Part shown: piece by piece, positions 1-50,691 of the stretch
Numbering within the stretch: position 1 is the first letter of the stretch
Layout of the letters: every line of letters starts with the position of its first letter
NCBI GenBank assembly: GCA_937931785.1
Contig: CALHAX010000048.1
Span: 1 to 50,691 of the forward strand
Origin: an uncultured Hyphomicrobiaceae bacterium
Lineage (GTDB): Bacteria > Pseudomonadota > Alphaproteobacteria > Rhizobiales > CALHAX01
Reading direction: 5' to 3'
DNA: 50,691 nucleotides
Position numbers and translations under genes: made by a program
Notes under the pieces: generated by a model
Told to the model about the DNA's origin: nothing
Seen by the model: the letters and a program-made list of their open reading frames with translations, nothing else
Database searches by the model: none

Positions 1-1074
1 TTCAATTTCGATGAACTCCGCTACGAATATTTTCGCGACCGCAATGCAGAGCTTGAAGCGCTGAAATCTGGTGACTACGACCTGCGCGAAGAGTTTACCT
101 CCCGGGATTGGGCCACCGCCTACGACATCCCGCAGGTCAAAACGGGGCGGATCGCCCGACACGAAATGCCGGATTACCGGCCCTCAGGTACGCAAGGCTT
201 CTTCATCAATATCCGGAGGAAAAAATTCCAGGATATCCGTGTTCGCAAGGCGCTCGACTATGCCTTCGATTTTGAGTGGACCCGCAAGACACTGTTTTTC
301 GGTGCCTACGATCGCACCACGAGTTACTTCGAGAACTCCGATATGCGTGCCGATGGCAAACCTTCACCAGAAGAACGCGCGCTCCTCGAACCGTACCGCG
401 ACAAGATTTCCGCATCCGTATTCGAAGAACCTTACGTACCACCTGTATCCAATGGCAGCGGCTTCGACCGCAAATTGCTGCGTCAGACAAGAAAACTCCT
501 CGGCGAAGCCGGTTTCACGTTCAAGGGCGGGAAGGCGTTACAACCAGATGGCACACCTTTTGAGATCGAGTTCCTGATTTTCTCTCAAGGGTTCGAGCGT
601 ATCCTGACCCCCTACATTGGCAACCTGCGGAAAATTGGCATCAATGCCCGCATTCGCCGCGTCGACCCCGCACAGTACGAATTGCGCCAGCAGACATTCG
701 ATTTTGACATCATCATCCAGCGCTACAACATCCAGCTCATCCCCGGTCCCGCACTGCGCAATTTCTGGGGATCGAAAGCGGCCAACCAGAACGGCAGCTA
801 CAATCTTGCCGGTATAAAAGATCCCGTCGTCGACGCACTCATCGAAAAGGTGCTCGCCGCAAAAAACAGGCCTGAACTCGTCACCGCCACCCGTGCGCTT
901 GATCGCGTGTTGCGCGCCGGGCACTACTGGGTCTCCAACTGGTACAACAAGGCCCATCGCATGGCCTATTGGAACAAATTCGGCCGCCCAAGGATCAAAC
1001 CACGCTATCATCGCGGAGTGATTCAGACGTGGTGGCTCGATACCGCACAGGCCGCGCAACTCGGCCAGCAATAG
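1..1074 (+). CDS. yejA: YejA-like peptide ABC transporter substrate-binding protein (partial, 5' end outside window)
   Basis: The reading frame is open from base 1, so the signal peptide and N-terminal lobe lie before the window. The visible 357 residues are the C-terminal part of a family 5 (SBP_bac_5) periplasmic binding protein. They include the inter-lobe motif GFFINIRRKKFQDIRVRKAL, which is typical of the 'first residues of helix after the fold-back' in oligopeptide binding proteins, and a C-terminal tail rich in Trp and Tyr. The next three genes are two permeases and a double ATPase in yejBEF order, which supports YejA rather than a generic OppA. Known YejABEF systems import peptides and microcin C-type compounds; the substrate here is inferred. 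No alternative family is likely. Confidence 0.9.
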   Translation, partial: FNFDELRYEYFRDRNAELEALKSGDYDLREEFTSRDWATAYDIPQVKTGRIARHEMPDYRPSGTQGFFINIRRKKFQDIRVRKALDYAFDFEWTRKTLFFGAYDRTTSYFENSDMRADGKPSPEERALLEPYRDKISASVFEEPYVPPVSNGSGFDRKLLRQTRKLLGEAGFTFKGGKALQPDGTPFEIEFLIFSQGFERILTPYIGNLRKIGINARIRRVDPAQYELRQQTFDFDIIIQRYNIQLIPGPALRNFWGSKAANQNGSYNLAGIKDPVVDALIEKVLAAKNRPELVTATRALDRVLRAGHYWVSNWYNKAHRMAYWNKFGRPRIKPRYHRGVIQTWWLDTAQAAQLGQQ

Positions 1075-1101
1075 CCGATCGCCGCCGGAGACCGAAGACG
1101 T

Positions 1102-2211
1102 ATGGCAAATTATATTCTGAAGCGCCTTCTGCTGATCATCCCGACCATGCTCGGCATCATGTTGATCAGCTTTGCGATTATCCAGTTCGCACCAGGCGGA
1201 CCGATCGAACAGGTCATCGCGCAAGTCACGGGAACCGGTGTTGATGCCACCTCCCGGATCGGCGGAAGTGACGGAGGCGAACTTTCGGGCAACACACAGA
1301 ACCAGGGCGCCGACAGCCAACTCAATTCAAAATATCGTGGTGCGCAGGGCCTCGACCCGGAATTCATCAAGGAACTGGAAAAGCAGTTCGGCTTCGACAA
1401 GCCCGTCCACGAGCGTTTCGGCCTGATGCTCTGGAATTATCTCCGCTTCGATTTCGGCAACAGCTATTTTCGCGACACTCCGGTCATCGAACTGATCAAA
1501 CAGAAACTGCCCGTCTCAATCTCGCTCGGCGTATGGCTGACGCTACTGACATATCTGATTTCAATCCCTCTCGGAATCCGCAAAGCCGTCAAGGACGGCG
1601 AACGTTTTGACGCCTGGACCAGCACCATACTGGTCATCGGATACGCCATACCCAGCTTCGTATTCGGCATCCTGCTAATCGTGCTGTTTGCGGGCGGATC
1701 GTTCTTCGACTGGTTCCCGCTGCGTGGCCTCCATTCCGATAACGCGGATCAGATGAACTGGTTCCAGTATATCCTCGACTACTTCTGGCATCTCACTCTG
1801 CCACTGATAGCCATGGGGGTCGGCTCCTTCACCACGCTGACATTCCTGACCAAGAACTCGTTCCTCGACGAGATCGGGAAGCAATACGTCATCACAGCCC
1901 GCGCCAAAGGGTTGTCAGAAAAACGCGTGCTCTATGGGCATGTCTTTCGCAACGCCATGCTGATCGTGATCGCCGGATTTCCCGGCGCGTTCCTTGGTGC
2001 TTTCTTTGGCGGCTCTCTGCTTATCGAAACCATTTTCAGTCTTGATGGACTTGGGCTGCTCTCGTTCGAATCTGTAATCAACCGGGACTATCCCGTGGTG
2101 TTTGGTACACTCTACATTTTCTCTCTCTTCGGCCTGATTGTGAACCTGCTGACAGACCTGACATACACCGCCATCGATCCCCGCATCGACTTCGAGACAC
2201 GGGAGGTCTGA
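1102..2211 (+). CDS. yejB: YejB-like ABC transporter inner-membrane permease
   Basis: A 369-residue membrane protein, close to the usual YejB length. An N-terminal membrane segment (about residues 7-28) is followed by a long hydrophilic periplasmic insert (about 40-110, rich in Gly, Ser and Asn) that is characteristic of YejB. Five further hydrophobic segments follow. The cytoplasmic coupling (EAA) loop is seen as ITARAKGLSEKRVLYGHVFRN at about residues 258-278, ending in the family signature for binding the ATPase. It starts with ATG 27 bases after the yejA stop, behind a purine-rich GGAGA stretch. It forms the import channel together with the next gene. Confidence 0.92.
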   Translation: MANYILKRLLLIIPTMLGIMLISFAIIQFAPGGPIEQVIAQVTGTGVDATSRIGGSDGGELSGNTQNQGADSQLNSKYRGAQGLDPEFIKELEKQFGFDKPVHERFGLMLWNYLRFDFGNSYFRDTPVIELIKQKLPVSISLGVWLTLLTYLISIPLGIRKAVKDGERFDAWTSTILVIGYAIPSFVFGILLIVLFAGGSFFDWFPLRGLHSDNADQMNWFQYILDYFWHLTLPLIAMGVGSFTTLTFLTKNSFLDEIGKQYVITARAKGLSEKRVLYGHVFRNAMLIVIAGFPGAFLGAFFGGSLLIETIFSLDGLGLLSFESVINRDYPVVFGTLYIFSLFGLIVNLLTDLTYTAIDPRIDFETREV

Positions 2212-2215
2212 TCCA

Positions 2216-3370
2216 GTGAGCACACCTTCCATCAAGACAAAATCAAAGCGTGGCATTCGGACATGGTTTCGTGACCTGATCCGCAATCCGATCAACCAGC
2301 GCCGGCTCGAACTCTTCAAGGCCAATCGCCGCGGGTACTGGTCGTTCTGGCTGTTTCTCGGGCTCTTCGTGATGAGCCTCTTCGCAGAGTTAATCGCCAA
2401 CGATCGTCCAATCCTGGCGTCCTACAAGGGCGAGCTTCTCTTCCCCGTGATTGTTGATTACCCAGAAGAGAAGTTTGGTGGGTTCCTGGCCCAAACAGAC
2501 TATCGGGACACGGAGATTCAGAAGGAAATCCAGGACAACGGCTGGATGCTGTGGCCACCGGTCAGCTACAACTACCGTACAATCAATCTGGAACCTCCGG
2601 GACCGGCGCCCACGAAACCATCCTGGATGTTGAGCAAGCAGGAGCGCTGCAAGGCATACCCGGAAGGTGTGAATGATCCCAACTGCTCGATCGGAAATTG
2701 GAACTGGCTCGGTACCGATGACAACAGCCGCGACGTTCTCGCACGCGTGATCTACGGCTTCCGGATCTCGGCACAGTTCGGATTGATACTGACGATTGTG
2801 TCATCCATTATCGGAATCGCCGCCGGCGCAGTGCAGGGGTACTTCGGTGGCCGCGTGGATCTTTATTTCCAGCGCGTCATCGAACTGTGGACATCCATGC
2901 CATCGCTTTACATTCTCCTGATCATCGCCTCACTCATCCCACCAAGTTTTCTGAGTTTGCTCGGCGTCCTCCTGCTCTTCAGTTGGGTTAGTCTTGTCGG
3001 CGTTGTCCGCGCTGAATTCCTGCGCGGCCGCAACTTCGACTATGTTCGTGCCGCCCGCGCTCTTGGTCTGTCCGACTGGCGCATCATGATCAAGCACCTG
3101 CTGCCGAACGCAATGGTTGCCACAGTCACATTCATGCCGTTCATCCTTTCCGGATCTCTCGTCACATTGACCGCGCTCGACTTCCTCGGTCTCGGTTTGC
3201 CCGTCGGCTCCGCGTCCCTCGGTGAACTCCTCGCCCAGGGCAAGAACAACCTGCACGCACCGTGGCTGGTCATCACGGCGTTCATCACCGTTTTCCTCAT
3301 GCTCGCGCTTCTCGTCTTTACTGGCGAAGCCGTGCGCGACGCGCTTGATCCGCGCAAGACCTTCAAGTGA
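2216..3370 (+). CDS. yejE: YejE-like ABC transporter inner-membrane permease
   Basis: A 384-residue DppC/OppC-type permease. The N-terminus is basic with a conserved RNPINQRRLELFKANRRGYW segment, followed by a membrane helix at about 42-62. A large periplasmic loop (about 65-170) contains GTDDNSRDVLARVIYGFRIS, the standard lead-in to the transport domain, and the EAA loop is RAARALGLSDWRIMIKHLLP. The start is GTG at 2216, placed nine bases after a strong GGGAGG, five bases after the yejB stop. The stop overlaps the region used to start yejF, so translation is probably coupled. Confidence 0.92.
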   Translation: MSTPSIKTKSKRGIRTWFRDLIRNPINQRRLELFKANRRGYWSFWLFLGLFVMSLFAELIANDRPILASYKGELLFPVIVDYPEEKFGGFLAQTDYRDTEIQKEIQDNGWMLWPPVSYNYRTINLEPPGPAPTKPSWMLSKQERCKAYPEGVNDPNCSIGNWNWLGTDDNSRDVLARVIYGFRISAQFGLILTIVSSIIGIAAGAVQGYFGGRVDLYFQRVIELWTSMPSLYILLIIASLIPPSFLSLLGVLLLFSWVSLVGVVRAEFLRGRNFDYVRAARALGLSDWRIMIKHLLPNAMVATVTFMPFILSGSLVTLTALDFLGLGLPVGSASLGELLAQGKNNLHAPWLVITAFITVFLMLALLVFTGEAVRDALDPRKTFK

Positions 3371-3378
3371 GCGCGGCC

Positions 3379-5016
3379 ATGAGCAGTACACAATCACCTC
3401 TCGTCGACGTGCGCGATCTGTCAATAGACTTCACGCAGGGCGACACGGTCACGCACGCCGTTAAAAACATTTCATTCCACATCGACAAGGGTGAAACCGT
3501 CGCCATTGTCGGTGAATCCGGATCTGGGAAAACCGTATCGGCGCTTGCCATCATGCAACTGCTTGCTGCATCGGCATCCCACCCAAGTGGAAAAATAATA
3601 TTCGAAGGCAACGACCTGATCACAGCCGATGACGCACAACTCCGCGACATGCGGGGCAACAAGATCTCGATGATCTTCCAGGAGCCAATGACGTCCCTCA
3701 ACCCGCTCCACACCATCGAGCGGCAGATCGGCGAGATGATTACGCTGCATTCTGGTCTGGACGACGCTGGCGTCCGCGAACGCGTCCTCTACCTCATGAA
3801 CCGAGTCGGTATTCGTGACGCGGAATCCCGCCTCGACTCCTACCCACACCAGCTCTCTGGTGGGCAACGCCAACGCGTCATGATCGCCATGTCGCTCGCC
3901 AACGAACCGGACCTGCTGATCGCTGATGAACCAACCACTGCCCTCGATGTCACCATCCAGGCACAAATTCTCGAATTGCTGAACGAGCTCAAGGACGAGT
4001 TCGGCATGTCGATCCTGCTGATCACCCACGATCTTGGGATCGTCCGCAAGATGGCATCGCGCGTCTATGTCATGAGTCAAGGCGAAGTGGTCGAGCACGG
4101 TGAGGCAGAACGCGTTTTCACCACGCCGGAACATCCCTACACGCAGCATCTTCTGGCGTCGGAGCCAAGCGGCAATCCACCCCCGCCTGACCTCTCCGCG
4201 CCCGTCCTTGTCGAAACAGAAGACCTGAAGGTCTGGTTTCCGATCAAGACCGGATTTTTCCGCAAGACCACAGGCCACGTGAAAGCCGTCAACGGACTCT
4301 CGTTAAAGCTCCGTGCTGGCCAGACACTCGGCGTAGTCGGCGAATCCGGTTCCGGCAAGACAACGCTCGGCCTTGCAATCCTTCGTCTGATCTCGTCTGA
4401 AGGACCGATATCGTGGAAAGGGCAACGGATCGACGGCTACGATAGTCACGCGATGCGCCCGCTACGCCGCGAAATGCAGGTCGTGTTTCAGGATCCCTAT
4501 GGCTCACTCAGCCCACGGCTCTCCATTGGACAGATCATCGAAGAAGGATTGATCATCCAGAACCCGGAACTCGATTATGACGAGCGCCGTGATCGTGTAT
4601 CCCAGACTTTGGAAGAAGTTGGCCTGCTTGCGGAGCAACAAGATCGTTATCCGCACGAGTTTTCCGGCGGGCAACGCCAGCGCATTGCCATCGCCCGCGC
4701 CATGGTTCTCGAGCCACGCTTCATCATGCTGGACGAACCAACCAGCGCATTGGACATGTCTGTACAATCCCAGATCGTGGATCTCTTGCGCGATCTGCAG
4801 GAACGTCACAACCTTGGTTACCTTTTCATCAGCCACGATTTGAAGGTCGTGCGCGCACTTTCAAACGAAGTGATCGTGATGCGGCAAGGTGAAGTGGTGG
4901 AGCAGGGATCAGGGCAAGATATTTTCGAACGCCCGGAACATCCCTACACCCAGGCTTTGCTCGCCGCCGCGTTGCACCACAAGACTGCTTCAGATGCAGG
5001 CGTTGTCTCGGAATAA
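3379..5016 (+). CDS. yejF: YejF-like ABC transporter ATPase with two fused nucleotide-binding domains
   Basis: About 545 residues containing two complete ABC ATPase domains. Domain 1 has Walker [11 protein letters not shown], signature [12 protein letters not shown] and Walker [13 protein letters not shown]. Domain 2 has Walker [11 protein letters not shown], signature [12 protein letters not shown] and Walker [12 protein letters not shown]. Each domain ends with the oligopeptide-type C-terminal extension (EHPYTQ). It powers YejBE. I prefer ATG 3379 because it gives an N-terminus of usual length; an in-frame GTG at 3367 overlapping the yejE stop would add four residues. The stop lies only seven bases from the convergent hydrolase gene, with no terminator hairpin between them. 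Confidence 0.93.
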
Positions 5017-5023
5017 AACGCTC

Positions 5024-6220
5024 TCAGAGTTTTTCAAGATGTCGTGCAATGGCATCGAACGCTGCAATGTGCAGCAGATCGAGTGGTTCGTCGACAGGTT
5101 CCCGCTGCGCGGCAGTTCGCGCAATGACAACTTCGGCTTGCGGGTCAATGTAAAGCCACTGCCCATGGATTCCGATCGCGCAAAATGCACCAGATGGGTT
5201 GCCAGTCTGATACCACTTGTTCCGGTAACCGCCGTTCGGAAACAATGATTTCATCTCCCCGCGTTGCCAGGCCGGTCCATTCGTTACACCAAGCGTATCC
5301 TCAATCCACCATTTCGGAACAACCTGCGTTCCATTGACCACGCCACCACAGCGCATCATCTCACCCAGCCTGGCCAGATCACGAATATGCACCGAGATCC
5401 CACCAGCTGTGCGCGGTGCACCGAAAGCATCCACTGTGATGGATGCAGAATGTTCTGCCCCCATCGGCTGCCACAACACATCCGACATAAGATCAGAAAA
5501 CCGGACACCCGACGCCCGCTCGATCACCCACCCAAGCATGTCAGAATTCGGAGAGAGATATGTGAACACCTCTCCATGGTCGTGGGCATCGCGTTGCAGC
5601 GACAGAAGAAACGCACGCATACCTGCGCTGGCCTTGGTCAGCGGCGGATTCCACCCCGTTGCCGCACGGTATTGCGCATAGTCCCCTTCCGGTTCGAGAT
5701 AAATTTCCTCAAACGTGCAGCTCACTGTCATATCGAGAAGATGTCGAACGCTGCAATCACCATACGCCGATCCCTCAGCTTCAGGGATATAACGTGTCAC
5801 GAACGCATCCGGATCAAGCTGGCCGCGATCCGCTAAAGCGCCTGCCACAAGCGACGTAATCGATTTGGAGATAGAGAACACGATGTGAGGATCAATGCCG
5901 GAATATCCATGATCCCAGGTCTCCGTCACGATCTTGCCGCTACGCAGCACCACCAGACCCGTCGTCCAACTCCCACCGAACACATCTCGAACTACACGCT
6001 CCGTACCGGTGTCGTCTTCAAATGCGATATCAGACAGCAAGCCCGCATCTGTCTTCAGAGATCGAGACGTTCCACACCGAATATCCGCAGTTGGAACGAT
6101 CTCGCGAACATGATGAAAAGCCCACAAATTGAACGGTGACGAGCGCCAGTTCGCCAATGTGACTTGCCGACTTTCATGCACCGGCGCACCTTTCATCAGA
6201 TTATCCGCGCAGTTGATCAT
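5024..6220 (-). CDS. Serine hydrolase of the beta-lactamase / 6-aminohexanoate-dimer hydrolase type
   Basis: A 398-residue protein of the class C beta-lactamase fold. The nucleophile motif SxxK is seen as S116-I-S-K119 in FSISKSITS, followed by the usual LVAGALADRG helix. A Tyr motif (FTYLSPNSD, about residue 218) matches the YxN-type second motif. No signal peptide is obvious, which fits the cytoplasmic NylB/EstB-like branch acting on linear amides or esters rather than a true resistance enzyme. The start ATG directly abuts the stop of the deacetylase gene upstream, so it is the last gene of a minus-strand operon. Its company (amidase, deacetylase, polyamine importer) suggests an amide substrate; this is inference. 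Confidence 0.8.
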   Translation of the reverse strand: MINCADNLMKGAPVHESRQVTLANWRSSPFNLWAFHHVREIVPTADIRCGTSRSLKTDAGLLSDIAFEDDTGTERVVRDVFGGSWTTGLVVLRSGKIVTETWDHGYSGIDPHIVFSISKSITSLVAGALADRGQLDPDAFVTRYIPEAEGSAYGDCSVRHLLDMTVSCTFEEIYLEPEGDYAQYRAATGWNPPLTKASAGMRAFLLSLQRDAHDHGEVFTYLSPNSDMLGWVIERASGVRFSDLMSDVLWQPMGAEHSASITVDAFGAPRTAGGISVHIRDLARLGEMMRCGGVVNGTQVVPKWWIEDTLGVTNGPAWQRGEMKSLFPNGGYRNKWYQTGNPSGAFCAIGIHGQWLYIDPQAEVVIARTAAQREPVDEPLDLLHIAAFDAIARHLEKL

Positions 6221-7264
6221 TCAGCTACCGCTCGCAGCACCGAGGAAACCCGTCAGAACGTTCACGGTATTGATACCGATTTCCTCAACCGCATAACCAC
6301 CTTCCATCACAAACAACGTCGGCTTGTTGAGGGATGCCAATCGCCCGCCGTAGGTTTTAAAATCATCGGAGGTCAGTTTGAAGAAACTGATAGGATCCTT
6401 TTCGAACGTATCGACGCCAAGCGAGATCACGACGGCATCAGCACCGAACGCCTCGATTCGTTTCAGGGCATCGTCAAGCGCCTCGCCCCACACGGAGTAA
6501 GGCGTCCCTTCAGGCATCGGGTAATTGACATTAAATCCCTCACCATCGCCTGCACCTTTCTCATCTGCGTAACCAAGAAAACTTGGGAAACAATCTTCTG
6601 GCGCACCATGCAAGGAGAGGAAAAGAACGTCTTCACGCGAGTAGAAAATGTCCTGCGTGCCGTTCCCGTGATGAAAGTCAACGTCCAGCACAGCAACCTT
6701 CGTCGCGCCAGAATCCAGGAAACCCTGTGCCGCAATGGCCGCGTTGTTGAGGAAACAATAGCCGCCATATAGATCGCTGGCCGCGTGGTGACCGGGTGGT
6801 CGACACAGCGCAAAAGCCGTCCGCTCACCGTTCGAGACGATATTTTGCGCAGTCTGTGCAATCGCTGCAGAAGCCTGCACGGCTTTCCAGGTTGTCTCGG
6901 TGATCGCTGTTTCGATCGCCATGGCATAATAACCTGCCTTGCCCTCAATGTAATTTGGACACCGGTGTTGCTGCATGCGCCGAGCAGGTACGGTGGTCGG
7001 GATCAATTCTCCCTTATTCCCGTCCGCGACCCACTCCACCCAGCACGTCTGCAAGAATGTCACAAAGTTCGCATCATGGATCTTGTGAACGAGATCCATG
7101 TCAAGCGGATCAGGATCGACAAAATCCGTCAGGCCCGCCTCTGTCAGGCTTGCCATGATGTAATCCCACCGTTCCGGACACTCGAAAGGACGTACGAACA
7201 GACCGCCTGATAGTTCCCCTTTGGGGAAGTGGAACTTGTGGTCGTCACTACGAACGGTTTTCAT
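6221..7264 (-). CDS. aphA: Histone-deacetylase-family amidohydrolase, acetylpolyamine amidohydrolase type
   Basis: 347 residues, the family length. All expected catalytic elements are visible: the His pair in RPPGHHAA (H159, H160), zinc ligands D196 and H198 in DVDFHHGNGTQ, third ligand D285 in SLGVDTFEKD, and the transition-state Tyr Y324 in EGGYAVEEIG. Spacing and numbering lie within one residue of the characterised Mycoplana acetylpolyamine amidohydrolase, which removes acetyl groups from acetylputrescine and acetylspermidine. ATG 7264 follows AAAGGATG. It lies between an amidase and a serine hydrolase, downstream of a polyamine transporter. A broader deacylase role remains possible. Confidence 0.85.
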   Translation of the reverse strand: MKTVRSDDHKFHFPKGELSGGLFVRPFECPERWDYIMASLTEAGLTDFVDPDPLDMDLVHKIHDANFVTFLQTCWVEWVADGNKGELIPTTVPARRMQQHRCPNYIEGKAGYYAMAIETAITETTWKAVQASAAIAQTAQNIVSNGERTAFALCRPPGHHAASDLYGGYCFLNNAAIAAQGFLDSGATKVAVLDVDFHHGNGTQDIFYSREDVLFLSLHGAPEDCFPSFLGYADEKGAGDGEGFNVNYPMPEGTPYSVWGEALDDALKRIEAFGADAVVISLGVDTFEKDPISFFKLTSDDFKTYGGRLASLNKPTLFVMEGGYAVEEIGINTVNVLTGFLGAASGS

Positions 7265-7278
7265 GGAAGAACATCCTT

Positions 7279-8697
7279 TCAGATAGCCAATTGCGGTCGC
7301 CGAAAGCCAAATGCTTTTTCCAGTGCCGCTGCAGCCTGAAACACAGATGGCTCATCATATGTTTTGCCAACGATCTGGACACCCGTCGGCACACCATTCG
7401 CGGCCACGCCCGACGGAATAGACAGTACCGGACACCGGCTCATCATGTTGAATGGATGCGTCATCACCCACCCATACTCACCATCCATGCGCCGACCATT
7501 GATCTCAAATGTCTCATCCCAGGAATCATGATCGGCGGCTACGGCAGAGAGCGCATTTGTCGGACAGATGAACACGTCATAGTTCTCCATCATAGCCCCG
7601 AATATCGCATACGTTTCCTGAGCAACTTCCATTGACGCCAGATAATCCTCTGCGGTCGTTTTCTCAACGTGATCAATCGTGCGAAGGGCATAGTCCGTCA
7701 TGAGGTCGCGATGCTCTGGATAGAGCCGCTTCATGTGTTGTCCCCAGAGAAAGTTGAGATAATCCATCACGGCCTTGTCGCAGCGCTCGCTCCAGAAACC
7801 CTCAACCTCCGTCACGGTGCATCCAAGATCACGCAACGCGTCGACCGCAGCAAGCGTGTTCGCTCGAACATCCGGATCCAGCTCGAACCACCCGAGATCC
7901 AGAGAGTACGCCACCTTCCATCCCGACACACCTTCCGGGTTCAGCGGCAATTGCATCGGATCACGCAAACTGGCGATATCTCGCGAACTCGCCCCGACAA
8001 CCTGATTGAACATCAGCGTCGTGTCAGCGACTGTCCGCGCCATTGGCCCGGAATGAGAATAAAAATCCAGATTGAACACCGGCGCTTCCGGAATGCGCCC
8101 GTACGACGCCTTCAACCCGGCAATGCCGCAGCACGCCGCAGGGATGCGCACCGATCCACCGATATCAGTGCCAGTACCCAGCGTTGTTGTCCCCGCCGCC
8201 AGCGACGCTCCGGTCCCTCCAGACGATCCACCCGGCGTAAATTCTGGGTTGAACGGGTTCCGTGTCACCCCCCAGATCCGGGAATGGGTCGTTCCCAAAA
8301 GGCAGAATTCCGGCGTCGTCGTCCGAGCGTGAATAATCGCGCCGGCGTCGATCAGGCGCTCAGCAAAGACATCGGTCTCCCCATCAACCCGATCCTTGAA
8401 GATCAGCGATCCACCGGTCGTGCGCTTCCCCTTCAGGCGGATTTCGTCCTTTATAACGCATGTCAGCCCGTCAAGAGCACCGCAACGCCCATCAGTCTTT
8501 CCATACCGTGCTTCCGACGCACGCGCCGCCTCCAGCGCCTCATCATAATACGTGTCGCAGAAGGCGTTGATGATCGGCTCAACCATCTCGGCCCGGTCGA
8601 TCTGCGCCTGCAAAAGTTCAACGGGTGAGAGCTTCCTTGACCGGAACAATGCGCGTGCGTCATGCGCAGATAAATAAGTCAGATCGTCATCACTCAT
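7279..8697 (-). CDS. Amidase signature family enzyme
   Basis: 472 residues with the complete amidase signature triad: Lys K83 (VIKDEI), cis-Ser in TPGGSSGGTGA (S158/S159) and nucleophile S182 in GTDIGGSVRIP. It hydrolyses a carboxamide; GatA, aryl-acylamidase, indoleacetamide hydrolase and omega-amidase-like members all share this fold, so the substrate cannot be named. No GatB or GatC is nearby, which argues against tRNA amidotransferase. ATG 8697 is chosen over the adjacent GTG at 8700 because AAGG lies seven bases upstream. The gene starts just after a terminator, so it may have its own promoter. It ends 14 bases before the deacetylase start. Confidence 0.88.
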   Translation of the reverse strand: MSDDDLTYLSAHDARALFRSRKLSPVELLQAQIDRAEMVEPIINAFCDTYYDEALEAARASEARYGKTDGRCGALDGLTCVIKDEIRLKGKRTTGGSLIFKDRVDGETDVFAERLIDAGAIIHARTTTPEFCLLGTTHSRIWGVTRNPFNPEFTPGGSSGGTGASLAAGTTTLGTGTDIGGSVRIPAACCGIAGLKASYGRIPEAPVFNLDFYSHSGPMARTVADTTLMFNQVVGASSRDIASLRDPMQLPLNPEGVSGWKVAYSLDLGWFELDPDVRANTLAAVDALRDLGCTVTEVEGFWSERCDKAVMDYLNFLWGQHMKRLYPEHRDLMTDYALRTIDHVEKTTAEDYLASMEVAQETYAIFGAMMENYDVFICPTNALSAVAADHDSWDETFEINGRRMDGEYGWVMTHPFNMMSRCPVLSIPSGVAANGVPTGVQIVGKTYDEPSVFQAAAALEKAFGFRRPQLAI

Positions 8698-8725
8698 CAC
8701 ATCGCCTTATCAAACCGGATCAGAT

Positions 8726-8762
8726 AAAAAAGAGGAGCGCTCGGCAAACCCGAACGCTCCTC
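8726..8762 (-). terminator. Rho-independent terminator of the polyamine transporter operon
   Basis: Read on the minus strand, an 8-bp perfect stem (8755-8762 with 8732-8739, GAGGAGCG arms), extended inward by further G-C pairs after one mismatch, is followed at once by six T residues (8731-8726). It lies 28 bases after the stop of the binding-protein gene and before the amidase start, so it separates the transporter from the hydrolase genes. Confidence 0.85.
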
Positions 8763-8790
8763 GATTACACATCGCGAAACATGCCACAGA

Positions 8791-9822
8791 CTACTGCAGC
8801 AATTTCGTCCAGATCTTGTCGATCGCTTTGGTGTATTTCGGACCACAGCTTTTACCAAACTTGACGGGCACCGAAGGCACCTGAACTTCCGGCGAAGACG
8901 CCATGTCTTTCGTCATATACTTGTCACTACCAACAATAGCGTTCGCATAGTTCGCGAAGTTAGAAAGCAAGGCCATGTTTTCTGGTGCCATCAGCCAGTT
9001 CATGAACGTCTTGGCATTCTCGACGTTCTTGGCACCTTTCGGAATCACCAGACTGTCGAACCAGCCAACCACACCCTCTTTCGGGAAGCAGTATTGGATC
9101 GTATCGTCTTTCAGACGACGCTTCATGGCATCGCCGTTCCATGCATTGGAAACCAGAGTAACACCGTCACCGAGGCGATCCATTGTGCCTTCAGAGCTGA
9201 AAACTTTCACAGACGATTTTTGCCCTTGCAGGAGCGATTGTACGGCCTTCAGATCATCCGTTTTCTCAGTACAGAAGTTCTGGCCAAGATAAATGTGCGC
9301 CAGGTTCACGACTTCTTCCGGCGTCTTGAAGACCCCGACTTTGCCTTTAGCCGCCGCGTTTGGCTCGAAAAACTCTTTCAGGCTGGCGCATTGACCGGCA
9401 CCACTACCTTTTTTCACCGCGTAGGATGTTGTGCCCATCTGATAGGGTGAGGAATATTTTTGCTCTGGATCCCAGCTTGGCTTCTTGAAAGCATCGGCAA
9501 CATGTTTGTAGTTCGGCATCGACTTGACATCGACTTCGATCAGCATGCCTTCCTTGATCATGATGTCGACGAAGTTCTGACTCGGCACCGCAAGGTCGTA
9601 TCCCGTCGCACCGGACTTTAACTTTGCAAGCAACGTCTCGTTCGAGTCGTAGGTATCGAGCGTCACTTTGATGCCCGTGTCCTTCGTAAACTTGTCCGTG
9701 ATGGTGTTGTCGATATAGTCCGTCCAGTTATAGAGGAACAATTCCCCCGCAGCCGTCGCCGGCGACACTGCCAGCCCGAGGGCTACCGTGCTGGCTGCCG
9801 CAAGTTTCATCACCTGTTTCAT
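8791..9822 (-). CDS. potD: Polyamine ABC transporter periplasmic binding protein (PotD/PotF family)
   Basis: 343 residues from ATG 9822, which follows GGAAGG. A clear Sec signal peptide (MKQVMKLAAASTVALGLAVS, cleavage near ATAAGE) precedes the family hallmark LFLYNWTDYIDN. Typical PotD/PotF segments follow: DTYDSNETLLAKLKSG, YDLAVPSQ, and the C-terminal hinge NFANYANAIVGS. It captures putrescine, spermidine or a related polyamine in the periplasm and delivers it to the two permeases upstream. An in-frame start ten codons earlier (9852) exists but would place extra charged residues before the signal. The gene order ATPase-permease-permease-binding protein matches potABCD. The exact polyamine is not decidable by eye. 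Confidence 0.9.
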   Translation of the reverse strand: MKQVMKLAAASTVALGLAVSPATAAGELFLYNWTDYIDNTITDKFTKDTGIKVTLDTYDSNETLLAKLKSGATGYDLAVPSQNFVDIMIKEGMLIEVDVKSMPNYKHVADAFKKPSWDPEQKYSSPYQMGTTSYAVKKGSGAGQCASLKEFFEPNAAAKGKVGVFKTPEEVVNLAHIYLGQNFCTEKTDDLKAVQSLLQGQKSSVKVFSSEGTMDRLGDGVTLVSNAWNGDAMKRRLKDDTIQYCFPKEGVVGWFDSLVIPKGAKNVENAKTFMNWLMAPENMALLSNFANYANAIVGSDKYMTKDMASSPEVQVPSVPVKFGKSCGPKYTKAIDKIWTKLLQ

Positions 9823-9854
9823 ACGTAACTTCCTTCCCTTTGCTTCCTTCAACG

Positions 9855-9879
9855 TCCAGACGATCTTATCACGTCTGGA
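9855..9879 (-). other. Intergenic hairpin between potC-like and potD-like genes
   Basis: Arms 9855-9862 and 9872-9879 (TCCAGACG/CGTCTGGA) are perfectly complementary around a 9-nt loop, and three more pairs form after a single-base bulge. There is no T-run on the downstream side, so it is unlikely to be a terminator. As an RNA structure it could protect or separate expression of the binding protein from the permeases. Confidence 0.5.
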
Positions 9880-9897
9880 ACGTCAAGCTCATTTGCG

Positions 9898-10776
9898 TCA
9901 ATGCACTGTGTGATCGTCACCCCTCGTGAGCAACCAATACGCTGTAATAAAAACCAGTGAAATCAAGAGCATAACTGTCGAAATCACATTAACTTCCGGT
10001 GAGATCCCCACGCGGATCATCCCGTAGATGTAAAGCGGTAGCGTGGTTGAGCCCGCTCCCGCGACCATCAGTGAAATGATGAAATCGTCTACCGAAATGA
10101 TGAATGACAACATCGCTCCCGCCACGATTCCAGGCAGCAATAGCGGAAACGTCACATACCGGAATGCCTTCCAGCGGCTGGCGTAGAGATCCATCGCCGC
10201 TTGTTCCAGCGTATCGTCCATGCCTTCCAGTCGTGCTCGGATTGGCAGGAACGCGAACGGAATACAAAAAACCGTATGCGCGATAATAAGCGTGAGAAGA
10301 CCAAATTGAATACCGATCACGACGAAAAAACTGAGTGTGGCAACAGCCGTCGCGATCTCGGGTACAATCAACGGAAGGGAAATCAGACCAAGTGACGCCG
10401 TGCTCCCTTTGAACCGTCCGCCACGCGCCAAAGCCAGCGCTGCAAGCAGCGCCATCGCCGTCGCCAATACTGTTGCTGCACTTGCAACAATGAGTGTGTT
10501 GATTGTTGCGGACTGAATATCATCGTTGGAAAACGCTTTGGCGTACCAGCTCGTGCTGAACCCGGTCCACTTTTGTGCCCGGTTATTGGCATTGAATGAA
10601 TAGACCACCAACACGACAATCGGCGCATAGAGGTAGATGAAGAACACCCATGTCCAGGTTTTCAGACCTGGAAAACTGCCAACTTCGAAACCCTTACGTT
10701 TCTGACCGGATGCCTTCCCGGCAACCTTCGCATCGGGTAGCGCAATATCCGGAGTTGTCCGAGCCGCATCCGTCAT
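9898..10776 (-). CDS. potC: Polyamine ABC transporter permease (PotC/PotI family)
   Basis: 292 residues. A roughly 40-residue hydrophilic N-terminal tail precedes six membrane segments, beginning WVFFIYLYAPIVVLVVYSFN, a hallmark opening of PotC/PotI proteins. The EAA loop is EQAAMDLYASRWKAFRYVTF. The start ATG 10776 overlaps the upstream permease stop in a TGATG junction, which I prefer to an upstream in-frame start that would run 27 codons into the neighbour. It pairs with the next permease to form the channel. Confidence 0.9.
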   Translation of the reverse strand: MTDAARTTPDIALPDAKVAGKASGQKRKGFEVGSFPGLKTWTWVFFIYLYAPIVVLVVYSFNANNRAQKWTGFSTSWYAKAFSNDDIQSATINTLIVASAATVLATAMALLAALALARGGRFKGSTASLGLISLPLIVPEIATAVATLSFFVVIGIQFGLLTLIIAHTVFCIPFAFLPIRARLEGMDDTLEQAAMDLYASRWKAFRYVTFPLLLPGIVAGAMLSFIISVDDFIISLMVAGAGSTTLPLYIYGMIRVGISPEVNVISTVMLLISLVFITAYWLLTRGDDHTVH

Positions 10777-11672
10777 CACGCCACCTCCATGGCACGCCGC
10801 CGCGCTGAAGACCGGGCTTGCAACATCAGCGCAATCATCACGATCGCAAGCAGACACATCGCGATGGCGGCACCAAACGGCCAGTTCCGTGACGATGCAA
10901 ATTGCAGATGAATGAGACTGCCCAGCATCAGTTTCCGCCCACCACCGAGCAGATCAGGCGCAACAAAGGCACCGAGACTCGGCACAAACACGAGAATACA
11001 TCCCGCCACAATGCCCGGAGTGGAAAGCGGCACGATCACTTCACGGAACACCCGATAGCGTCCGGCATACAGATCGCTTGCCGCTTCGATCAAACGGAAG
11101 TCCAGCTTCTCCATGGACGCATAGATCGGCAGAACCATCAACGGCAGGTACGTATAGATTAACCCGATCGCGATTGCCCCGTTGGAATACATCATGTCGA
11201 GCGTACCATCGAGAAACCCGATCGCTTTCAAAGGTTGCTCGATCACCCCGTCTGTTGAAAGAATTAAAATCCACGCATAGGTGCGGATCAGCAGGTTCGT
11301 CCAGAAAGGCAGGGTGACAAGGAACAAAAGCAGGTTTTGCGTTCGCGTGTTCTGTCGCGCGATATAGTAGGCAACCGGGAAACCAAGAATGAGACTTCCA
11401 ACCGTCGCGACCAGCGCCAGTGCAATCGAGCGCCAGATGATACCAAGGTAAATTCCGGTATAGGCTAACGTGTCATCAAAATCGCGCTCGAAGAGAAGCT
11501 GGACGTAAGCTTCAACGGTAAATCCGGGGTCAACACCGCCATATGGATCCGCCTCCATGAAGGAAAACACCAGCAGGATCACCATCGGCAGAACCATGAA
11601 GAAACCGACGGTCAACAAGGCGGGGCTGAGCAACCACCATGTTCTCCTGGTCTGTTCCGCGCCCACTGCCAT
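10776..11672 (-). CDS. potB: Polyamine ABC transporter permease (PotB/PotH family)
   Basis: 298 residues with six predicted membrane segments. The first is WLLSPALLTVGFFMVLPMVI, the standard PotB/PotH N-terminal helix, followed by a periplasmic loop of about 50 residues. The coupling motif is EAASDLYAGRYRVFREVIVP and is followed by LSTPGIVAG. The start ATG 11672 forms a TGATG overlap with the stop of the ATPase gene, indicating translational coupling. A TTG one codon earlier is less likely. Confidence 0.9.
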   Translation of the reverse strand: MAVGAEQTRRTWWLLSPALLTVGFFMVLPMVILLVFSFMEADPYGGVDPGFTVEAYVQLLFERDFDDTLAYTGIYLGIIWRSIALALVATVGSLILGFPVAYYIARQNTRTQNLLLFLVTLPFWTNLLIRTYAWILILSTDGVIEQPLKAIGFLDGTLDMMYSNGAIAIGLIYTYLPLMVLPIYASMEKLDFRLIEAASDLYAGRYRVFREVIVPLSTPGIVAGCILVFVPSLGAFVAPDLLGGGRKLMLGSLIHLQFASSRNWPFGAAIAMCLLAIVMIALMLQARSSARRRAMEVA

Positions 11673-12772
11673 CAATCCACAAGCATCCGTGCTGTACCGA
11701 CGGGAATACTGACGTGAACGGCATCCCCCGCTGCCAGGACCGTACTCGCATCGACAGGGTTTTGCTCCCGAACAGCAAGCGTCACACCACCGTCCAGCAT
11801 CACCTTGTAAGATGTTGACGTGCCAAGATAATCGGCGCTTTCAATTCGACCCGGTGTCGCCGCACCGCCGTTCGCGGAGGCAGCAAGGCTCATCTTCTCA
11901 GGTCGCAGTGCCAACGTAACCCGGTCGCCAACACCATGCCCGTCAACGACTGCCGCGCGCATCTCAAGACCACCCGCCGACTGGCATGTGGCAACACCGC
12001 CTTCCACGCTTGCGATATCTGCCTCGACAAAATTCGTGTCACCAATGAAATCGGCAACGAACCGGTTCAACGGCCGCTCATAAATATCGAGTGGCGATCC
12101 GATCTGCTGAATCAGTCCGTTGGACATCACCGCAATCCGATCACTCATCGTCAACGCTTCTTCCTGATCGTGCGTAACAAAGACAAACGTAATTCCGGTT
12201 TCACGCTGCAGCGTCTTGAGCTCGTTCCGCATCGCCTGCCGCAACTTGAGATCGAGTGCGGAGAGTGGTTCATCGAGCAACAAAACTTTGGGATTAGGCG
12301 CAAGAGCACGCGCCAGCGCCACCCTTTGCTGTTGTCCGCCAGACATCTGCGACGGCTTGCGTCGCGCAAAGTCTGACATCTTCACCAGCGACAGCGAACG
12401 CTCGACCGCTTCGCCAATCTCGGCTTTCGGTCGCCCCAACATCTTGAGGCCAAAACCGACGTTCTCGGCGACAGTCATGTGCGGGAACAAAGAGTAGTGC
12501 TGAAAGACCGTATTCACCGGCCGCTTGAACGGCGGCAGGTCCTCGATCTCATCGCCATAGAGGAAGATTTCCCCTTCGGTGGTCGCCTCAAAACCTGCGA
12601 TCAACCGCAACAAAGTCGTCTTGCCACACCCCGAAGGCCCCAGCAGTGTGAAGAATTCATTATCTGCAATGTCGAGTGATGCACGCTCAATCGCGGTGAC
12701 AGCGCCGCCACCGGAGCCATAGACCTTTCGCACGTTCCGAATATCGATCGCCGTGCGTCCGTCTTCTACCAC
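11672..12772 (-). CDS. potA: Polyamine ABC transporter ATPase (PotA/PotG family)
   Basis: About 366 residues. One ABC ATPase domain carries Walker [16 protein letters not shown], signature [12 protein letters not shown] and Walker [13 protein letters not shown], followed by a C-terminal TOBE regulatory domain (about residues 280-366), as in spermidine/putrescine ATPases. I choose GTG 12772 because GGGGAGG lies eight bases before it; the frame stays open to a GTG at 12802. It energises the two permeases that follow with one-base overlaps. A promoter-like element lies upstream at 12824-12853. Confidence 0.92.
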
Positions 12773-12823
12773 GCAACTGCCTCCCCAACAGTTCGACCTC
12801 ACAATTCCAGGAGGTCACTGCGC

Positions 12824-12853
12824 ACTATAGCCATCGCCGGCCCATGCACGCAA
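12824..12853 (-). promoter_or_regulatory. Candidate sigma-70 promoter before the polyamine transporter genes
   Basis: On the minus strand TTGCGT (12853-12848) and TATAGT (12829-12824) are separated by 18 bases. The -10 hexamer ends about 50 bases before the chosen potA start, in the 114-base gap after the amidase gene aguB. The -35 matches consensus at three or four positions, so this is a candidate only. Confidence 0.4.
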
Positions 12854-12886
12854 TCCCGCAGAAAAACTGACGCACGCATCAAAGAT

Positions 12887-13765
12887 TTACGAAGCACCGG
12901 TTCCGTCATGCGTAACGATATGGCCGTAGAGTTCGGGTCTGCGATCTCGGTAGATCCCCCAGAATGCACGCATCTCGGCAATTTCGTCCAGGTCGAACGT
13001 CGCTGTAATCGCCGTTTCACTCGAACGATCCGCTTCAGCAATCATCTCGCCCGTCGGACCTGCAATGAACGATGACCCGTAGAATGTCAGCTCTGCTCCA
13101 TTGGCCCCTGGTTCCGTTCCGATCCGGTTCGACGCCACAAGCGGCATCAGGTTCGCACCGGCATGCCCTTGCTGCACCCGTTGCCAGTGCGGCGCAGAAT
13201 CCCACGTCGGATCAAGCAGCTCGGAACCTATAGCCGTTGGATACATCAGGATTTCCGCCCCCATCAGAGCCATGGAGCGCGCAGACTCAGGAAACCATTG
13301 ATCCCAGCACACTCCGACCCCAAGTCGACCGAAGGCTGTGTCCCAAACCCTGAACCCCGTATCACCAGGCGTGAAATAGAACTTTTCCTGATACCCGGAG
13401 CCATGCGGAATGTGACTTTTACGATACAACCCCAGATTCGTACCGTCTGCATCAAGGATCGACACAGTATTGAACCGCGTATTTCCAGCCAGCTCGTAAA
13501 AGCTGATCGGAAGCACCACGCCGAGTTCCTTCGCCAGACCTTGAAAATGTAACACCGCCGGATGATTCTCCGCCGGTTTGGCAAGCTTGTAGTGCTTTGG
13601 CTGTTCATTCTGACAGAAATACGGACCCTCAAACAACTCCTGCAAAAGGATGATATTGGCACCGTTCATTGCCGCATTTCGTACGAGAGTTTCTGCACGC
13701 GCAATATTATCATCCCAATTCCCGGAGCACGCCATTTGCGTCGCCGCCAGCGTTACCTTGCGCAT
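12887..13765 (-). CDS. aguB: N-carbamoylputrescine amidase (nitrilase superfamily)
   Basis: 292 residues, the AguB length. The C-N hydrolase triad is complete: Glu E43 in LLQELFEGPYF, Lys K116 in YRKSHIPHG and nucleophile Cys C153 in GVCWDQWFPE. The stretch FEGPYFCQNEQ is diagnostic for the plant/bacterial AguB branch, which converts N-carbamoylputrescine to putrescine, CO2 and ammonia in the agmatine pathway. ATG 13765 follows CGGAGAA. The partner enzyme agmatine deiminase (AguA) is not in the window. It lies directly upstream of the polyamine importer, so imported carbamoylputrescine or agmatine-derived compounds are plausible substrates. Confidence 0.9.
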   Translation of the reverse strand: MRKVTLAATQMACSGNWDDNIARAETLVRNAAMNGANIILLQELFEGPYFCQNEQPKHYKLAKPAENHPAVLHFQGLAKELGVVLPISFYELAGNTRFNTVSILDADGTNLGLYRKSHIPHGSGYQEKFYFTPGDTGFRVWDTAFGRLGVGVCWDQWFPESARSMALMGAEILMYPTAIGSELLDPTWDSAPHWQRVQQGHAGANLMPLVASNRIGTEPGANGAELTFYGSSFIAGPTGEMIAEADRSSETAITATFDLDEIAEMRAFWGIYRDRRPELYGHIVTHDGTGAS

Positions 13766-13826
13766 GCCATTCTCCGTTCAACCTCGCCAGCCAGGACTTA
13801 TACGACCGAACCAAACACATCCTCAC

Positions 13827-15695
13827 TCAGAATGTCTTGTCCGTCTCCGGTCGATTTTTGTTTGTGGCAGCAAAGCCGGACTTTTCTGCATTACGAGGTT
13901 CACTGACCCAGAGGTCTCGATTGGGGTGCATACCGCCACCAAAAATCGCTGAGACAGCAGATTTGCGCATCCGGTTCAAGAGCCGGGTGTCGGCGATACC
14001 ACAGGACGGATGGTGTCCGCCGTTGTCGGAAACAACTTTTTCCCAGGCAGCCTTGCGTGCAGTAAACGTTTTGGGATCGTCGAGTTGCGTGCAATTGAGT
14101 TCGTTCTTGTTCAAATCGGCAATGATTTCATCGCCATCCTCGATAAACGCGATAGGGCCGCCGAGCGCCGCTTCAGGCCCGACATGGCCGATCACCAGAC
14201 CAACCGAGCCACCAGAGAAACGGGCGTCTGTCATAAGTGCGACGACAATATTGCGCTCGCGGCACAGCGTCGTGATGCGCGATGTCGAGTCCAGCATTTC
14301 AGGCATGCCAGGTGCGCCGCTGGGGCCCTCGTAACGGACAATAATCATGTCGTTATTCTGGAATTGATCGGGATCGCTATCGAGCGCATCGAGCAAGCCT
14401 TGCTCGCCGGCAAACACCCGTGCTTTGCCCCGGAAGAGATTATTTTCCAGTCCACCTTCGACACCGGCAAGTTTCAGGATTGCGCTGAACTCAGGCGAAA
14501 GATTTCCACCAAGCACTCGCAGCCCCCCCGTCGGCTTGTAGGGTTTTTCGACGCTGTAGATCACACGCCCGTCTGGTGCAGGTGTGCCGAGACGTTCAAT
14601 TTGACCCGCAAGCGTTTCGCCAGTGCAGGTGAGCACATCACCGTTCAGCAGGCCAGCCTCCAGCAACTCGCGAACAATCACCTGAACACCGCCCACCTCG
14701 TCGATGTCCACCATGGAATAGGTCCCGTAAGGTCGGGCATCAGTGATCACGGGTACGACATGTTGCGAGAGGTGATTGAATTCCTCCGGCGTCATGACGT
14801 CCTTCCAGAAATTCCCGTAGCCCGCAGCACGCGAAATTTCGGGGGTGTGGAGAACGACGTTGGTGGAACCACCGATCGCCATGGCCACGATCACGGCATT
14901 GCGCAGGCTGTCACGGACAACAATGTCGCGCGGGGTCGTGTTGCTGTCGATCAGGCCTTTGAGATAGTCGGCCAGTTCGTCCGGGAATGTTTCGAGACGG
15001 CGCGGATCGTCGGAAGGTGGCGCAACCATGTGAAGAGGTTGCATGCCGACAACACCAATGAATGTCTGCATGGTGTTGTATGTGAACATGCCGCCACAGC
15101 TTCCAATACCGGGGCAGGCCGCGCACGAGATCTTGTGACGGTGCTCCGAGTCTTCATGCCCCGCAACCTGATACGCACTCACGATATCGAGCGGCTGGTT
15201 CGTGTCTGGATCGACGCCGGGATGGATCGGACCATCAGACATGATGATGGACGGACGATTGTGTTCCAGCAGCGCGGCGAGCGTGCCAACCGGTGGCTTG
15301 TCACAGGCAACAACCGCAATAGTACCTTCAAGACCGGTAGCACTCAGGTGTTCGCACAGTGCGTCGTGAGTGACTTCCCGGCCGATCAGCGAATAGCGCA
15401 TTTCACGCGTGCCGTTGCGGATGCCGTCCGACGTGGCGATGGTATATTCCGGCTGCACGAGGCGCATCGGCATCTGGCCATCGTCGCGGCCCATCTTGCC
15501 GAGGAGGCAATTATGAATGGCTTCCACCTTGGCCTGCACGCCCAGATAACACTGGCTGTCGCCCTTCGTGCCGACCACGCCGACCGATGGCTCATGGATC
15601 AGTTCCGGATCGGTTCCGAGAACTTTTGCCATGCCGATCGTCTGGGCGCTGCGGCCGGGGTGCCTGTCGATAAGTACAGTTCTGGAATGCGACAC
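13827..15695 (-). CDS. IlvD/Edd family Fe-S dehydratase
   Basis: 622 residues. Three Cys in the positions expected of the cluster ligands are visible: C49 (GTKGDSQCY), C131 (ACDKPPVG) and C200 (CPGIGSCGGMFTYN). K133 in the ACDK motif is the residue that is carbamoylated and binds Mg in this family. Other family blocks (GGSTNVVLH, RYEGPSGAPGMPEM, DARFSGGSVGLVIGHVGPEA) are intact. The enzyme dehydrates a dihydroxy acid or sugar acid. It could be dihydroxyacid dehydratase (branched-chain amino acid synthesis) or a sugar-acid dehydratase; the motif around C131 is unlike classical IlvD (GCDKTVPA). The start is GTG 15695 behind GGAGACC. The upstream 216-base gap holds no gene that I can support. 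Confidence 0.82.
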   Translation of the reverse strand: MSHSRTVLIDRHPGRSAQTIGMAKVLGTDPELIHEPSVGVVGTKGDSQCYLGVQAKVEAIHNCLLGKMGRDDGQMPMRLVQPEYTIATSDGIRNGTREMRYSLIGREVTHDALCEHLSATGLEGTIAVVACDKPPVGTLAALLEHNRPSIIMSDGPIHPGVDPDTNQPLDIVSAYQVAGHEDSEHRHKISCAACPGIGSCGGMFTYNTMQTFIGVVGMQPLHMVAPPSDDPRRLETFPDELADYLKGLIDSNTTPRDIVVRDSLRNAVIVAMAIGGSTNVVLHTPEISRAAGYGNFWKDVMTPEEFNHLSQHVVPVITDARPYGTYSMVDIDEVGGVQVIVRELLEAGLLNGDVLTCTGETLAGQIERLGTPAPDGRVIYSVEKPYKPTGGLRVLGGNLSPEFSAILKLAGVEGGLENNLFRGKARVFAGEQGLLDALDSDPDQFQNNDMIIVRYEGPSGAPGMPEMLDSTSRITTLCRERNIVVALMTDARFSGGSVGLVIGHVGPEAALGGPIAFIEDGDEIIADLNKNELNCTQLDDPKTFTARKAAWEKVVSDNGGHHPSCGIADTRLLNRMRKSAVSAIFGGGMHPNRDLWVSEPRNAEKSGFAATNKNRPETDKTF

Positions 15696-15911
15696 GTGAA
15701 TGGTCTCCTGGGCGGGTGCGCACGGCCTGAAAACGCCGTAGCAGATATTCTCGGGCGGTTATGGCCGACAAGCAGGCCAGCGCGCAAGGCGGATGACGTT
15801 TTCGATCGAGTTTCACGCCTTGAGAAACGGTAACCAGATCAAAAAAAGCGAACATTCCGCTTCAATGAACCAAGAGATGCGATCGCTCCGTTCGGAAATA
15901 CTCAACACTTT

Positions 15912-16574
15912 TCATTCGGCTTTCAAGCCTAACAAATATGGCAACTCAAACATGTTATCAAACGGTCTGGCACCGGCTTCAATGAGCCTCTCGCGTGGCG
16001 TCTCCGCACAATATCCAAAGCATTTCATTCCCGCTGTATTTGCTGCAACTGCGCCGTTATAGCTGTCTTCGATAACAACAGCCGCTTCTGGTGGCACTCC
16101 CATAAAATCTGACACATGAAGAAAAAGCCCTGGGGCAGGTTTCGCAAACTCTAAACCAATTGTATGTGCAGAAAATATTCGTCCTTCCAATCGTTGCCAG
16201 AGATTGGATGGCTTTAGTGTAATCTCCATTTTTTCCATGGGACCGTTTGAACCAATGCAGTAAGGGATTGATTGTGAATCTAGCTTGTCCATCACATCCA
16301 GTACACCCGGTATTACTGACACTCCCTTTTCCAAGCGGGCAAACATTTCTTCGTAAAATTCATCCGTCCAATTAGTTGGCAAATCGTAGCCCATTGAACG
16401 GACCTTCTTGGCAACACTTGCTATTGTCCCACCAACAAACAACTTGATGCATTCCTCCACGGAAAGATGAAGGCCGTATCGCGACAGGTTGTCCACCATC
16501 ACGGAATTAACCGGCCCTTCGGTATCGACGAGAACCCCGTCACAATCAAAGATCACCAGTTCAGGAAGGAGCAT
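15912..16574 (-). CDS. HAD superfamily (subfamily IA) hydrolase / phosphatase
   Basis: 220 residues. HAD motif I is FDCDGVLVDTEGP with nucleophile D9 and acid D11. Motif II is the Ser/Thr of YCIGSNGP, motif III a Lys near KPAPGLF, and motif IV VVIEDSYNGAVAA. The cap inserted after motif I places it in subfamily IA with phosphoglycolate phosphatase and beta-phosphoglucomutase-like enzymes; the substrate is unknown. The gene is visibly more A/T-rich than its neighbours and no strong ribosome-binding site precedes the ATG. It stands alone, 216 bases before the dehydratase gene. Confidence 0.8.
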   Translation of the reverse strand: MLLPELVIFDCDGVLVDTEGPVNSVMVDNLSRYGLHLSVEECIKLFVGGTIASVAKKVRSMGYDLPTNWTDEFYEEMFARLEKGVSVIPGVLDVMDKLDSQSIPYCIGSNGPMEKMEITLKPSNLWQRLEGRIFSAHTIGLEFAKPAPGLFLHVSDFMGVPPEAAVVIEDSYNGAVAANTAGMKCFGYCAETPRERLIEAGARPFDNMFELPYLLGLKAE

Positions 16575-16715
16575 TGGGTCAGCACCGGGTCTACCTGAGA
16601 TAAGTTCTCAAATACCTATAACAACGTTAGTAGGAGCAAAGGTAATTTGCACGGGACTCCATGCGACAGAGTGGACGAGCGCTAGTCCGTAGCGGCGCAA
16701 ACTCGTCCCGGCACA

Positions 16716-17105
16716 TCATGCACCAGATCGTAATTGTTTGCCCAGCTCCGCCAGAAGCCCGGCCTTGAGCGCGTCGTATTCCCGTTCGGGGATACCCGTC
16801 ATTGCGTCGGATCGGGTCGCTTGCTCATCGTCATATGAGTTCGGTGCTTCAAACAATGCACCGGGGGATGAGAACTGCGAGTCCGTGAAGTCCACACGGG
16901 CCCCGTCGAAACGATTGTAGTAGTGCCAGACATCCAGGAGACGCGTACGCAGCAACGCGCCTCCATACAACTCCTGAATGACGACTGCTGTCACGTTGCA
17001 TTGTCCAAGTGCGGGGTTCTCCGCTGTCCATTGGACGGCGGTGTCAAGTGACCAGGCTCTTGAAAGAGCTCTGCGGATTTTTGCTTCATCGTAGGTCAGA
17101 GTCAC
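16716..17105 (-). CDS. YunG-like protein of unknown function
   Basis: 129 residues, soluble, no signal peptide. The pattern WT.ENPALGQCNVTAVVIQELYGG, then LLDVWHYYNRFDGARVDFTDSQF, resembles the small YunG family (named after Bacillus yunG). In that family a Cys (here C36), a His (H61 in VWHYYN) and an Asp-rich DFT segment recur; the Cys/His arrangement hints at a papain-like fold, but this is inference. GTG 17105 follows GAGGGG. It lies 28 bases from malate synthase on the same strand and may be read through from it. Confidence 0.6.
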   Translation of the reverse strand: MTLTYDEAKIRRALSRAWSLDTAVQWTAENPALGQCNVTAVVIQELYGGALLRTRLLDVWHYYNRFDGARVDFTDSQFSSPGALFEAPNSYDDEQATRSDAMTGIPEREYDALKAGLLAELGKQLRSGA

Positions 17106-17133
17106 ATTTCACCCCTCATTTGAGCAATGCTGA

Positions 17134-19311
17134 TCAACTCCCGAACTTGGCTTTTGCCTCAACCCGTCGCGCGTGCAACACAGGCTCAGTGTAACCGTTG
17201 GGTTGCTCCTTGCCTTTGAAGACGAGATCGCAGGCTGCGGCAAAGGCAACGCTGTCATCGAAGTTCGGTGCCATCGGACGATAAAGCGGGTCGTCAGCAT
17301 TCTGTCCATCGACAACGGCGGCCATGCGCTTCATGGTTTCCATGACCTGCTCTTCGCTGGCAATGCCATGGTTGAGCCAGTTGGCGATGTGCTGACTTGA
17401 AATGCGCAACGTCGCCCTGTCTTCCATCAATCCGACGTTGTTGATGTCCGGAACTTTCGAGCATCCGACGCCCTGGTCGATCCAGCGCACGACGTATCCA
17501 AGAATGCCTTGCGCATTGTTGTCCAGCTCGGCCTGAATATCCTCCGGTGGCCAGTTGGTGTCGGTCGCCAGTGGGATGGCCAGAATATCGTCGAGGCTCG
17601 CGCGGGTGCGGGACTTCAATTCCGCCTGGCGTTCGGCAACGTTCACCTTGTGATAGTGGATCGCATGCAGCGTAGCGGCAGTTGGCGACGGAACCCACGC
17701 CGTGTCTGCACCAGCTTGCGGATGACCGATTTTCTGCTCCAGCATATCGGCCATCAGGTCTGGCATGGCCCACATGCCCTTGCCGATCTGTGCGTGTCCC
17801 GGAAGGCCGCATTCGAGGCCCACGTCAACGTTCTGATCTTCGTAAGCTGCAATCCAGGCGGTGCCTTTCATGGCGGCCTTGCGGATCATCGGGCCTGCTT
17901 CCATCGCAGTATGCATCTCGTCGCCAGTACGGTCGAGGAAGCCGGTGTTGATGAAACAGATGCGTTCGCTCGCTGCGCGGATACACTCCTTGAGGTTCAC
18001 CGTCGTGCGGCGTTCTTCGTCCATGATTCCGACTTTCAACGTATTACGTTCAAGTCCGAGCGCGTCCTCTGTACGGGCGAAGAGTTCGCTGGTGAACGCA
18101 ACTTCTTCCGGCCCATGCATCTTCGGCTTTACGATATAAACCGACCCTTTGCGACTGTTCCGGATTGGGCCGTCAGACTTCAGGTCATGAATGGCAATGC
18201 ATGCCGAAACCATGGCATCAAGCAAGCCCTCCATCGCAGGTTTCCCATCCTTGTCGAGGACGGAAATATCTTCCATCAGATGCCCAACATTGCGAACAAG
18301 CAGCATGGAACGTCCATGGAGTTTAAGCGCGCTGCCATCCGGGGCGGTATAAGTGCGATCCTCTTCAAGCGTACGCTGTAACGTTTTCCCGCCCTTCTGG
18401 AAACTAGCCGCCAGATCGCCCTTCATAAGCCCAAGCCAATTGCGGTAAGCCAGAACCTTGTCTTCCGGATCGACCGCTGCAATCGAATCTTCGAGATCAA
18501 CGATCGTGGATACGGCGGCTTCCATCACAACGTCCGAAACGCCTGCGGGGTCGGTCTTGCCAATCATGTGGGCACGGTCGATCACGATTTCCGCATGAAT
18601 ACCATTGTTGCGGAGCAAAATAGCCGTTGGCTCACCCGGTTCACCCCGATACCCGACAAGTTGCGTCGGATCGCGAAGAGCGTTTGTCGCACCATTGGCA
18701 TCCGTCACATGCAACGCGCCATCCGCAACCACATAACCTGTCGAGGTCGTATGCGAGCCAGACTGCAACGGAGCCAGCGCGTCGAGGAGCTCGCGTGCAA
18801 ACTGGATGACACGTGCACCGCGCTTTGGATTGTAACCACCAGCTTTTTCTGCGCCGTCCGTTTCAGGAATCGCGTCAGTGCCATAAAGCGCGTCGTAGAG
18901 GCTGCCCCAGCGAGCGTTCGCCGCGTTGAGCGCATAGCGCGCGTTGGTGACAGGCACGACAAGCTGGGCGCCCGCCAGTTCACCGATCTCCTCGTCAACG
19001 TTCGAAGTGGACACAGAAAAGCTGCCGCCCTCTGGCACAAGATAACCAATCTCTGTCAGGAACGCCTTGTAGGCTCCTGCATCGTGGGGCTGCCCCGCAC
19101 GTTCCTTGTGCCACGCATCGATCTTCGCCTGAAGGTCATTACGTTTGGCAAGGAGTTCGCGATTGCGCGGCCCCAGATCATTTACGATCCCCTCAAGCCC
19201 TGACCAAAATGTGAGCGGCTTGACACCTGTGCCTGGCAAGACCTCGTTCTCGATAAACTCAGCCCAGTTTTGGGCAACGGAAAGGGTGCCATGCTGAATG
19301 CGGGCGATCAT
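17134..19311 (-). CDS. glcB: Malate synthase G
   Basis: 725 residues, the isoform G length. Expected blocks are present: [50 protein letters not shown] (substrate-binding Arg), [30 protein letters not shown], and the catalytic Asp region [12 protein letters not shown]. It condenses glyoxylate with acetyl-CoA to malate in the cytosol. ATG 19311 follows a GAGG. A small CCCACA/TGTGGG hairpin lies in its leader. It is downstream of the CoA-transferase, crotonase and glyoxylate aminotransferase genes, so the run is likely one glyoxylate-assimilation unit. Isocitrate lyase is not seen here. Confidence 0.95.
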
Positions 19312-19370
19312 ATGCGACCTCGTCTTTCTGGATTGGTGTCTGGTATCCCACAGGATGTGGGTGTGTTTAG

Positions 19371-20588
19371 CTAAACTGCTGCGCCCTGATCAAGCAGGGC
19401 TGCGATCTTCTCCTCGGAATACCCAATCTCACTTAACACCGCGTGGGTATGCTCTCCGAACGTCGGGGCGGGGTGCGTTACACCACCGGGCGTATCCGAA
19501 AATTTTATTGGTGTTCCAACCGTACGAACATGGCCTGCAACTGGATGACTGACTTCCGGGACCATATCACGTGCAACAGTTTGCGGATGGGCATGCATTT
19601 CACCGATATCGAGCACTGGCCCCGCGGGAACGCCAACCTCCGCAAGCGCCGTGAGCCAATGTACAGATGGTTGCTTGCGGAAATAGGGTGCCAGGGCTTC
19701 GGCGAGCACGACACGATTGTTGAGGCGATCCTCGTTGGTGGCAAAACGTGGATCGTCAGCCAATTTGGGTGCATCGATCACGGTCAGCATGCGAAGCCAA
19801 TTGCGCTGATTGGCACCCCCGACATTGATCCAGCGATCTTTGGTTTCGAAGGATTCGTAAGGCGCGTTGAGCGGATGCGCCGACCCCATGGGGCCGGGCG
19901 GTATTCCGGTTGCGAAGGTGATGGCGGATTGCCAGTAGGTTTGCGTGATGGCGGCTTCGAACAGGGAGGTGTCGACCCGCTGACCTTCGCCGGTCTTCAG
20001 ACGATGCGTATAGGCTGACACGCACCCAAGCGCACCGAGTATACCGGCGGTGATGTCGCTAACGGGCGCCCCACATTTCACAGGCGGACGCCCCGGACCT
20101 TCTCCAGTGATCGACATCAGGCCCGACATACCTTGCGCTACAAGGTCGAACCCGCCCTGCGTTGCAAGCGGACCGGTACGCCCGAAACCGGAAATTTCGC
20201 AATAGACAAGCGCTGGATTGATGGCCTTGAGCGTCTCGTAGCCAACGCCAAGCTTTTCCATGGTGTCATGACGATAGTTCTCGATGAGGATATCCGCATC
20301 CTTCACAAGCGCAAGCAGGGCCTCACGGCCTGCGTCCGATTTCAGATCGAGTGCGATGCCGCGCTTGTTGCGGTTCATCATCATGAAGGCCGCAGATTCA
20401 CCGTTGATATCGGGGGGGAGAAAACGGCGTGTATCATCTCCACCATCAATTTTTTCCACCTTGATGACATCAGCGCCCATGTCTGCGAGCATCAGGCCGC
20501 AAACCGGGCCAGCCATGATGTGGGCCAGCTCGATAACACGGACACCGGTGAGTGGCCCTCGGTTTTGGTCCGTATCCGCGTTCGACAT
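19371..20588 (-). CDS. Class III CoA-transferase (CaiB/BaiF family)
   Basis: 405 residues. The catalytic Asp is D178 in [13 protein letters not shown]. Other family blocks are [14 protein letters not shown] at the N-terminus, [24 protein letters not shown] and [10 protein letters not shown]. The family moves CoA between carboxylic acids such as formate/oxalate, carnitine or C4-C5 dicarboxylates; the acid here is not identifiable. The start ATG 20588 overlaps the crotonase stop as TGATG, so the two are translated together. The location between a crotonase and malate synthase suggests activation of an acid whose breakdown gives glyoxylate or acetyl-CoA (inference). Confidence 0.85.
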
Positions 20589-21370
20589 CACTTTCCTGTC
20601 CAGACGGGTTTACGCTTGGTCAGGAAAGCATCCATGCCTTCGCGGAAGTCGGCACTGGTGTAGCAAAGCGCAATGAGGTCGTCGTCATCGACCTGGGCCG
20701 CTGCATCCTGAAGGCGGCGAATGGCTTCCTTTGTGGCACGCATGGTGAGCGGGGCGTGGCCGGCCATGCGCTCGGCGAGTTCGCGGGCCCGGGTGAATGT
20801 GGCTTCGGGCGTTTCGCAAACGTCGCTGACAAGGCCGATCCGTCCGGCCTCTTCTGCACCAATCAGGCGATTGGTCAGCATGATTTCCTTGAGCCGGGCC
20901 GGTCCCATGAGGTCGGCGAGGCGCGAGAGGTTCCAGATGGAGAGGCAATTCCCGAGTGTGCGGGCGATCGGAAAACCAAATTTCAGATTCTGGTCGCAAA
21001 TGCGCAGATCGCAAACCGTGGCAATGGCAGCCCCGCCGCCGGTGCACGCACCGGTCATGGCGGCAATCGTCGGCACAGGACACCGCTCGATTTGCTCAAG
21101 GATCCCCGCCATCTTTGTTTCGTAGCCAAGCGCTTGTTCGGCAGTCGAGAAGTCACGGAACAGCGAAATATCTGTTCCAGCCGCAAATGCTTTTTCTCCG
21201 GAACCTCTGACAATCAGGGTTTTGACAGACCCATCGGCTGGCATGTTGGTGCACACCTCGGCCAAACCTTCGTACATCGGGAAGGTCAGGGCATTGCGTT
21301 GGGCCGGACGATTAAATGTGAAGGTGCCAATGCCCCCTGCGACGTCATAGAGGAATTCAGGGTCACTCAT
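20588..21370 (-). CDS. Crotonase (enoyl-CoA hydratase/isomerase) family protein lacking the classical Glu pair
   Basis: 260 residues with the crotonase fold: oxyanion-hole segments AFAAGTDISLF (about 61-71) and ACTGGGAAIATVCD (about 108-121). Where rat enoyl-CoA hydratase has Glu144 (GGG-x-E) this protein has A115, and where it has Glu164 (P-E) it has I135. Ordinary hydratase chemistry is therefore unlikely. Other crotonases (hydrolases, decarboxylases, retro-aldol enzymes, CaiD relatives) use other residues. It overlaps both neighbours (ATGA with the aminotransferase stop, TGATG with the CoA-transferase start), so it belongs to that pathway. Confidence 0.85.
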   Translation of the reverse strand: MSDPEFLYDVAGGIGTFTFNRPAQRNALTFPMYEGLAEVCTNMPADGSVKTLIVRGSGEKAFAAGTDISLFRDFSTAEQALGYETKMAGILEQIERCPVPTIAAMTGACTGGGAAIATVCDLRICDQNLKFGFPIARTLGNCLSIWNLSRLADLMGPARLKEIMLTNRLIGAEEAGRIGLVSDVCETPEATFTRARELAERMAGHAPLTMRATKEAIRRLQDAAAQVDDDDLIALCYTSADFREGMDAFLTKRKPVWTGK

Positions 21371-22569
21371 TCTGCTGCATCCGCAAGTTTGGCGTGGCTG
21401 GATGCGGTTGCCTTCAAATGTTCCATCGCCGCCTGAACGCCGCCCGCCTGATGCGGAACGTCTGCGAGGCCAAGGCCCATTTCAACACCAGACAAAGTCC
21501 CCATCAACGCAAGGTCGTTGAAATCGCCAAGGTGGCCAATACGGAAAACCTTGTCCGCGACCTTCCCAAGTCCTGTGCCGAGCGACATGTTAAAATTCTT
21601 GAGGATAACACTTCGAACGTGATCTGCGCTGACACCATCCGGCACAAGAATGGCTGTGAGCGAAGAGGAATAATGAGCAGGATTCTCGCACAGGATTTCG
21701 AGCCCCCATGCGTTCACGGCCGCCCGTGTCGCGGCAGCGTGGCGGTCATGACGCGCAAAGACATTGGCGAGGCCTTCGTCCAGCAGCATATCGAGCGCGG
21801 TGTCGAGGCCGTAGATCAGGTTGGTGGCCGGCGTGTAGGGCCAGAACCCCTTGGTATTGGCGGCGAGAATATCGGACCAGTCCCAGTAGGTGCGGATCAG
21901 GTTTGCGGTCTTGTGGGCAGCGAGTGCCTTTTCACTAACCGCGTTGAAGGAGAGGCCAGGCGGAAGCATCAGGCCCTTTTGGGATCCGGCAACCGTGACA
22001 TCGACACCCCATGCGTCGTGACGATAGTCGATCGAGGCAAGAGAGGAAATGGTGTCGACCATCAGCAAGGCTGGGTGGTTGGCACGATCCATGGCGTCGC
22101 GGATCGCCTTGATCTGGCTGACACACCCCGTCGCAGTTTCGTTGTGGACGACGCAGACCGCCTTGATCGTGTGCCCCTTGTCTTCAGCAAGGCGAGCTTC
22201 AATGGCGTCCGGATCTGCACCGTTGCGCCAGTTGCCAGGGATGAACTCTGGATCGAGGCCGAGCTTGGTCGCGATTTCATGCCAGAGCGTTGCAAAGTGT
22301 CCGGTCTCTGACATCAACACCTTGTCGCCGGTCGACAGCGTGTTGACGAGAGCCGCTGTCCACGCACCAGTTCCGGACGCCGGGTAAACGATGACGGGTT
22401 GCTGTGTCTGGAAGACGTGACGCACGCGGTCGAGAACACGAAGGCCCAACGTCCCGAAGTCAGGCCCGCGATGGTCCATTGTCGGCATATCCATAGCGCG
22501 CAGCACGCGGTCCGGCACGTTTGTCGGTCCAGGGATCTGAAGAAAATGACGACCTGCAGTATGCGACAT
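21367..22569 (-). CDS. Serine-glyoxylate-type aminotransferase (PLP class V)
   Basis: About 400 residues from ATG 22569, which follows GGAGA; an in-frame extension to 22680 would cross the regulatory palindrome and is rejected. The opening FLQIPGPTNVPDRVLRAMDM is the hallmark of the serine/alanine/aspartate-glyoxylate aminotransferase group. The PLP Lys is in VAGSQKGLMLPPGL, preceded by MVDTISSLASID, and the cofactor loop is VYPASGTGAWTAAL. It transfers an amino group from serine, alanine or aspartate to glyoxylate, giving glycine. It is the first gene of the minus-strand glyoxylate operon, divergent from a GntR regulator. The donor amino acid cannot be decided by eye. Confidence 0.87.
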   Translation of the reverse strand: MSHTAGRHFLQIPGPTNVPDRVLRAMDMPTMDHRGPDFGTLGLRVLDRVRHVFQTQQPVIVYPASGTGAWTAALVNTLSTGDKVLMSETGHFATLWHEIATKLGLDPEFIPGNWRNGADPDAIEARLAEDKGHTIKAVCVVHNETATGCVSQIKAIRDAMDRANHPALLMVDTISSLASIDYRHDAWGVDVTVAGSQKGLMLPPGLSFNAVSEKALAAHKTANLIRTYWDWSDILAANTKGFWPYTPATNLIYGLDTALDMLLDEGLANVFARHDRHAAATRAAVNAWGLEILCENPAHYSSSLTAILVPDGVSADHVRSVILKNFNMSLGTGLGKVADKVFRIGHLGDFNDLALMGTLSGVEMGLGLADVPHQAGGVQAAMEHLKATASSHAKLADAAE

Positions 22570-22660
22570 GGGAATCTCCGATGCGTGTGACGCAGTAACG
22601 GGATAGGGGCTGTCAGGAGCAGAGATAGCTTGCACCTTGGCGTTCCTCTGTACATACTGA

Positions 22661-22676
22661 ATTTTGAATTCAAAAT
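22661..22676. promoter_or_regulatory. 16-bp perfect palindrome, candidate GntR operator
   Basis: ATTTTGAATTCAAAAT is a perfect inverted repeat in the 139-base gap between the divergent aminotransferase and GntR genes, 92 bases before the first and 33 before the second. GntR/FCD proteins bind short A/T-rich palindromes of this size, usually next to their own gene, so autoregulation plus control of the divergent operon is likely. Confidence 0.6.
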
Positions 22677-22708
22677 GCAAACGCTATTTTCATATCGGAG
22701 TTCTGCTG

Positions 22709-23407
22709 ATGGCGGAGGTTGCGCGCGAAAGTCTGGAACTGGAACGCCCCATCGTACGCCGGTCACTCCACGACGAGCTGGTGGAACGGCTGCGCGTCCT
22801 GATCACGGAAGGTGAGCTGGAGCCCGGTGTGAAGGTCCCGGAGAAGGCGCTGTGCGATCGGTACGCCGTGTCTCGAACACCGATGCGGGAAGCCTTGAAA
22901 GTTCTGGCGCGCGAAGGGCTGGTCGAACTGGTGCCAAACCGCGGAGCAACCGTGACACGCTTGACGGTTGCAGATCTCGACGAGGTCTTTCCGATTATGG
23001 GCGTCCTGGAGGCCCTGGCCGGAGAACTGGCATGCAAGAACATCGATGATGCCGGAGTGGCGAAAATTGAGCGGCATCATGCGCAGATGGCGCAGTGTTA
23101 CGAGCAGCGTGACCTCAAGGGATATTTTTCAAGTAACCAGGAAATTCATGAAGCGATCAGCGCTGCGGCAGGCAATCCAACGTTAACAGGAATGCAATCT
23201 GCGCTCGCCGGACGCATTCGCAGGGCACGTTATCTGGCGAACATGTCCGATGCGCGCTGGGAAGAGGCTGTTGCAGAACACGAGGCCATGCTCAAAGCCT
23301 TGCGTGAACGCGATGGCACCAGGCTGGGAGCAATTCTACGCACGCATCTGGAGAATAAATGTGCAACGGTGAAAGATGCGATTGGCCGTGACAGGAGCAC
23401 GGCATGA
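22709..23407 (+). CDS. GntR family transcriptional regulator, FCD (FadR) subfamily
   Basis: 232 residues. The N-terminal winged helix (about 15-80) shows ELEPGVKVPEKALCDRYAVS and SRTPMREALKVLAREGLVEL, the classic GntR recognition-helix block. The C-terminal all-helical FCD domain carries a likely metal/ligand pocket: IHEAIS, EHEAM and RTHLENK. The ATG at 22709 follows CGGAG; a start at 22664 would lie inside the palindrome and is rejected. FCD regulators sense small carboxylates (lactate, glycolate, pyruvate, citrate and others), which fits the neighbouring dehydrogenase and glyoxylate genes. Its stop overlaps the next start (ATGA). Confidence 0.9.
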   Translation: MAEVARESLELERPIVRRSLHDELVERLRVLITEGELEPGVKVPEKALCDRYAVSRTPMREALKVLAREGLVELVPNRGATVTRLTVADLDEVFPIMGVLEALAGELACKNIDDAGVAKIERHHAQMAQCYEQRDLKGYFSSNQEIHEAISAAAGNPTLTGMQSALAGRIRRARYLANMSDARWEEAVAEHEAMLKALRERDGTRLGAILRTHLENKCATVKDAIGRDRSTA

Positions 23408-26370
23408 AATTGTCACTCGATCAGCGTGCGAACGGAGTAACGCATAGGATTGATTTCGCCACGCTACGCTCAAGGATTTCTGGCGAGATTCTGTCCGATC
23501 CGTTCAGCCGCGGACGTTATGCAACAGACGCGTCGATCTATCAGATCACACCACAAGCCGTTGTTGTGCCGTCCACCATGGATGATCTTGATGCCATTCT
23601 CGACTTTTCGAAGATCCACGGTTTACCCGTTACGGCGAGGGGCGGCGGCACATCCCAGAGCGGGCAAACCGTTGGTGACGGATTGATCGTCGACTTCTCG
23701 AAGCACCTGAACCGTCTGCTGCAGGTTGATGCGCTCGCACAAACCTGTGTTGTGGAACCTGGCATCGTTCTGGATGATCTGAACCGACAACTCGCTCAAT
23801 ACGACCTGTGGTATCCGATCGACGTGTCGACGGGGTCACGAGCCACCATTGGCGGCATGACAGGGAATAATTCGTGCGGAACACGCTCACTGCGTTACGG
23901 CATCATGCGCGATCGCGTGATTGCGATTGACGGACTGCTTGCGGATGGCGCATCGGCCTCGTTCTCCGCCACATCACATAGCGCGAATCTCGCACTTGTT
24001 GATGAACTGATCGCGCTGGGTCGGCACGAAGCTGCGTTCATTTCCGGAGCATTTCCCGAAGTATCGCGTCGCGTCGGCGGATACAATGTTGATGCGCTTG
24101 CGCCGGGCGAAAACCCCGTCAACCTTGCGACATTGTTGACCGGTTCCGAGGGAACGCTGGCATTCTCGAAGGCGATCACGCTGAAACTTGCACCGCGTCC
24201 GAAAAACAAGGCGCTGGGCGTTTGCCATTTTCCCACATTCCGTGCGGCGATGGAGGCTGCACAACACATCGTCAAACTTGCGCCGGTTGCTGTGGAGGTG
24301 GTGGATCGCACGTTGATCGATCTGGCGCGCGATATTCCGATGTTCGCGGCCACACTTTCGCAATTCGTGCAAGGGGAGCCCGATGCGCTGCTTCTCACCG
24401 AGTTCGCTGAGGACGATCAGGTTGAAAATCTCCGGCGACTGGAATTGCTCGACGAATTGATGAGCGATCTCGGGTTGCCCGACAGTGTGTTCAAGACTGG
24501 CGAACCCGCTCTGCAAAAGGACATTTGGGAGGTCCGCAAATCGGGTCTCAACATCATGATGTCGATGAAGGCCGACCGGAAACCCGTGTCCTTCATTGAG
24601 GATTGTGCCGTCCCGCTTGAGCACTTGGCCGACTATACGGAACGGTTGACCGAAGTTTTCGAAAAGCACGGCACACGCGGCACCTGGTACGCGCATGCGT
24701 CCGTCGGGTGTCTGCATGTGCGCCCCGTGCTCAACCTGAAACTGGAACAGGATGCCAACACCATGCGCACGATTGCTGAAGAGGCATTCGAACTCGTACG
24801 CGCATACAAGGGAGCGCACTCCGGCGAACATGGAGACGGACTTGTGCGGTCAGAGTTCCACACCTCAATGTATGGAGAGCGTGTTGTTGCGTTGTTCGAG
24901 GACGTCAAACGACGGTTCGATCCGGATGGACGCATGAACCCGGGGAAGATTGTTTTCCCTCCACGTATGAACGATCGGTCGTTGTTCCGCTACAAACCTG
25001 ATTATCGAACAAGTGCAATGAAACCTGCGTTGAGCTGGGACGCATTCGCCGAAGCGTCCGAAGCGCCCGGTGCCAGAGGGTTTCAGGGCGCCGTCGAGAT
25101 GTGCAATAACAATGGAGCCTGCCGAAAACTTTCCGGCGATGTCATGTGTCCGTCGTACCGTGTGACGCGGAATGAACGGGACGCGACACGCGGAAGAGCA
25201 AATGTATTGCGGCTTGCAATTTCAGGACAGTTGGGACCCGACGCCTTGGCGAGCGATGACATGGCCGAGGCCATGAAGCTGTGTGTCTCCTGCAAGGGAT
25301 GCAGACGAGAATGCCCGACCGGCGTCGATATGGCGAAGATGAAAATCGAAGCACTGGCAGCACGGAGAAAATCAAGAACCTTGCCCTTGCGAGATCGCTT
25401 GATTGCCAATCTGCCGCGTTATGCGCCACTATTTGCGCGCTACACATGGCTCGGCAACATGCGTGACAGCCTGCCGGGTGCAGCGTGGCTGAGCGAAAAA
25501 CTGGTTGGACTTGCGCGCGGGCGTCCATTGCCTCGGTGGGAATCGCCGGGTTTTGTGCGCGGTTATGAAACACTCATGAGAACCAGGCGGCCCGGAGCAG
25601 AAGACAATGCCAATCCACCGCGCGTGGTTTTGTTTGCAGACACGTTCAACCGATATTTTGCACAATCGACGGTTGCGGCAGCAGAAGCGGTTCTGAAACA
25701 CCTCGGCTACGATGTTGTCGCGCTCGCGCCGATTGACGGCAAGCGACCGTTGTGTTGCGGACGGACATTCTTGTCAGCCGGGATGGTCGAAGAGGCGCGC
25801 GCCGAAGCGCGGCGTTTGCTGGCTGCCGTACGCCCGCACATTGTGGCAGGTGTGCCAATTGTCGGGCTTGAACCCAGTTGCCTCCTGACGTTGCGGGATG
25901 AATTTCTCTCTCTCGGCCTTGGTAAGGAGGCTGAGCAACTCTCGGAACAGGCGTTCCTTCTTGAAGAGTTCTTGTCACGGGAGATGAAGGCAGGACGGCT
26001 TACCGGACGGCTTGGCAAACTGGAACGCACTGTCCATGTGCACGGACACTGCCATCAAAAGGCATTCGGGGCCTTCGATGCGGTGACGGAAGTGCTGGAC
26101 GCAATCGAGGGGCTCGATGTCAAACCGATTGAATCAAGCTGCTGCGGCATGGCCGGGGCATTCGGATACGGGCACGAGACCGAAGCAGTTTCACGCGACA
26201 TGGCAGAGCTGTCTCTGTTGCCCGCAATTCGGGCGGCGCATGAGGATGATCTTATCGTGGCGGACGGGTTTTCATGCCAGCATCAGATCAGCGATGGGAC
26301 AGACCGCAAGGCGAACCATGTCGCAAAGGTTCTTGCAATGGCGCTTGAGAACGAAGTGCCGCAATCATGA
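23404..26370 (+). CDS. FAD/Fe-S 2-hydroxyacid dehydrogenase fusion (YdiJ / GlcD-GlcF type)
   Basis: 988 residues joining a flavoprotein and a GlcF-like iron-sulfur half. The PCMH FAD-binding domain (about 40-220) has TARGGGTSQSGQTVGDG and STIGG-like TIGGMTGNNSCGTRSL. A C-terminal FAD-oxidase domain (about 250-530) carries HASVGCLHVRP and SGEHGDGLVRSEF. A ferredoxin part has CNNNGACRK and CVSCKGCRRECPTG (about 567-640). The CCG repeats appear as LCCGRTFLSAG, HGHCHQKAFG and SSCCGMAGAFGYG (about 780-930). Such proteins oxidise D-2-hydroxyacids (D-lactate, D-2-hydroxyglutarate, glycolate) and pass electrons to the quinone pool. The overlap with gntR makes a 2-hydroxyacid the probable inducer. Confidence 0.88.
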   Translation: MKLSLDQRANGVTHRIDFATLRSRISGEILSDPFSRGRYATDASIYQITPQAVVVPSTMDDLDAILDFSKIHGLPVTARGGGTSQSGQTVGDGLIVDFSKHLNRLLQVDALAQTCVVEPGIVLDDLNRQLAQYDLWYPIDVSTGSRATIGGMTGNNSCGTRSLRYGIMRDRVIAIDGLLADGASASFSATSHSANLALVDELIALGRHEAAFISGAFPEVSRRVGGYNVDALAPGENPVNLATLLTGSEGTLAFSKAITLKLAPRPKNKALGVCHFPTFRAAMEAAQHIVKLAPVAVEVVDRTLIDLARDIPMFAATLSQFVQGEPDALLLTEFAEDDQVENLRRLELLDELMSDLGLPDSVFKTGEPALQKDIWEVRKSGLNIMMSMKADRKPVSFIEDCAVPLEHLADYTERLTEVFEKHGTRGTWYAHASVGCLHVRPVLNLKLEQDANTMRTIAEEAFELVRAYKGAHSGEHGDGLVRSEFHTSMYGERVVALFEDVKRRFDPDGRMNPGKIVFPPRMNDRSLFRYKPDYRTSAMKPALSWDAFAEASEAPGARGFQGAVEMCNNNGACRKLSGDVMCPSYRVTRNERDATRGRANVLRLAISGQLGPDALASDDMAEAMKLCVSCKGCRRECPTGVDMAKMKIEALAARRKSRTLPLRDRLIANLPRYAPLFARYTWLGNMRDSLPGAAWLSEKLVGLARGRPLPRWESPGFVRGYETLMRTRRPGAEDNANPPRVVLFADTFNRYFAQSTVAAAEAVLKHLGYDVVALAPIDGKRPLCCGRTFLSAGMVEEARAEARRLLAAVRPHIVAGVPIVGLEPSCLLTLRDEFLSLGLGKEAEQLSEQAFLLEEFLSREMKAGRLTGRLGKLERTVHVHGHCHQKAFGAFDAVTEVLDAIEGLDVKPIESSCCGMAGAFGYGHETEAVSRDMAELSLLPAIRAAHEDDLIVADGFSCQHQISDGTDRKANHVAKVLAMALENEVPQS

Positions 26371-26858
26371 ACCAGTCGTCTCGTACATTTTCGTGGGCCG
26401 ATCCAAAAGCCAACGCATCCTCAACGATGTCAGAGCTGTCAGGATTGGAGTTCCTTTCGGCAATCGTGCGAGGCGATGTTCCGCAACCTCCGATCGCCGC
26501 AACGCTCGATTTCCAGTTGGCTGAAGTCGTGGATGGCCGCGCGGTGTTTCGATCACGGCCGCAGGCGTTTCACTACAATCCAATCGGCACGGTGCACGGC
26601 GGATATTACGGCGTGCTGCTGGATAGTTGCATGAGTTGTGCGGTCCACTCCACGCTTGAAGCCGGGGTCGTTTACACGACGCTTGAGTACAAGATCAATC
26701 TTGTGCGTGCGCTGAACGAAAGTCACGGCGAGATTACAGCAGAAGGTACAGTCATTCATCGCGGACGACGAATGGCAACAGCCGAGGGGCGTATCGTCGA
26801 CGCGTCAGGTAAGATCTACGCGCACGGAACCGCAACCTGCATGATCCTGACAGACTGA
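26367..26858 (+). CDS. PaaI-type hotdog-fold acyl-CoA thioesterase
   Basis: 163 residues. The hotdog core has YNPIGTVHGGYYGVLLDSCMS, where His-Gly-Gly and the Asp after GVLL are the usual active-site elements of PaaI-like thioesterases, followed by YTTLEYKINLVRAL and EGTVIHRGRRMATAEGRI. It hydrolyses an acyl-CoA thioester, probably aromatic or medium length. The start ATG overlaps the dehydrogenase stop (ATGA). In Escherichia coli the YdiJ dehydrogenase gene also lies beside the hotdog thioesterase gene ydiI, so the pairing recurs. It ends 13 bases from the convergent ureohydrolase gene. Confidence 0.85.
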   Translation: MNQSSRTFSWADPKANASSTMSELSGLEFLSAIVRGDVPQPPIAATLDFQLAEVVDGRAVFRSRPQAFHYNPIGTVHGGYYGVLLDSCMSCAVHSTLEAGVVYTTLEYKINLVRALNESHGEITAEGTVIHRGRRMATAEGRIVDASGKIYAHGTATCMILTD

Positions 26859-26871
26859 CAGAGTGGTCATC

Positions 26872-27807
26872 TTATCGACGCGCCAGATTACCCAACACAT
26901 TGCACACAACACGCGCAGCAGTGAGAGCGGCATGCCCAGTCGTGTCCTTGTCAGGATAAAACTCCACAATAGAGAACGCGGCCAGTGATGCCTTGTTCAT
27001 CGCGCCCTGGATCAGGTTCACGACGTCCCAGTACGAAAGTCCCCCCGGCGCCGGACCGATGACTGCGGGCATGATGGAGGGATCCAGGGCGTCGACATCA
27101 AAATTGATGAGCAGGTTGGCGTTGTTTGGTATCTTACTCAGGATATGCTCGATTCCACGTTCCATGAATTGTCGGGCCGGGATAAAATCGACGCCCCACG
27201 CCACGGCATCGTTGAAATCTGAGGGACGGGCGCTACCGATGCTGCGTGCCCCAACCTGAATGATGTTTTCGATGTGGGACATCTCGGAGGCGCGTCGCAT
27301 ATTACTGGAAAGCCCAAGGGTTTCGCCGTCAACGTCATCACGCCAGTCAATATGAGCATCGATTTGCAGGATTGTGAAAGGACCACGATCCGCGAATGCC
27401 TCGTAGAACGGTATCGGAATGGAATCGTCACCACCCAGCGCTATGGGAACAGCGTTGGCACTGAGAATCTCGCGGGTCGTATCGGTGATGGTTTTGCGGT
27501 TTGCAACGTGGTCATGCTCCGACCATGGGAGGTCGCCGTAATCTGCGAAACGGATACTGCCGTCACCCAGCACAGGCCCGCCAAGATCGAAATCCATATG
27601 GGCCGTGCCTGATGCGTCGTGCGCAACCGCCTTGCGCAACGCCCGTGGTGCACCCGCGGAATAGGTACCGGTCGCCGCATACGGTGTTGCGCAGGGGATA
27701 CCCAGAACGACCACATCAATAGGGCTCAGTTTGTCCAGCTCGACCTTGGGCAGTCCGAAGAACGTATCGGCATCACCCGCGCCAAGGATTTCAGCAATAT
27801 CAACCAC
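26872..27807 (-). CDS. Agmatinase/arginase family ureohydrolase with variant GGDDS motif
   Basis: 311 residues, agmatinase length. Metal-binding motifs: GGDDS (125-129), DAHID (150-154), NFDVDALDP (D237, D239), and a C-terminal VEFYPDKD-TTGHAALTAARV block. Family members normally have GGDHS, whose His is a manganese ligand; here it is D128. An Asp could still bind metal, so activity is possible but the metal or substrate may differ (agmatine, guanidinobutyrate, guanidine and proclavaminate are alternatives). The gene is monocistronic on this strand, divergent from a small membrane-anchored protein. It is consistent with the polyamine/guanidine theme of the window. Confidence 0.82.
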   Translation of the reverse strand: MVDIAEILGAGDADTFFGLPKVELDKLSPIDVVVLGIPCATPYAATGTYSAGAPRALRKAVAHDASGTAHMDFDLGGPVLGDGSIRFADYGDLPWSEHDHVANRKTITDTTREILSANAVPIALGGDDSIPIPFYEAFADRGPFTILQIDAHIDWRDDVDGETLGLSSNMRRASEMSHIENIIQVGARSIGSARPSDFNDAVAWGVDFIPARQFMERGIEHILSKIPNNANLLINFDVDALDPSIMPAVIGPAPGGLSYWDVVNLIQGAMNKASLAAFSIVEFYPDKDTTGHAALTAARVVCNVLGNLARR

Positions 27808-27890
27808 GACAGTACAAACCCCATGTTACGCCTCGACGTTACCCTGCCAACGCATCTTTCTCGGTGCAATGATTTGGAACATCACGCCAT

Positions 27891-27956
27891 ATCAGGACAG
27901 ACTGCAACGCTTTGTTCATGACTTGCAGCGATAGTTCACGGGCGCGCTGTCCTGAT
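27891..27956. repeat. Long-spaced 10-bp inverted repeat between divergent genes
   Basis: ATCAGGACAG (27891-27900) is exactly complementary to CTGTCCTGAT (27947-27956), with a 46-base spacer that contains a second inverted pair CTGCAA/TTGCAG (27902-27907, 27923-27928). It lies upstream of both the ureohydrolase and the small ORF at 27999. A chance match of this length and spacing is possible in 50 kb. Confidence 0.4.
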
Positions 27957-27998
27957 CGGCGTGTGTGTTCATACCAACAGCAGATTGAAACGGCCGAG

Positions 27999-28361
27999 AT
28001 GCGGAAAGTAGTGTTCATCATCGCTGTGCTCTTCGCGGCCAAGATTGGTTATGAACAGCTGATCTACCGTTCCGCCACGTACGATGTAATCGTCGGGACC
28101 TATGCAAAGTCCGCGATCAAGGCCTGCTCGAAGAAGGCCGTCAATCCAAAAGCCGCAGAGTCGCTCTGGTCACAACCATCTTCCGTCAAGCTTGTGATCG
28201 GCAAAAGCGACCTTGATGTCTATTTCTGGCAGGTCAATCACCTGATGTGGCGCGCACGTTACAAGAACCCTTACCTGTTCATCACGACACGCAATGAACC
28301 AAACTACTTGTTGTGTGAATACGATATAATGCGGCAGTCGGCTTTCGTACAGCAGATGTAG
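27999..28361 (+). CDS. Small membrane-anchored or exported protein of unknown function
   Basis: 120 residues from ATG 27999, the best start because a hydrophobic stretch (MRKVVFIIAVLFAAKIGYEQ) follows at once. It reads as an uncleaved signal anchor or signal peptide. The rest is soluble, with Trp/Tyr-rich segments (DLDVYFWQVNHLMWRARY, NPYLFITTR) and two Cys (in KACSKK and LLCEYD) that could form a disulfide in the periplasm. I do not recognise a family. No ribosome-binding site is strong. It stands alone, divergent from the ureohydrolase and about 300 bases before the next transporter gene. Confidence 0.6.
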   Translation: MRKVVFIIAVLFAAKIGYEQLIYRSATYDVIVGTYAKSAIKACSKKAVNPKAAESLWSQPSSVKLVIGKSDLDVYFWQVNHLMWRARYKNPYLFITTRNEPNYLLCEYDIMRQSAFVQQM

Positions 28362-28425
28362 TCCGTCATTGCTTCGGCAACCCGAATTCTCCCGAAAAAC
28401 TGCGGCTCAATGGGTCGGATTTAAT

Positions 28426-28463
28426 AGGCCTGTGGCAAATTCTTGAAATTTGGCTCTAGGCCT
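28426..28463. repeat. Nested inverted repeat in the leader region of the ABC binding-protein gene
   Basis: Inner arms CAAATT/AATTTG (28436-28441, 28447-28452) around a 5-nt loop are flanked on each side by AGGCCT (28426-28431, 28458-28463), itself a palindrome, giving a 38-bp near-symmetric element. It lies in the roughly 300-base non-coding stretch 28362-28659, in which I see no other gene or clear promoter. Confidence 0.45.
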
Positions 28464-28659
28464 CGCCGATCTGTCGTTCTAAGCTGTCATGTATCGGTCA
28501 ATAATCCGCGTTATGCTTGTGATCATGGCAGCGAATCGGACAGGGAGGCATCGGTATCATTTTTCACGTGACTGCGTCTATCTCTCTGAATTTGTTTGCT
28601 CTTTTTGATATCAGGCATGGTCTCGCGGGACCGTCCAGTTCAAGGGAGAAGAGATAACA

Positions 28660-30246
28660 ATGACTCATGTAAATGACCTACTGAACGGCCTCAAGGCCGG
28701 GCGTTTTTCGCGTCGTGACTTCATGCAGGGCGCAATCGCGCTCGGCGTGACAGTTCATGCGGCCACAATGATGGCAGATCAGGCACTTGCTGCGCCAAAA
28801 CGCGGTGGCAACGTCCGGATGGGCCTTGCTGGTGGCTCCACAACGGATCAGCTTGACGGCGCAACGCACTCTGACAGCTTCATGATCATGCTTGGTCACG
28901 GTGCCGTTTTTGATTGCCTGACCGAAGTCACGGCAGACGGCCAACTCGTCGGCGAGCTTGCTGAAAGCTGGGAAGCTTCCGCAGACGCAAAAACCTGGAC
29001 GTTCAAGCTGCGCAAGGGTGTGACGTTCCACAACGGCAAAAGCTTCGGCGCAGATGATGTCATCGAGTCGCTGCAGCACCACACGGGAGAAAAGTCCAAG
29101 TCAGCGGCCAAGCCGATCGTATCTTCAATCACCGAAATGAAGAAAGAAGACGATCACACGGTCAAGATGACGCTGAAAGCCGGCAACGCCGATTTCCCGT
29201 ATCTGCTGAGCGACTATCACCTGATCATCTTCCCTGCGGGTATGAAAGATGAAGCCCTCAAGAAGGGTATCGGTACAGGCGGCTACAAGCTTGCAAGCTT
29301 CGAGCCGGGTGTACGCGCCACGGGTGAGCGTTATGAAAACACCTACAAGCAGAACTGCTACTTCGATTCCTACGAGATGATTGCCATCTCCGACGAAGCC
29401 GCTCGCATGAATGCTCTGATTACGGGCGAAGTTGATACGATCAACCGTGTTGACCTGAAGACCGAAAAACTGCTGGCGCGGAATCCAAACGTCACAATCT
29501 TCGAAGTGACCGGCAACCAGCACTACACCTTCCCGATGCTGACGAAGCAGAAGCCCTTCGACGACAATAACGTCCGCATGGCGCTGAAGCACGGCATCAA
29601 CCGGGAAGAGCTGGTCGCAAAAATCCTGCGTGGACATGGTGCCGTTGCGAACGATCACCCGATCGGTCCGGCGAACCAGTTCTACGCGAAAGACCTGCCA
29701 CAGACGGCTTACGATCCGGACAAGTCGAAGTTCTATCTCAAGAAGGCTGGTCTCGACAGCGTCAAGGTCGATCTCTCGGCAGCGGACGCAGCGTTCAATG
29801 GCGCGGTTGATGCGGCAGTTCTCTACAAGGAGAGCGCAGCAAAAGGCGGCATCGATATCAACGTCGTACGTGAGCCGAAAGATGGATACTGGTCCAACGT
29901 CTGGCTGAAAAAAGGCTGGTGCGCATGTTACTGGTCCGGTCGCGCGACGGAAGACTGGATGTTCTCGACAGCCTACGAAAAAGGTGTGCCATGGAACGAC
30001 ACCCAGTGGGAGCACGAGAAGTTCAACAAGATCCTGTTGGAAGCACGTGCCACGCTTGATCCTGCAAAGCGCAAGGACATGTACTTCGAAATGCAGAAGA
30101 TCACCAACGAGGAAGGCGGCGTTGTCATACCGATGTACGCAAACTACGTCGATGCGCACTCCAAGAAAATGGCGCATGGCCCGAACATCGGGAACCTCTG
30201 GCAGATGGACAACTCGCGCATGCTTGAGCGCTGGTGGTTCTCATAA
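28660..30246 (+). CDS. ABC transporter substrate-binding protein, family 5 (dipeptide/oligopeptide type), Tat-type leader
   Basis: 528 residues. The N-terminus has a twin-arginine pattern (FSRRDFMQG at residues 17-25) and a hydrophobic run ending ADQALAAPKRGG, so export by Tat with cleavage near residue 45 is likely. SBP_bac_5 blocks are LAESWEASADAKTWTFKLRK, GVTFHNGKSFGADDVIESL and PFDDNNVRMALKHGINREEL. ATG 28660 follows AAGGGAGAAGAG, a strong site. The cognate permeases and ATPase probably are the minus-strand genes at 33018-36529. The ligand is unknown. A strong terminator follows. Confidence 0.9.
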   Translation: MTHVNDLLNGLKAGRFSRRDFMQGAIALGVTVHAATMMADQALAAPKRGGNVRMGLAGGSTTDQLDGATHSDSFMIMLGHGAVFDCLTEVTADGQLVGELAESWEASADAKTWTFKLRKGVTFHNGKSFGADDVIESLQHHTGEKSKSAAKPIVSSITEMKKEDDHTVKMTLKAGNADFPYLLSDYHLIIFPAGMKDEALKKGIGTGGYKLASFEPGVRATGERYENTYKQNCYFDSYEMIAISDEAARMNALITGEVDTINRVDLKTEKLLARNPNVTIFEVTGNQHYTFPMLTKQKPFDDNNVRMALKHGINREELVAKILRGHGAVANDHPIGPANQFYAKDLPQTAYDPDKSKFYLKKAGLDSVKVDLSAADAAFNGAVDAAVLYKESAAKGGIDINVVREPKDGYWSNVWLKKGWCACYWSGRATEDWMFSTAYEKGVPWNDTQWEHEKFNKILLEARATLDPAKRKDMYFEMQKITNEEGGVVIPMYANYVDAHSKKMAHGPNIGNLWQMDNSRMLERWWFS

Positions 30247-30277
30247 GATCGGGTTTTCGATCTTTCAGCATCACGGG

Positions 30278-30308
30278 AACGGGGCCTTCGCGGGCCCCGT
30301 TTTCTTTT
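30278..30308 (+). terminator. Rho-independent terminator after the ABC binding-protein gene
   Basis: A 9-bp perfect stem AACGGGGCC/GGCCCCGTT (30278-30286, 30293-30301) with a 6-nt loop runs straight into a T-rich tail, 31 bases after the stop. It should isolate the binding-protein transcript from the sulfatase gene. Confidence 0.9.
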
Positions 30309-30408
30309 GTGGCATCCTGGTTTGTGAAAACAAACGGATACTGCGAGAGGGGGATTGGCATAACGCTCATTGCAGGTGATGGTGTCGAACCTTGTCAGGA
30401 GTCTCCGC

Positions 30409-31917
30409 ATGAGCACGCAACCAAATATTCTCCTCATCCAGACAGATCAACTCGTATCAAGTGTCTTGCGTTCATACGGTGATCCGATCTGCCATGCGCC
30501 AAACCTGGATGCTCTTGCAAACAATGGTCTTGTTTTCGAGACGGCGTACTGCAATTTTCCATTATGCGGACCATCACGCTTCTCAATGGCAACGGGGCAA
30601 ATGGCATCAAAAGTCGGGGCTTGGGACAACGGAGCAGAGTGGCCCGCAGAGATTCCGACATATGCACACTACATGAGACACGCAGGCTATCTGACCTGCC
30701 TGTCAGGAAAGATGCACTTCGTTGGACCGGACCAGTTGCATGGGTTCGAAGAACGGTTGACATCGGACATCTATCCGTCAGATTTCCTGTGGAGTGCCGA
30801 CTGGAATCAAACGGATTTTCACGGCGCGACAGATGAACGTATGCTGCGCGATTGCGGGCCGTGCGAACGGTCCGTGCAAATCGACTATGATGATGAAACG
30901 GCGTTCCATGCGGCACGTTGGCTATTCGATTATCGTCGAAGTTCGGAAAATCGACCATTTTTTCTCCATGTATCGTTCACTCATCCACACGATCCGTATC
31001 TGTGCCTGCCGAAGCATTGGGATCTCTATCGCGATGAAGACATTCCTATGCCCGCAGTATTTTCACTCCCCGACGTAGCCCATGATGCGCACAGCCTTGC
31101 TTTGTTACGAAATCATGGGCTGCTCGGGCTTGATGTCAGCGAAGCGCAGGTTCGACGGGCGCGGCGGGCTTACTATGGCGCGGTCAGTTACATTGACGAA
31201 AAGGTTGGCGAGCTCCTGGAGGCGCTGGACGGTACGGGTCTTCGCGAGAATACACTCATCATCTTCACGTCCGACCATGGTGAAATGCTGGGTGAGCGTG
31301 GGCTCTGGCTCAAGAAGAATTTCTATGAGCCGGCCATGCGTGTTCCAATGATTCTGAGCGGTGCTGGAGTATCAACGGGACAGCGTTCCAGAACACCGGT
31401 ATCGCTGATCGATATCCTCCCGACATGCCTCGGTGCTGCGGGGCGCGAAATTTTAGAGGCCGGACCTGAGGATCTGGACGGCACGAACATGCTGGCCTTG
31501 CCGTTGGATGATGCGAATCGTGCTGTATATGCGGAAATTCTGAGTGAAGGAACGCCAGCGCCTGCGTTCATGATTCGACGCGGATCATTGAAATACATCT
31601 CCTGCAGTGCCTACCCGCCAATGCTGTTTGATGTGTCCAGTGATCCCACCGAGATCAACAATCTGATAGATGATCCTGCCTGTCGCGAACAGCGTGCCAT
31701 GTTCGCTGATGAAGTCGCCGCACGATGGAACGAGCAAGCTCTGAAGCTCGATATACGGCGCAGCCAACAGCGGAGAAAATTTATCATGGAATCCATGACG
31801 CAGGGCGCACCCGTTTCATGGGATTACACACCGCAGCATCGAGAGAGCTGGTTTCGTGGGCAAGAAAATTACAACGACTGGGCCTTTTCTCACCTTCCTG
31901 CTCACTCCAGGAGTTGA
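30409..31917 (+). CDS. Type I sulfatase (alkaline phosphatase superfamily)
   Basis: 502 residues from ATG 30409, which follows CAGGAG; an in-frame upstream start at 30370 is less likely. The sulfatase signature is CGPSR (C53-R57), where Cys would be converted to formylglycine, followed by FSMATGQ. Metal-binding elements are the N-terminal ILLIQTDQL and FTSDHGEMLGERGLWLKKN. It has no signal peptide, so it acts in the cytoplasm on an imported sulfate ester; choline-sulfatase and arylsulfatase-like enzymes and some phosphonate hydrolases share this layout. The maturation enzyme is not in the window. The gene lies between two parts of a split ABC transporter. Confidence 0.85.
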   Translation: MSTQPNILLIQTDQLVSSVLRSYGDPICHAPNLDALANNGLVFETAYCNFPLCGPSRFSMATGQMASKVGAWDNGAEWPAEIPTYAHYMRHAGYLTCLSGKMHFVGPDQLHGFEERLTSDIYPSDFLWSADWNQTDFHGATDERMLRDCGPCERSVQIDYDDETAFHAARWLFDYRRSSENRPFFLHVSFTHPHDPYLCLPKHWDLYRDEDIPMPAVFSLPDVAHDAHSLALLRNHGLLGLDVSEAQVRRARRAYYGAVSYIDEKVGELLEALDGTGLRENTLIIFTSDHGEMLGERGLWLKKNFYEPAMRVPMILSGAGVSTGQRSRTPVSLIDILPTCLGAAGREILEAGPEDLDGTNMLALPLDDANRAVYAEILSEGTPAPAFMIRRGSLKYISCSAYPPMLFDVSSDPTEINNLIDDPACREQRAMFADEVAARWNEQALKLDIRRSQQRRKFIMESMTQGAPVSWDYTPQHRESWFRGQENYNDWAFSHLPAHSRS

Positions 31918-31944
31918 TCAGGAGTACCATCCAGATATATTATA

Positions 31945-33006
31945 TTAATCGTCCAGCAAGGCGGAAAAATCTGCGTTGAAAAGCGCCCGATCCATTTCCC
32001 CTGACATTGAGACTTCATTCAAAGCGAGGGCAATCCAGAGGAAATGCGCCATGGCCGTTCCACTCATATGGCGTGCACGTAAGTGCCCATGGATCAACTG
32101 CGGGTCGTTGCGCAATTGCACGGGAACACCACCATCTGTCAGGCACTTTGCGTAGGCCAGAGCATCGTCACGGAGCGGATCGCATCCAGCAGATGTTATA
32201 ATTGCGGGTGGAAGACCAGAAAAGTCTGTTGCGCTGAGCGGTACAAGTTCTGCGTCCGTCGTCGTCGCGACATCCGTATCGCCTGCAAGCACTTTCCAGT
32301 AATGCACAACGTCGGCTGTTGTCAGGCCCGGAGCATTTGCGTTTGTGGCGTACGATCCACCTTCCGGTCGTGCGCCCAGTGCCGGATAGATCAGAAGCTG
32401 GGCTGCCGGGAGCATGACATCGCCTGTTCTGCGAAGCCGTAGGCACAAAGCTGCCGCAAGATGGCCCCCGGCACTATCACCACCAACCACGACCTGGTCA
32501 TATTTTTTCACCAGACGTCGATACACAGCCTCCGCATCGTCAAGTGCCGCCGGATGTCGATGCTCAGGACAAAGACGGTAATCGACGGCAACGATATCCA
32601 TCCCCGATGCAGCACAGAATTCTGCACAGATACTATCATGGCTTTCCAATCCACCGACAATCCATCCGCCACCGTGCAAATACATGAGACACGTTGCAGA
32701 CGGTGCCTCCTCCCCTCCAAACAGCTTTCGCAAATTACTGTCCTGGATATCGATATCAGCGCTTTCCTCTGAATCGCGATACGTGCGTGTCGGGATTTTG
32801 CGTTTCGGTTTCGTCGCTGTCACGCTCCCGTCTTCGCTCGTTACGCCGAGGGGATACGGATAGTCAAACGCGGCGCAAAGCGCATTATAGGCAGTCCGGG
32901 ACTCCGCGACAGAACTCTGGTTCACACCATCGGGATAGTGCTTTGCCGTCTCGTCGATAAAAGCCAGCACCTCGGGATCTGTCGGCCAACCGGCACGCGA
33001 AGACAT
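31945..33006 (-). CDS. Alpha/beta hydrolase, hormone-sensitive-lipase (HSL) family esterase
   Basis: 353 residues. The oxyanion motif is HGGGW (111-115). The nucleophile elbow is GGDSAGG with S178. The acid is probably the Asp of SAGCDPLRDDA, and the His lies in LIHGHLRAR. The family hydrolyses esters or amides of short acyl chains. It lies 12 bases after the ATPase gene stop on the same strand, so it is the last gene of the transporter operon and probably acts on the imported compound. There is no signal peptide. Confidence 0.88.
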   Translation of the reverse strand: MSSRAGWPTDPEVLAFIDETAKHYPDGVNQSSVAESRTAYNALCAAFDYPYPLGVTSEDGSVTATKPKRKIPTRTYRDSEESADIDIQDSNLRKLFGGEEAPSATCLMYLHGGGWIVGGLESHDSICAEFCAASGMDIVAVDYRLCPEHRHPAALDDAEAVYRRLVKKYDQVVVGGDSAGGHLAAALCLRLRRTGDVMLPAAQLLIYPALGARPEGGSYATNANAPGLTTADVVHYWKVLAGDTDVATTTDAELVPLSATDFSGLPPAIITSAGCDPLRDDALAYAKCLTDGGVPVQLRNDPQLIHGHLRARHMSGTAMAHFLWIALALNEVSMSGEMDRALFNADFSALLDD

Positions 33007-33017
33007 TCAGAATGATC

Positions 33018-34691
33018 CTAATTACCAGCCAGCTCAATGCCAGGTTTGTTCTTCTCCCGGTCTTCAAGAAGCTTGGTCAGCCATTCCGGATCCATTTCCG
33101 GAACAGACGATAGCAGCAAGTCCGTATACTCGTGGTGTGGTGGCGTGAACATCTGGTCCTTCGGTCCCTGCTCCACAACACGTCCCTGAAGCATGACAAC
33201 AACTTCGTCTGCAATCGAGCGGACGGTCGCAAGATCATGGGTGATGAACATATAGGAGAGGTTCAACTCCTCCTGCAGACGGAACAGCAGCTTCAAAATA
33301 CCCTCGGCCACGATCTGATCGAGCGCCGAGGTAACCTCGTCACAGATGATAAACTCCGGCTCCGCTGCGAGCGCACGCGCAATGCTGATACGCTGTTTCT
33401 GGCCGCCAGAAAGCTCGCCAGGAAAACGGTCAATATACTCGTCTGGTTCCAACTCGATTTGACTGAGAAGTTCACGAACACGTTCGCGCTTCTTTGCCCC
33501 AGTCAGTCCCAGGTAGAATTCCAGTGGTCGGCCGATGATATCGCGAATACGCTGGCGTGGGTTCAGTGCCGTATCGGCCATCTGATATATCATCTGGCAC
33601 TGGCGCAACTGATCCTTGGAGCGCTGGCGATAATCCGCAGGCAATTCCTCTCCATTCGAAAGAATACGCCCTTCCTTGGGCGCAAGAAGACCGGTGATAC
33701 AGCGTGCTGTCGTCGATTTTCCCGAGCCGGATTCTCCCACAACAGCGACCGTGCGCTTCCTGTGAATATCGAACGCAACATTGTGCAGGACCATATCGCC
33801 AGACGTGTATCCCGCCGTGACGTTCTCAATGCGAATGACCGAAGTTTCTTCCGGCCCAGCCAATGGTTTTTGCGGTTTCTGGAAGGAGCGAACGGCCCAA
33901 AGCGACTTCGTGTAATCTTCTTTCGGGTCCGATAGCATGTCTTCGGTGACGGCTTCTTCAACCAATTCTCCGTAGCGCAACACCATGATCCGGTCAGCCA
34001 TTTGCGCAACAACAGCAAGGTCGTGTGTAATATAGATTGCTGCGGTGTTGAACTGGCGCACGATATTACGGATGGCATCAAGAACTTCAATTTGCGTTGT
34101 CACGTCGAGCGCTGTCGTCGGCTCATCAAAGACAATCAGATCGGGACGACACGACATGGCCATAGCTGTCATGGCACGTTGAAGCTGACCACCTGACACT
34201 TGGTGCGGATAGCGAAAGCCGATCTCACTTGGATTAGGCAGGCGAAGTTTTTCGTAAAGCTCCACCGCGTCCTTCCGGGCGGTCTCCTGATCCAGAACAT
34301 CATGATGGATTGGTGTTTCGGAATACTGATCGATCAGCTTGTGGGCCGGGTTGAACGACGCGGCAGCAGACTGAGCCACGTAGGCAATGCGTGAGCCACG
34401 GAGTTTGCGTTTTGCTTCATCGGATGCAGTGGACAGTTCGATGCCATCAAAAAGAATGGACCCTTCCGTGATACGACATCCGTCCCGTGCGTAACCCATG
34501 GCTGCAAGTCCAAGGGTGGATTTACCGGCGCCGGATTCCCCGATCAAACCAAGCACTTCGCCACGATGGAGATTGAGGTCGATGCCCTTGATGATCGGGT
34601 TCCACACATCATCGGCCATGCCATCGATCTTGATGCCGCGCATTTGCAGCAGGATGTCACCAGACTGGCCGTTCGCATTTGTATCGGTCAT
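33018..34691 (-). CDS. Dipeptide/oligopeptide-type ABC transporter ATPase, two fused domains
   Basis: 557 residues with two ABC domains. Domain 1: Walker A GESGAGKSTL, signature VSGGQLQRAMTA, Walker [13 protein letters not shown]. Domain 2: Walker A GESGSGKSTT, signature LSGGQKQRISIA, Walker B FIICDEVTSALD. Domain 2 has Val instead of the usual Pro after the catalytic Glu (DEVTSALD), which also occurs in other DppF-like proteins. ATG 34691 follows AAGGA. It powers the two permeases directly upstream; the matching binding protein is most likely the plus-strand gene at 28660. Confidence 0.93.
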   Translation of the reverse strand: MTDTNANGQSGDILLQMRGIKIDGMADDVWNPIIKGIDLNLHRGEVLGLIGESGAGKSTLGLAAMGYARDGCRITEGSILFDGIELSTASDEAKRKLRGSRIAYVAQSAAASFNPAHKLIDQYSETPIHHDVLDQETARKDAVELYEKLRLPNPSEIGFRYPHQVSGGQLQRAMTAMAMSCRPDLIVFDEPTTALDVTTQIEVLDAIRNIVRQFNTAAIYITHDLAVVAQMADRIMVLRYGELVEEAVTEDMLSDPKEDYTKSLWAVRSFQKPQKPLAGPEETSVIRIENVTAGYTSGDMVLHNVAFDIHRKRTVAVVGESGSGKSTTARCITGLLAPKEGRILSNGEELPADYRQRSKDQLRQCQMIYQMADTALNPRQRIRDIIGRPLEFYLGLTGAKKRERVRELLSQIELEPDEYIDRFPGELSGGQKQRISIARALAAEPEFIICDEVTSALDQIVAEGILKLLFRLQEELNLSYMFITHDLATVRSIADEVVVMLQGRVVEQGPKDQMFTPPHHEYTDLLLSSVPEMDPEWLTKLLEDREKNKPGIELAGN

Positions 34692-34695
34692 GGTT

Positions 34696-35562
34696 CTAGT
34701 CCTTCAACCCGCTGGAACGGTGCAACATCCAGTCAACGACGAAGTTCACCGCCACGGTGAGCAGAGCGATCGCACCGGCCGGAATGAGCGGCGTGATATC
34801 TCCGTAAGAGATCAACGTTGCACTTTCTTTCACCATGCTTCCCCAGTCTGCCGTTGGCGGTTGAACACCAAGGCCGAGGAACGAGAGTCCGGCAATCAGA
34901 AGGAAGACGAAGCAAAACCGCAAGCCGAATTCCGCAACCAGAGGAGCCATGGAGTTTGGCAGCAACTCCTTGCGGATAATCCACCCAAGGCCTTCGCCGC
35001 GCAGTTTTGCGGCCTCCACAAAATCCATCACCACGATGTTCATCGCGACAGCGCGGGCGAGCCTGTAGACACGTGTCGAGTCAAGGAATGCGATAACGAG
35101 AATGAGTGTGAGCGAAGCTCCCGCGATACTCGTGAAGCCAAGGTTTATATCCGGAGCGCGCCCTGCAAACACGGTAAGCAGAAGAAGGGCAAAAATCAGC
35201 TGCGGAATAGCCATGATCACGTCCACGATTCGACTGAGGATCTGATCGATCCAACCACCCAGCGTCGCCGCAATCAAACCAAGGGTTCCTCCCAAAAGGA
35301 ACGAGAGGATGGTTGTCGCAAGCGCAATGCCGACCGTGTTCCGAGCCCCGTAGATCAGCCGCGAGAGAACGTCACGGCCAAGTTGATCCGTACCAAGCCA
35401 GTAGGTTTGATCCCACTCCAGGTAAAGATCGCCGACGACCTCGGTCTCGCTGAACGGTGCAATGATATCTGCAAACACCGCCACAATGACATAGACGAGA
35501 ATGACAATCATTCCGAACCATGCGGTTGGTGGAGCTGTTGCGAGTTCCTTCAGGAATTTCAT
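34696..35562 (-). CDS. ABC transporter permease, DppC/OppC family
   Basis: 288 residues with six membrane helices. The family lead-in GTDQLGRDVLSRLIYGARNT follows the first periplasmic loop, and the coupling loop is EAAKLRGEGLGWIIRKELLP. It starts 11 bases after the stop of the DppB-like gene and ends 5 bases before the ATPase start, so it is co-transcribed. There is no N-terminal extension. Confidence 0.92.
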   Translation of the reverse strand: MKFLKELATAPPTAWFGMIVILVYVIVAVFADIIAPFSETEVVGDLYLEWDQTYWLGTDQLGRDVLSRLIYGARNTVGIALATTILSFLLGGTLGLIAATLGGWIDQILSRIVDVIMAIPQLIFALLLLTVFAGRAPDINLGFTSIAGASLTLILVIAFLDSTRVYRLARAVAMNIVVMDFVEAAKLRGEGLGWIIRKELLPNSMAPLVAEFGLRFCFVFLLIAGLSFLGLGVQPPTADWGSMVKESATLISYGDITPLIPAGAIALLTVAVNFVVDWMLHRSSGLKD

Positions 35563-35572
35563 GAAAATGGCC

Positions 35573-36529
35573 CTACCGCGGATGAAGCAGCCGCGGGTTC
35601 GTCAAGATCGACAAGACATCCGCAAGCAGGTTGAGAAGCACATATGTGCCGGCGAAGATCAGGCTCGATGCCTGCACGACCGTGATGTCGCGTTTTGCAA
35701 CCGAGTCGACGAGCAACTGGCCAAGGCCTGGATAAACGAACACCACCTCGACCAGCACAACCCCCACAACCAGGAAAGCCATGTTCAGCGCAATAACGTT
35801 GATAATTGGCGCAAGCGCATTAGGCAGGGCATGCTTGATTATGATCTGGGAACGCGTGATGCCCTTGAGACGCGCCATTTCAATATAGGGGCTTGCAAGC
35901 AGGTTGATGATCGCTGCTCGTGTCATGCGCATCATATGCGCCATGACTACAAGTGTAAGCGTCAATGACGGCAGCACACTCCGATAAACCCGGTCCCAGA
36001 AAGGCGTTTCCGGACCAATGTTTGAGATCGAGGGAAACACCCCAAGGTTCACAGCAAAGATCATGATCAGGATGTAGGCGACAAAAAACTCTGGAAACGA
36101 GATTGTCGTGAGCGTCATGACGTTGATAGAGCGATCGAGGAAGGATCCCCGATACAGCGCGGCGAGAACTCCGAATAGAACAGCGAGCGGCACGGCGATG
36201 AGTGCCGCCATGGACGCAAGAAACAATGTGTTCCAGAGCCGCGAGCTTATGAGTTCAGAAATCGGACGCTGGTTGGCCAATGACTTGCCAAAATCGCCCT
36301 GCGCAATACCAGCCAGCCAGCTAAAATACCGCTCTACAGGCGGTTTATCCAGGCCAACATCCTTGCGAAACTGAGCAACTGTTTCGGGAGTCGCCGCTTG
36401 TCCAAGAATCTCAGTAGCGATGTCGCCTGGCAGGAACTCGACTGACGAGAAAATCAGAACAGACACAACGAAAAGTGTCACGACACCAAGCGCAAGGCGC
36501 TGTGTCACCATCTTGAGTATCGGCCACAT
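35573..36529 (-). CDS. ABC transporter permease, DppB/OppB family
   Basis: About 318 residues from ATG 36529, chosen because a GGGGGG run precedes it by 11 bases and the N-terminus MWPILKMVTQRLALGVVTLF then starts the first helix; in-frame ATGs at 36571 and 36556 exist. Features are LPGDIATEILG, the periplasmic VERYFSWL segment, and coupling loop EMARLKGITRSQIIIKHALP. A TATAGT hexamer on this strand (36586-36581) could be the -10 of the operon promoter. First gene of the minus-strand transporter operon. Confidence 0.9.
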   Translation of the reverse strand: MWPILKMVTQRLALGVVTLFVVSVLIFSSVEFLPGDIATEILGQAATPETVAQFRKDVGLDKPPVERYFSWLAGIAQGDFGKSLANQRPISELISSRLWNTLFLASMAALIAVPLAVLFGVLAALYRGSFLDRSINVMTLTTISFPEFFVAYILIMIFAVNLGVFPSISNIGPETPFWDRVYRSVLPSLTLTLVVMAHMMRMTRAAIINLLASPYIEMARLKGITRSQIIIKHALPNALAPIINVIALNMAFLVVGVVLVEVVFVYPGLGQLLVDSVAKRDITVVQASSLIFAGTYVLLNLLADVLSILTNPRLLHPR

Positions 36530-36657
36530 GCCGTTGTCGTCCCCCCGTTTATACATTGCCTGTTTCGGCATATTGGGAAGACTATAACACGACTTTGGAA
36601 CATGACGAGTGCCGAGGCGGATAAGTTCGCCATGGCACGGGTTCCAACACGGAAAAG

Positions 36658-37434
36658 CTAGTTGCGGTTATTGTCGAACGGTTTGCGATGGCGACGAGGC
36701 TTCACCTGAGGTGCCACCTCTTCAAAAACCGGTTCTGGTGCCTGCGCCTTTGCTTTGCGGACGGCAATCCGTTGACGTTTTCGCCGGGCCCGCAGTGCGC
36801 GTTCACGTTGCTGCAGTCGAAGCGTTGCCCGGTCGTCAATTCCGGACGTAGCTGGGTCAAAAAGCAGAGTGTCAGTTGCGGCCCCCCCGAACGACGCTGT
36901 TCTAGCGGTCTCTTTCCGTCTGAGCGCTCGAACGCCCTGTGGTAAACGCGTCGGCAATGGAATGCCGATCGCAGGTGACGATGAGTGCGTCTCCGAGGCC
37001 GGAAGCGCAGCGAACGTCTGGTTGGCAACGGTGGACGTGATCGACGGTTGGCCAGTTGTTTTACCAGATCTTGCAAAACCCACATCGACGTCACCCACAC
37101 TTGGGGCAATACTTGTATGAACCACAGGCTGCGCTGCTCCACCCGTTGCAGCGTCCGCCGAGCCGAATTCGGATTTTGTGTGTACAGCAGGCGCGATTTG
37201 GGTCGGTTTGATCTCTCGCGTTGTCGTACTGCTCGCGGATTCAACAGGCGCAAGCTTCGGCAACTGGGCTATGACCTGCGCTGGGCCGGCCTCCCGTTTC
37301 AGTTCCGCAAGCACAGGTGTTGGAGAACCCTTTGATTGCGGAACAAAGCCCTCGTGATCAGCATTGAGCCCAAAGACGGTCACAACCGTTCCGGCAACGG
37401 CAACACCTGCCAGCAGGGTTTTGGCACGCAACAT
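36658..37434 (-). CDS. Low-complexity membrane-anchored or exported protein of unknown function
   Basis: 258 residues. A short N-terminal hydrophobic stretch (MLRAKTLLAGVAVAGTVVTVFG) is followed by a low-complexity Ala/Thr/Ser/Pro-rich middle (about 25-170) and a very basic tail rich in Arg and Lys (for example RKRQRIAVRKAKAQAPEP). No known domain is recognised. ATG 37434 follows CGGAG. The tail contains RRKETARTAS, very close to RRKETALTAS in the unrelated-looking protein at 45175. It is divergent from the aor operon and 86 bases from the transporter operon. A cell-envelope role is only a guess. Confidence 0.6.
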   Translation of the reverse strand: MLRAKTLLAGVAVAGTVVTVFGLNADHEGFVPQSKGSPTPVLAELKREAGPAQVIAQLPKLAPVESASSTTTREIKPTQIAPAVHTKSEFGSADAATGGAAQPVVHTSIAPSVGDVDVGFARSGKTTGQPSITSTVANQTFAALPASETHSSSPAIGIPLPTRLPQGVRALRRKETARTASFGGAATDTLLFDPATSGIDDRATLRLQQRERALRARRKRQRIAVRKAKAQAPEPVFEEVAPQVKPRRHRKPFDNNRN

Positions 37435-37531
37435 ATAAAATTACTCCGTTTACACGCAAGTCTTAGGTAACACCTGACAACAGGTCCGCACCATTGTCAG
37501 TTTGACTTGTTGCCAGAGTTCTTGTGATCTG

Positions 37532-37550
37532 GGTAAACCGCAATGGTAAA
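37532..37550 (+). promoter_or_regulatory. Direct repeat GGTAAA-N7-GGTAAA before the aor operon
   Basis: Two identical hexamers (37532-37537 and 37545-37550) spaced by seven bases lie about 100 bases before aorA, immediately downstream of a possible promoter (TTGACT at 37502, 17-base gap, weak TGATCT at 37525). The position suits a repressor or activator site. It is also in the control region of the divergent gene at 36658. Confidence 0.35.
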
Positions 37551-37646
37551 TCGATTTCGATTTTCCAAGTCTTCGGCTCCGTGCTAGTACGAATTCAATC
37601 CTCTACAACCGTTAAAAAACGGGCATTCATTGACAGGGCGACCCCC

Positions 37647-38132
37647 ATGCAAAAAGCGCTTTTGATCGATCCGGAAAAATGCACAAGCTGCCTCCAATGC
37701 GAGCTGGCATGCTCTTTCGAGCAAGAAGGGGTGTTCAACCCGGCCAAATCACGGATCAAGGTTTTCGAGTTCGAACACGGTTTGAAGGCAATTCCGTATA
37801 CCTGCACTCAGTGCTCGGAAGCCTGGTGCCTGCACGCCTGTCCTGTCGAAGCGATCACGATTAACGAAGCGACGGGCGCCAAGGAAGTTAATCCAAACAC
37901 CTGCGTCGGCTGCAAGGTTTGTACGATCGCCTGTCCGTTCGGCACGATCAACTACAACGCGGATAGCGGCAAAGTGATCAAGTGCGACTTGTGCAGCGGC
38001 GACCCGGCGTGTGCAAAAGCATGCCCCACCGATGCAATCACATACGTAGATGCGAACTGGACCGGTTACGACCGTATGCAGGAGATGGCGCTGGTTGGGC
38101 ACGGACGTCCTGCGAAAGGAGCAGCACAATGA
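37647..38132 (+). CDS. aorA: Polyferredoxin subunit of a tungsten aldehyde oxidoreductase (AorA type)
   Basis: 161 residues with sixteen Cys arranged for four [4Fe-4S] clusters: CTSCLQCELAC (from C12), CTQCSEAWCLHAC, CVGCKVCTIAC and CDLCSGDPACAKAC. In the characterised Aromatoleum aromaticum enzyme such a subunit stacks with AorB and wires electrons along the complex to the FAD subunit. ATG 37647 starts the conserved segment MQKALLIDPEKC; a longer frame to 37524 has no cluster motifs and is rejected. The stop overlaps the aorB start (ATGA). It is predicted to be cytoplasmic. Confidence 0.9.
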   Translation: MQKALLIDPEKCTSCLQCELACSFEQEGVFNPAKSRIKVFEFEHGLKAIPYTCTQCSEAWCLHACPVEAITINEATGAKEVNPNTCVGCKVCTIACPFGTINYNADSGKVIKCDLCSGDPACAKACPTDAITYVDANWTGYDRMQEMALVGHGRPAKGAAQ

Positions 38133-40006
38133 GCGGTGGAAATGTAAAGGGCGCAAACGCCAAGGCGCAAAAAGGCATGGGTTGGCAGGGCACCGTACTT
38201 CGTGTCGACCTGACTAGGGGCGAGGTTCACAAAGACCCACTCAACATGGAATGGGCCAACGACTATCTTGGCGAACGTGGACTTGCGACCAAGTATCTTT
38301 ACGAGATGATGGATCCAAAGGCCGATGCCATGAGCCCGGAAAACGTGCTCATTTTCGCAACGGGCCCCCTCAGCGGAACGATGTCGTCCACGAGCGGGCG
38401 TTATGCAGTCGTGACCAAGGGGCCGCTGACAGATGCCATTGCGTGCTCGAATTCGGGCGGCAAGTTTGGCGCATTCCTTAAGTTTGCCGGCTACGACATG
38501 CTGATCGTCGAAGGCAGGTCGGAAAAACCGGTTTATCTGAACATCGCTGACGATACGGTCGAAATACTTTCTGCAGACGATCTGTGGGGAAAGACTGTTT
38601 GGGAAACGGAAGAGTGGATCAAGACCACACACCAGAACCCGCAAATGAAAGTTGCATCCATCGGTGTCGCAGGTGAAACCGGGAATCGCTACGCCTGCGT
38701 GGTGAACGATTTGCACCGCGCTGCAGGGCGCTCTGGCGTCGGCGCGGTCATGGGCTCCAAGAATCTGAAAGCCGTCGCAGCATGGGGCACCAAGGGGGTC
38801 GCCGTTGATGATCCAGTCACATTCATGAAGGCGGTGTCTGAGACACACACGGCGTTGCACGAGAGCAGCGGTCGCAAGGGTTTGACCAAGTACGGCACGC
38901 ACGCCATGCTGGACGCAATGCAGAAGTTTGGCGGCCTGCCAACCCGCAACTTTGAGGACGTTCAGTTCGAAGGGGCAAAAAAGATCGGTTCCCGCGCAGT
39001 TCGTGAACCGAATGAGAACGGACACGTCAATCTGTTGACGAACAAGGCCTGTTTCGGCTGCACGATCGCGTGTGGACGGATCGCTCATATCGATGAAAAG
39101 CACTTCTCCATCGTGAACCGTCCAAAGTATCGGCATGCGTCAGGCGGGTTGGAATATGAGACTGCGTATGCCTTCGGACCTTTGTGCGGCGTGGATGATG
39201 TCGATGCACTCACCTTCGCCGGGTACATGACGAATGAACACGGATACGATCCGATTTCCTTCGGCGGCACACTCGCAGCGGCCATGGAGCTCTACGAAAT
39301 GGGTGTGCTGACCAAGGAGCACACCGACGGAATTGAACTCAAATTCGGTAGTGCAGAAGCGCTGGTTGTAATGTCGGAAAAAACCGGCAAGGGCGAAGGT
39401 TTCGGCAAGGAGCTTGCGCTTGGTTCGAAGCGCTTGTGTGAAAAGTACGGGCACCCGGAAGTCGCCATGGTCGTAAAGGGTCAGGAATTTGCTGGCTACG
39501 ATAGTCGGGCATTGCAGGGCATGGGGCTCGGTTACGCAACGTCCAATCGTGGCGCCTGTCACCTGAAGCACGATGTGTTCGAACCGGACATGGAAGATCA
39601 AACCGGTAAGGGCAAGGCCGAACCGTGCAAGACGTCGCAAGACCAGATTGCAATGATCGACTCGACCGGTCTTTGTCTGTTCACGGCAGGTGATTTCGGA
39701 ACTGAAGGCTATCGCAAACAGGTCGATGCGGCCTGCCCAGGCGACTGGTCTACAGAGCGGATGCTGGAGATCGGTGAGCGCGTCTGGAACCTGGAGCGCA
39801 TGTTCAACCTGGAAGCAGGCCTGACCAAGGCGGACGATACGTTGCCGAAAAGACTGCTTGAAATCCCTGCACCCTCAGGAACTGCCAAGGGTAAAGTCGC
39901 TGAACTGGATATCATGCTGCCAGAGTATTACGAGCTGCGCGGCTGGGGCGACGACGGTGTACCCACCAAAGACACGCTCGACCGGCTGGGGCTGGCGGCG
40001 CGTTAG
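38129..40006 (+). CDS. aorB: Tungsten-dependent aldehyde oxidoreductase, catalytic subunit (AOR family)
   Basis: 625 residues, the AOR length. The [4Fe-4S] cluster ligands are C308, C311 and C315 (CFGCTIAC) and C516 (DSTGLCLF). The tungstopterin-binding N-terminal half has VDLTRGEV, GPLSGT, SGRYAVVTKGPLT and RSGVGAVMGSKNLKA. GGLEYETAYAFGPLCG contains the active-site Glu block. It oxidises aldehydes to carboxylic acids with W bound by two pterins; AorC-linked forms can also reduce acids. The overlap with aorA and the following FAD and MoaD-like genes match the aorABCD order. Such enzymes are best known from anaerobes, but degraders tolerant of oxygen carry them too. Confidence 0.92.
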   Translation: MSGGNVKGANAKAQKGMGWQGTVLRVDLTRGEVHKDPLNMEWANDYLGERGLATKYLYEMMDPKADAMSPENVLIFATGPLSGTMSSTSGRYAVVTKGPLTDAIACSNSGGKFGAFLKFAGYDMLIVEGRSEKPVYLNIADDTVEILSADDLWGKTVWETEEWIKTTHQNPQMKVASIGVAGETGNRYACVVNDLHRAAGRSGVGAVMGSKNLKAVAAWGTKGVAVDDPVTFMKAVSETHTALHESSGRKGLTKYGTHAMLDAMQKFGGLPTRNFEDVQFEGAKKIGSRAVREPNENGHVNLLTNKACFGCTIACGRIAHIDEKHFSIVNRPKYRHASGGLEYETAYAFGPLCGVDDVDALTFAGYMTNEHGYDPISFGGTLAAAMELYEMGVLTKEHTDGIELKFGSAEALVVMSEKTGKGEGFGKELALGSKRLCEKYGHPEVAMVVKGQEFAGYDSRALQGMGLGYATSNRGACHLKHDVFEPDMEDQTGKGKAEPCKTSQDQIAMIDSTGLCLFTAGDFGTEGYRKQVDAACPGDWSTERMLEIGERVWNLERMFNLEAGLTKADDTLPKRLLEIPAPSGTAKGKVAELDIMLPEYYELRGWGDDGVPTKDTLDRLGLAAR

Positions 40007-40067
40007 TTTCCAAGCTTTCTCCCTTTGGGAGAAAGCGTTCCTGCCTGACGACTTGGACAGATATACG

Positions 40068-41330
40068 ATGAGCAATTCTCCATACGTTATCGTTGGTGCC
40101 GGACCCGCCGGTGTGATTGCAGCCGAGACGCTGCGGACAAACAATCCTGTGACACCTGTCCTCATGATTGGTGAGGAGAAGGAAGCCCCGTATTCGCGCA
40201 TGGCGCTGCCCTATCTGCTTGCGGAAGATATAAAGGAAACCGGCACGCACCTCCGACATACAGACGGCCATTTTGATACCAGGGGGATCGAAATCCGCAA
40301 CGATCGGGTTTCTGCCGTAACAGCGGCAGAAAAATCCGTCACACTCGCAAGTGGCGGAACGCAAGCATTTTCCAAGCTCCTGATCGCAACAGGATCTCAC
40401 GCCATTCGCCCACCGATCCCAGGTACGGATCTTCCAGGTGTGGAGAATTGCTGGACGCTTGAGGATGCCCGCGCAATTGCGGCCAAGGCATCAAAGGGCT
40501 CGAATGTTGTGCTCATGGGGGCCGGATTCATTGGCTGTATCGTGCTTGAGGCTCTTGCTGCGCGCGGCGTCCATCTTACGGTCGTCGAGATGGAAGACCG
40601 GATGGTGCCACGCATGATGGATCAGACCGGCGGCGCGATGATCAAGAGCTGGTGCGAAGCCAAAGGCGTGACGGTTCTGACATCCACGCGGATCGAGGAA
40701 ATCGCTGCAAATAACGGCGCTCTGAAACTCACGCTTGGAGACGGAAAATCATTGGACGCGGACCTCGTGGTTTGTGCGGCAGGTGTGAAACCAAACATCG
40801 CCTTTCTTGAGGGAAGCGGCATCAACACGGATACGGGCGTTCTCGTGAACGACCGGATGCAAACGAGCGATGCGAACGTATTTGCAGCAGGAGACGTCGC
40901 ACAGGGGATCGATTTCTCGACAGGTGCAAACGAGATCCACGCCATTCAACCAACAGCTGCCGATCACGGCAGAACAGCAGCCATGAACATGATCGGCATC
41001 GATACGCCGTTCCAGGGTAGCTTGTCGATGAACGTGCTCAATACGCTCGGCCTGATCACATCATCGTTCGGGCAATGGGATGGCGTTGCAGGTGGCGACA
41101 CAGCGGAAATCACGGACAACGATCGGTTCCGCTATGTGCGACTGTCGTTCCAGGATGACGTTCTTGTGGGAGCCCTGTCTCTTGGGATGACGCAACATGT
41201 TGGCGTTCTCCGCGGATTGATCCAGTCGAAGGTCAGGCTCGGACATTGGAAAGAACGCTTGATGGCAAACCCACTTCTAATCATGGAAGCCTATCTTGCA
41301 CGCACGCAAGGCAGCGTGTTCGGGATCTGA
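40068..41330 (+). CDS. aorC: FAD/NAD(P)H oxidoreductase subunit (AorC type)
   Basis: 420 residues from ATG 40068. Two Rossmann motifs are present: VIVGAGPAGVIAAETLR for FAD (residues 6-22) and VVLMGAGFIGCIVLEALA for NAD(P) (about 144-161). FAD-contact ATGSH (about 107) and AAGDVAQG (about 266) are those of the pyridine-nucleotide-disulfide oxidoreductase class. There is no redox-active Cys pair (CxxxxC) near the FAD motif, so it is an electron-transfer subunit rather than a disulfide reductase. It would exchange electrons between AorA clusters and NAD. Confidence 0.87.
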   Translation: MSNSPYVIVGAGPAGVIAAETLRTNNPVTPVLMIGEEKEAPYSRMALPYLLAEDIKETGTHLRHTDGHFDTRGIEIRNDRVSAVTAAEKSVTLASGGTQAFSKLLIATGSHAIRPPIPGTDLPGVENCWTLEDARAIAAKASKGSNVVLMGAGFIGCIVLEALAARGVHLTVVEMEDRMVPRMMDQTGGAMIKSWCEAKGVTVLTSTRIEEIAANNGALKLTLGDGKSLDADLVVCAAGVKPNIAFLEGSGINTDTGVLVNDRMQTSDANVFAAGDVAQGIDFSTGANEIHAIQPTAADHGRTAAMNMIGIDTPFQGSLSMNVLNTLGLITSSFGQWDGVAGGDTAEITDNDRFRYVRLSFQDDVLVGALSLGMTQHVGVLRGLIQSKVRLGHWKERLMANPLLIMEAYLARTQGSVFGI

Positions 41331-41337
41331 ACACACT

Positions 41338-41580
41338 ATGAAAATTCATGTGGAAACGACCGACGCGCTGTTCGAATTGCTGGGTGGCGAAGAAGCAACC
41401 GATGTCGAGCTGACTGAGGGAGCGTCGCCAAACGAAGCGCTCACTGCGCTCAACATCCCGACAAATGCCGGTTATCTTTTGATTGTGAACGAAGCTATTG
41501 TTCCCAAAGCACAACGCGATGACCACGTGCTCGTCGACGGCGATGTATTGCAGATTTTACCTCCGCTGAAGGGGGGGTAA
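41338..41580 (+). CDS. aorD: MoaD/ThiS-like sulfur carrier (AorD type)
   Basis: 80 residues from ATG 41338, seven bases after the aorC stop. The ubiquitin-like fold ends in DGDVLQILPPLKGG; the C-terminal Gly-Gly is the site of thiocarboxylation in MoaD/ThiS proteins. In aor operons this dedicated carrier is thought to supply dithiolene sulfur for the tungstopterin. Other sulfur carriers of the family (ThiS, CysO-like) are alternatives, but the position in the operon favours pterin synthesis. The last bases contain a run of seven G residues just before the stop codon, next to the GS-like gene. Confidence 0.85.
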   Translation: MKIHVETTDALFELLGGEEATDVELTEGASPNEALTALNIPTNAGYLLIVNEAIVPKAQRDDHVLVDGDVLQILPPLKGG

Positions 41581-41586
41581 ACCGGG

Positions 41587-42966
41587 ATGGTCACGACACC
41601 AACATTCCACGACGAAATCACCACCTTCATTGCCGCACACGGTGAGCCATCCCGGGTCGAGGTTTTGCTACCCGACATGAACGGGCGATTGCGCGGCAAG
41701 TCTCTACCGACAGACGGTCTCGTAAAACTCGCCAAAAATGCCGTCCGCATGTGTTGGGGCACGCAGGCGCTTGATATCTGGGGCGTTGATGTCGACGGTG
41801 TTGGCGTTGGCGCAGAAATCGGTGACCCGGACGGAATCTGCCGTCCAGTGCCTGGAACACTGGGGATTGCAAGGTCTCGCAATGATAACGTTGGTCCTGT
41901 TGCGCAGGTCCTTGTCACAATGGATATGCCAGACGGCACACCATGCTTTCTGGATCCGCGCGTGCGACTGCAGGAAATCATAGGCCGCTATACCGCCCGT
42001 AAACTGACGCCGGTTGTTGCCGTTGAACTTGAATTCTATCTCGTTGCCCTGGAGCATGATGGCGCCCCAGCTCAACCACCACAATTGCCTGGCCAACAGG
42101 CGCGCGCCAGTTCACCTCAGGTTTATGACATGGATGTTGCGGGCGCATTCGCTCCCGTTCTGGATGATATTTCCACCGAATGTGACCGGCTGAATATTCC
42201 AGCCGACACGGTCATTGCAGAATTTGGCCCCGGTCAATTCGAAATCAATCTGATGCACGTCGCTGACGCAGCAAAAGCTTGCGATCACGCGATCCTCTTC
42301 AAGCGGATCGTACACAGCGTGGCGTTGCGACATGGTTATCGTGCAACATTCATGGCCAAGGTTTATGGCGACCAACCGGGAAGCGGTTGCCATATCCACG
42401 CCAGCGTTCTCGATTCCAATGGGATGAATATTTTTGCGTCCAACACGTCTGAAGCCTCTGACACTCTCATGCACGCCGTCGGCGGATGCCTCACAACGGC
42501 ACGCGATGTAACGGCGCTTTTCGCTCCACATCTGAATTCCTATCGCCGTTTTGCACCGGGCGCTTTTGCGCCGTCGCAGTTGAACTGGGGCGGCGATCAC
42601 AGAGACGTGGCGATCCGGATTCCAGAAGTGCAGGGACCGGGAGCTCGACTTGAGCATCGCCTCGCTGGTGCGGACACCAACCCCTATCTGCTGGTCGCGG
42701 CGGTTCTTGGCGGAATGCTGCATGGCATGGATGCAAAGATATTGCCGGAGCACCGAGTAAAGGATCACGCAACGAAAGTCAGCGGACCGCGCCTCTCCCA
42801 CGACTGGCTGACGGCCATCGAGGAATTTGCAGCCTCAGACTTTGTTGCCGAAATGTTCGGGCACGATTATCAGTCTGTCTACGCCACCTGTCGTCGCTCC
42901 GAGTGTGGAACCGCGATGCGTGCGGTGACAGACTTCGAATTCGCAACGTACCTTCCTCGACTTTGA
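41587..42966 (+). CDS. Glutamine-synthetase-like gamma-glutamyl ligase (PuuA/GlnT type)
   Basis: 459 residues with the GS fold. The N-terminal beta-grasp (RVEVLLPDMNGRLRGKSLP) is followed by the catalytic core: VELEFYL (E147, E149), EFGPGQFEINL (E212, E219), GSGCHIHASV (H269, H271), and RIPEVQGPGARLEHRLAGAD. The motif NWGGDHRDVAIRI replaces the NWG-DNR form of true glutamine synthetase. These enzymes join glutamate gamma-carboxyl to amines such as putrescine, ethanolamine or methylamine with ATP. There is no adenylylation loop that I can identify. It starts six bases after aorD, so it is part of that operon. Confidence 0.85.
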   Translation: MVTTPTFHDEITTFIAAHGEPSRVEVLLPDMNGRLRGKSLPTDGLVKLAKNAVRMCWGTQALDIWGVDVDGVGVGAEIGDPDGICRPVPGTLGIARSRNDNVGPVAQVLVTMDMPDGTPCFLDPRVRLQEIIGRYTARKLTPVVAVELEFYLVALEHDGAPAQPPQLPGQQARASSPQVYDMDVAGAFAPVLDDISTECDRLNIPADTVIAEFGPGQFEINLMHVADAAKACDHAILFKRIVHSVALRHGYRATFMAKVYGDQPGSGCHIHASVLDSNGMNIFASNTSEASDTLMHAVGGCLTTARDVTALFAPHLNSYRRFAPGAFAPSQLNWGGDHRDVAIRIPEVQGPGARLEHRLAGADTNPYLLVAAVLGGMLHGMDAKILPEHRVKDHATKVSGPRLSHDWLTAIEEFAASDFVAEMFGHDYQSVYATCRRSECGTAMRAVTDFEFATYLPRL

Positions 42967-43022
42967 TTGGTGAGCGACCGGTAGACCCGGTTTCGTACCG
43001 CTGACATTCCAGGACAAGACCT

Positions 43023-45041
43023 ATGGCCATTTTGCTCGGGATCGATACCGGTGGCACCTACACGGATGCCGTGCTTCTCGACGACGCTAAGTCGGTAACA
43101 ACTGCCGTTGTAGCGTCGGCCAAGGCCCTGACAACCCGCCATGACCTGAGCATCGGAATTGGCGAAGCAATTGCTGCGGTGTGTGATGCTCAGCCCAAGG
43201 CTGCAGCCAATATCGCACTGGTGTCACTTTCCACTACGTTGGCGACAAACGCCGTGGTGGAAGCACAGGGCGGCCGGATCGGACTCGTGCTCATCGGCCT
43301 TGGAGACAAAGCGCTGGAACGTGCTGACCTCAAGGCCGCATTGGCAGGCGATCCACATATCTCCGTTGTTGGAGGCCACAATGCGCATGGGAATGCAGTG
43401 TGCGACGCGGATCTAGGAACGGTTGAACGCTGGCTCGACGAGGTTGGATCCGCCGTATCGGGTTATGCAGTTGCGGGTGAATTTGCCGTCCGCAATCCGG
43501 AACATGAAATCGCTGTACGCGATCTGATCCTTGAAAAAACCGGTCGCGCAGCGACGTGTTCTCACGAGTTGTCCAGCAAACTGGATGGGCCGCGCCGTGC
43601 GTTGACCTCCGTTCTGAACGCCCGCCTTATCGGCCTTATACAAGAGCTTATCGCGTCAACCGAAAGACTGATGGCAGAGCGAAATATCTCGGCTCCGATG
43701 ATGGTTGTGCGTGGCGACGGCGCGTTGATTGCGGCGGATGTGGCGAAAACCTGCCCAGTCGAAACCATCCTGTCAGGTCCGGCCGCAAGTCTGGTTGGCG
43801 CGGCGTATCTCACTGGCATTGAACGCGGAATGGTGTCGGACATCGGGGGAACAACTACAGATGTGGCGCTGCTCCATAACGGTGCACCACGGCTTGATCC
43901 TGCCGGAGCAACCGTTGGCGGTTGGCGCACAATGGTCGAAGCAGTCGCGATGTGGACCGTTGGCCTGGGTGGCGACAGCGAAGTGCGTCTTGAACGGGAC
44001 GGACTGGCCGCCGGATTGGCGCTCGGCCCACGCCGGGCTATTCCACTCAGTTTACTCGCGCGAGATCACCCAAGGTTGGTTCTCGATACATTGAAGCGGC
44101 AAGCGAAAAAGGATCGTGTCGATGAACGCGACGGCATGTTTGCCGTTCAGGTACGTGATGCAGGCATCCACGCCGATGGTCTGCGCGACGTAGAGAAAAA
44201 ACTGATTGAAGCCTTAACCGACGGTCCAGTGCCATTGGAGAAACTCATCTCCGTTCGCATGCAGTTGGGTGCACTCGAAAAACTGGTAAGCCGTGGCCTG
44301 GTCATGATTTCGACCTTAACACCGTCAGACGCGGCACAGGTTTTGGGCCTTTACGACGGATGGAATGTCGAAGCTGCTCGGCTAGGTGCTACGATCTTCG
44401 CTGGGCGCCGTAACGCACGAGGAACAGCCATTGCTGACAATGGAGATACATTGGCGCAAATGGTCATCGACACCCTCACACGAAAATCAGCCGATACACT
44501 CCTGGATGCAGCATTTACAGAAGACGGTTTTTCAGTAACGCAGCCCTCCGCAGATCCTGTTGTTGCGGCGGGCTTGGGTGAGCATAAGGGTGTGGTGCGG
44601 ATTGACATCGGGCTTGATGCTCCATTGATCGGATTGGGCGCATCCGCGGAGACATATTACCCTGCAGTTGCTACCCTATTGAGAACAGAGGGTGTTATTC
44701 CGCGCCATGCAGAGGTGGCCAATGCCGTTGGCGCCGTCGTTGGCCGTGTACGCATTTCTGGCGAAGCGATCGTTTCTCAACCAGAAGCAGGGCGTTTTCG
44801 CGTGCACTTGCCTGGAAGTACGAACACGTTCCCCAGCCTCATCGAGGCCTATGATTATGGAAAAAAAGAATTGGACGCATATGTGCGCATACGCGCAAAA
44901 GAAGCAGGCGCAGATGATATAACGATCAAATTCAACCAACATGAAAAGAAAGTCGACGCAGATGGGCAGGAGCTGTTTGTCGAATCAATTCTGACCGCAG
45001 AAGCAACTGGGCGTCCCCGGTTTTTCTCCTCAAACCATTGA
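43023..45041 (+). CDS. Hydantoinase/oxoprolinase family ATPase (HyuA-type) with divergent C-terminal half
   Basis: 672 residues. The N-terminal ASKHA ATPase core (about 1-320) has GIDTGGTYTDAVLLD, SVVGGHNAHG-like loop, MVVRGDGALIAADVA, ILSGPAASLVGAAYLTG and VSDIGGTTTDVALL, all standard for N-methylhydantoinase A and 5-oxoprolinase A chains. The C-terminal half (RIDIGLDAPLIGLGASAETY and later) ends with RFRVHLPGSTNTFPSL and a Lys/Glu-rich tail. No HyuB partner is in the window, although family members often need one. The gene follows the ligase after 56 bases behind CAGGACAAG. It would open a lactam or hydantoin ring, for example 5-oxoproline, but this is inference. Confidence 0.8.
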   Translation: MAILLGIDTGGTYTDAVLLDDAKSVTTAVVASAKALTTRHDLSIGIGEAIAAVCDAQPKAAANIALVSLSTTLATNAVVEAQGGRIGLVLIGLGDKALERADLKAALAGDPHISVVGGHNAHGNAVCDADLGTVERWLDEVGSAVSGYAVAGEFAVRNPEHEIAVRDLILEKTGRAATCSHELSSKLDGPRRALTSVLNARLIGLIQELIASTERLMAERNISAPMMVVRGDGALIAADVAKTCPVETILSGPAASLVGAAYLTGIERGMVSDIGGTTTDVALLHNGAPRLDPAGATVGGWRTMVEAVAMWTVGLGGDSEVRLERDGLAAGLALGPRRAIPLSLLARDHPRLVLDTLKRQAKKDRVDERDGMFAVQVRDAGIHADGLRDVEKKLIEALTDGPVPLEKLISVRMQLGALEKLVSRGLVMISTLTPSDAAQVLGLYDGWNVEAARLGATIFAGRRNARGTAIADNGDTLAQMVIDTLTRKSADTLLDAAFTEDGFSVTQPSADPVVAAGLGEHKGVVRIDIGLDAPLIGLGASAETYYPAVATLLRTEGVIPRHAEVANAVGAVVGRVRISGEAIVSQPEAGRFRVHLPGSTNTFPSLIEAYDYGKKELDAYVRIRAKEAGADDITIKFNQHEKKVDADGQELFVESILTAEATGRPRFFSSNH

Positions 45042-45085
45042 ATCATGGCAACTGACGCATCCCAAAAAAACCTTATTAAAATATA

Positions 45086-45102
45086 TTAATCTCCGCTTAA
45101 CC
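45086..45102. promoter_or_regulatory. Candidate CtrA binding box
   Basis: TTAA (45086-45089), seven bases, then TTAACC (45097-45102) matches the CtrA consensus TTAA-N7-TTAAC exactly. It lies 73 bases before the start of the exported protein gene at 45175, in an A/T-rich gap of 133 bases, and points to cell-cycle control by the CtrA regulator of alphaproteobacteria. Confidence 0.45.
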
Positions 45103-45174
45103 ATTCTGTTTGTAATGTATTAATACTCTGGGCTCGGGGCCCGCACCATTTCAATCCCACGCGGAATAAATGTT

Positions 45175-46536
45175 GTGATACGAACATTCGCAGTTCTTGC
45201 CGGCGGCTCACTGGGTTTCGCAGCAGTTCTCATGCTGGCTAATCCGCCCACACCAGAACCAGGTGTGACGATGTCGGCTGATCGTGCAAACTCTGAAAAA
45301 GTATTTGCTCAATTTGAATCTGATATCGATGAACCGAAACATCAGTCGGTCGAAAAAACATCTTCAGATCAAAATCCGGACCATCGGATCACATCTGTAT
45401 CAACATCCCACAGTCATACAAAAAAATCGTTCGTTGATACCGGTTCAGCCCTCTATCGATTGCAGGTTGAGTTGGTTCGCATGGATTGTTTTTCGGGTCC
45501 TGTCGATGGAACATGGTCGTTGTCCTTCCACGAAACCCTTTCAGACGTGGCCTTGACTGCGGAGCTTGACCTCAAGACCATAGGGACAACAGACCGGGTT
45601 CTCACAGTACTACGTCAACTGGATATTGGTGCATGTGGAGCCTCAACAAATGTTGCTGCCCATCACTCGGCAAGCAGATCGGCAAAACCTGATCAACGGA
45701 CTTCAGAAGATATCAGACCGGTAACCGTTGAACAGATAGCCGAGAAAAACAAAACTAAGGCGCAGGTTCGAAGACAAGCAGACACGCCGTCCGCCCCCAT
45801 ACGTGTGGCCAGTTTCGAACAATCACTTGAAATCGAGGCAGGTCCTACGCCTCAGCAAATTAAAAGTATATATTCGTTTCCGATCCCAAGAGGTCGTCAC
45901 GCTGAGCACTTTATAACTCCGGACATACCCTCCGCCGACACACAATTAACCAACGCCACTCGTCCGATCGTCGTGGACAATCCCAAATCAGAAACACGAT
46001 CACCAGATGTGGATGTCGTCAGTCAGGGTTCAATTCAGGAAACAATCGCAGTTGACCCAGTTGTGATAATCGAACCAGATTTGAAAGAAAGATCTGAACT
46101 CCTCATTTCTGTCAACACACCCGCAGCGCGGTCAAATACGGATCATCCTTCATCCGCGACCAATCCCGGACCTACAAACGTGCCAGTCACGAACATGGAA
46201 GATTTCAAGGACACCATAAGTGTTGTTACTATTCCTCCGCTTCCCCGGCGCAAGGAAACGGCGCTAACGGCATCAAATTATCGTACCCTGCATCGTCAGG
46301 ATCGCACCATTCCTGACAATCCGGCAAAACCCCGCAATGAAGCGAAACAGATTAAAAAACGCAACACTCCGCGTTCGAAACAGCGATCTGTGAAACAATC
46401 CAGACCATCCAGAACAACAACAGCGGTCAAAAGAGTTGTTGCGAAAAAATATGTGCCAAAACGGAAAGTAAAGAAAAAACCTTCCGAACGCTCATGGAAG
46501 CATAACCGCGCGGCAATTTTTTCATCCCGTGGGTAA
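45175..46536 (+). CDS. Exported or membrane-anchored protein with a peptidoglycan-binding-like segment; unknown function
   Basis: 453 residues from GTG 45175; the N-terminus MIRTFAVLAGGSLGFAAVLM is a signal peptide or anchor. A segment at about residues 93-150 (LYRLQVELVRMDCFSGPVDG) resembles the start of small peptidoglycan-binding domains with two Cys nearby. Thereafter the chain is low-complexity and rich in Ser, Thr, Pro and Gln. The C-terminus is strongly basic (for example VAKKYVPKRKVKKKPSER). It shares RRKETA-x-TAS with the protein at 36658. The gene is more A/T-rich than its neighbours. I do not recognise a family. It is convergent with polA (19-base gap). Confidence 0.65.
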   Translation: MIRTFAVLAGGSLGFAAVLMLANPPTPEPGVTMSADRANSEKVFAQFESDIDEPKHQSVEKTSSDQNPDHRITSVSTSHSHTKKSFVDTGSALYRLQVELVRMDCFSGPVDGTWSLSFHETLSDVALTAELDLKTIGTTDRVLTVLRQLDIGACGASTNVAAHHSASRSAKPDQRTSEDIRPVTVEQIAEKNKTKAQVRRQADTPSAPIRVASFEQSLEIEAGPTPQQIKSIYSFPIPRGRHAEHFITPDIPSADTQLTNATRPIVVDNPKSETRSPDVDVVSQGSIQETIAVDPVVIIEPDLKERSELLISVNTPAARSNTDHPSSATNPGPTNVPVTNMEDFKDTISVVTIPPLPRRKETALTASNYRTLHRQDRTIPDNPAKPRNEAKQIKKRNTPRSKQRSVKQSRPSRTTTAVKRVVAKKYVPKRKVKKKPSERSWKHNRAAIFSSRG

Positions 46537-46555
46537 TGGAATAAAATAATGAAAC

Positions 46556-49500
46556 CTAGTGGGCTTCATCCCAGTTGTCCGCCGCGTTTGCGTCAACCTG
46601 CAGTGGAACAGTGAGTTCAACGGTAGGTAGTGGTGCACGCACCATGACAGATTTCGCCAATGCGATTGTTTTAACGGCTTCCACTTTCGGCACCTCGAAA
46701 ATCAATTCATCATGGACCTGCAGCAGCATACGGCCAGCAAGACCTGCGTCTTGCAACGCTTCAGGCATGCGCACCATTGCACGACGGATGATATCGGCTG
46801 CCGACCCTTGAATCGGAGCATTGATGGCAGCCCGCTCGAAAAAACCGCGCATCGAGGGGTTCTTTGTGTTGATCTCCGGATAATGAATGCGCCGACCGAA
46901 GATCGTCTCAACGTACCCCTTTGCTTTTGCCGTTGCGACTGTGTCCGCCATGTACTGCTTGATACCCGGGAAGCGTTCAAAGTAGCGATTGATGTAATCA
47001 CCAGCCTCGCCACGTGAAATACCGAGTTGAGCGGCCAACCCAAAGGCAGAGATGCCGTAGATGATACCGAAGTTGATCGCCTTCGCACGTCGGCGGATCA
47101 TCGGATCCATTCCTTCAATTTTTTCTCCAAACATTTCGGAGGCCGTCATGGCATGGATATCAAGACCGTCAGAAAATGCCTGTTTCAGTGCATCGATATC
47201 TGCGATGTGTGCAAGAACGCGCAGCTCGATCTGGGAGTAGTCCGCAGAGATCAGTTTGTGACCCTTTTCAGCAATGAAAGCTGTACGTATTTCACGACCT
47301 TCTGCCGTGCGGATCGGAATATTCTGAACGTTCGGTTCGGTGGACGCGAGACGACCTGTTGCAGCTGCAGCAAGCGAAAATGATGTGTGTATACGTTTAG
47401 TCTCGGGATGAACGAATGTCTGAAGGGCATCTGTGTAGGTGCTTTTGAGTTTCGACAACTGGCGCCATTCAAGAATCGTGGCGACTAGTTTCTTGGGCTC
47501 TGCCCCAATATCCTCATTGGCGGCCAGATCATCGAGTACGCCTGCCCCCGTTTGCCAGGCCCCGGTCTTCGTTTTCTTTCCGCCCGGAAGATTCCAGTCG
47601 TCAAAGAGGATTTCACCAAGCTGCTTCGGCGAACCAACATTGAAAGGCTTGCCCGCAATGTCCTGAATTTCACCTTCAAGCCGTTCCAGTCGTTGGGCGA
47701 AATTGCTGGACAGCCGAGCCAGAATTTTACCATCGACCTTGATGCCCGCACGTTCCATATCCATCAGGACCGGCACCATGGGACGTTCCAGAGTTTCATA
47801 AACCGTGGTCATTCTGTCTGCCGCAAGACGTGGCTTGATTGCCGTCCACAGACGCAGCGTCACATCGGCATCTTCTGCGGCATACGCCGTGGCCTTGTCG
47901 ATCGGAACACGATCAAAGGTGATTTGCGACTTGCCTGTGCCACACACCTGCTTGAAGGGAATGCAGGTGTGATCGAGATGGCGCTGGGCCAGGTCGTCCA
48001 TACCATGCCCCCCCTTGCCCCCATCCAGCGTATACGACAACAACATCGTATCATCGAAAGGCCGAATATGAATGCCATAGCGTATCAGAACAAGCGCATC
48101 GTACTTCAGGTTTTGTCCGATCTTGAGAACAGACGGGTCTTCCAGAAGGGGCTTGAGCGCATCGAGCGCCTCTCGTAACGGGATTTGTGGCGTCGTAGCT
48201 GCACCATCCAGATCCAGCCCTTCGCCTTTGCCATGTGCAAGAGGAATATAACAGGCTTTGCCAGGTTCACACGCCAGTGACACACCGACCAGATTCGCCT
48301 GCATGGCATCAAGACTGTCCGTCTCGGTGTCTACGGCAACATGACCTTTTGCATGCGCTGCTGCGATCCAGGCATTCAAAGCTTCAATATCACTAACAGT
48401 TTCATAAGCGGTGGGATCAATCGAGCTACGAGTCGCCGCTTCACGTGCAGCCTCGACCACATTCACGGCTCCAACTGCAATCGTGCCATCAGGATCCGTG
48501 ACTTTGCCAACCAATTTTTCAGTTGTTTTCTTCTTCGCCGGGCTTTTGGGAATATCCCCGGCTTCCACCTCAAGCGCCTCGGCAATACGCGTGGTCAGCT
48601 TGTTGAACTCCATTTCTTTCAAAAACCCAAGAAGTGTCTGCGCGTCTGGATCTTGCACCCCAATGTCATCAAGTGGAATAGCGACGTCGACGTTCTGTTT
48701 CAGCGTGACGAGTTCCAGCGATACGCGCGCTTTATCTGCATGTGCCAGCACCGTATCAAGCTGACTATTGATGATTTTGTTGACTTCGCGGGCGCGGATT
48801 AAAAGTTGACAGAATGCATTGCCATCCCCGGCCAGTTCTTCAACCAGTTTCGTATCGGCGGTACGGTTTCCTTTTTTGTCCTCTTTCAGTTTTTCCTTTG
48901 GCACGTCAAAGCGTGTCATCAATACGGTTCCGATCTGAGCTCCAGCACTGAGCTTCATCGCTTCACCCGCAAGATTGTCAATCTCCGCCTGAAGAGCGAC
49001 AAGTGTGGCCTTGAGCCTTGAGCGAACCGCCTCGACATCCGCCTCGTCATCAATAATCTCGGCGAGCGAGCCGACTTCGCGAATGATCGGCCCAGCAGAT
49101 TTTGCGCCAATCCCCGGCACACCGGGAACATTATCCACCGAGTCTCCGGAAAGTGCTTGCACATCGACAACGCGCTCCGGCCCTACACCGAACTTGTCAT
49201 GCACCCCTTCGACGTCAACGCGCTTGTTTTTCATTGTGTCAAGCATCGTGATCTGTGGCCCGACCAACTGCATAAGATCCTTGTCGGACGATACGATCGT
49301 CACATCACAGCCGACATCACGGGCCTGAACGGCATATGTCGCAATGATGTCATCGGCCTCGTAGCCCTCCTGCTCGATACAGGCGAGATTAAAGGCGCGC
49401 GTCGCATCGCGAATGAGCGGAAACTGCGGGATCAACTCTTCCGGCGGTGGTGGCCGTTGCGCCTTGTAAGCGTCGTAGATCTCATTTCGAAATGAATGTC

Positions 49501-49705
49501 CCGAATGATCGAAGATCACTGCAAAATGCGTGGGTTTATCACCGGACTTTGTATCAGCGACCAACTTCCAGAGCATGGAACAAAAGCCATGCACAGCTCC
49601 GAGAGGCAGGCCATCAGACGGGCGTGTCAGGGGTGGAAGTGCGTGAAAGGCCCGGAAGATATAGCCCGAGCCATCCACCAGATAGAGGTGATCGCCCTTC
49701 TTCAT
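46556..49705 (-). CDS. polA: DNA polymerase I
   Basis: 1049 residues from the conserved start MKKGDHLYLVDGSGYIFRA at 49705; in-frame ATGs at 49765 and 49795 give longer versions. Three domains are intact. The 5'-nuclease (about 1-300) shows VIFDHSGHSFRNEIYDAYK and QEGYEADDIIA. The 3'-5' exonuclease (about 440-640) keeps DTETD, NLKYD and YAAED, so proofreading is predicted active. The polymerase (about 650-1049) has motif A ISADYSQIELRVLAHI, motif B RRRAKAINFGIIYG and motif C LLQVHDELIFEVP. It performs DNA repair and Okazaki-fragment processing. It is a single gene, with no neighbour on its strand. Confidence 0.96.
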   Translation of the reverse strand: MKKGDHLYLVDGSGYIFRAFHALPPLTRPSDGLPLGAVHGFCSMLWKLVADTKSGDKPTHFAVIFDHSGHSFRNEIYDAYKAQRPPPPEELIPQFPLIRDATRAFNLACIEQEGYEADDIIATYAVQARDVGCDVTIVSSDKDLMQLVGPQITMLDTMKNKRVDVEGVHDKFGVGPERVVDVQALSGDSVDNVPGVPGIGAKSAGPIIREVGSLAEIIDDEADVEAVRSRLKATLVALQAEIDNLAGEAMKLSAGAQIGTVLMTRFDVPKEKLKEDKKGNRTADTKLVEELAGDGNAFCQLLIRAREVNKIINSQLDTVLAHADKARVSLELVTLKQNVDVAIPLDDIGVQDPDAQTLLGFLKEMEFNKLTTRIAEALEVEAGDIPKSPAKKKTTEKLVGKVTDPDGTIAVGAVNVVEAAREAATRSSIDPTAYETVSDIEALNAWIAAAHAKGHVAVDTETDSLDAMQANLVGVSLACEPGKACYIPLAHGKGEGLDLDGAATTPQIPLREALDALKPLLEDPSVLKIGQNLKYDALVLIRYGIHIRPFDDTMLLSYTLDGGKGGHGMDDLAQRHLDHTCIPFKQVCGTGKSQITFDRVPIDKATAYAAEDADVTLRLWTAIKPRLAADRMTTVYETLERPMVPVLMDMERAGIKVDGKILARLSSNFAQRLERLEGEIQDIAGKPFNVGSPKQLGEILFDDWNLPGGKKTKTGAWQTGAGVLDDLAANEDIGAEPKKLVATILEWRQLSKLKSTYTDALQTFVHPETKRIHTSFSLAAAATGRLASTEPNVQNIPIRTAEGREIRTAFIAEKGHKLISADYSQIELRVLAHIADIDALKQAFSDGLDIHAMTASEMFGEKIEGMDPMIRRRAKAINFGIIYGISAFGLAAQLGISRGEAGDYINRYFERFPGIKQYMADTVATAKAKGYVETIFGRRIHYPEINTKNPSMRGFFERAAINAPIQGSAADIIRRAMVRMPEALQDAGLAGRMLLQVHDELIFEVPKVEAVKTIALAKSVMVRAPLPTVELTVPLQVDANAADNWDEAH

Positions 49706-49762
49706 GGGAACCGTGGCACCAGCGACTGCGACTGCGGGCCGTGCATTGTTTTTCATCTTGCT

Positions 49763-49796
49763 CATGGACCGGACTATAGGGTGTTTCCGGTCCATG
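49763..49796. promoter_or_regulatory. 10-bp perfect inverted repeat straddling the polA -10 region
   Basis: CATGGACCGG (49763-49772) pairs exactly with CCGGTCCATG (49787-49796) around 14 bases. Read towards polA the spacer holds TATAGT (49778-49773), a good -10 hexamer, and each arm holds an ATG in the polA frame. It could be an operator or, in the transcript, a hairpin masking an upstream start codon. Confidence 0.5.
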
Positions 49797-49888
49797 TGGA
49801 AATGTCGGGATGCCGGTTGCGCCCAGCAATTCGGCGCGACGATAGATGAAGATCTGCTCCCTGTTTACCGATCGCCGCCACGCAGATC

Positions 49889-49921
49889 GCGCCAGATGCA
49901 AACAATGTTCACATCTGGCGC
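49889..49921. repeat. 10-bp perfect inverted repeat upstream of polA
   Basis: GCGCCAGATG (49889-49898) and CATCTGGCGC (49912-49921) with 13 bases between. Neither strand has a following T-run, so it is not a typical terminator. The stretch 49796-50047 between polA and the small secreted gene contains no ORF that I support; its other feature is a CGCGT/ACGCG bracketed A/T-rich element at 49963-49992. Confidence 0.45.
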
Positions 49922-50047
49922 CCCTTCAACTTTCCAGATTATGGCATCCAATGCGCCTATAGCGCGTTTGATTCAAATGGAAACATGACGCGACGACAGA
50001 AGTAATTCCATTGGCATCGCGATGTCTCCATTCAGGTTGGACACACC

Positions 50048-50410
50048 CTAGCGGAGAAAACCTGCCCGGAACCCTCGGCCAAAGCGTTTGCCATGATGAA
50101 ATCCCCGGTGTCCAAACCGATGTCGACCAAAGCGGTTGTGACTCCGGAACGAACGACGAAAACCAAAATGCTTGCGATGCCCAAAGTGGCGCTTCGAGCG
50201 ATGATGACCACGAAAGCCACGTCTGAAACTGCGGCGAAAGCCACGATGACTGCGGAAGCGCGCATTGTGCAGTGATGCAGCTTGTGTGTTGATGGCGAGG
50301 GTCTTGATTGAACTGCCCAGCTCAATTGGAGCAGCACTCGCTGGTGTTGCAACATGAACGATGGCAACAAGCAGGGCTGGGGCGGCGATACGTTTGATGA
50401 TCTTGAACAT
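50048..50410 (-). CDS. Small secreted His/Arg/Phe-rich repeat protein
   Basis: 120 residues. A signal peptide (IAAPALLVAIVHVATPASA, cleavage about residue 26) precedes a mature chain dominated by His, Arg, Gly and Phe in short repeats (FRRSFRRGFRGHHR, HFGHRKHFGFRR, FGHRGFHHGKRFGRGF). No fold is recognised; the composition suggests metal or polyanion binding, or an antimicrobial-like peptide, all inference. The ATG at 50410 follows AAGGAGACAT, a very strong site. A CRP-type palindrome lies 53 bases upstream. The His/Arg/Gly repeat pattern occurs in small periplasmic proteins of rhizobia and relatives. Confidence 0.7.
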   Translation of the reverse strand: MFKIIKRIAAPALLVAIVHVATPASAAPIELGSSIKTLAINTQAASLHNARFRSHRGFRRSFRRGFRGHHRSKRHFGHRKHFGFRRSFRSHNRFGRHRFGHRGFHHGKRFGRGFRAGFLR

Positions 50411-50462
50411 TCATATGTCTCCTTGTGTTGATCACCATCATGACCGTAACCACGCCCTGGAG

Positions 50463-50478
50463 TGTGACCCACGTCACA
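50463..50478 (-). promoter_or_regulatory. CRP-type palindrome
   Basis: TGTGA-N6-TCACA is an exact match to the CRP half-site consensus, 53 to 68 bases before the start of the small secreted protein. No other promoter element is clear. The rest of 50411-50613 shows no gene. Confidence 0.45.
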
Positions 50479-50613
50479 ATTTCCTGCCGGAAACGATCAA
50501 CACCGCTCTCAAGTGCGTGATCACACCGCCCAACTGGTTCTGTCAGCTCCAGAGGTGCCGTCTCGACAATGACTTGTGGCGACAGCGGCAATCCGTTACG
50601 TTCGCTCCTGCTC

Positions 50614-50690
<77 letters not shown>

Positions 50691-50691
50691 A

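Follow-up and report, generated by a model that had tools for sequence, protein, structure and literature searches.

A putative operon joining tungsten aldehyde oxidoreductase genes to a PuuA-like ligase gene and a lone HyuA-type gene in an uncultured Hyphomicrobiaceae bacterium

In the 50,691-nucleotide stretch of DNA analysed here (the window), six co-directional genes on the + strand at 37647-45041 join the tungsten aldehyde oxidoreductase (AOR) genes aorABC-D to genes for a GS-like ligase and a HyuA-type ATPase. Both main modules are already known in kind. Our best explanation, to which we give a probability of about 45%, is that the AOR is combined with a relocated gamma-glutamyl-polyamine synthetase and oxidises polyamine-derived aminoaldehydes or their gamma-glutamyl forms. 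The joining is known from one genome and is an interesting clue, not an established pathway. The operon proposes a concrete substrate class for a tungsten AOR, gamma-glutamyl-aminoaldehydes or free aminoaldehydes, it suggests that tungsten may have a part in the breakdown of polyamines, and it brings a lone-HyuA clade to notice. If a tungsten-dependent route were true, the cell could burn polyamines with a metalloenzyme fit for low-oxygen conditions. According to PMC13328260 the metabolic role of tungsten oxidoreductases is known for 5 of 92 clades, and its Class III section names one characterised enzyme.

Layout of the gene row

The six-gene arrangement had been proposed in a sequence-only reading, and we confirmed its coordinates, spacing and gene families (Table 1). 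The genes aorA and aorB share an ATGA overlap, 61 bases separate aorB from aorC, and the spacing is 6 bases from aorD to the ligase gene and 56 bases from there to the HyuA gene. Purines inside the 3' end of aorD form a candidate ribosome site for the ligase. A pattern scan of both gaps around the ligase gene gave no + strand terminator-like site, and the two promoter-like sites in these gaps (shuffle mean 3.8) are both on the - strand and not above chance. The row is probably a single transcription unit, as predicted from its sequence; it was read from one contig of one draft genome. When the aorB-aorC gaps of seven relatives were compared, no counterpart of the hairpin with 8 bp or more was found, and one of 7 bp was seen. 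With a motif that we take to represent FNR sites, five one-mismatch matches were obtained, fewer than the chance mean and none before aorA, and the search of the window for known RNAs and riboswitches returned a tRNA at 50614-50687 alone.

Table 1. Features of the gene row and polyamine-related genes elsewhere in the window
Feature	Position	Strand	Basis
aorA, small subunit with 4Fe-4S motifs (WorS)	37647..38132	+	Fer4 domains (Pfam); 8c0z chain C, E 4.2e-74
aorB, tungsten-pterin large subunit (WorL)	38129..40006	+	AFOR_N + AFOR_C (Pfam); 8c0z chain A, E 5.3e-226
Perfect 10-bp hairpin, aorB-aorC gap	40014..40036	+	Script; gap fold -21.1 kcal/mol, z -3.3
aorC, FAD/NAD subunit (WorN)	40068..41330	+	Pyr_redox_2 (Pfam); 8c0z chain E, E 1.7e-140
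aorD, MoaD/ThiS-like protein, C-terminal Gly-Gly	41338..41580	+	ThiS PF02597; sequence
GS-like ligase, PuuA-like (putative gamma-glutamyl-amine synthetase)	41587..42966	+	Gln-synt_C; 38% to E. coli PuuA; relatives' context
Lone HyuA-type ATPase without HyuB	43023..45041	+	Hydant_A_N + partial Hydantoinase_A (profile 1-135 of 291); fold; ATP motifs
Polyamine-type ABC transporter (PotD/F-, PotC-, second permease, PotA-like), outside operon	8791..12802	-	TIGR01187, 366.5 against cut-off 355.6
N-carbamoylputrescine amidase (AguB), outside operon	12887..13765	-	TIGR03381, 448.3 bits, cut-off 410.25
Hist_deacetyl-family protein, possibly acetylpolyamine amidohydrolase, outside operon	6221..7264	-	PF00850; no NCBIfam match
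Agmatinase/arginase-family protein, outside operon	26872..27807	-	PF00491; TIGR01230 below cut-off

The oxidoreductase and its neighbours in relatives

Judged by homology, aorABC and the MoaD-like aorD are predicted to encode all parts of an NAD-coupled tungsten AOR like AorABC of Aromatoleum. The top solved-structure match of AorA, AorB and AorC was in each case a chain of 8c0z, the NAD-linked tungsten AOR of Aromatoleum, which bears out the type originally assigned to it. The W-pterin large, Fe-S small and FAD/NAD subunits are encoded together, as in Class III tungsten oxidoreductases. In an alignment the Cys-rich region of AorB matches that of 8c0z (acfgctiacgri in both; glc against gic), its Cys residues being presumably cluster ligands. 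A second AOR operon, on contig C98 of the same genome, has neither a ligase nor a HyuA gene adjoining it.

Conservation of the pairing in relatives had been set as a check on the sequence-only reading, and it failed in the relatives examined, none of which is from the bacterium's own family. The genomes searched were the 121 nearest (own included), 397 of the order and 385 of the class (class for AorB only), with no member of the own family among them; the relatives search for the family of genome G036 returned G036 alone. AorB matches were fetched down to about 46% identity, those of 36% or less being left out. This gave loci for 51 of 56 rows in the order, where five rows are fragments, and for 20 of 26 in the class, where two of the remaining six rows are fragments; the C98 copy of the own genome was added. 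None of these 72 other AOR loci carried the ligase or HyuA gene with aor (in 57 the sequence runs on for 3 kb or more, while 15 end less than 3 kb behind aorB), nor did the 16 among them with AorB of at least 70% (11 of which run on that far). In the locus of the nearest AorB, at 81% (L081, genome G009), the contig ends inside the gene. The pairing was likewise found at 0 of 27 HyuA loci and at 0 of 80 ligase loci, the latter being the best 80 of 374 relatives in public genomes. Among plasmid records 21 match HyuA and 10 match AorB with no accession common to both; surroundings were inspected for five of the former and none of the latter.

A few of the fetched AOR loci had aorB without a recognisable aorA or aorC. 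GS-family genes of other kinds were seen some kb off at two AOR loci (L239, and L078, where the gene is 29% to a paralogue in the own genome and is cut by the edge of the fetched stretch) and, at the HyuA locus L216 of genome G143, 2.1 kb off on the opposite strand at 28% to the window ligase. A weak HyuA match at L127 was gone at a stricter cut-off.

Since no second case was found, the reality of the arrangement and its being more than a juxtaposition in one genome are separate questions. One possibility is that aorABCD is a general aldehyde-detoxifying cassette, as in other members of the order, behind which the ligase and HyuA genes landed and are read through, with no common pathway. The lack of either gene at the 72 AOR loci speaks for this, as do the neighbours of AOR, which vary from locus to locus when read by eye. 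In all six other genomes where an AOR of the close clade and the HyuA occur together, moreover, they are on separate contigs. By genome, lone HyuA and the close AOR clade do co-occur (6/8 vs 26/388, p 4e-6; counts read by eye, kinship uncontrolled), which is a lead only, because kinship is uncontrolled and the genes are unlinked. Against chance stand the 6-base spacing, the common direction of six genes and gaps free of + strand terminator-like sites, and a ligase pathway that yields aminoaldehydes is functionally sensible behind an aldehyde oxidase. We consider a chance juxtaposition a serious prospect, if one that falls somewhat short of even odds.

The ligase and the polyamine setting

That the ligase acts on amines by gamma-glutamylation, as had been suggested, is supported by its similarity to PuuA, by its lack of the flap Glu and most strongly by the polyamine genes around its relatives. 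It is 38% identical to PuuA of E. coli across 454 columns and has a GS catalytic domain without the flap Glu: in alignments it has Phe where ammonia-type GS has Glu in PGYEAP, and PuuA has Tyr. The name of that residue in ammonia ligases (Glu327) and its role there are assumed here. Against the NCBIfam model for gamma-glutamylputrescine synthetase (NF045547) it scored 169.7 bits with a cut-off of 650, which makes it PuuA-like and not PuuA proper, so that its amine need not be putrescine. The ligase is single in its own genome, where the next match is 35%.

With a query list compiled after the relatives' clusters were known, homologues of polyamine catabolism were found within 10 kb in 75 of the best 80 of 374 ligase relatives, the figures for comparison being 3 of 72 at AOR and 4 of 27 at HyuA loci, in fetched stretches with medians of 21.3, 18.0 and 19.0 kb respectively. 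Of the same best 80 relatives, 40 have a second ligase, GS-b, nearby and 57 a PuuB-like gene. Matches at the HyuA and AOR loci were of family level (27-40%), that at L262 being an annotated bioA. In a FastTree tree with several long branches, from which this one clade was used, the ligase sits in a 9-row clade with support 95, and all eight other members have a polyamine-pathway homologue nearby (in L112 an arginase-family gene alone).

The amine that the ligase glutamylates might instead be ethanolamine, an alkylamine of short chain or an aromatic one, the AOR taking an aldehyde that arises after an alcohol dehydrogenase or oxygenase step. Its score below the putrescine model cut-off would suit this, GS-like ligases are published for ethanolamine and 1-naphthylamine (PMC6529630 and PMC11335346), and the Aromatoleum AOR is broad, using NAD with a wide range of substrates including aliphatic aldehydes (PMC6365974). 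The polyamine homologues around the ligase relatives argue against it, however, and we think it improbable.

Further polyamine-pathway homologues are present in the genome. Contig C106, from which the ligase itself is absent, has arginase-family, amidotransferase, GS-b, class III aminotransferase and PuuB-like genes, the PuuB-like protein being 42% to PuuB; PuuD of E. coli matched nothing on this contig, whose amidotransferase belongs to a wider class. In the window, AguB and the polyamine-type transporter lie about 28-33 kb upstream of the ligase gene (Table 1). The PotC and PotD/PotF models matched transporter genes below their cut-offs, and acetylpolyamine amidohydrolase is a name that we presume for the Hist_deacetyl-family protein. 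A search of the genome with E. coli PuuC gave 11 matches, the best at 45%. The AOR is thus not the sole candidate for the aldehyde step, and the argument that it is needed for want of an aldehyde dehydrogenase was dropped.

The lone HyuA protein, the proposed pathway and known systems

The HyuA protein falls in a clade of lone HyuA proteins and has a HyuA-type fold over most of its length, with Z 30.0 to acetone carboxylase beta (5svc_B) and 19.9 to the caprolactamase subunit CapA (6yra_A). It shares both phosphate-binding motifs with these solved subunits, whose last ~75 residues have no aligned counterpart in it, and unlike them it has no B subunit. The ATP motifs DxGGTxTD and DxGGT (D8-D15, D273-D280) are invariant in 20 aligned proteins, the window HyuA and 19 relatives. 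No HyuB was found in the operon, in the window or at any of 22 HyuA loci, which were drawn from about 50 full-length rows and are in part on short contigs, and no constant neighbour was seen among these; the two HyuB genes of the genome are on other contigs, each with a HyuA-like stretch alongside. For the lone HyuA protein we predict an activating role that depends on ATP, and its gene may be a passenger in the operon. We know of no gamma-glutamyl-polyamine breakdown that gives 5-oxoproline. That the ligase, AOR and HyuA protein act in line, HyuA opening 5-oxoproline, 2-pyrrolidone or another lactam formed by the AOR, would suit the fold and the invariant ATP motifs but is very improbable, given the missing HyuB, the already paired HyuBs, the inconstant partners of HyuA relatives and a metal site that in caprolactamase lies in CapB, whose metal-site mutants are inactive (PMC8453981).

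In the polyamine reading that we prefer, the ligase would cap putrescine or a related amine with glutamate, and the PuuB-like oxidase or class III aminotransferase of C106 would convert the amino group left free to an aldehyde. With NAD, the AOR would then take this gamma-glutamyl-aminoaldehyde, or else the free aminoaldehyde, to the acid, replacing or supplementing PuuC, the aldehyde dehydrogenase responsible for this step in E. coli, and an amidase would release glutamate. An aminoaldehyde as AOR substrate is reasonable since the AOR is of Aromatoleum type and the ligase PuuA-like; the amine oxidase or aminotransferase that it requires is not in the operon, where none was found, but has its candidates on C106. 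Of the pathway originally proposed, the AOR type and the kind of ligase are supported and the lactam role of HyuA is not. A fuller version, a tungsten-dependent gamma-glutamyl polyamine route in which the AOR replaces PuuC and HyuA, unaided by HyuB, uses ATP to activate a cyclic or gamma-glutamyl product or to open it, seems unlikely to us. Our literature searches found no tungsten AOR linked to polyamine gamma-glutamylation.

Among known systems the AOR of Aromatoleum aromaticum (AorABC, 8c0z; Class III, WorLSN) has three homologous subunits and a MoaD-like gene after them (PMC6365974 and PMC13328260), but its operon is described with aorD and aorE (PMC6365974), whereas here aorD is followed by the ligase and HyuA genes. 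The Puu pathway of E. coli shares the PuuA-like ligase without flap Glu and, on C106, the PuuB-like and class III aminotransferase genes; it differs in that a tungsten AOR here adjoins the ligase instead of puuB/C/D, the genes are spread over two contigs and the NCBIfam cut-off for PuuA is missed. In other proteobacteria two-ligase polyamine clusters are arranged as GSa-amidotransferase-GSb-PuuB or with GSa divergent from GSb, and the GSb, amidotransferase, aminotransferase and PuuB part of such a cluster is present on C106. GSa stands next to these partners in relatives such as L083 and L141 but behind aorD here, and the ligase gene appears to have moved from a polyamine cluster to its position behind aor.

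Gene row and tungsten aldehyde oxidoreductase

Six genes in a row on one strand had been described in the sequence-only reading, and both order and strand were borne out by gene coordinates and Pfam families (table). The gap from aorD to the ligase gene is 6 bases and that from the ligase to the HyuA-type gene 56 bases; a pattern scan of these two gaps found no plus-strand terminator-like sites, and promoter-like sites were not above chance. Judged from this layout, the row from aorA to the HyuA-type gene is likely an operon. The aorB-aorC gap (gap z -3.3) carries a perfect 10-bp hairpin with a 3-base loop; a hairpin of at least 8 bp was found in this gap in 0/7 relatives.

Coordinates of features in the window
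Feature	Position	Strand	Family
aorA	37647-38132	+	4Fe-4S domains (Pfam)
aorB	38129-40006	+	AFOR_N/AFOR_C (Pfam)
aorC	40068-41330	+	Pyr_redox_2 (Pfam)
aorD	41338-41580	+	ThiS (Pfam)
ligase	41587-42966	+	Gln-synt_C (Pfam)
HyuA-type gene	43023-45041	+	Hydant_A_N + partial Hydantoinase_A (Pfam)
aorB-aorC hairpin	40014-40036		
Hist_deacetyl-family protein	6221-7264		
agmatinase-family gene	26872-27807		
glyoxylate-like gene group	17134-26370		
choline-sulfatase	30370-31917		

The top solved-structure match of AorB, AorA and AorC was in each case one chain of 8c0z, the Aromatoleum enzyme. A second aorABCD set lies on another contig of the same genome (C98), with no ligase or HyuA gene near it. AorB matches, distant ones included, occur in 63/397 genomes of the order and 35/385 of the class, own genome counted in both.

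Elsewhere in the window, malate synthase G, CoA-transferase III and enoyl-CoA hydratase family genes stand side by side with a BhcA-like aminotransferase (under its cut-off), a GntR regulator and a YdiJ-like FAD/Fe-S protein, which looks like a glyoxylate-type module. The choline-sulfatase, above its NCBIfam cut-off, adjoins a nickel/peptide-type ABC binding protein.

The ligase and the polyamine setting of its relatives

A scan of public genomes with the ligase gave 374 relatives, of which the best 80 (identity at most 44%) were retained with up to 10 kb on either side. At least one polyamine-pathway homologue lay in 75 of these best 80 loci as against 3/72 AOR loci and 4/27 HyuA loci tested alike, with a query-gene list compiled after the clusters around ligase relatives had been viewed. 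Near the same best 80 of 374 relatives we found GS-b, a second glutamine-synthetase-like ligase type, in 40, a PuuB-like oxidase in 57 and the same kind of amidotransferase in 42. The window ligase and eight rows formed one clade (FastTree, support 95), and all eight clade mates have polyamine-type neighbours, in one (L112) solely an arginase-family gene. This context is the strongest evidence on the window ligase and, together with its likeness to PuuA, supports the gamma-glutamyl-amine ligase proposed originally. Its best match among the 121 nearest genomes examined reaches 52% (G036). In alignment it has Phe in place of the Glu of the PGYEAP motif, the flap residue of ammonia-type synthetases. 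Its substrate would less probably be an amine other than a polyamine.

A large part of the polyamine cluster seen around ligase relatives is present in the window's genome on contig C106. Found there were an arginase-family gene, a class I amidotransferase, GS-b, a class III aminotransferase and, at 42% identity to E. coli PuuB, an FAD oxidoreductase; a window-type ligase was not. Some 28-33 kb upstream of the ligase gene, the window carries an N-carbamoylputrescine amidase and a polyamine-type ABC transporter; the amidase and the transporter's PotA-like ATPase each score above their cut-offs. The ligase gene appears to have departed a polyamine cluster and now sits behind aorD, a direction that we infer because many relatives show the clustered state.

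Conservation of the pairing and the lone HyuA

Relatives were searched for aorB beside GS-like and HyuA genes. A window-type ligase or HyuA gene was near the AOR in 0/72 loci outside the window (at least 3 kb visible behind aorB in 57 of them, and in 11 of the 16 with AorB at least 70% identical), and aorB was near the HyuA gene in 0/27 loci and near ligase relatives in 0/80 (best 80 of 374), in genomes that, apart from the window's own, belong to other families. The nearest AorB (81%, G009) is on a contig that ends within the gene, so that its downstream region is absent from the comparison. The row is a new combination of two known modules, seen in one genome, and the ligase may be a passenger that shares no pathway with the AOR.

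The close AOR clade and a lone HyuA are both present in six other genomes (G036, G037, G038, G078, G009, G143), each time on different contigs; this co-occurrence (6/8 vs 26/388 genomes) is above expectation, with kinship uncorrected. Locus L239 (733-6688) may offer a second AOR-amine link: its AOR (AorB 75%) is convergent with other-strand genes for a class III aminotransferase, another GS-family protein, an amidohydrolase and a GMC oxidoreductase.

The HyuA clade, at 49% identity or more, occurs in 32/396 other genomes of the order. Along most of the chain the predicted structure (mean pLDDT 86) is similar to HyuA-type subunits, aligning with acetone carboxylase beta (Z 30.0, 525 residues, 3.7 A) and caprolactamase A (Z 19.9, 530 residues, 6.2 A). 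Neither phosphate-binding motif varies across an alignment of 20 proteins that includes the window's. In caprolactamase the B subunit carries the metal site required for activity (PMC8453981). Neither the window nor any of the 22 HyuA loci examined yielded a HyuB match; the genome has two HyuB genes, each flanked by a HyuA-like stretch. By Pfam names, neighbours in other genomes vary from Rieske oxygenases, an FrhB-like and an FMN-reductase-like protein and SDR enzymes to a class III aminotransferase and an FAD oxidoreductase; on annotated plasmids they are malate synthase, biotin genes and choline and betaine genes. Given these varied neighbours and the missing HyuB match, we would limit the putative role of HyuA to ATP-dependent activation of a substrate, and the lactam-opening function once suggested is not supported.

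Several loci (L056, L057, L260, L263) place the lone HyuA gene near Rieske oxygenases, trimethylamine-methyltransferase-family or choline/betaine genes. In L061 (10324-11583) the lone HyuA gene follows an arginase-family gene on the same strand, 17 bases downstream of it. In L216 (1558-6904; G143, which also has a close AOR) a GS-family gene, 28% identical to the window ligase, is 2.1 kb away on the other strand.

Candidate pathway and known systems

The ligase would join an amine to glutamate with ATP, giving a gamma-glutamyl-amine; the C106 oxidase or aminotransferase would convert its free amino end to an aldehyde, the AOR would oxidise this to the acid with NAD and an amidase would release glutamate. 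The E. coli counterparts of these steps are PuuA, PuuB, PuuC and PuuD (PMC9397018). The AOR step is suggested by gene order and the breadth of the Aromatoleum enzyme. Since the genome also encodes a PuuC-like aldehyde dehydrogenase (45% identity), the AOR could serve as a further route or one for low oxygen, or have no part in the ligase pathway. The first interpretation is partly supported, in its ligase and aldehyde logic and not in its lactam-opening HyuA.

The Aromatoleum AOR is a three-subunit, NAD-linked enzyme that oxidises a broad range of aldehydes (PMC6365974), and a recent classification names it the sole characterised Class III member (PMC13328260). The three subunits are homologous in both systems, and in Aromatoleum aorABC is followed by aorD and aorE, both described as MoaD-like (PMC6365974). 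The ligase shares 38% identity with E. coli PuuA (454 columns) and scores far below the NCBIfam PuuA cut-off. In the polyamine cluster of L083 the order is a relative of the window ligase, divergent GS-b, aminotransferase, PuuB-like and PuuD-like, whereas in the window's genome GS-b is on C106 and the ligase behind aorD.
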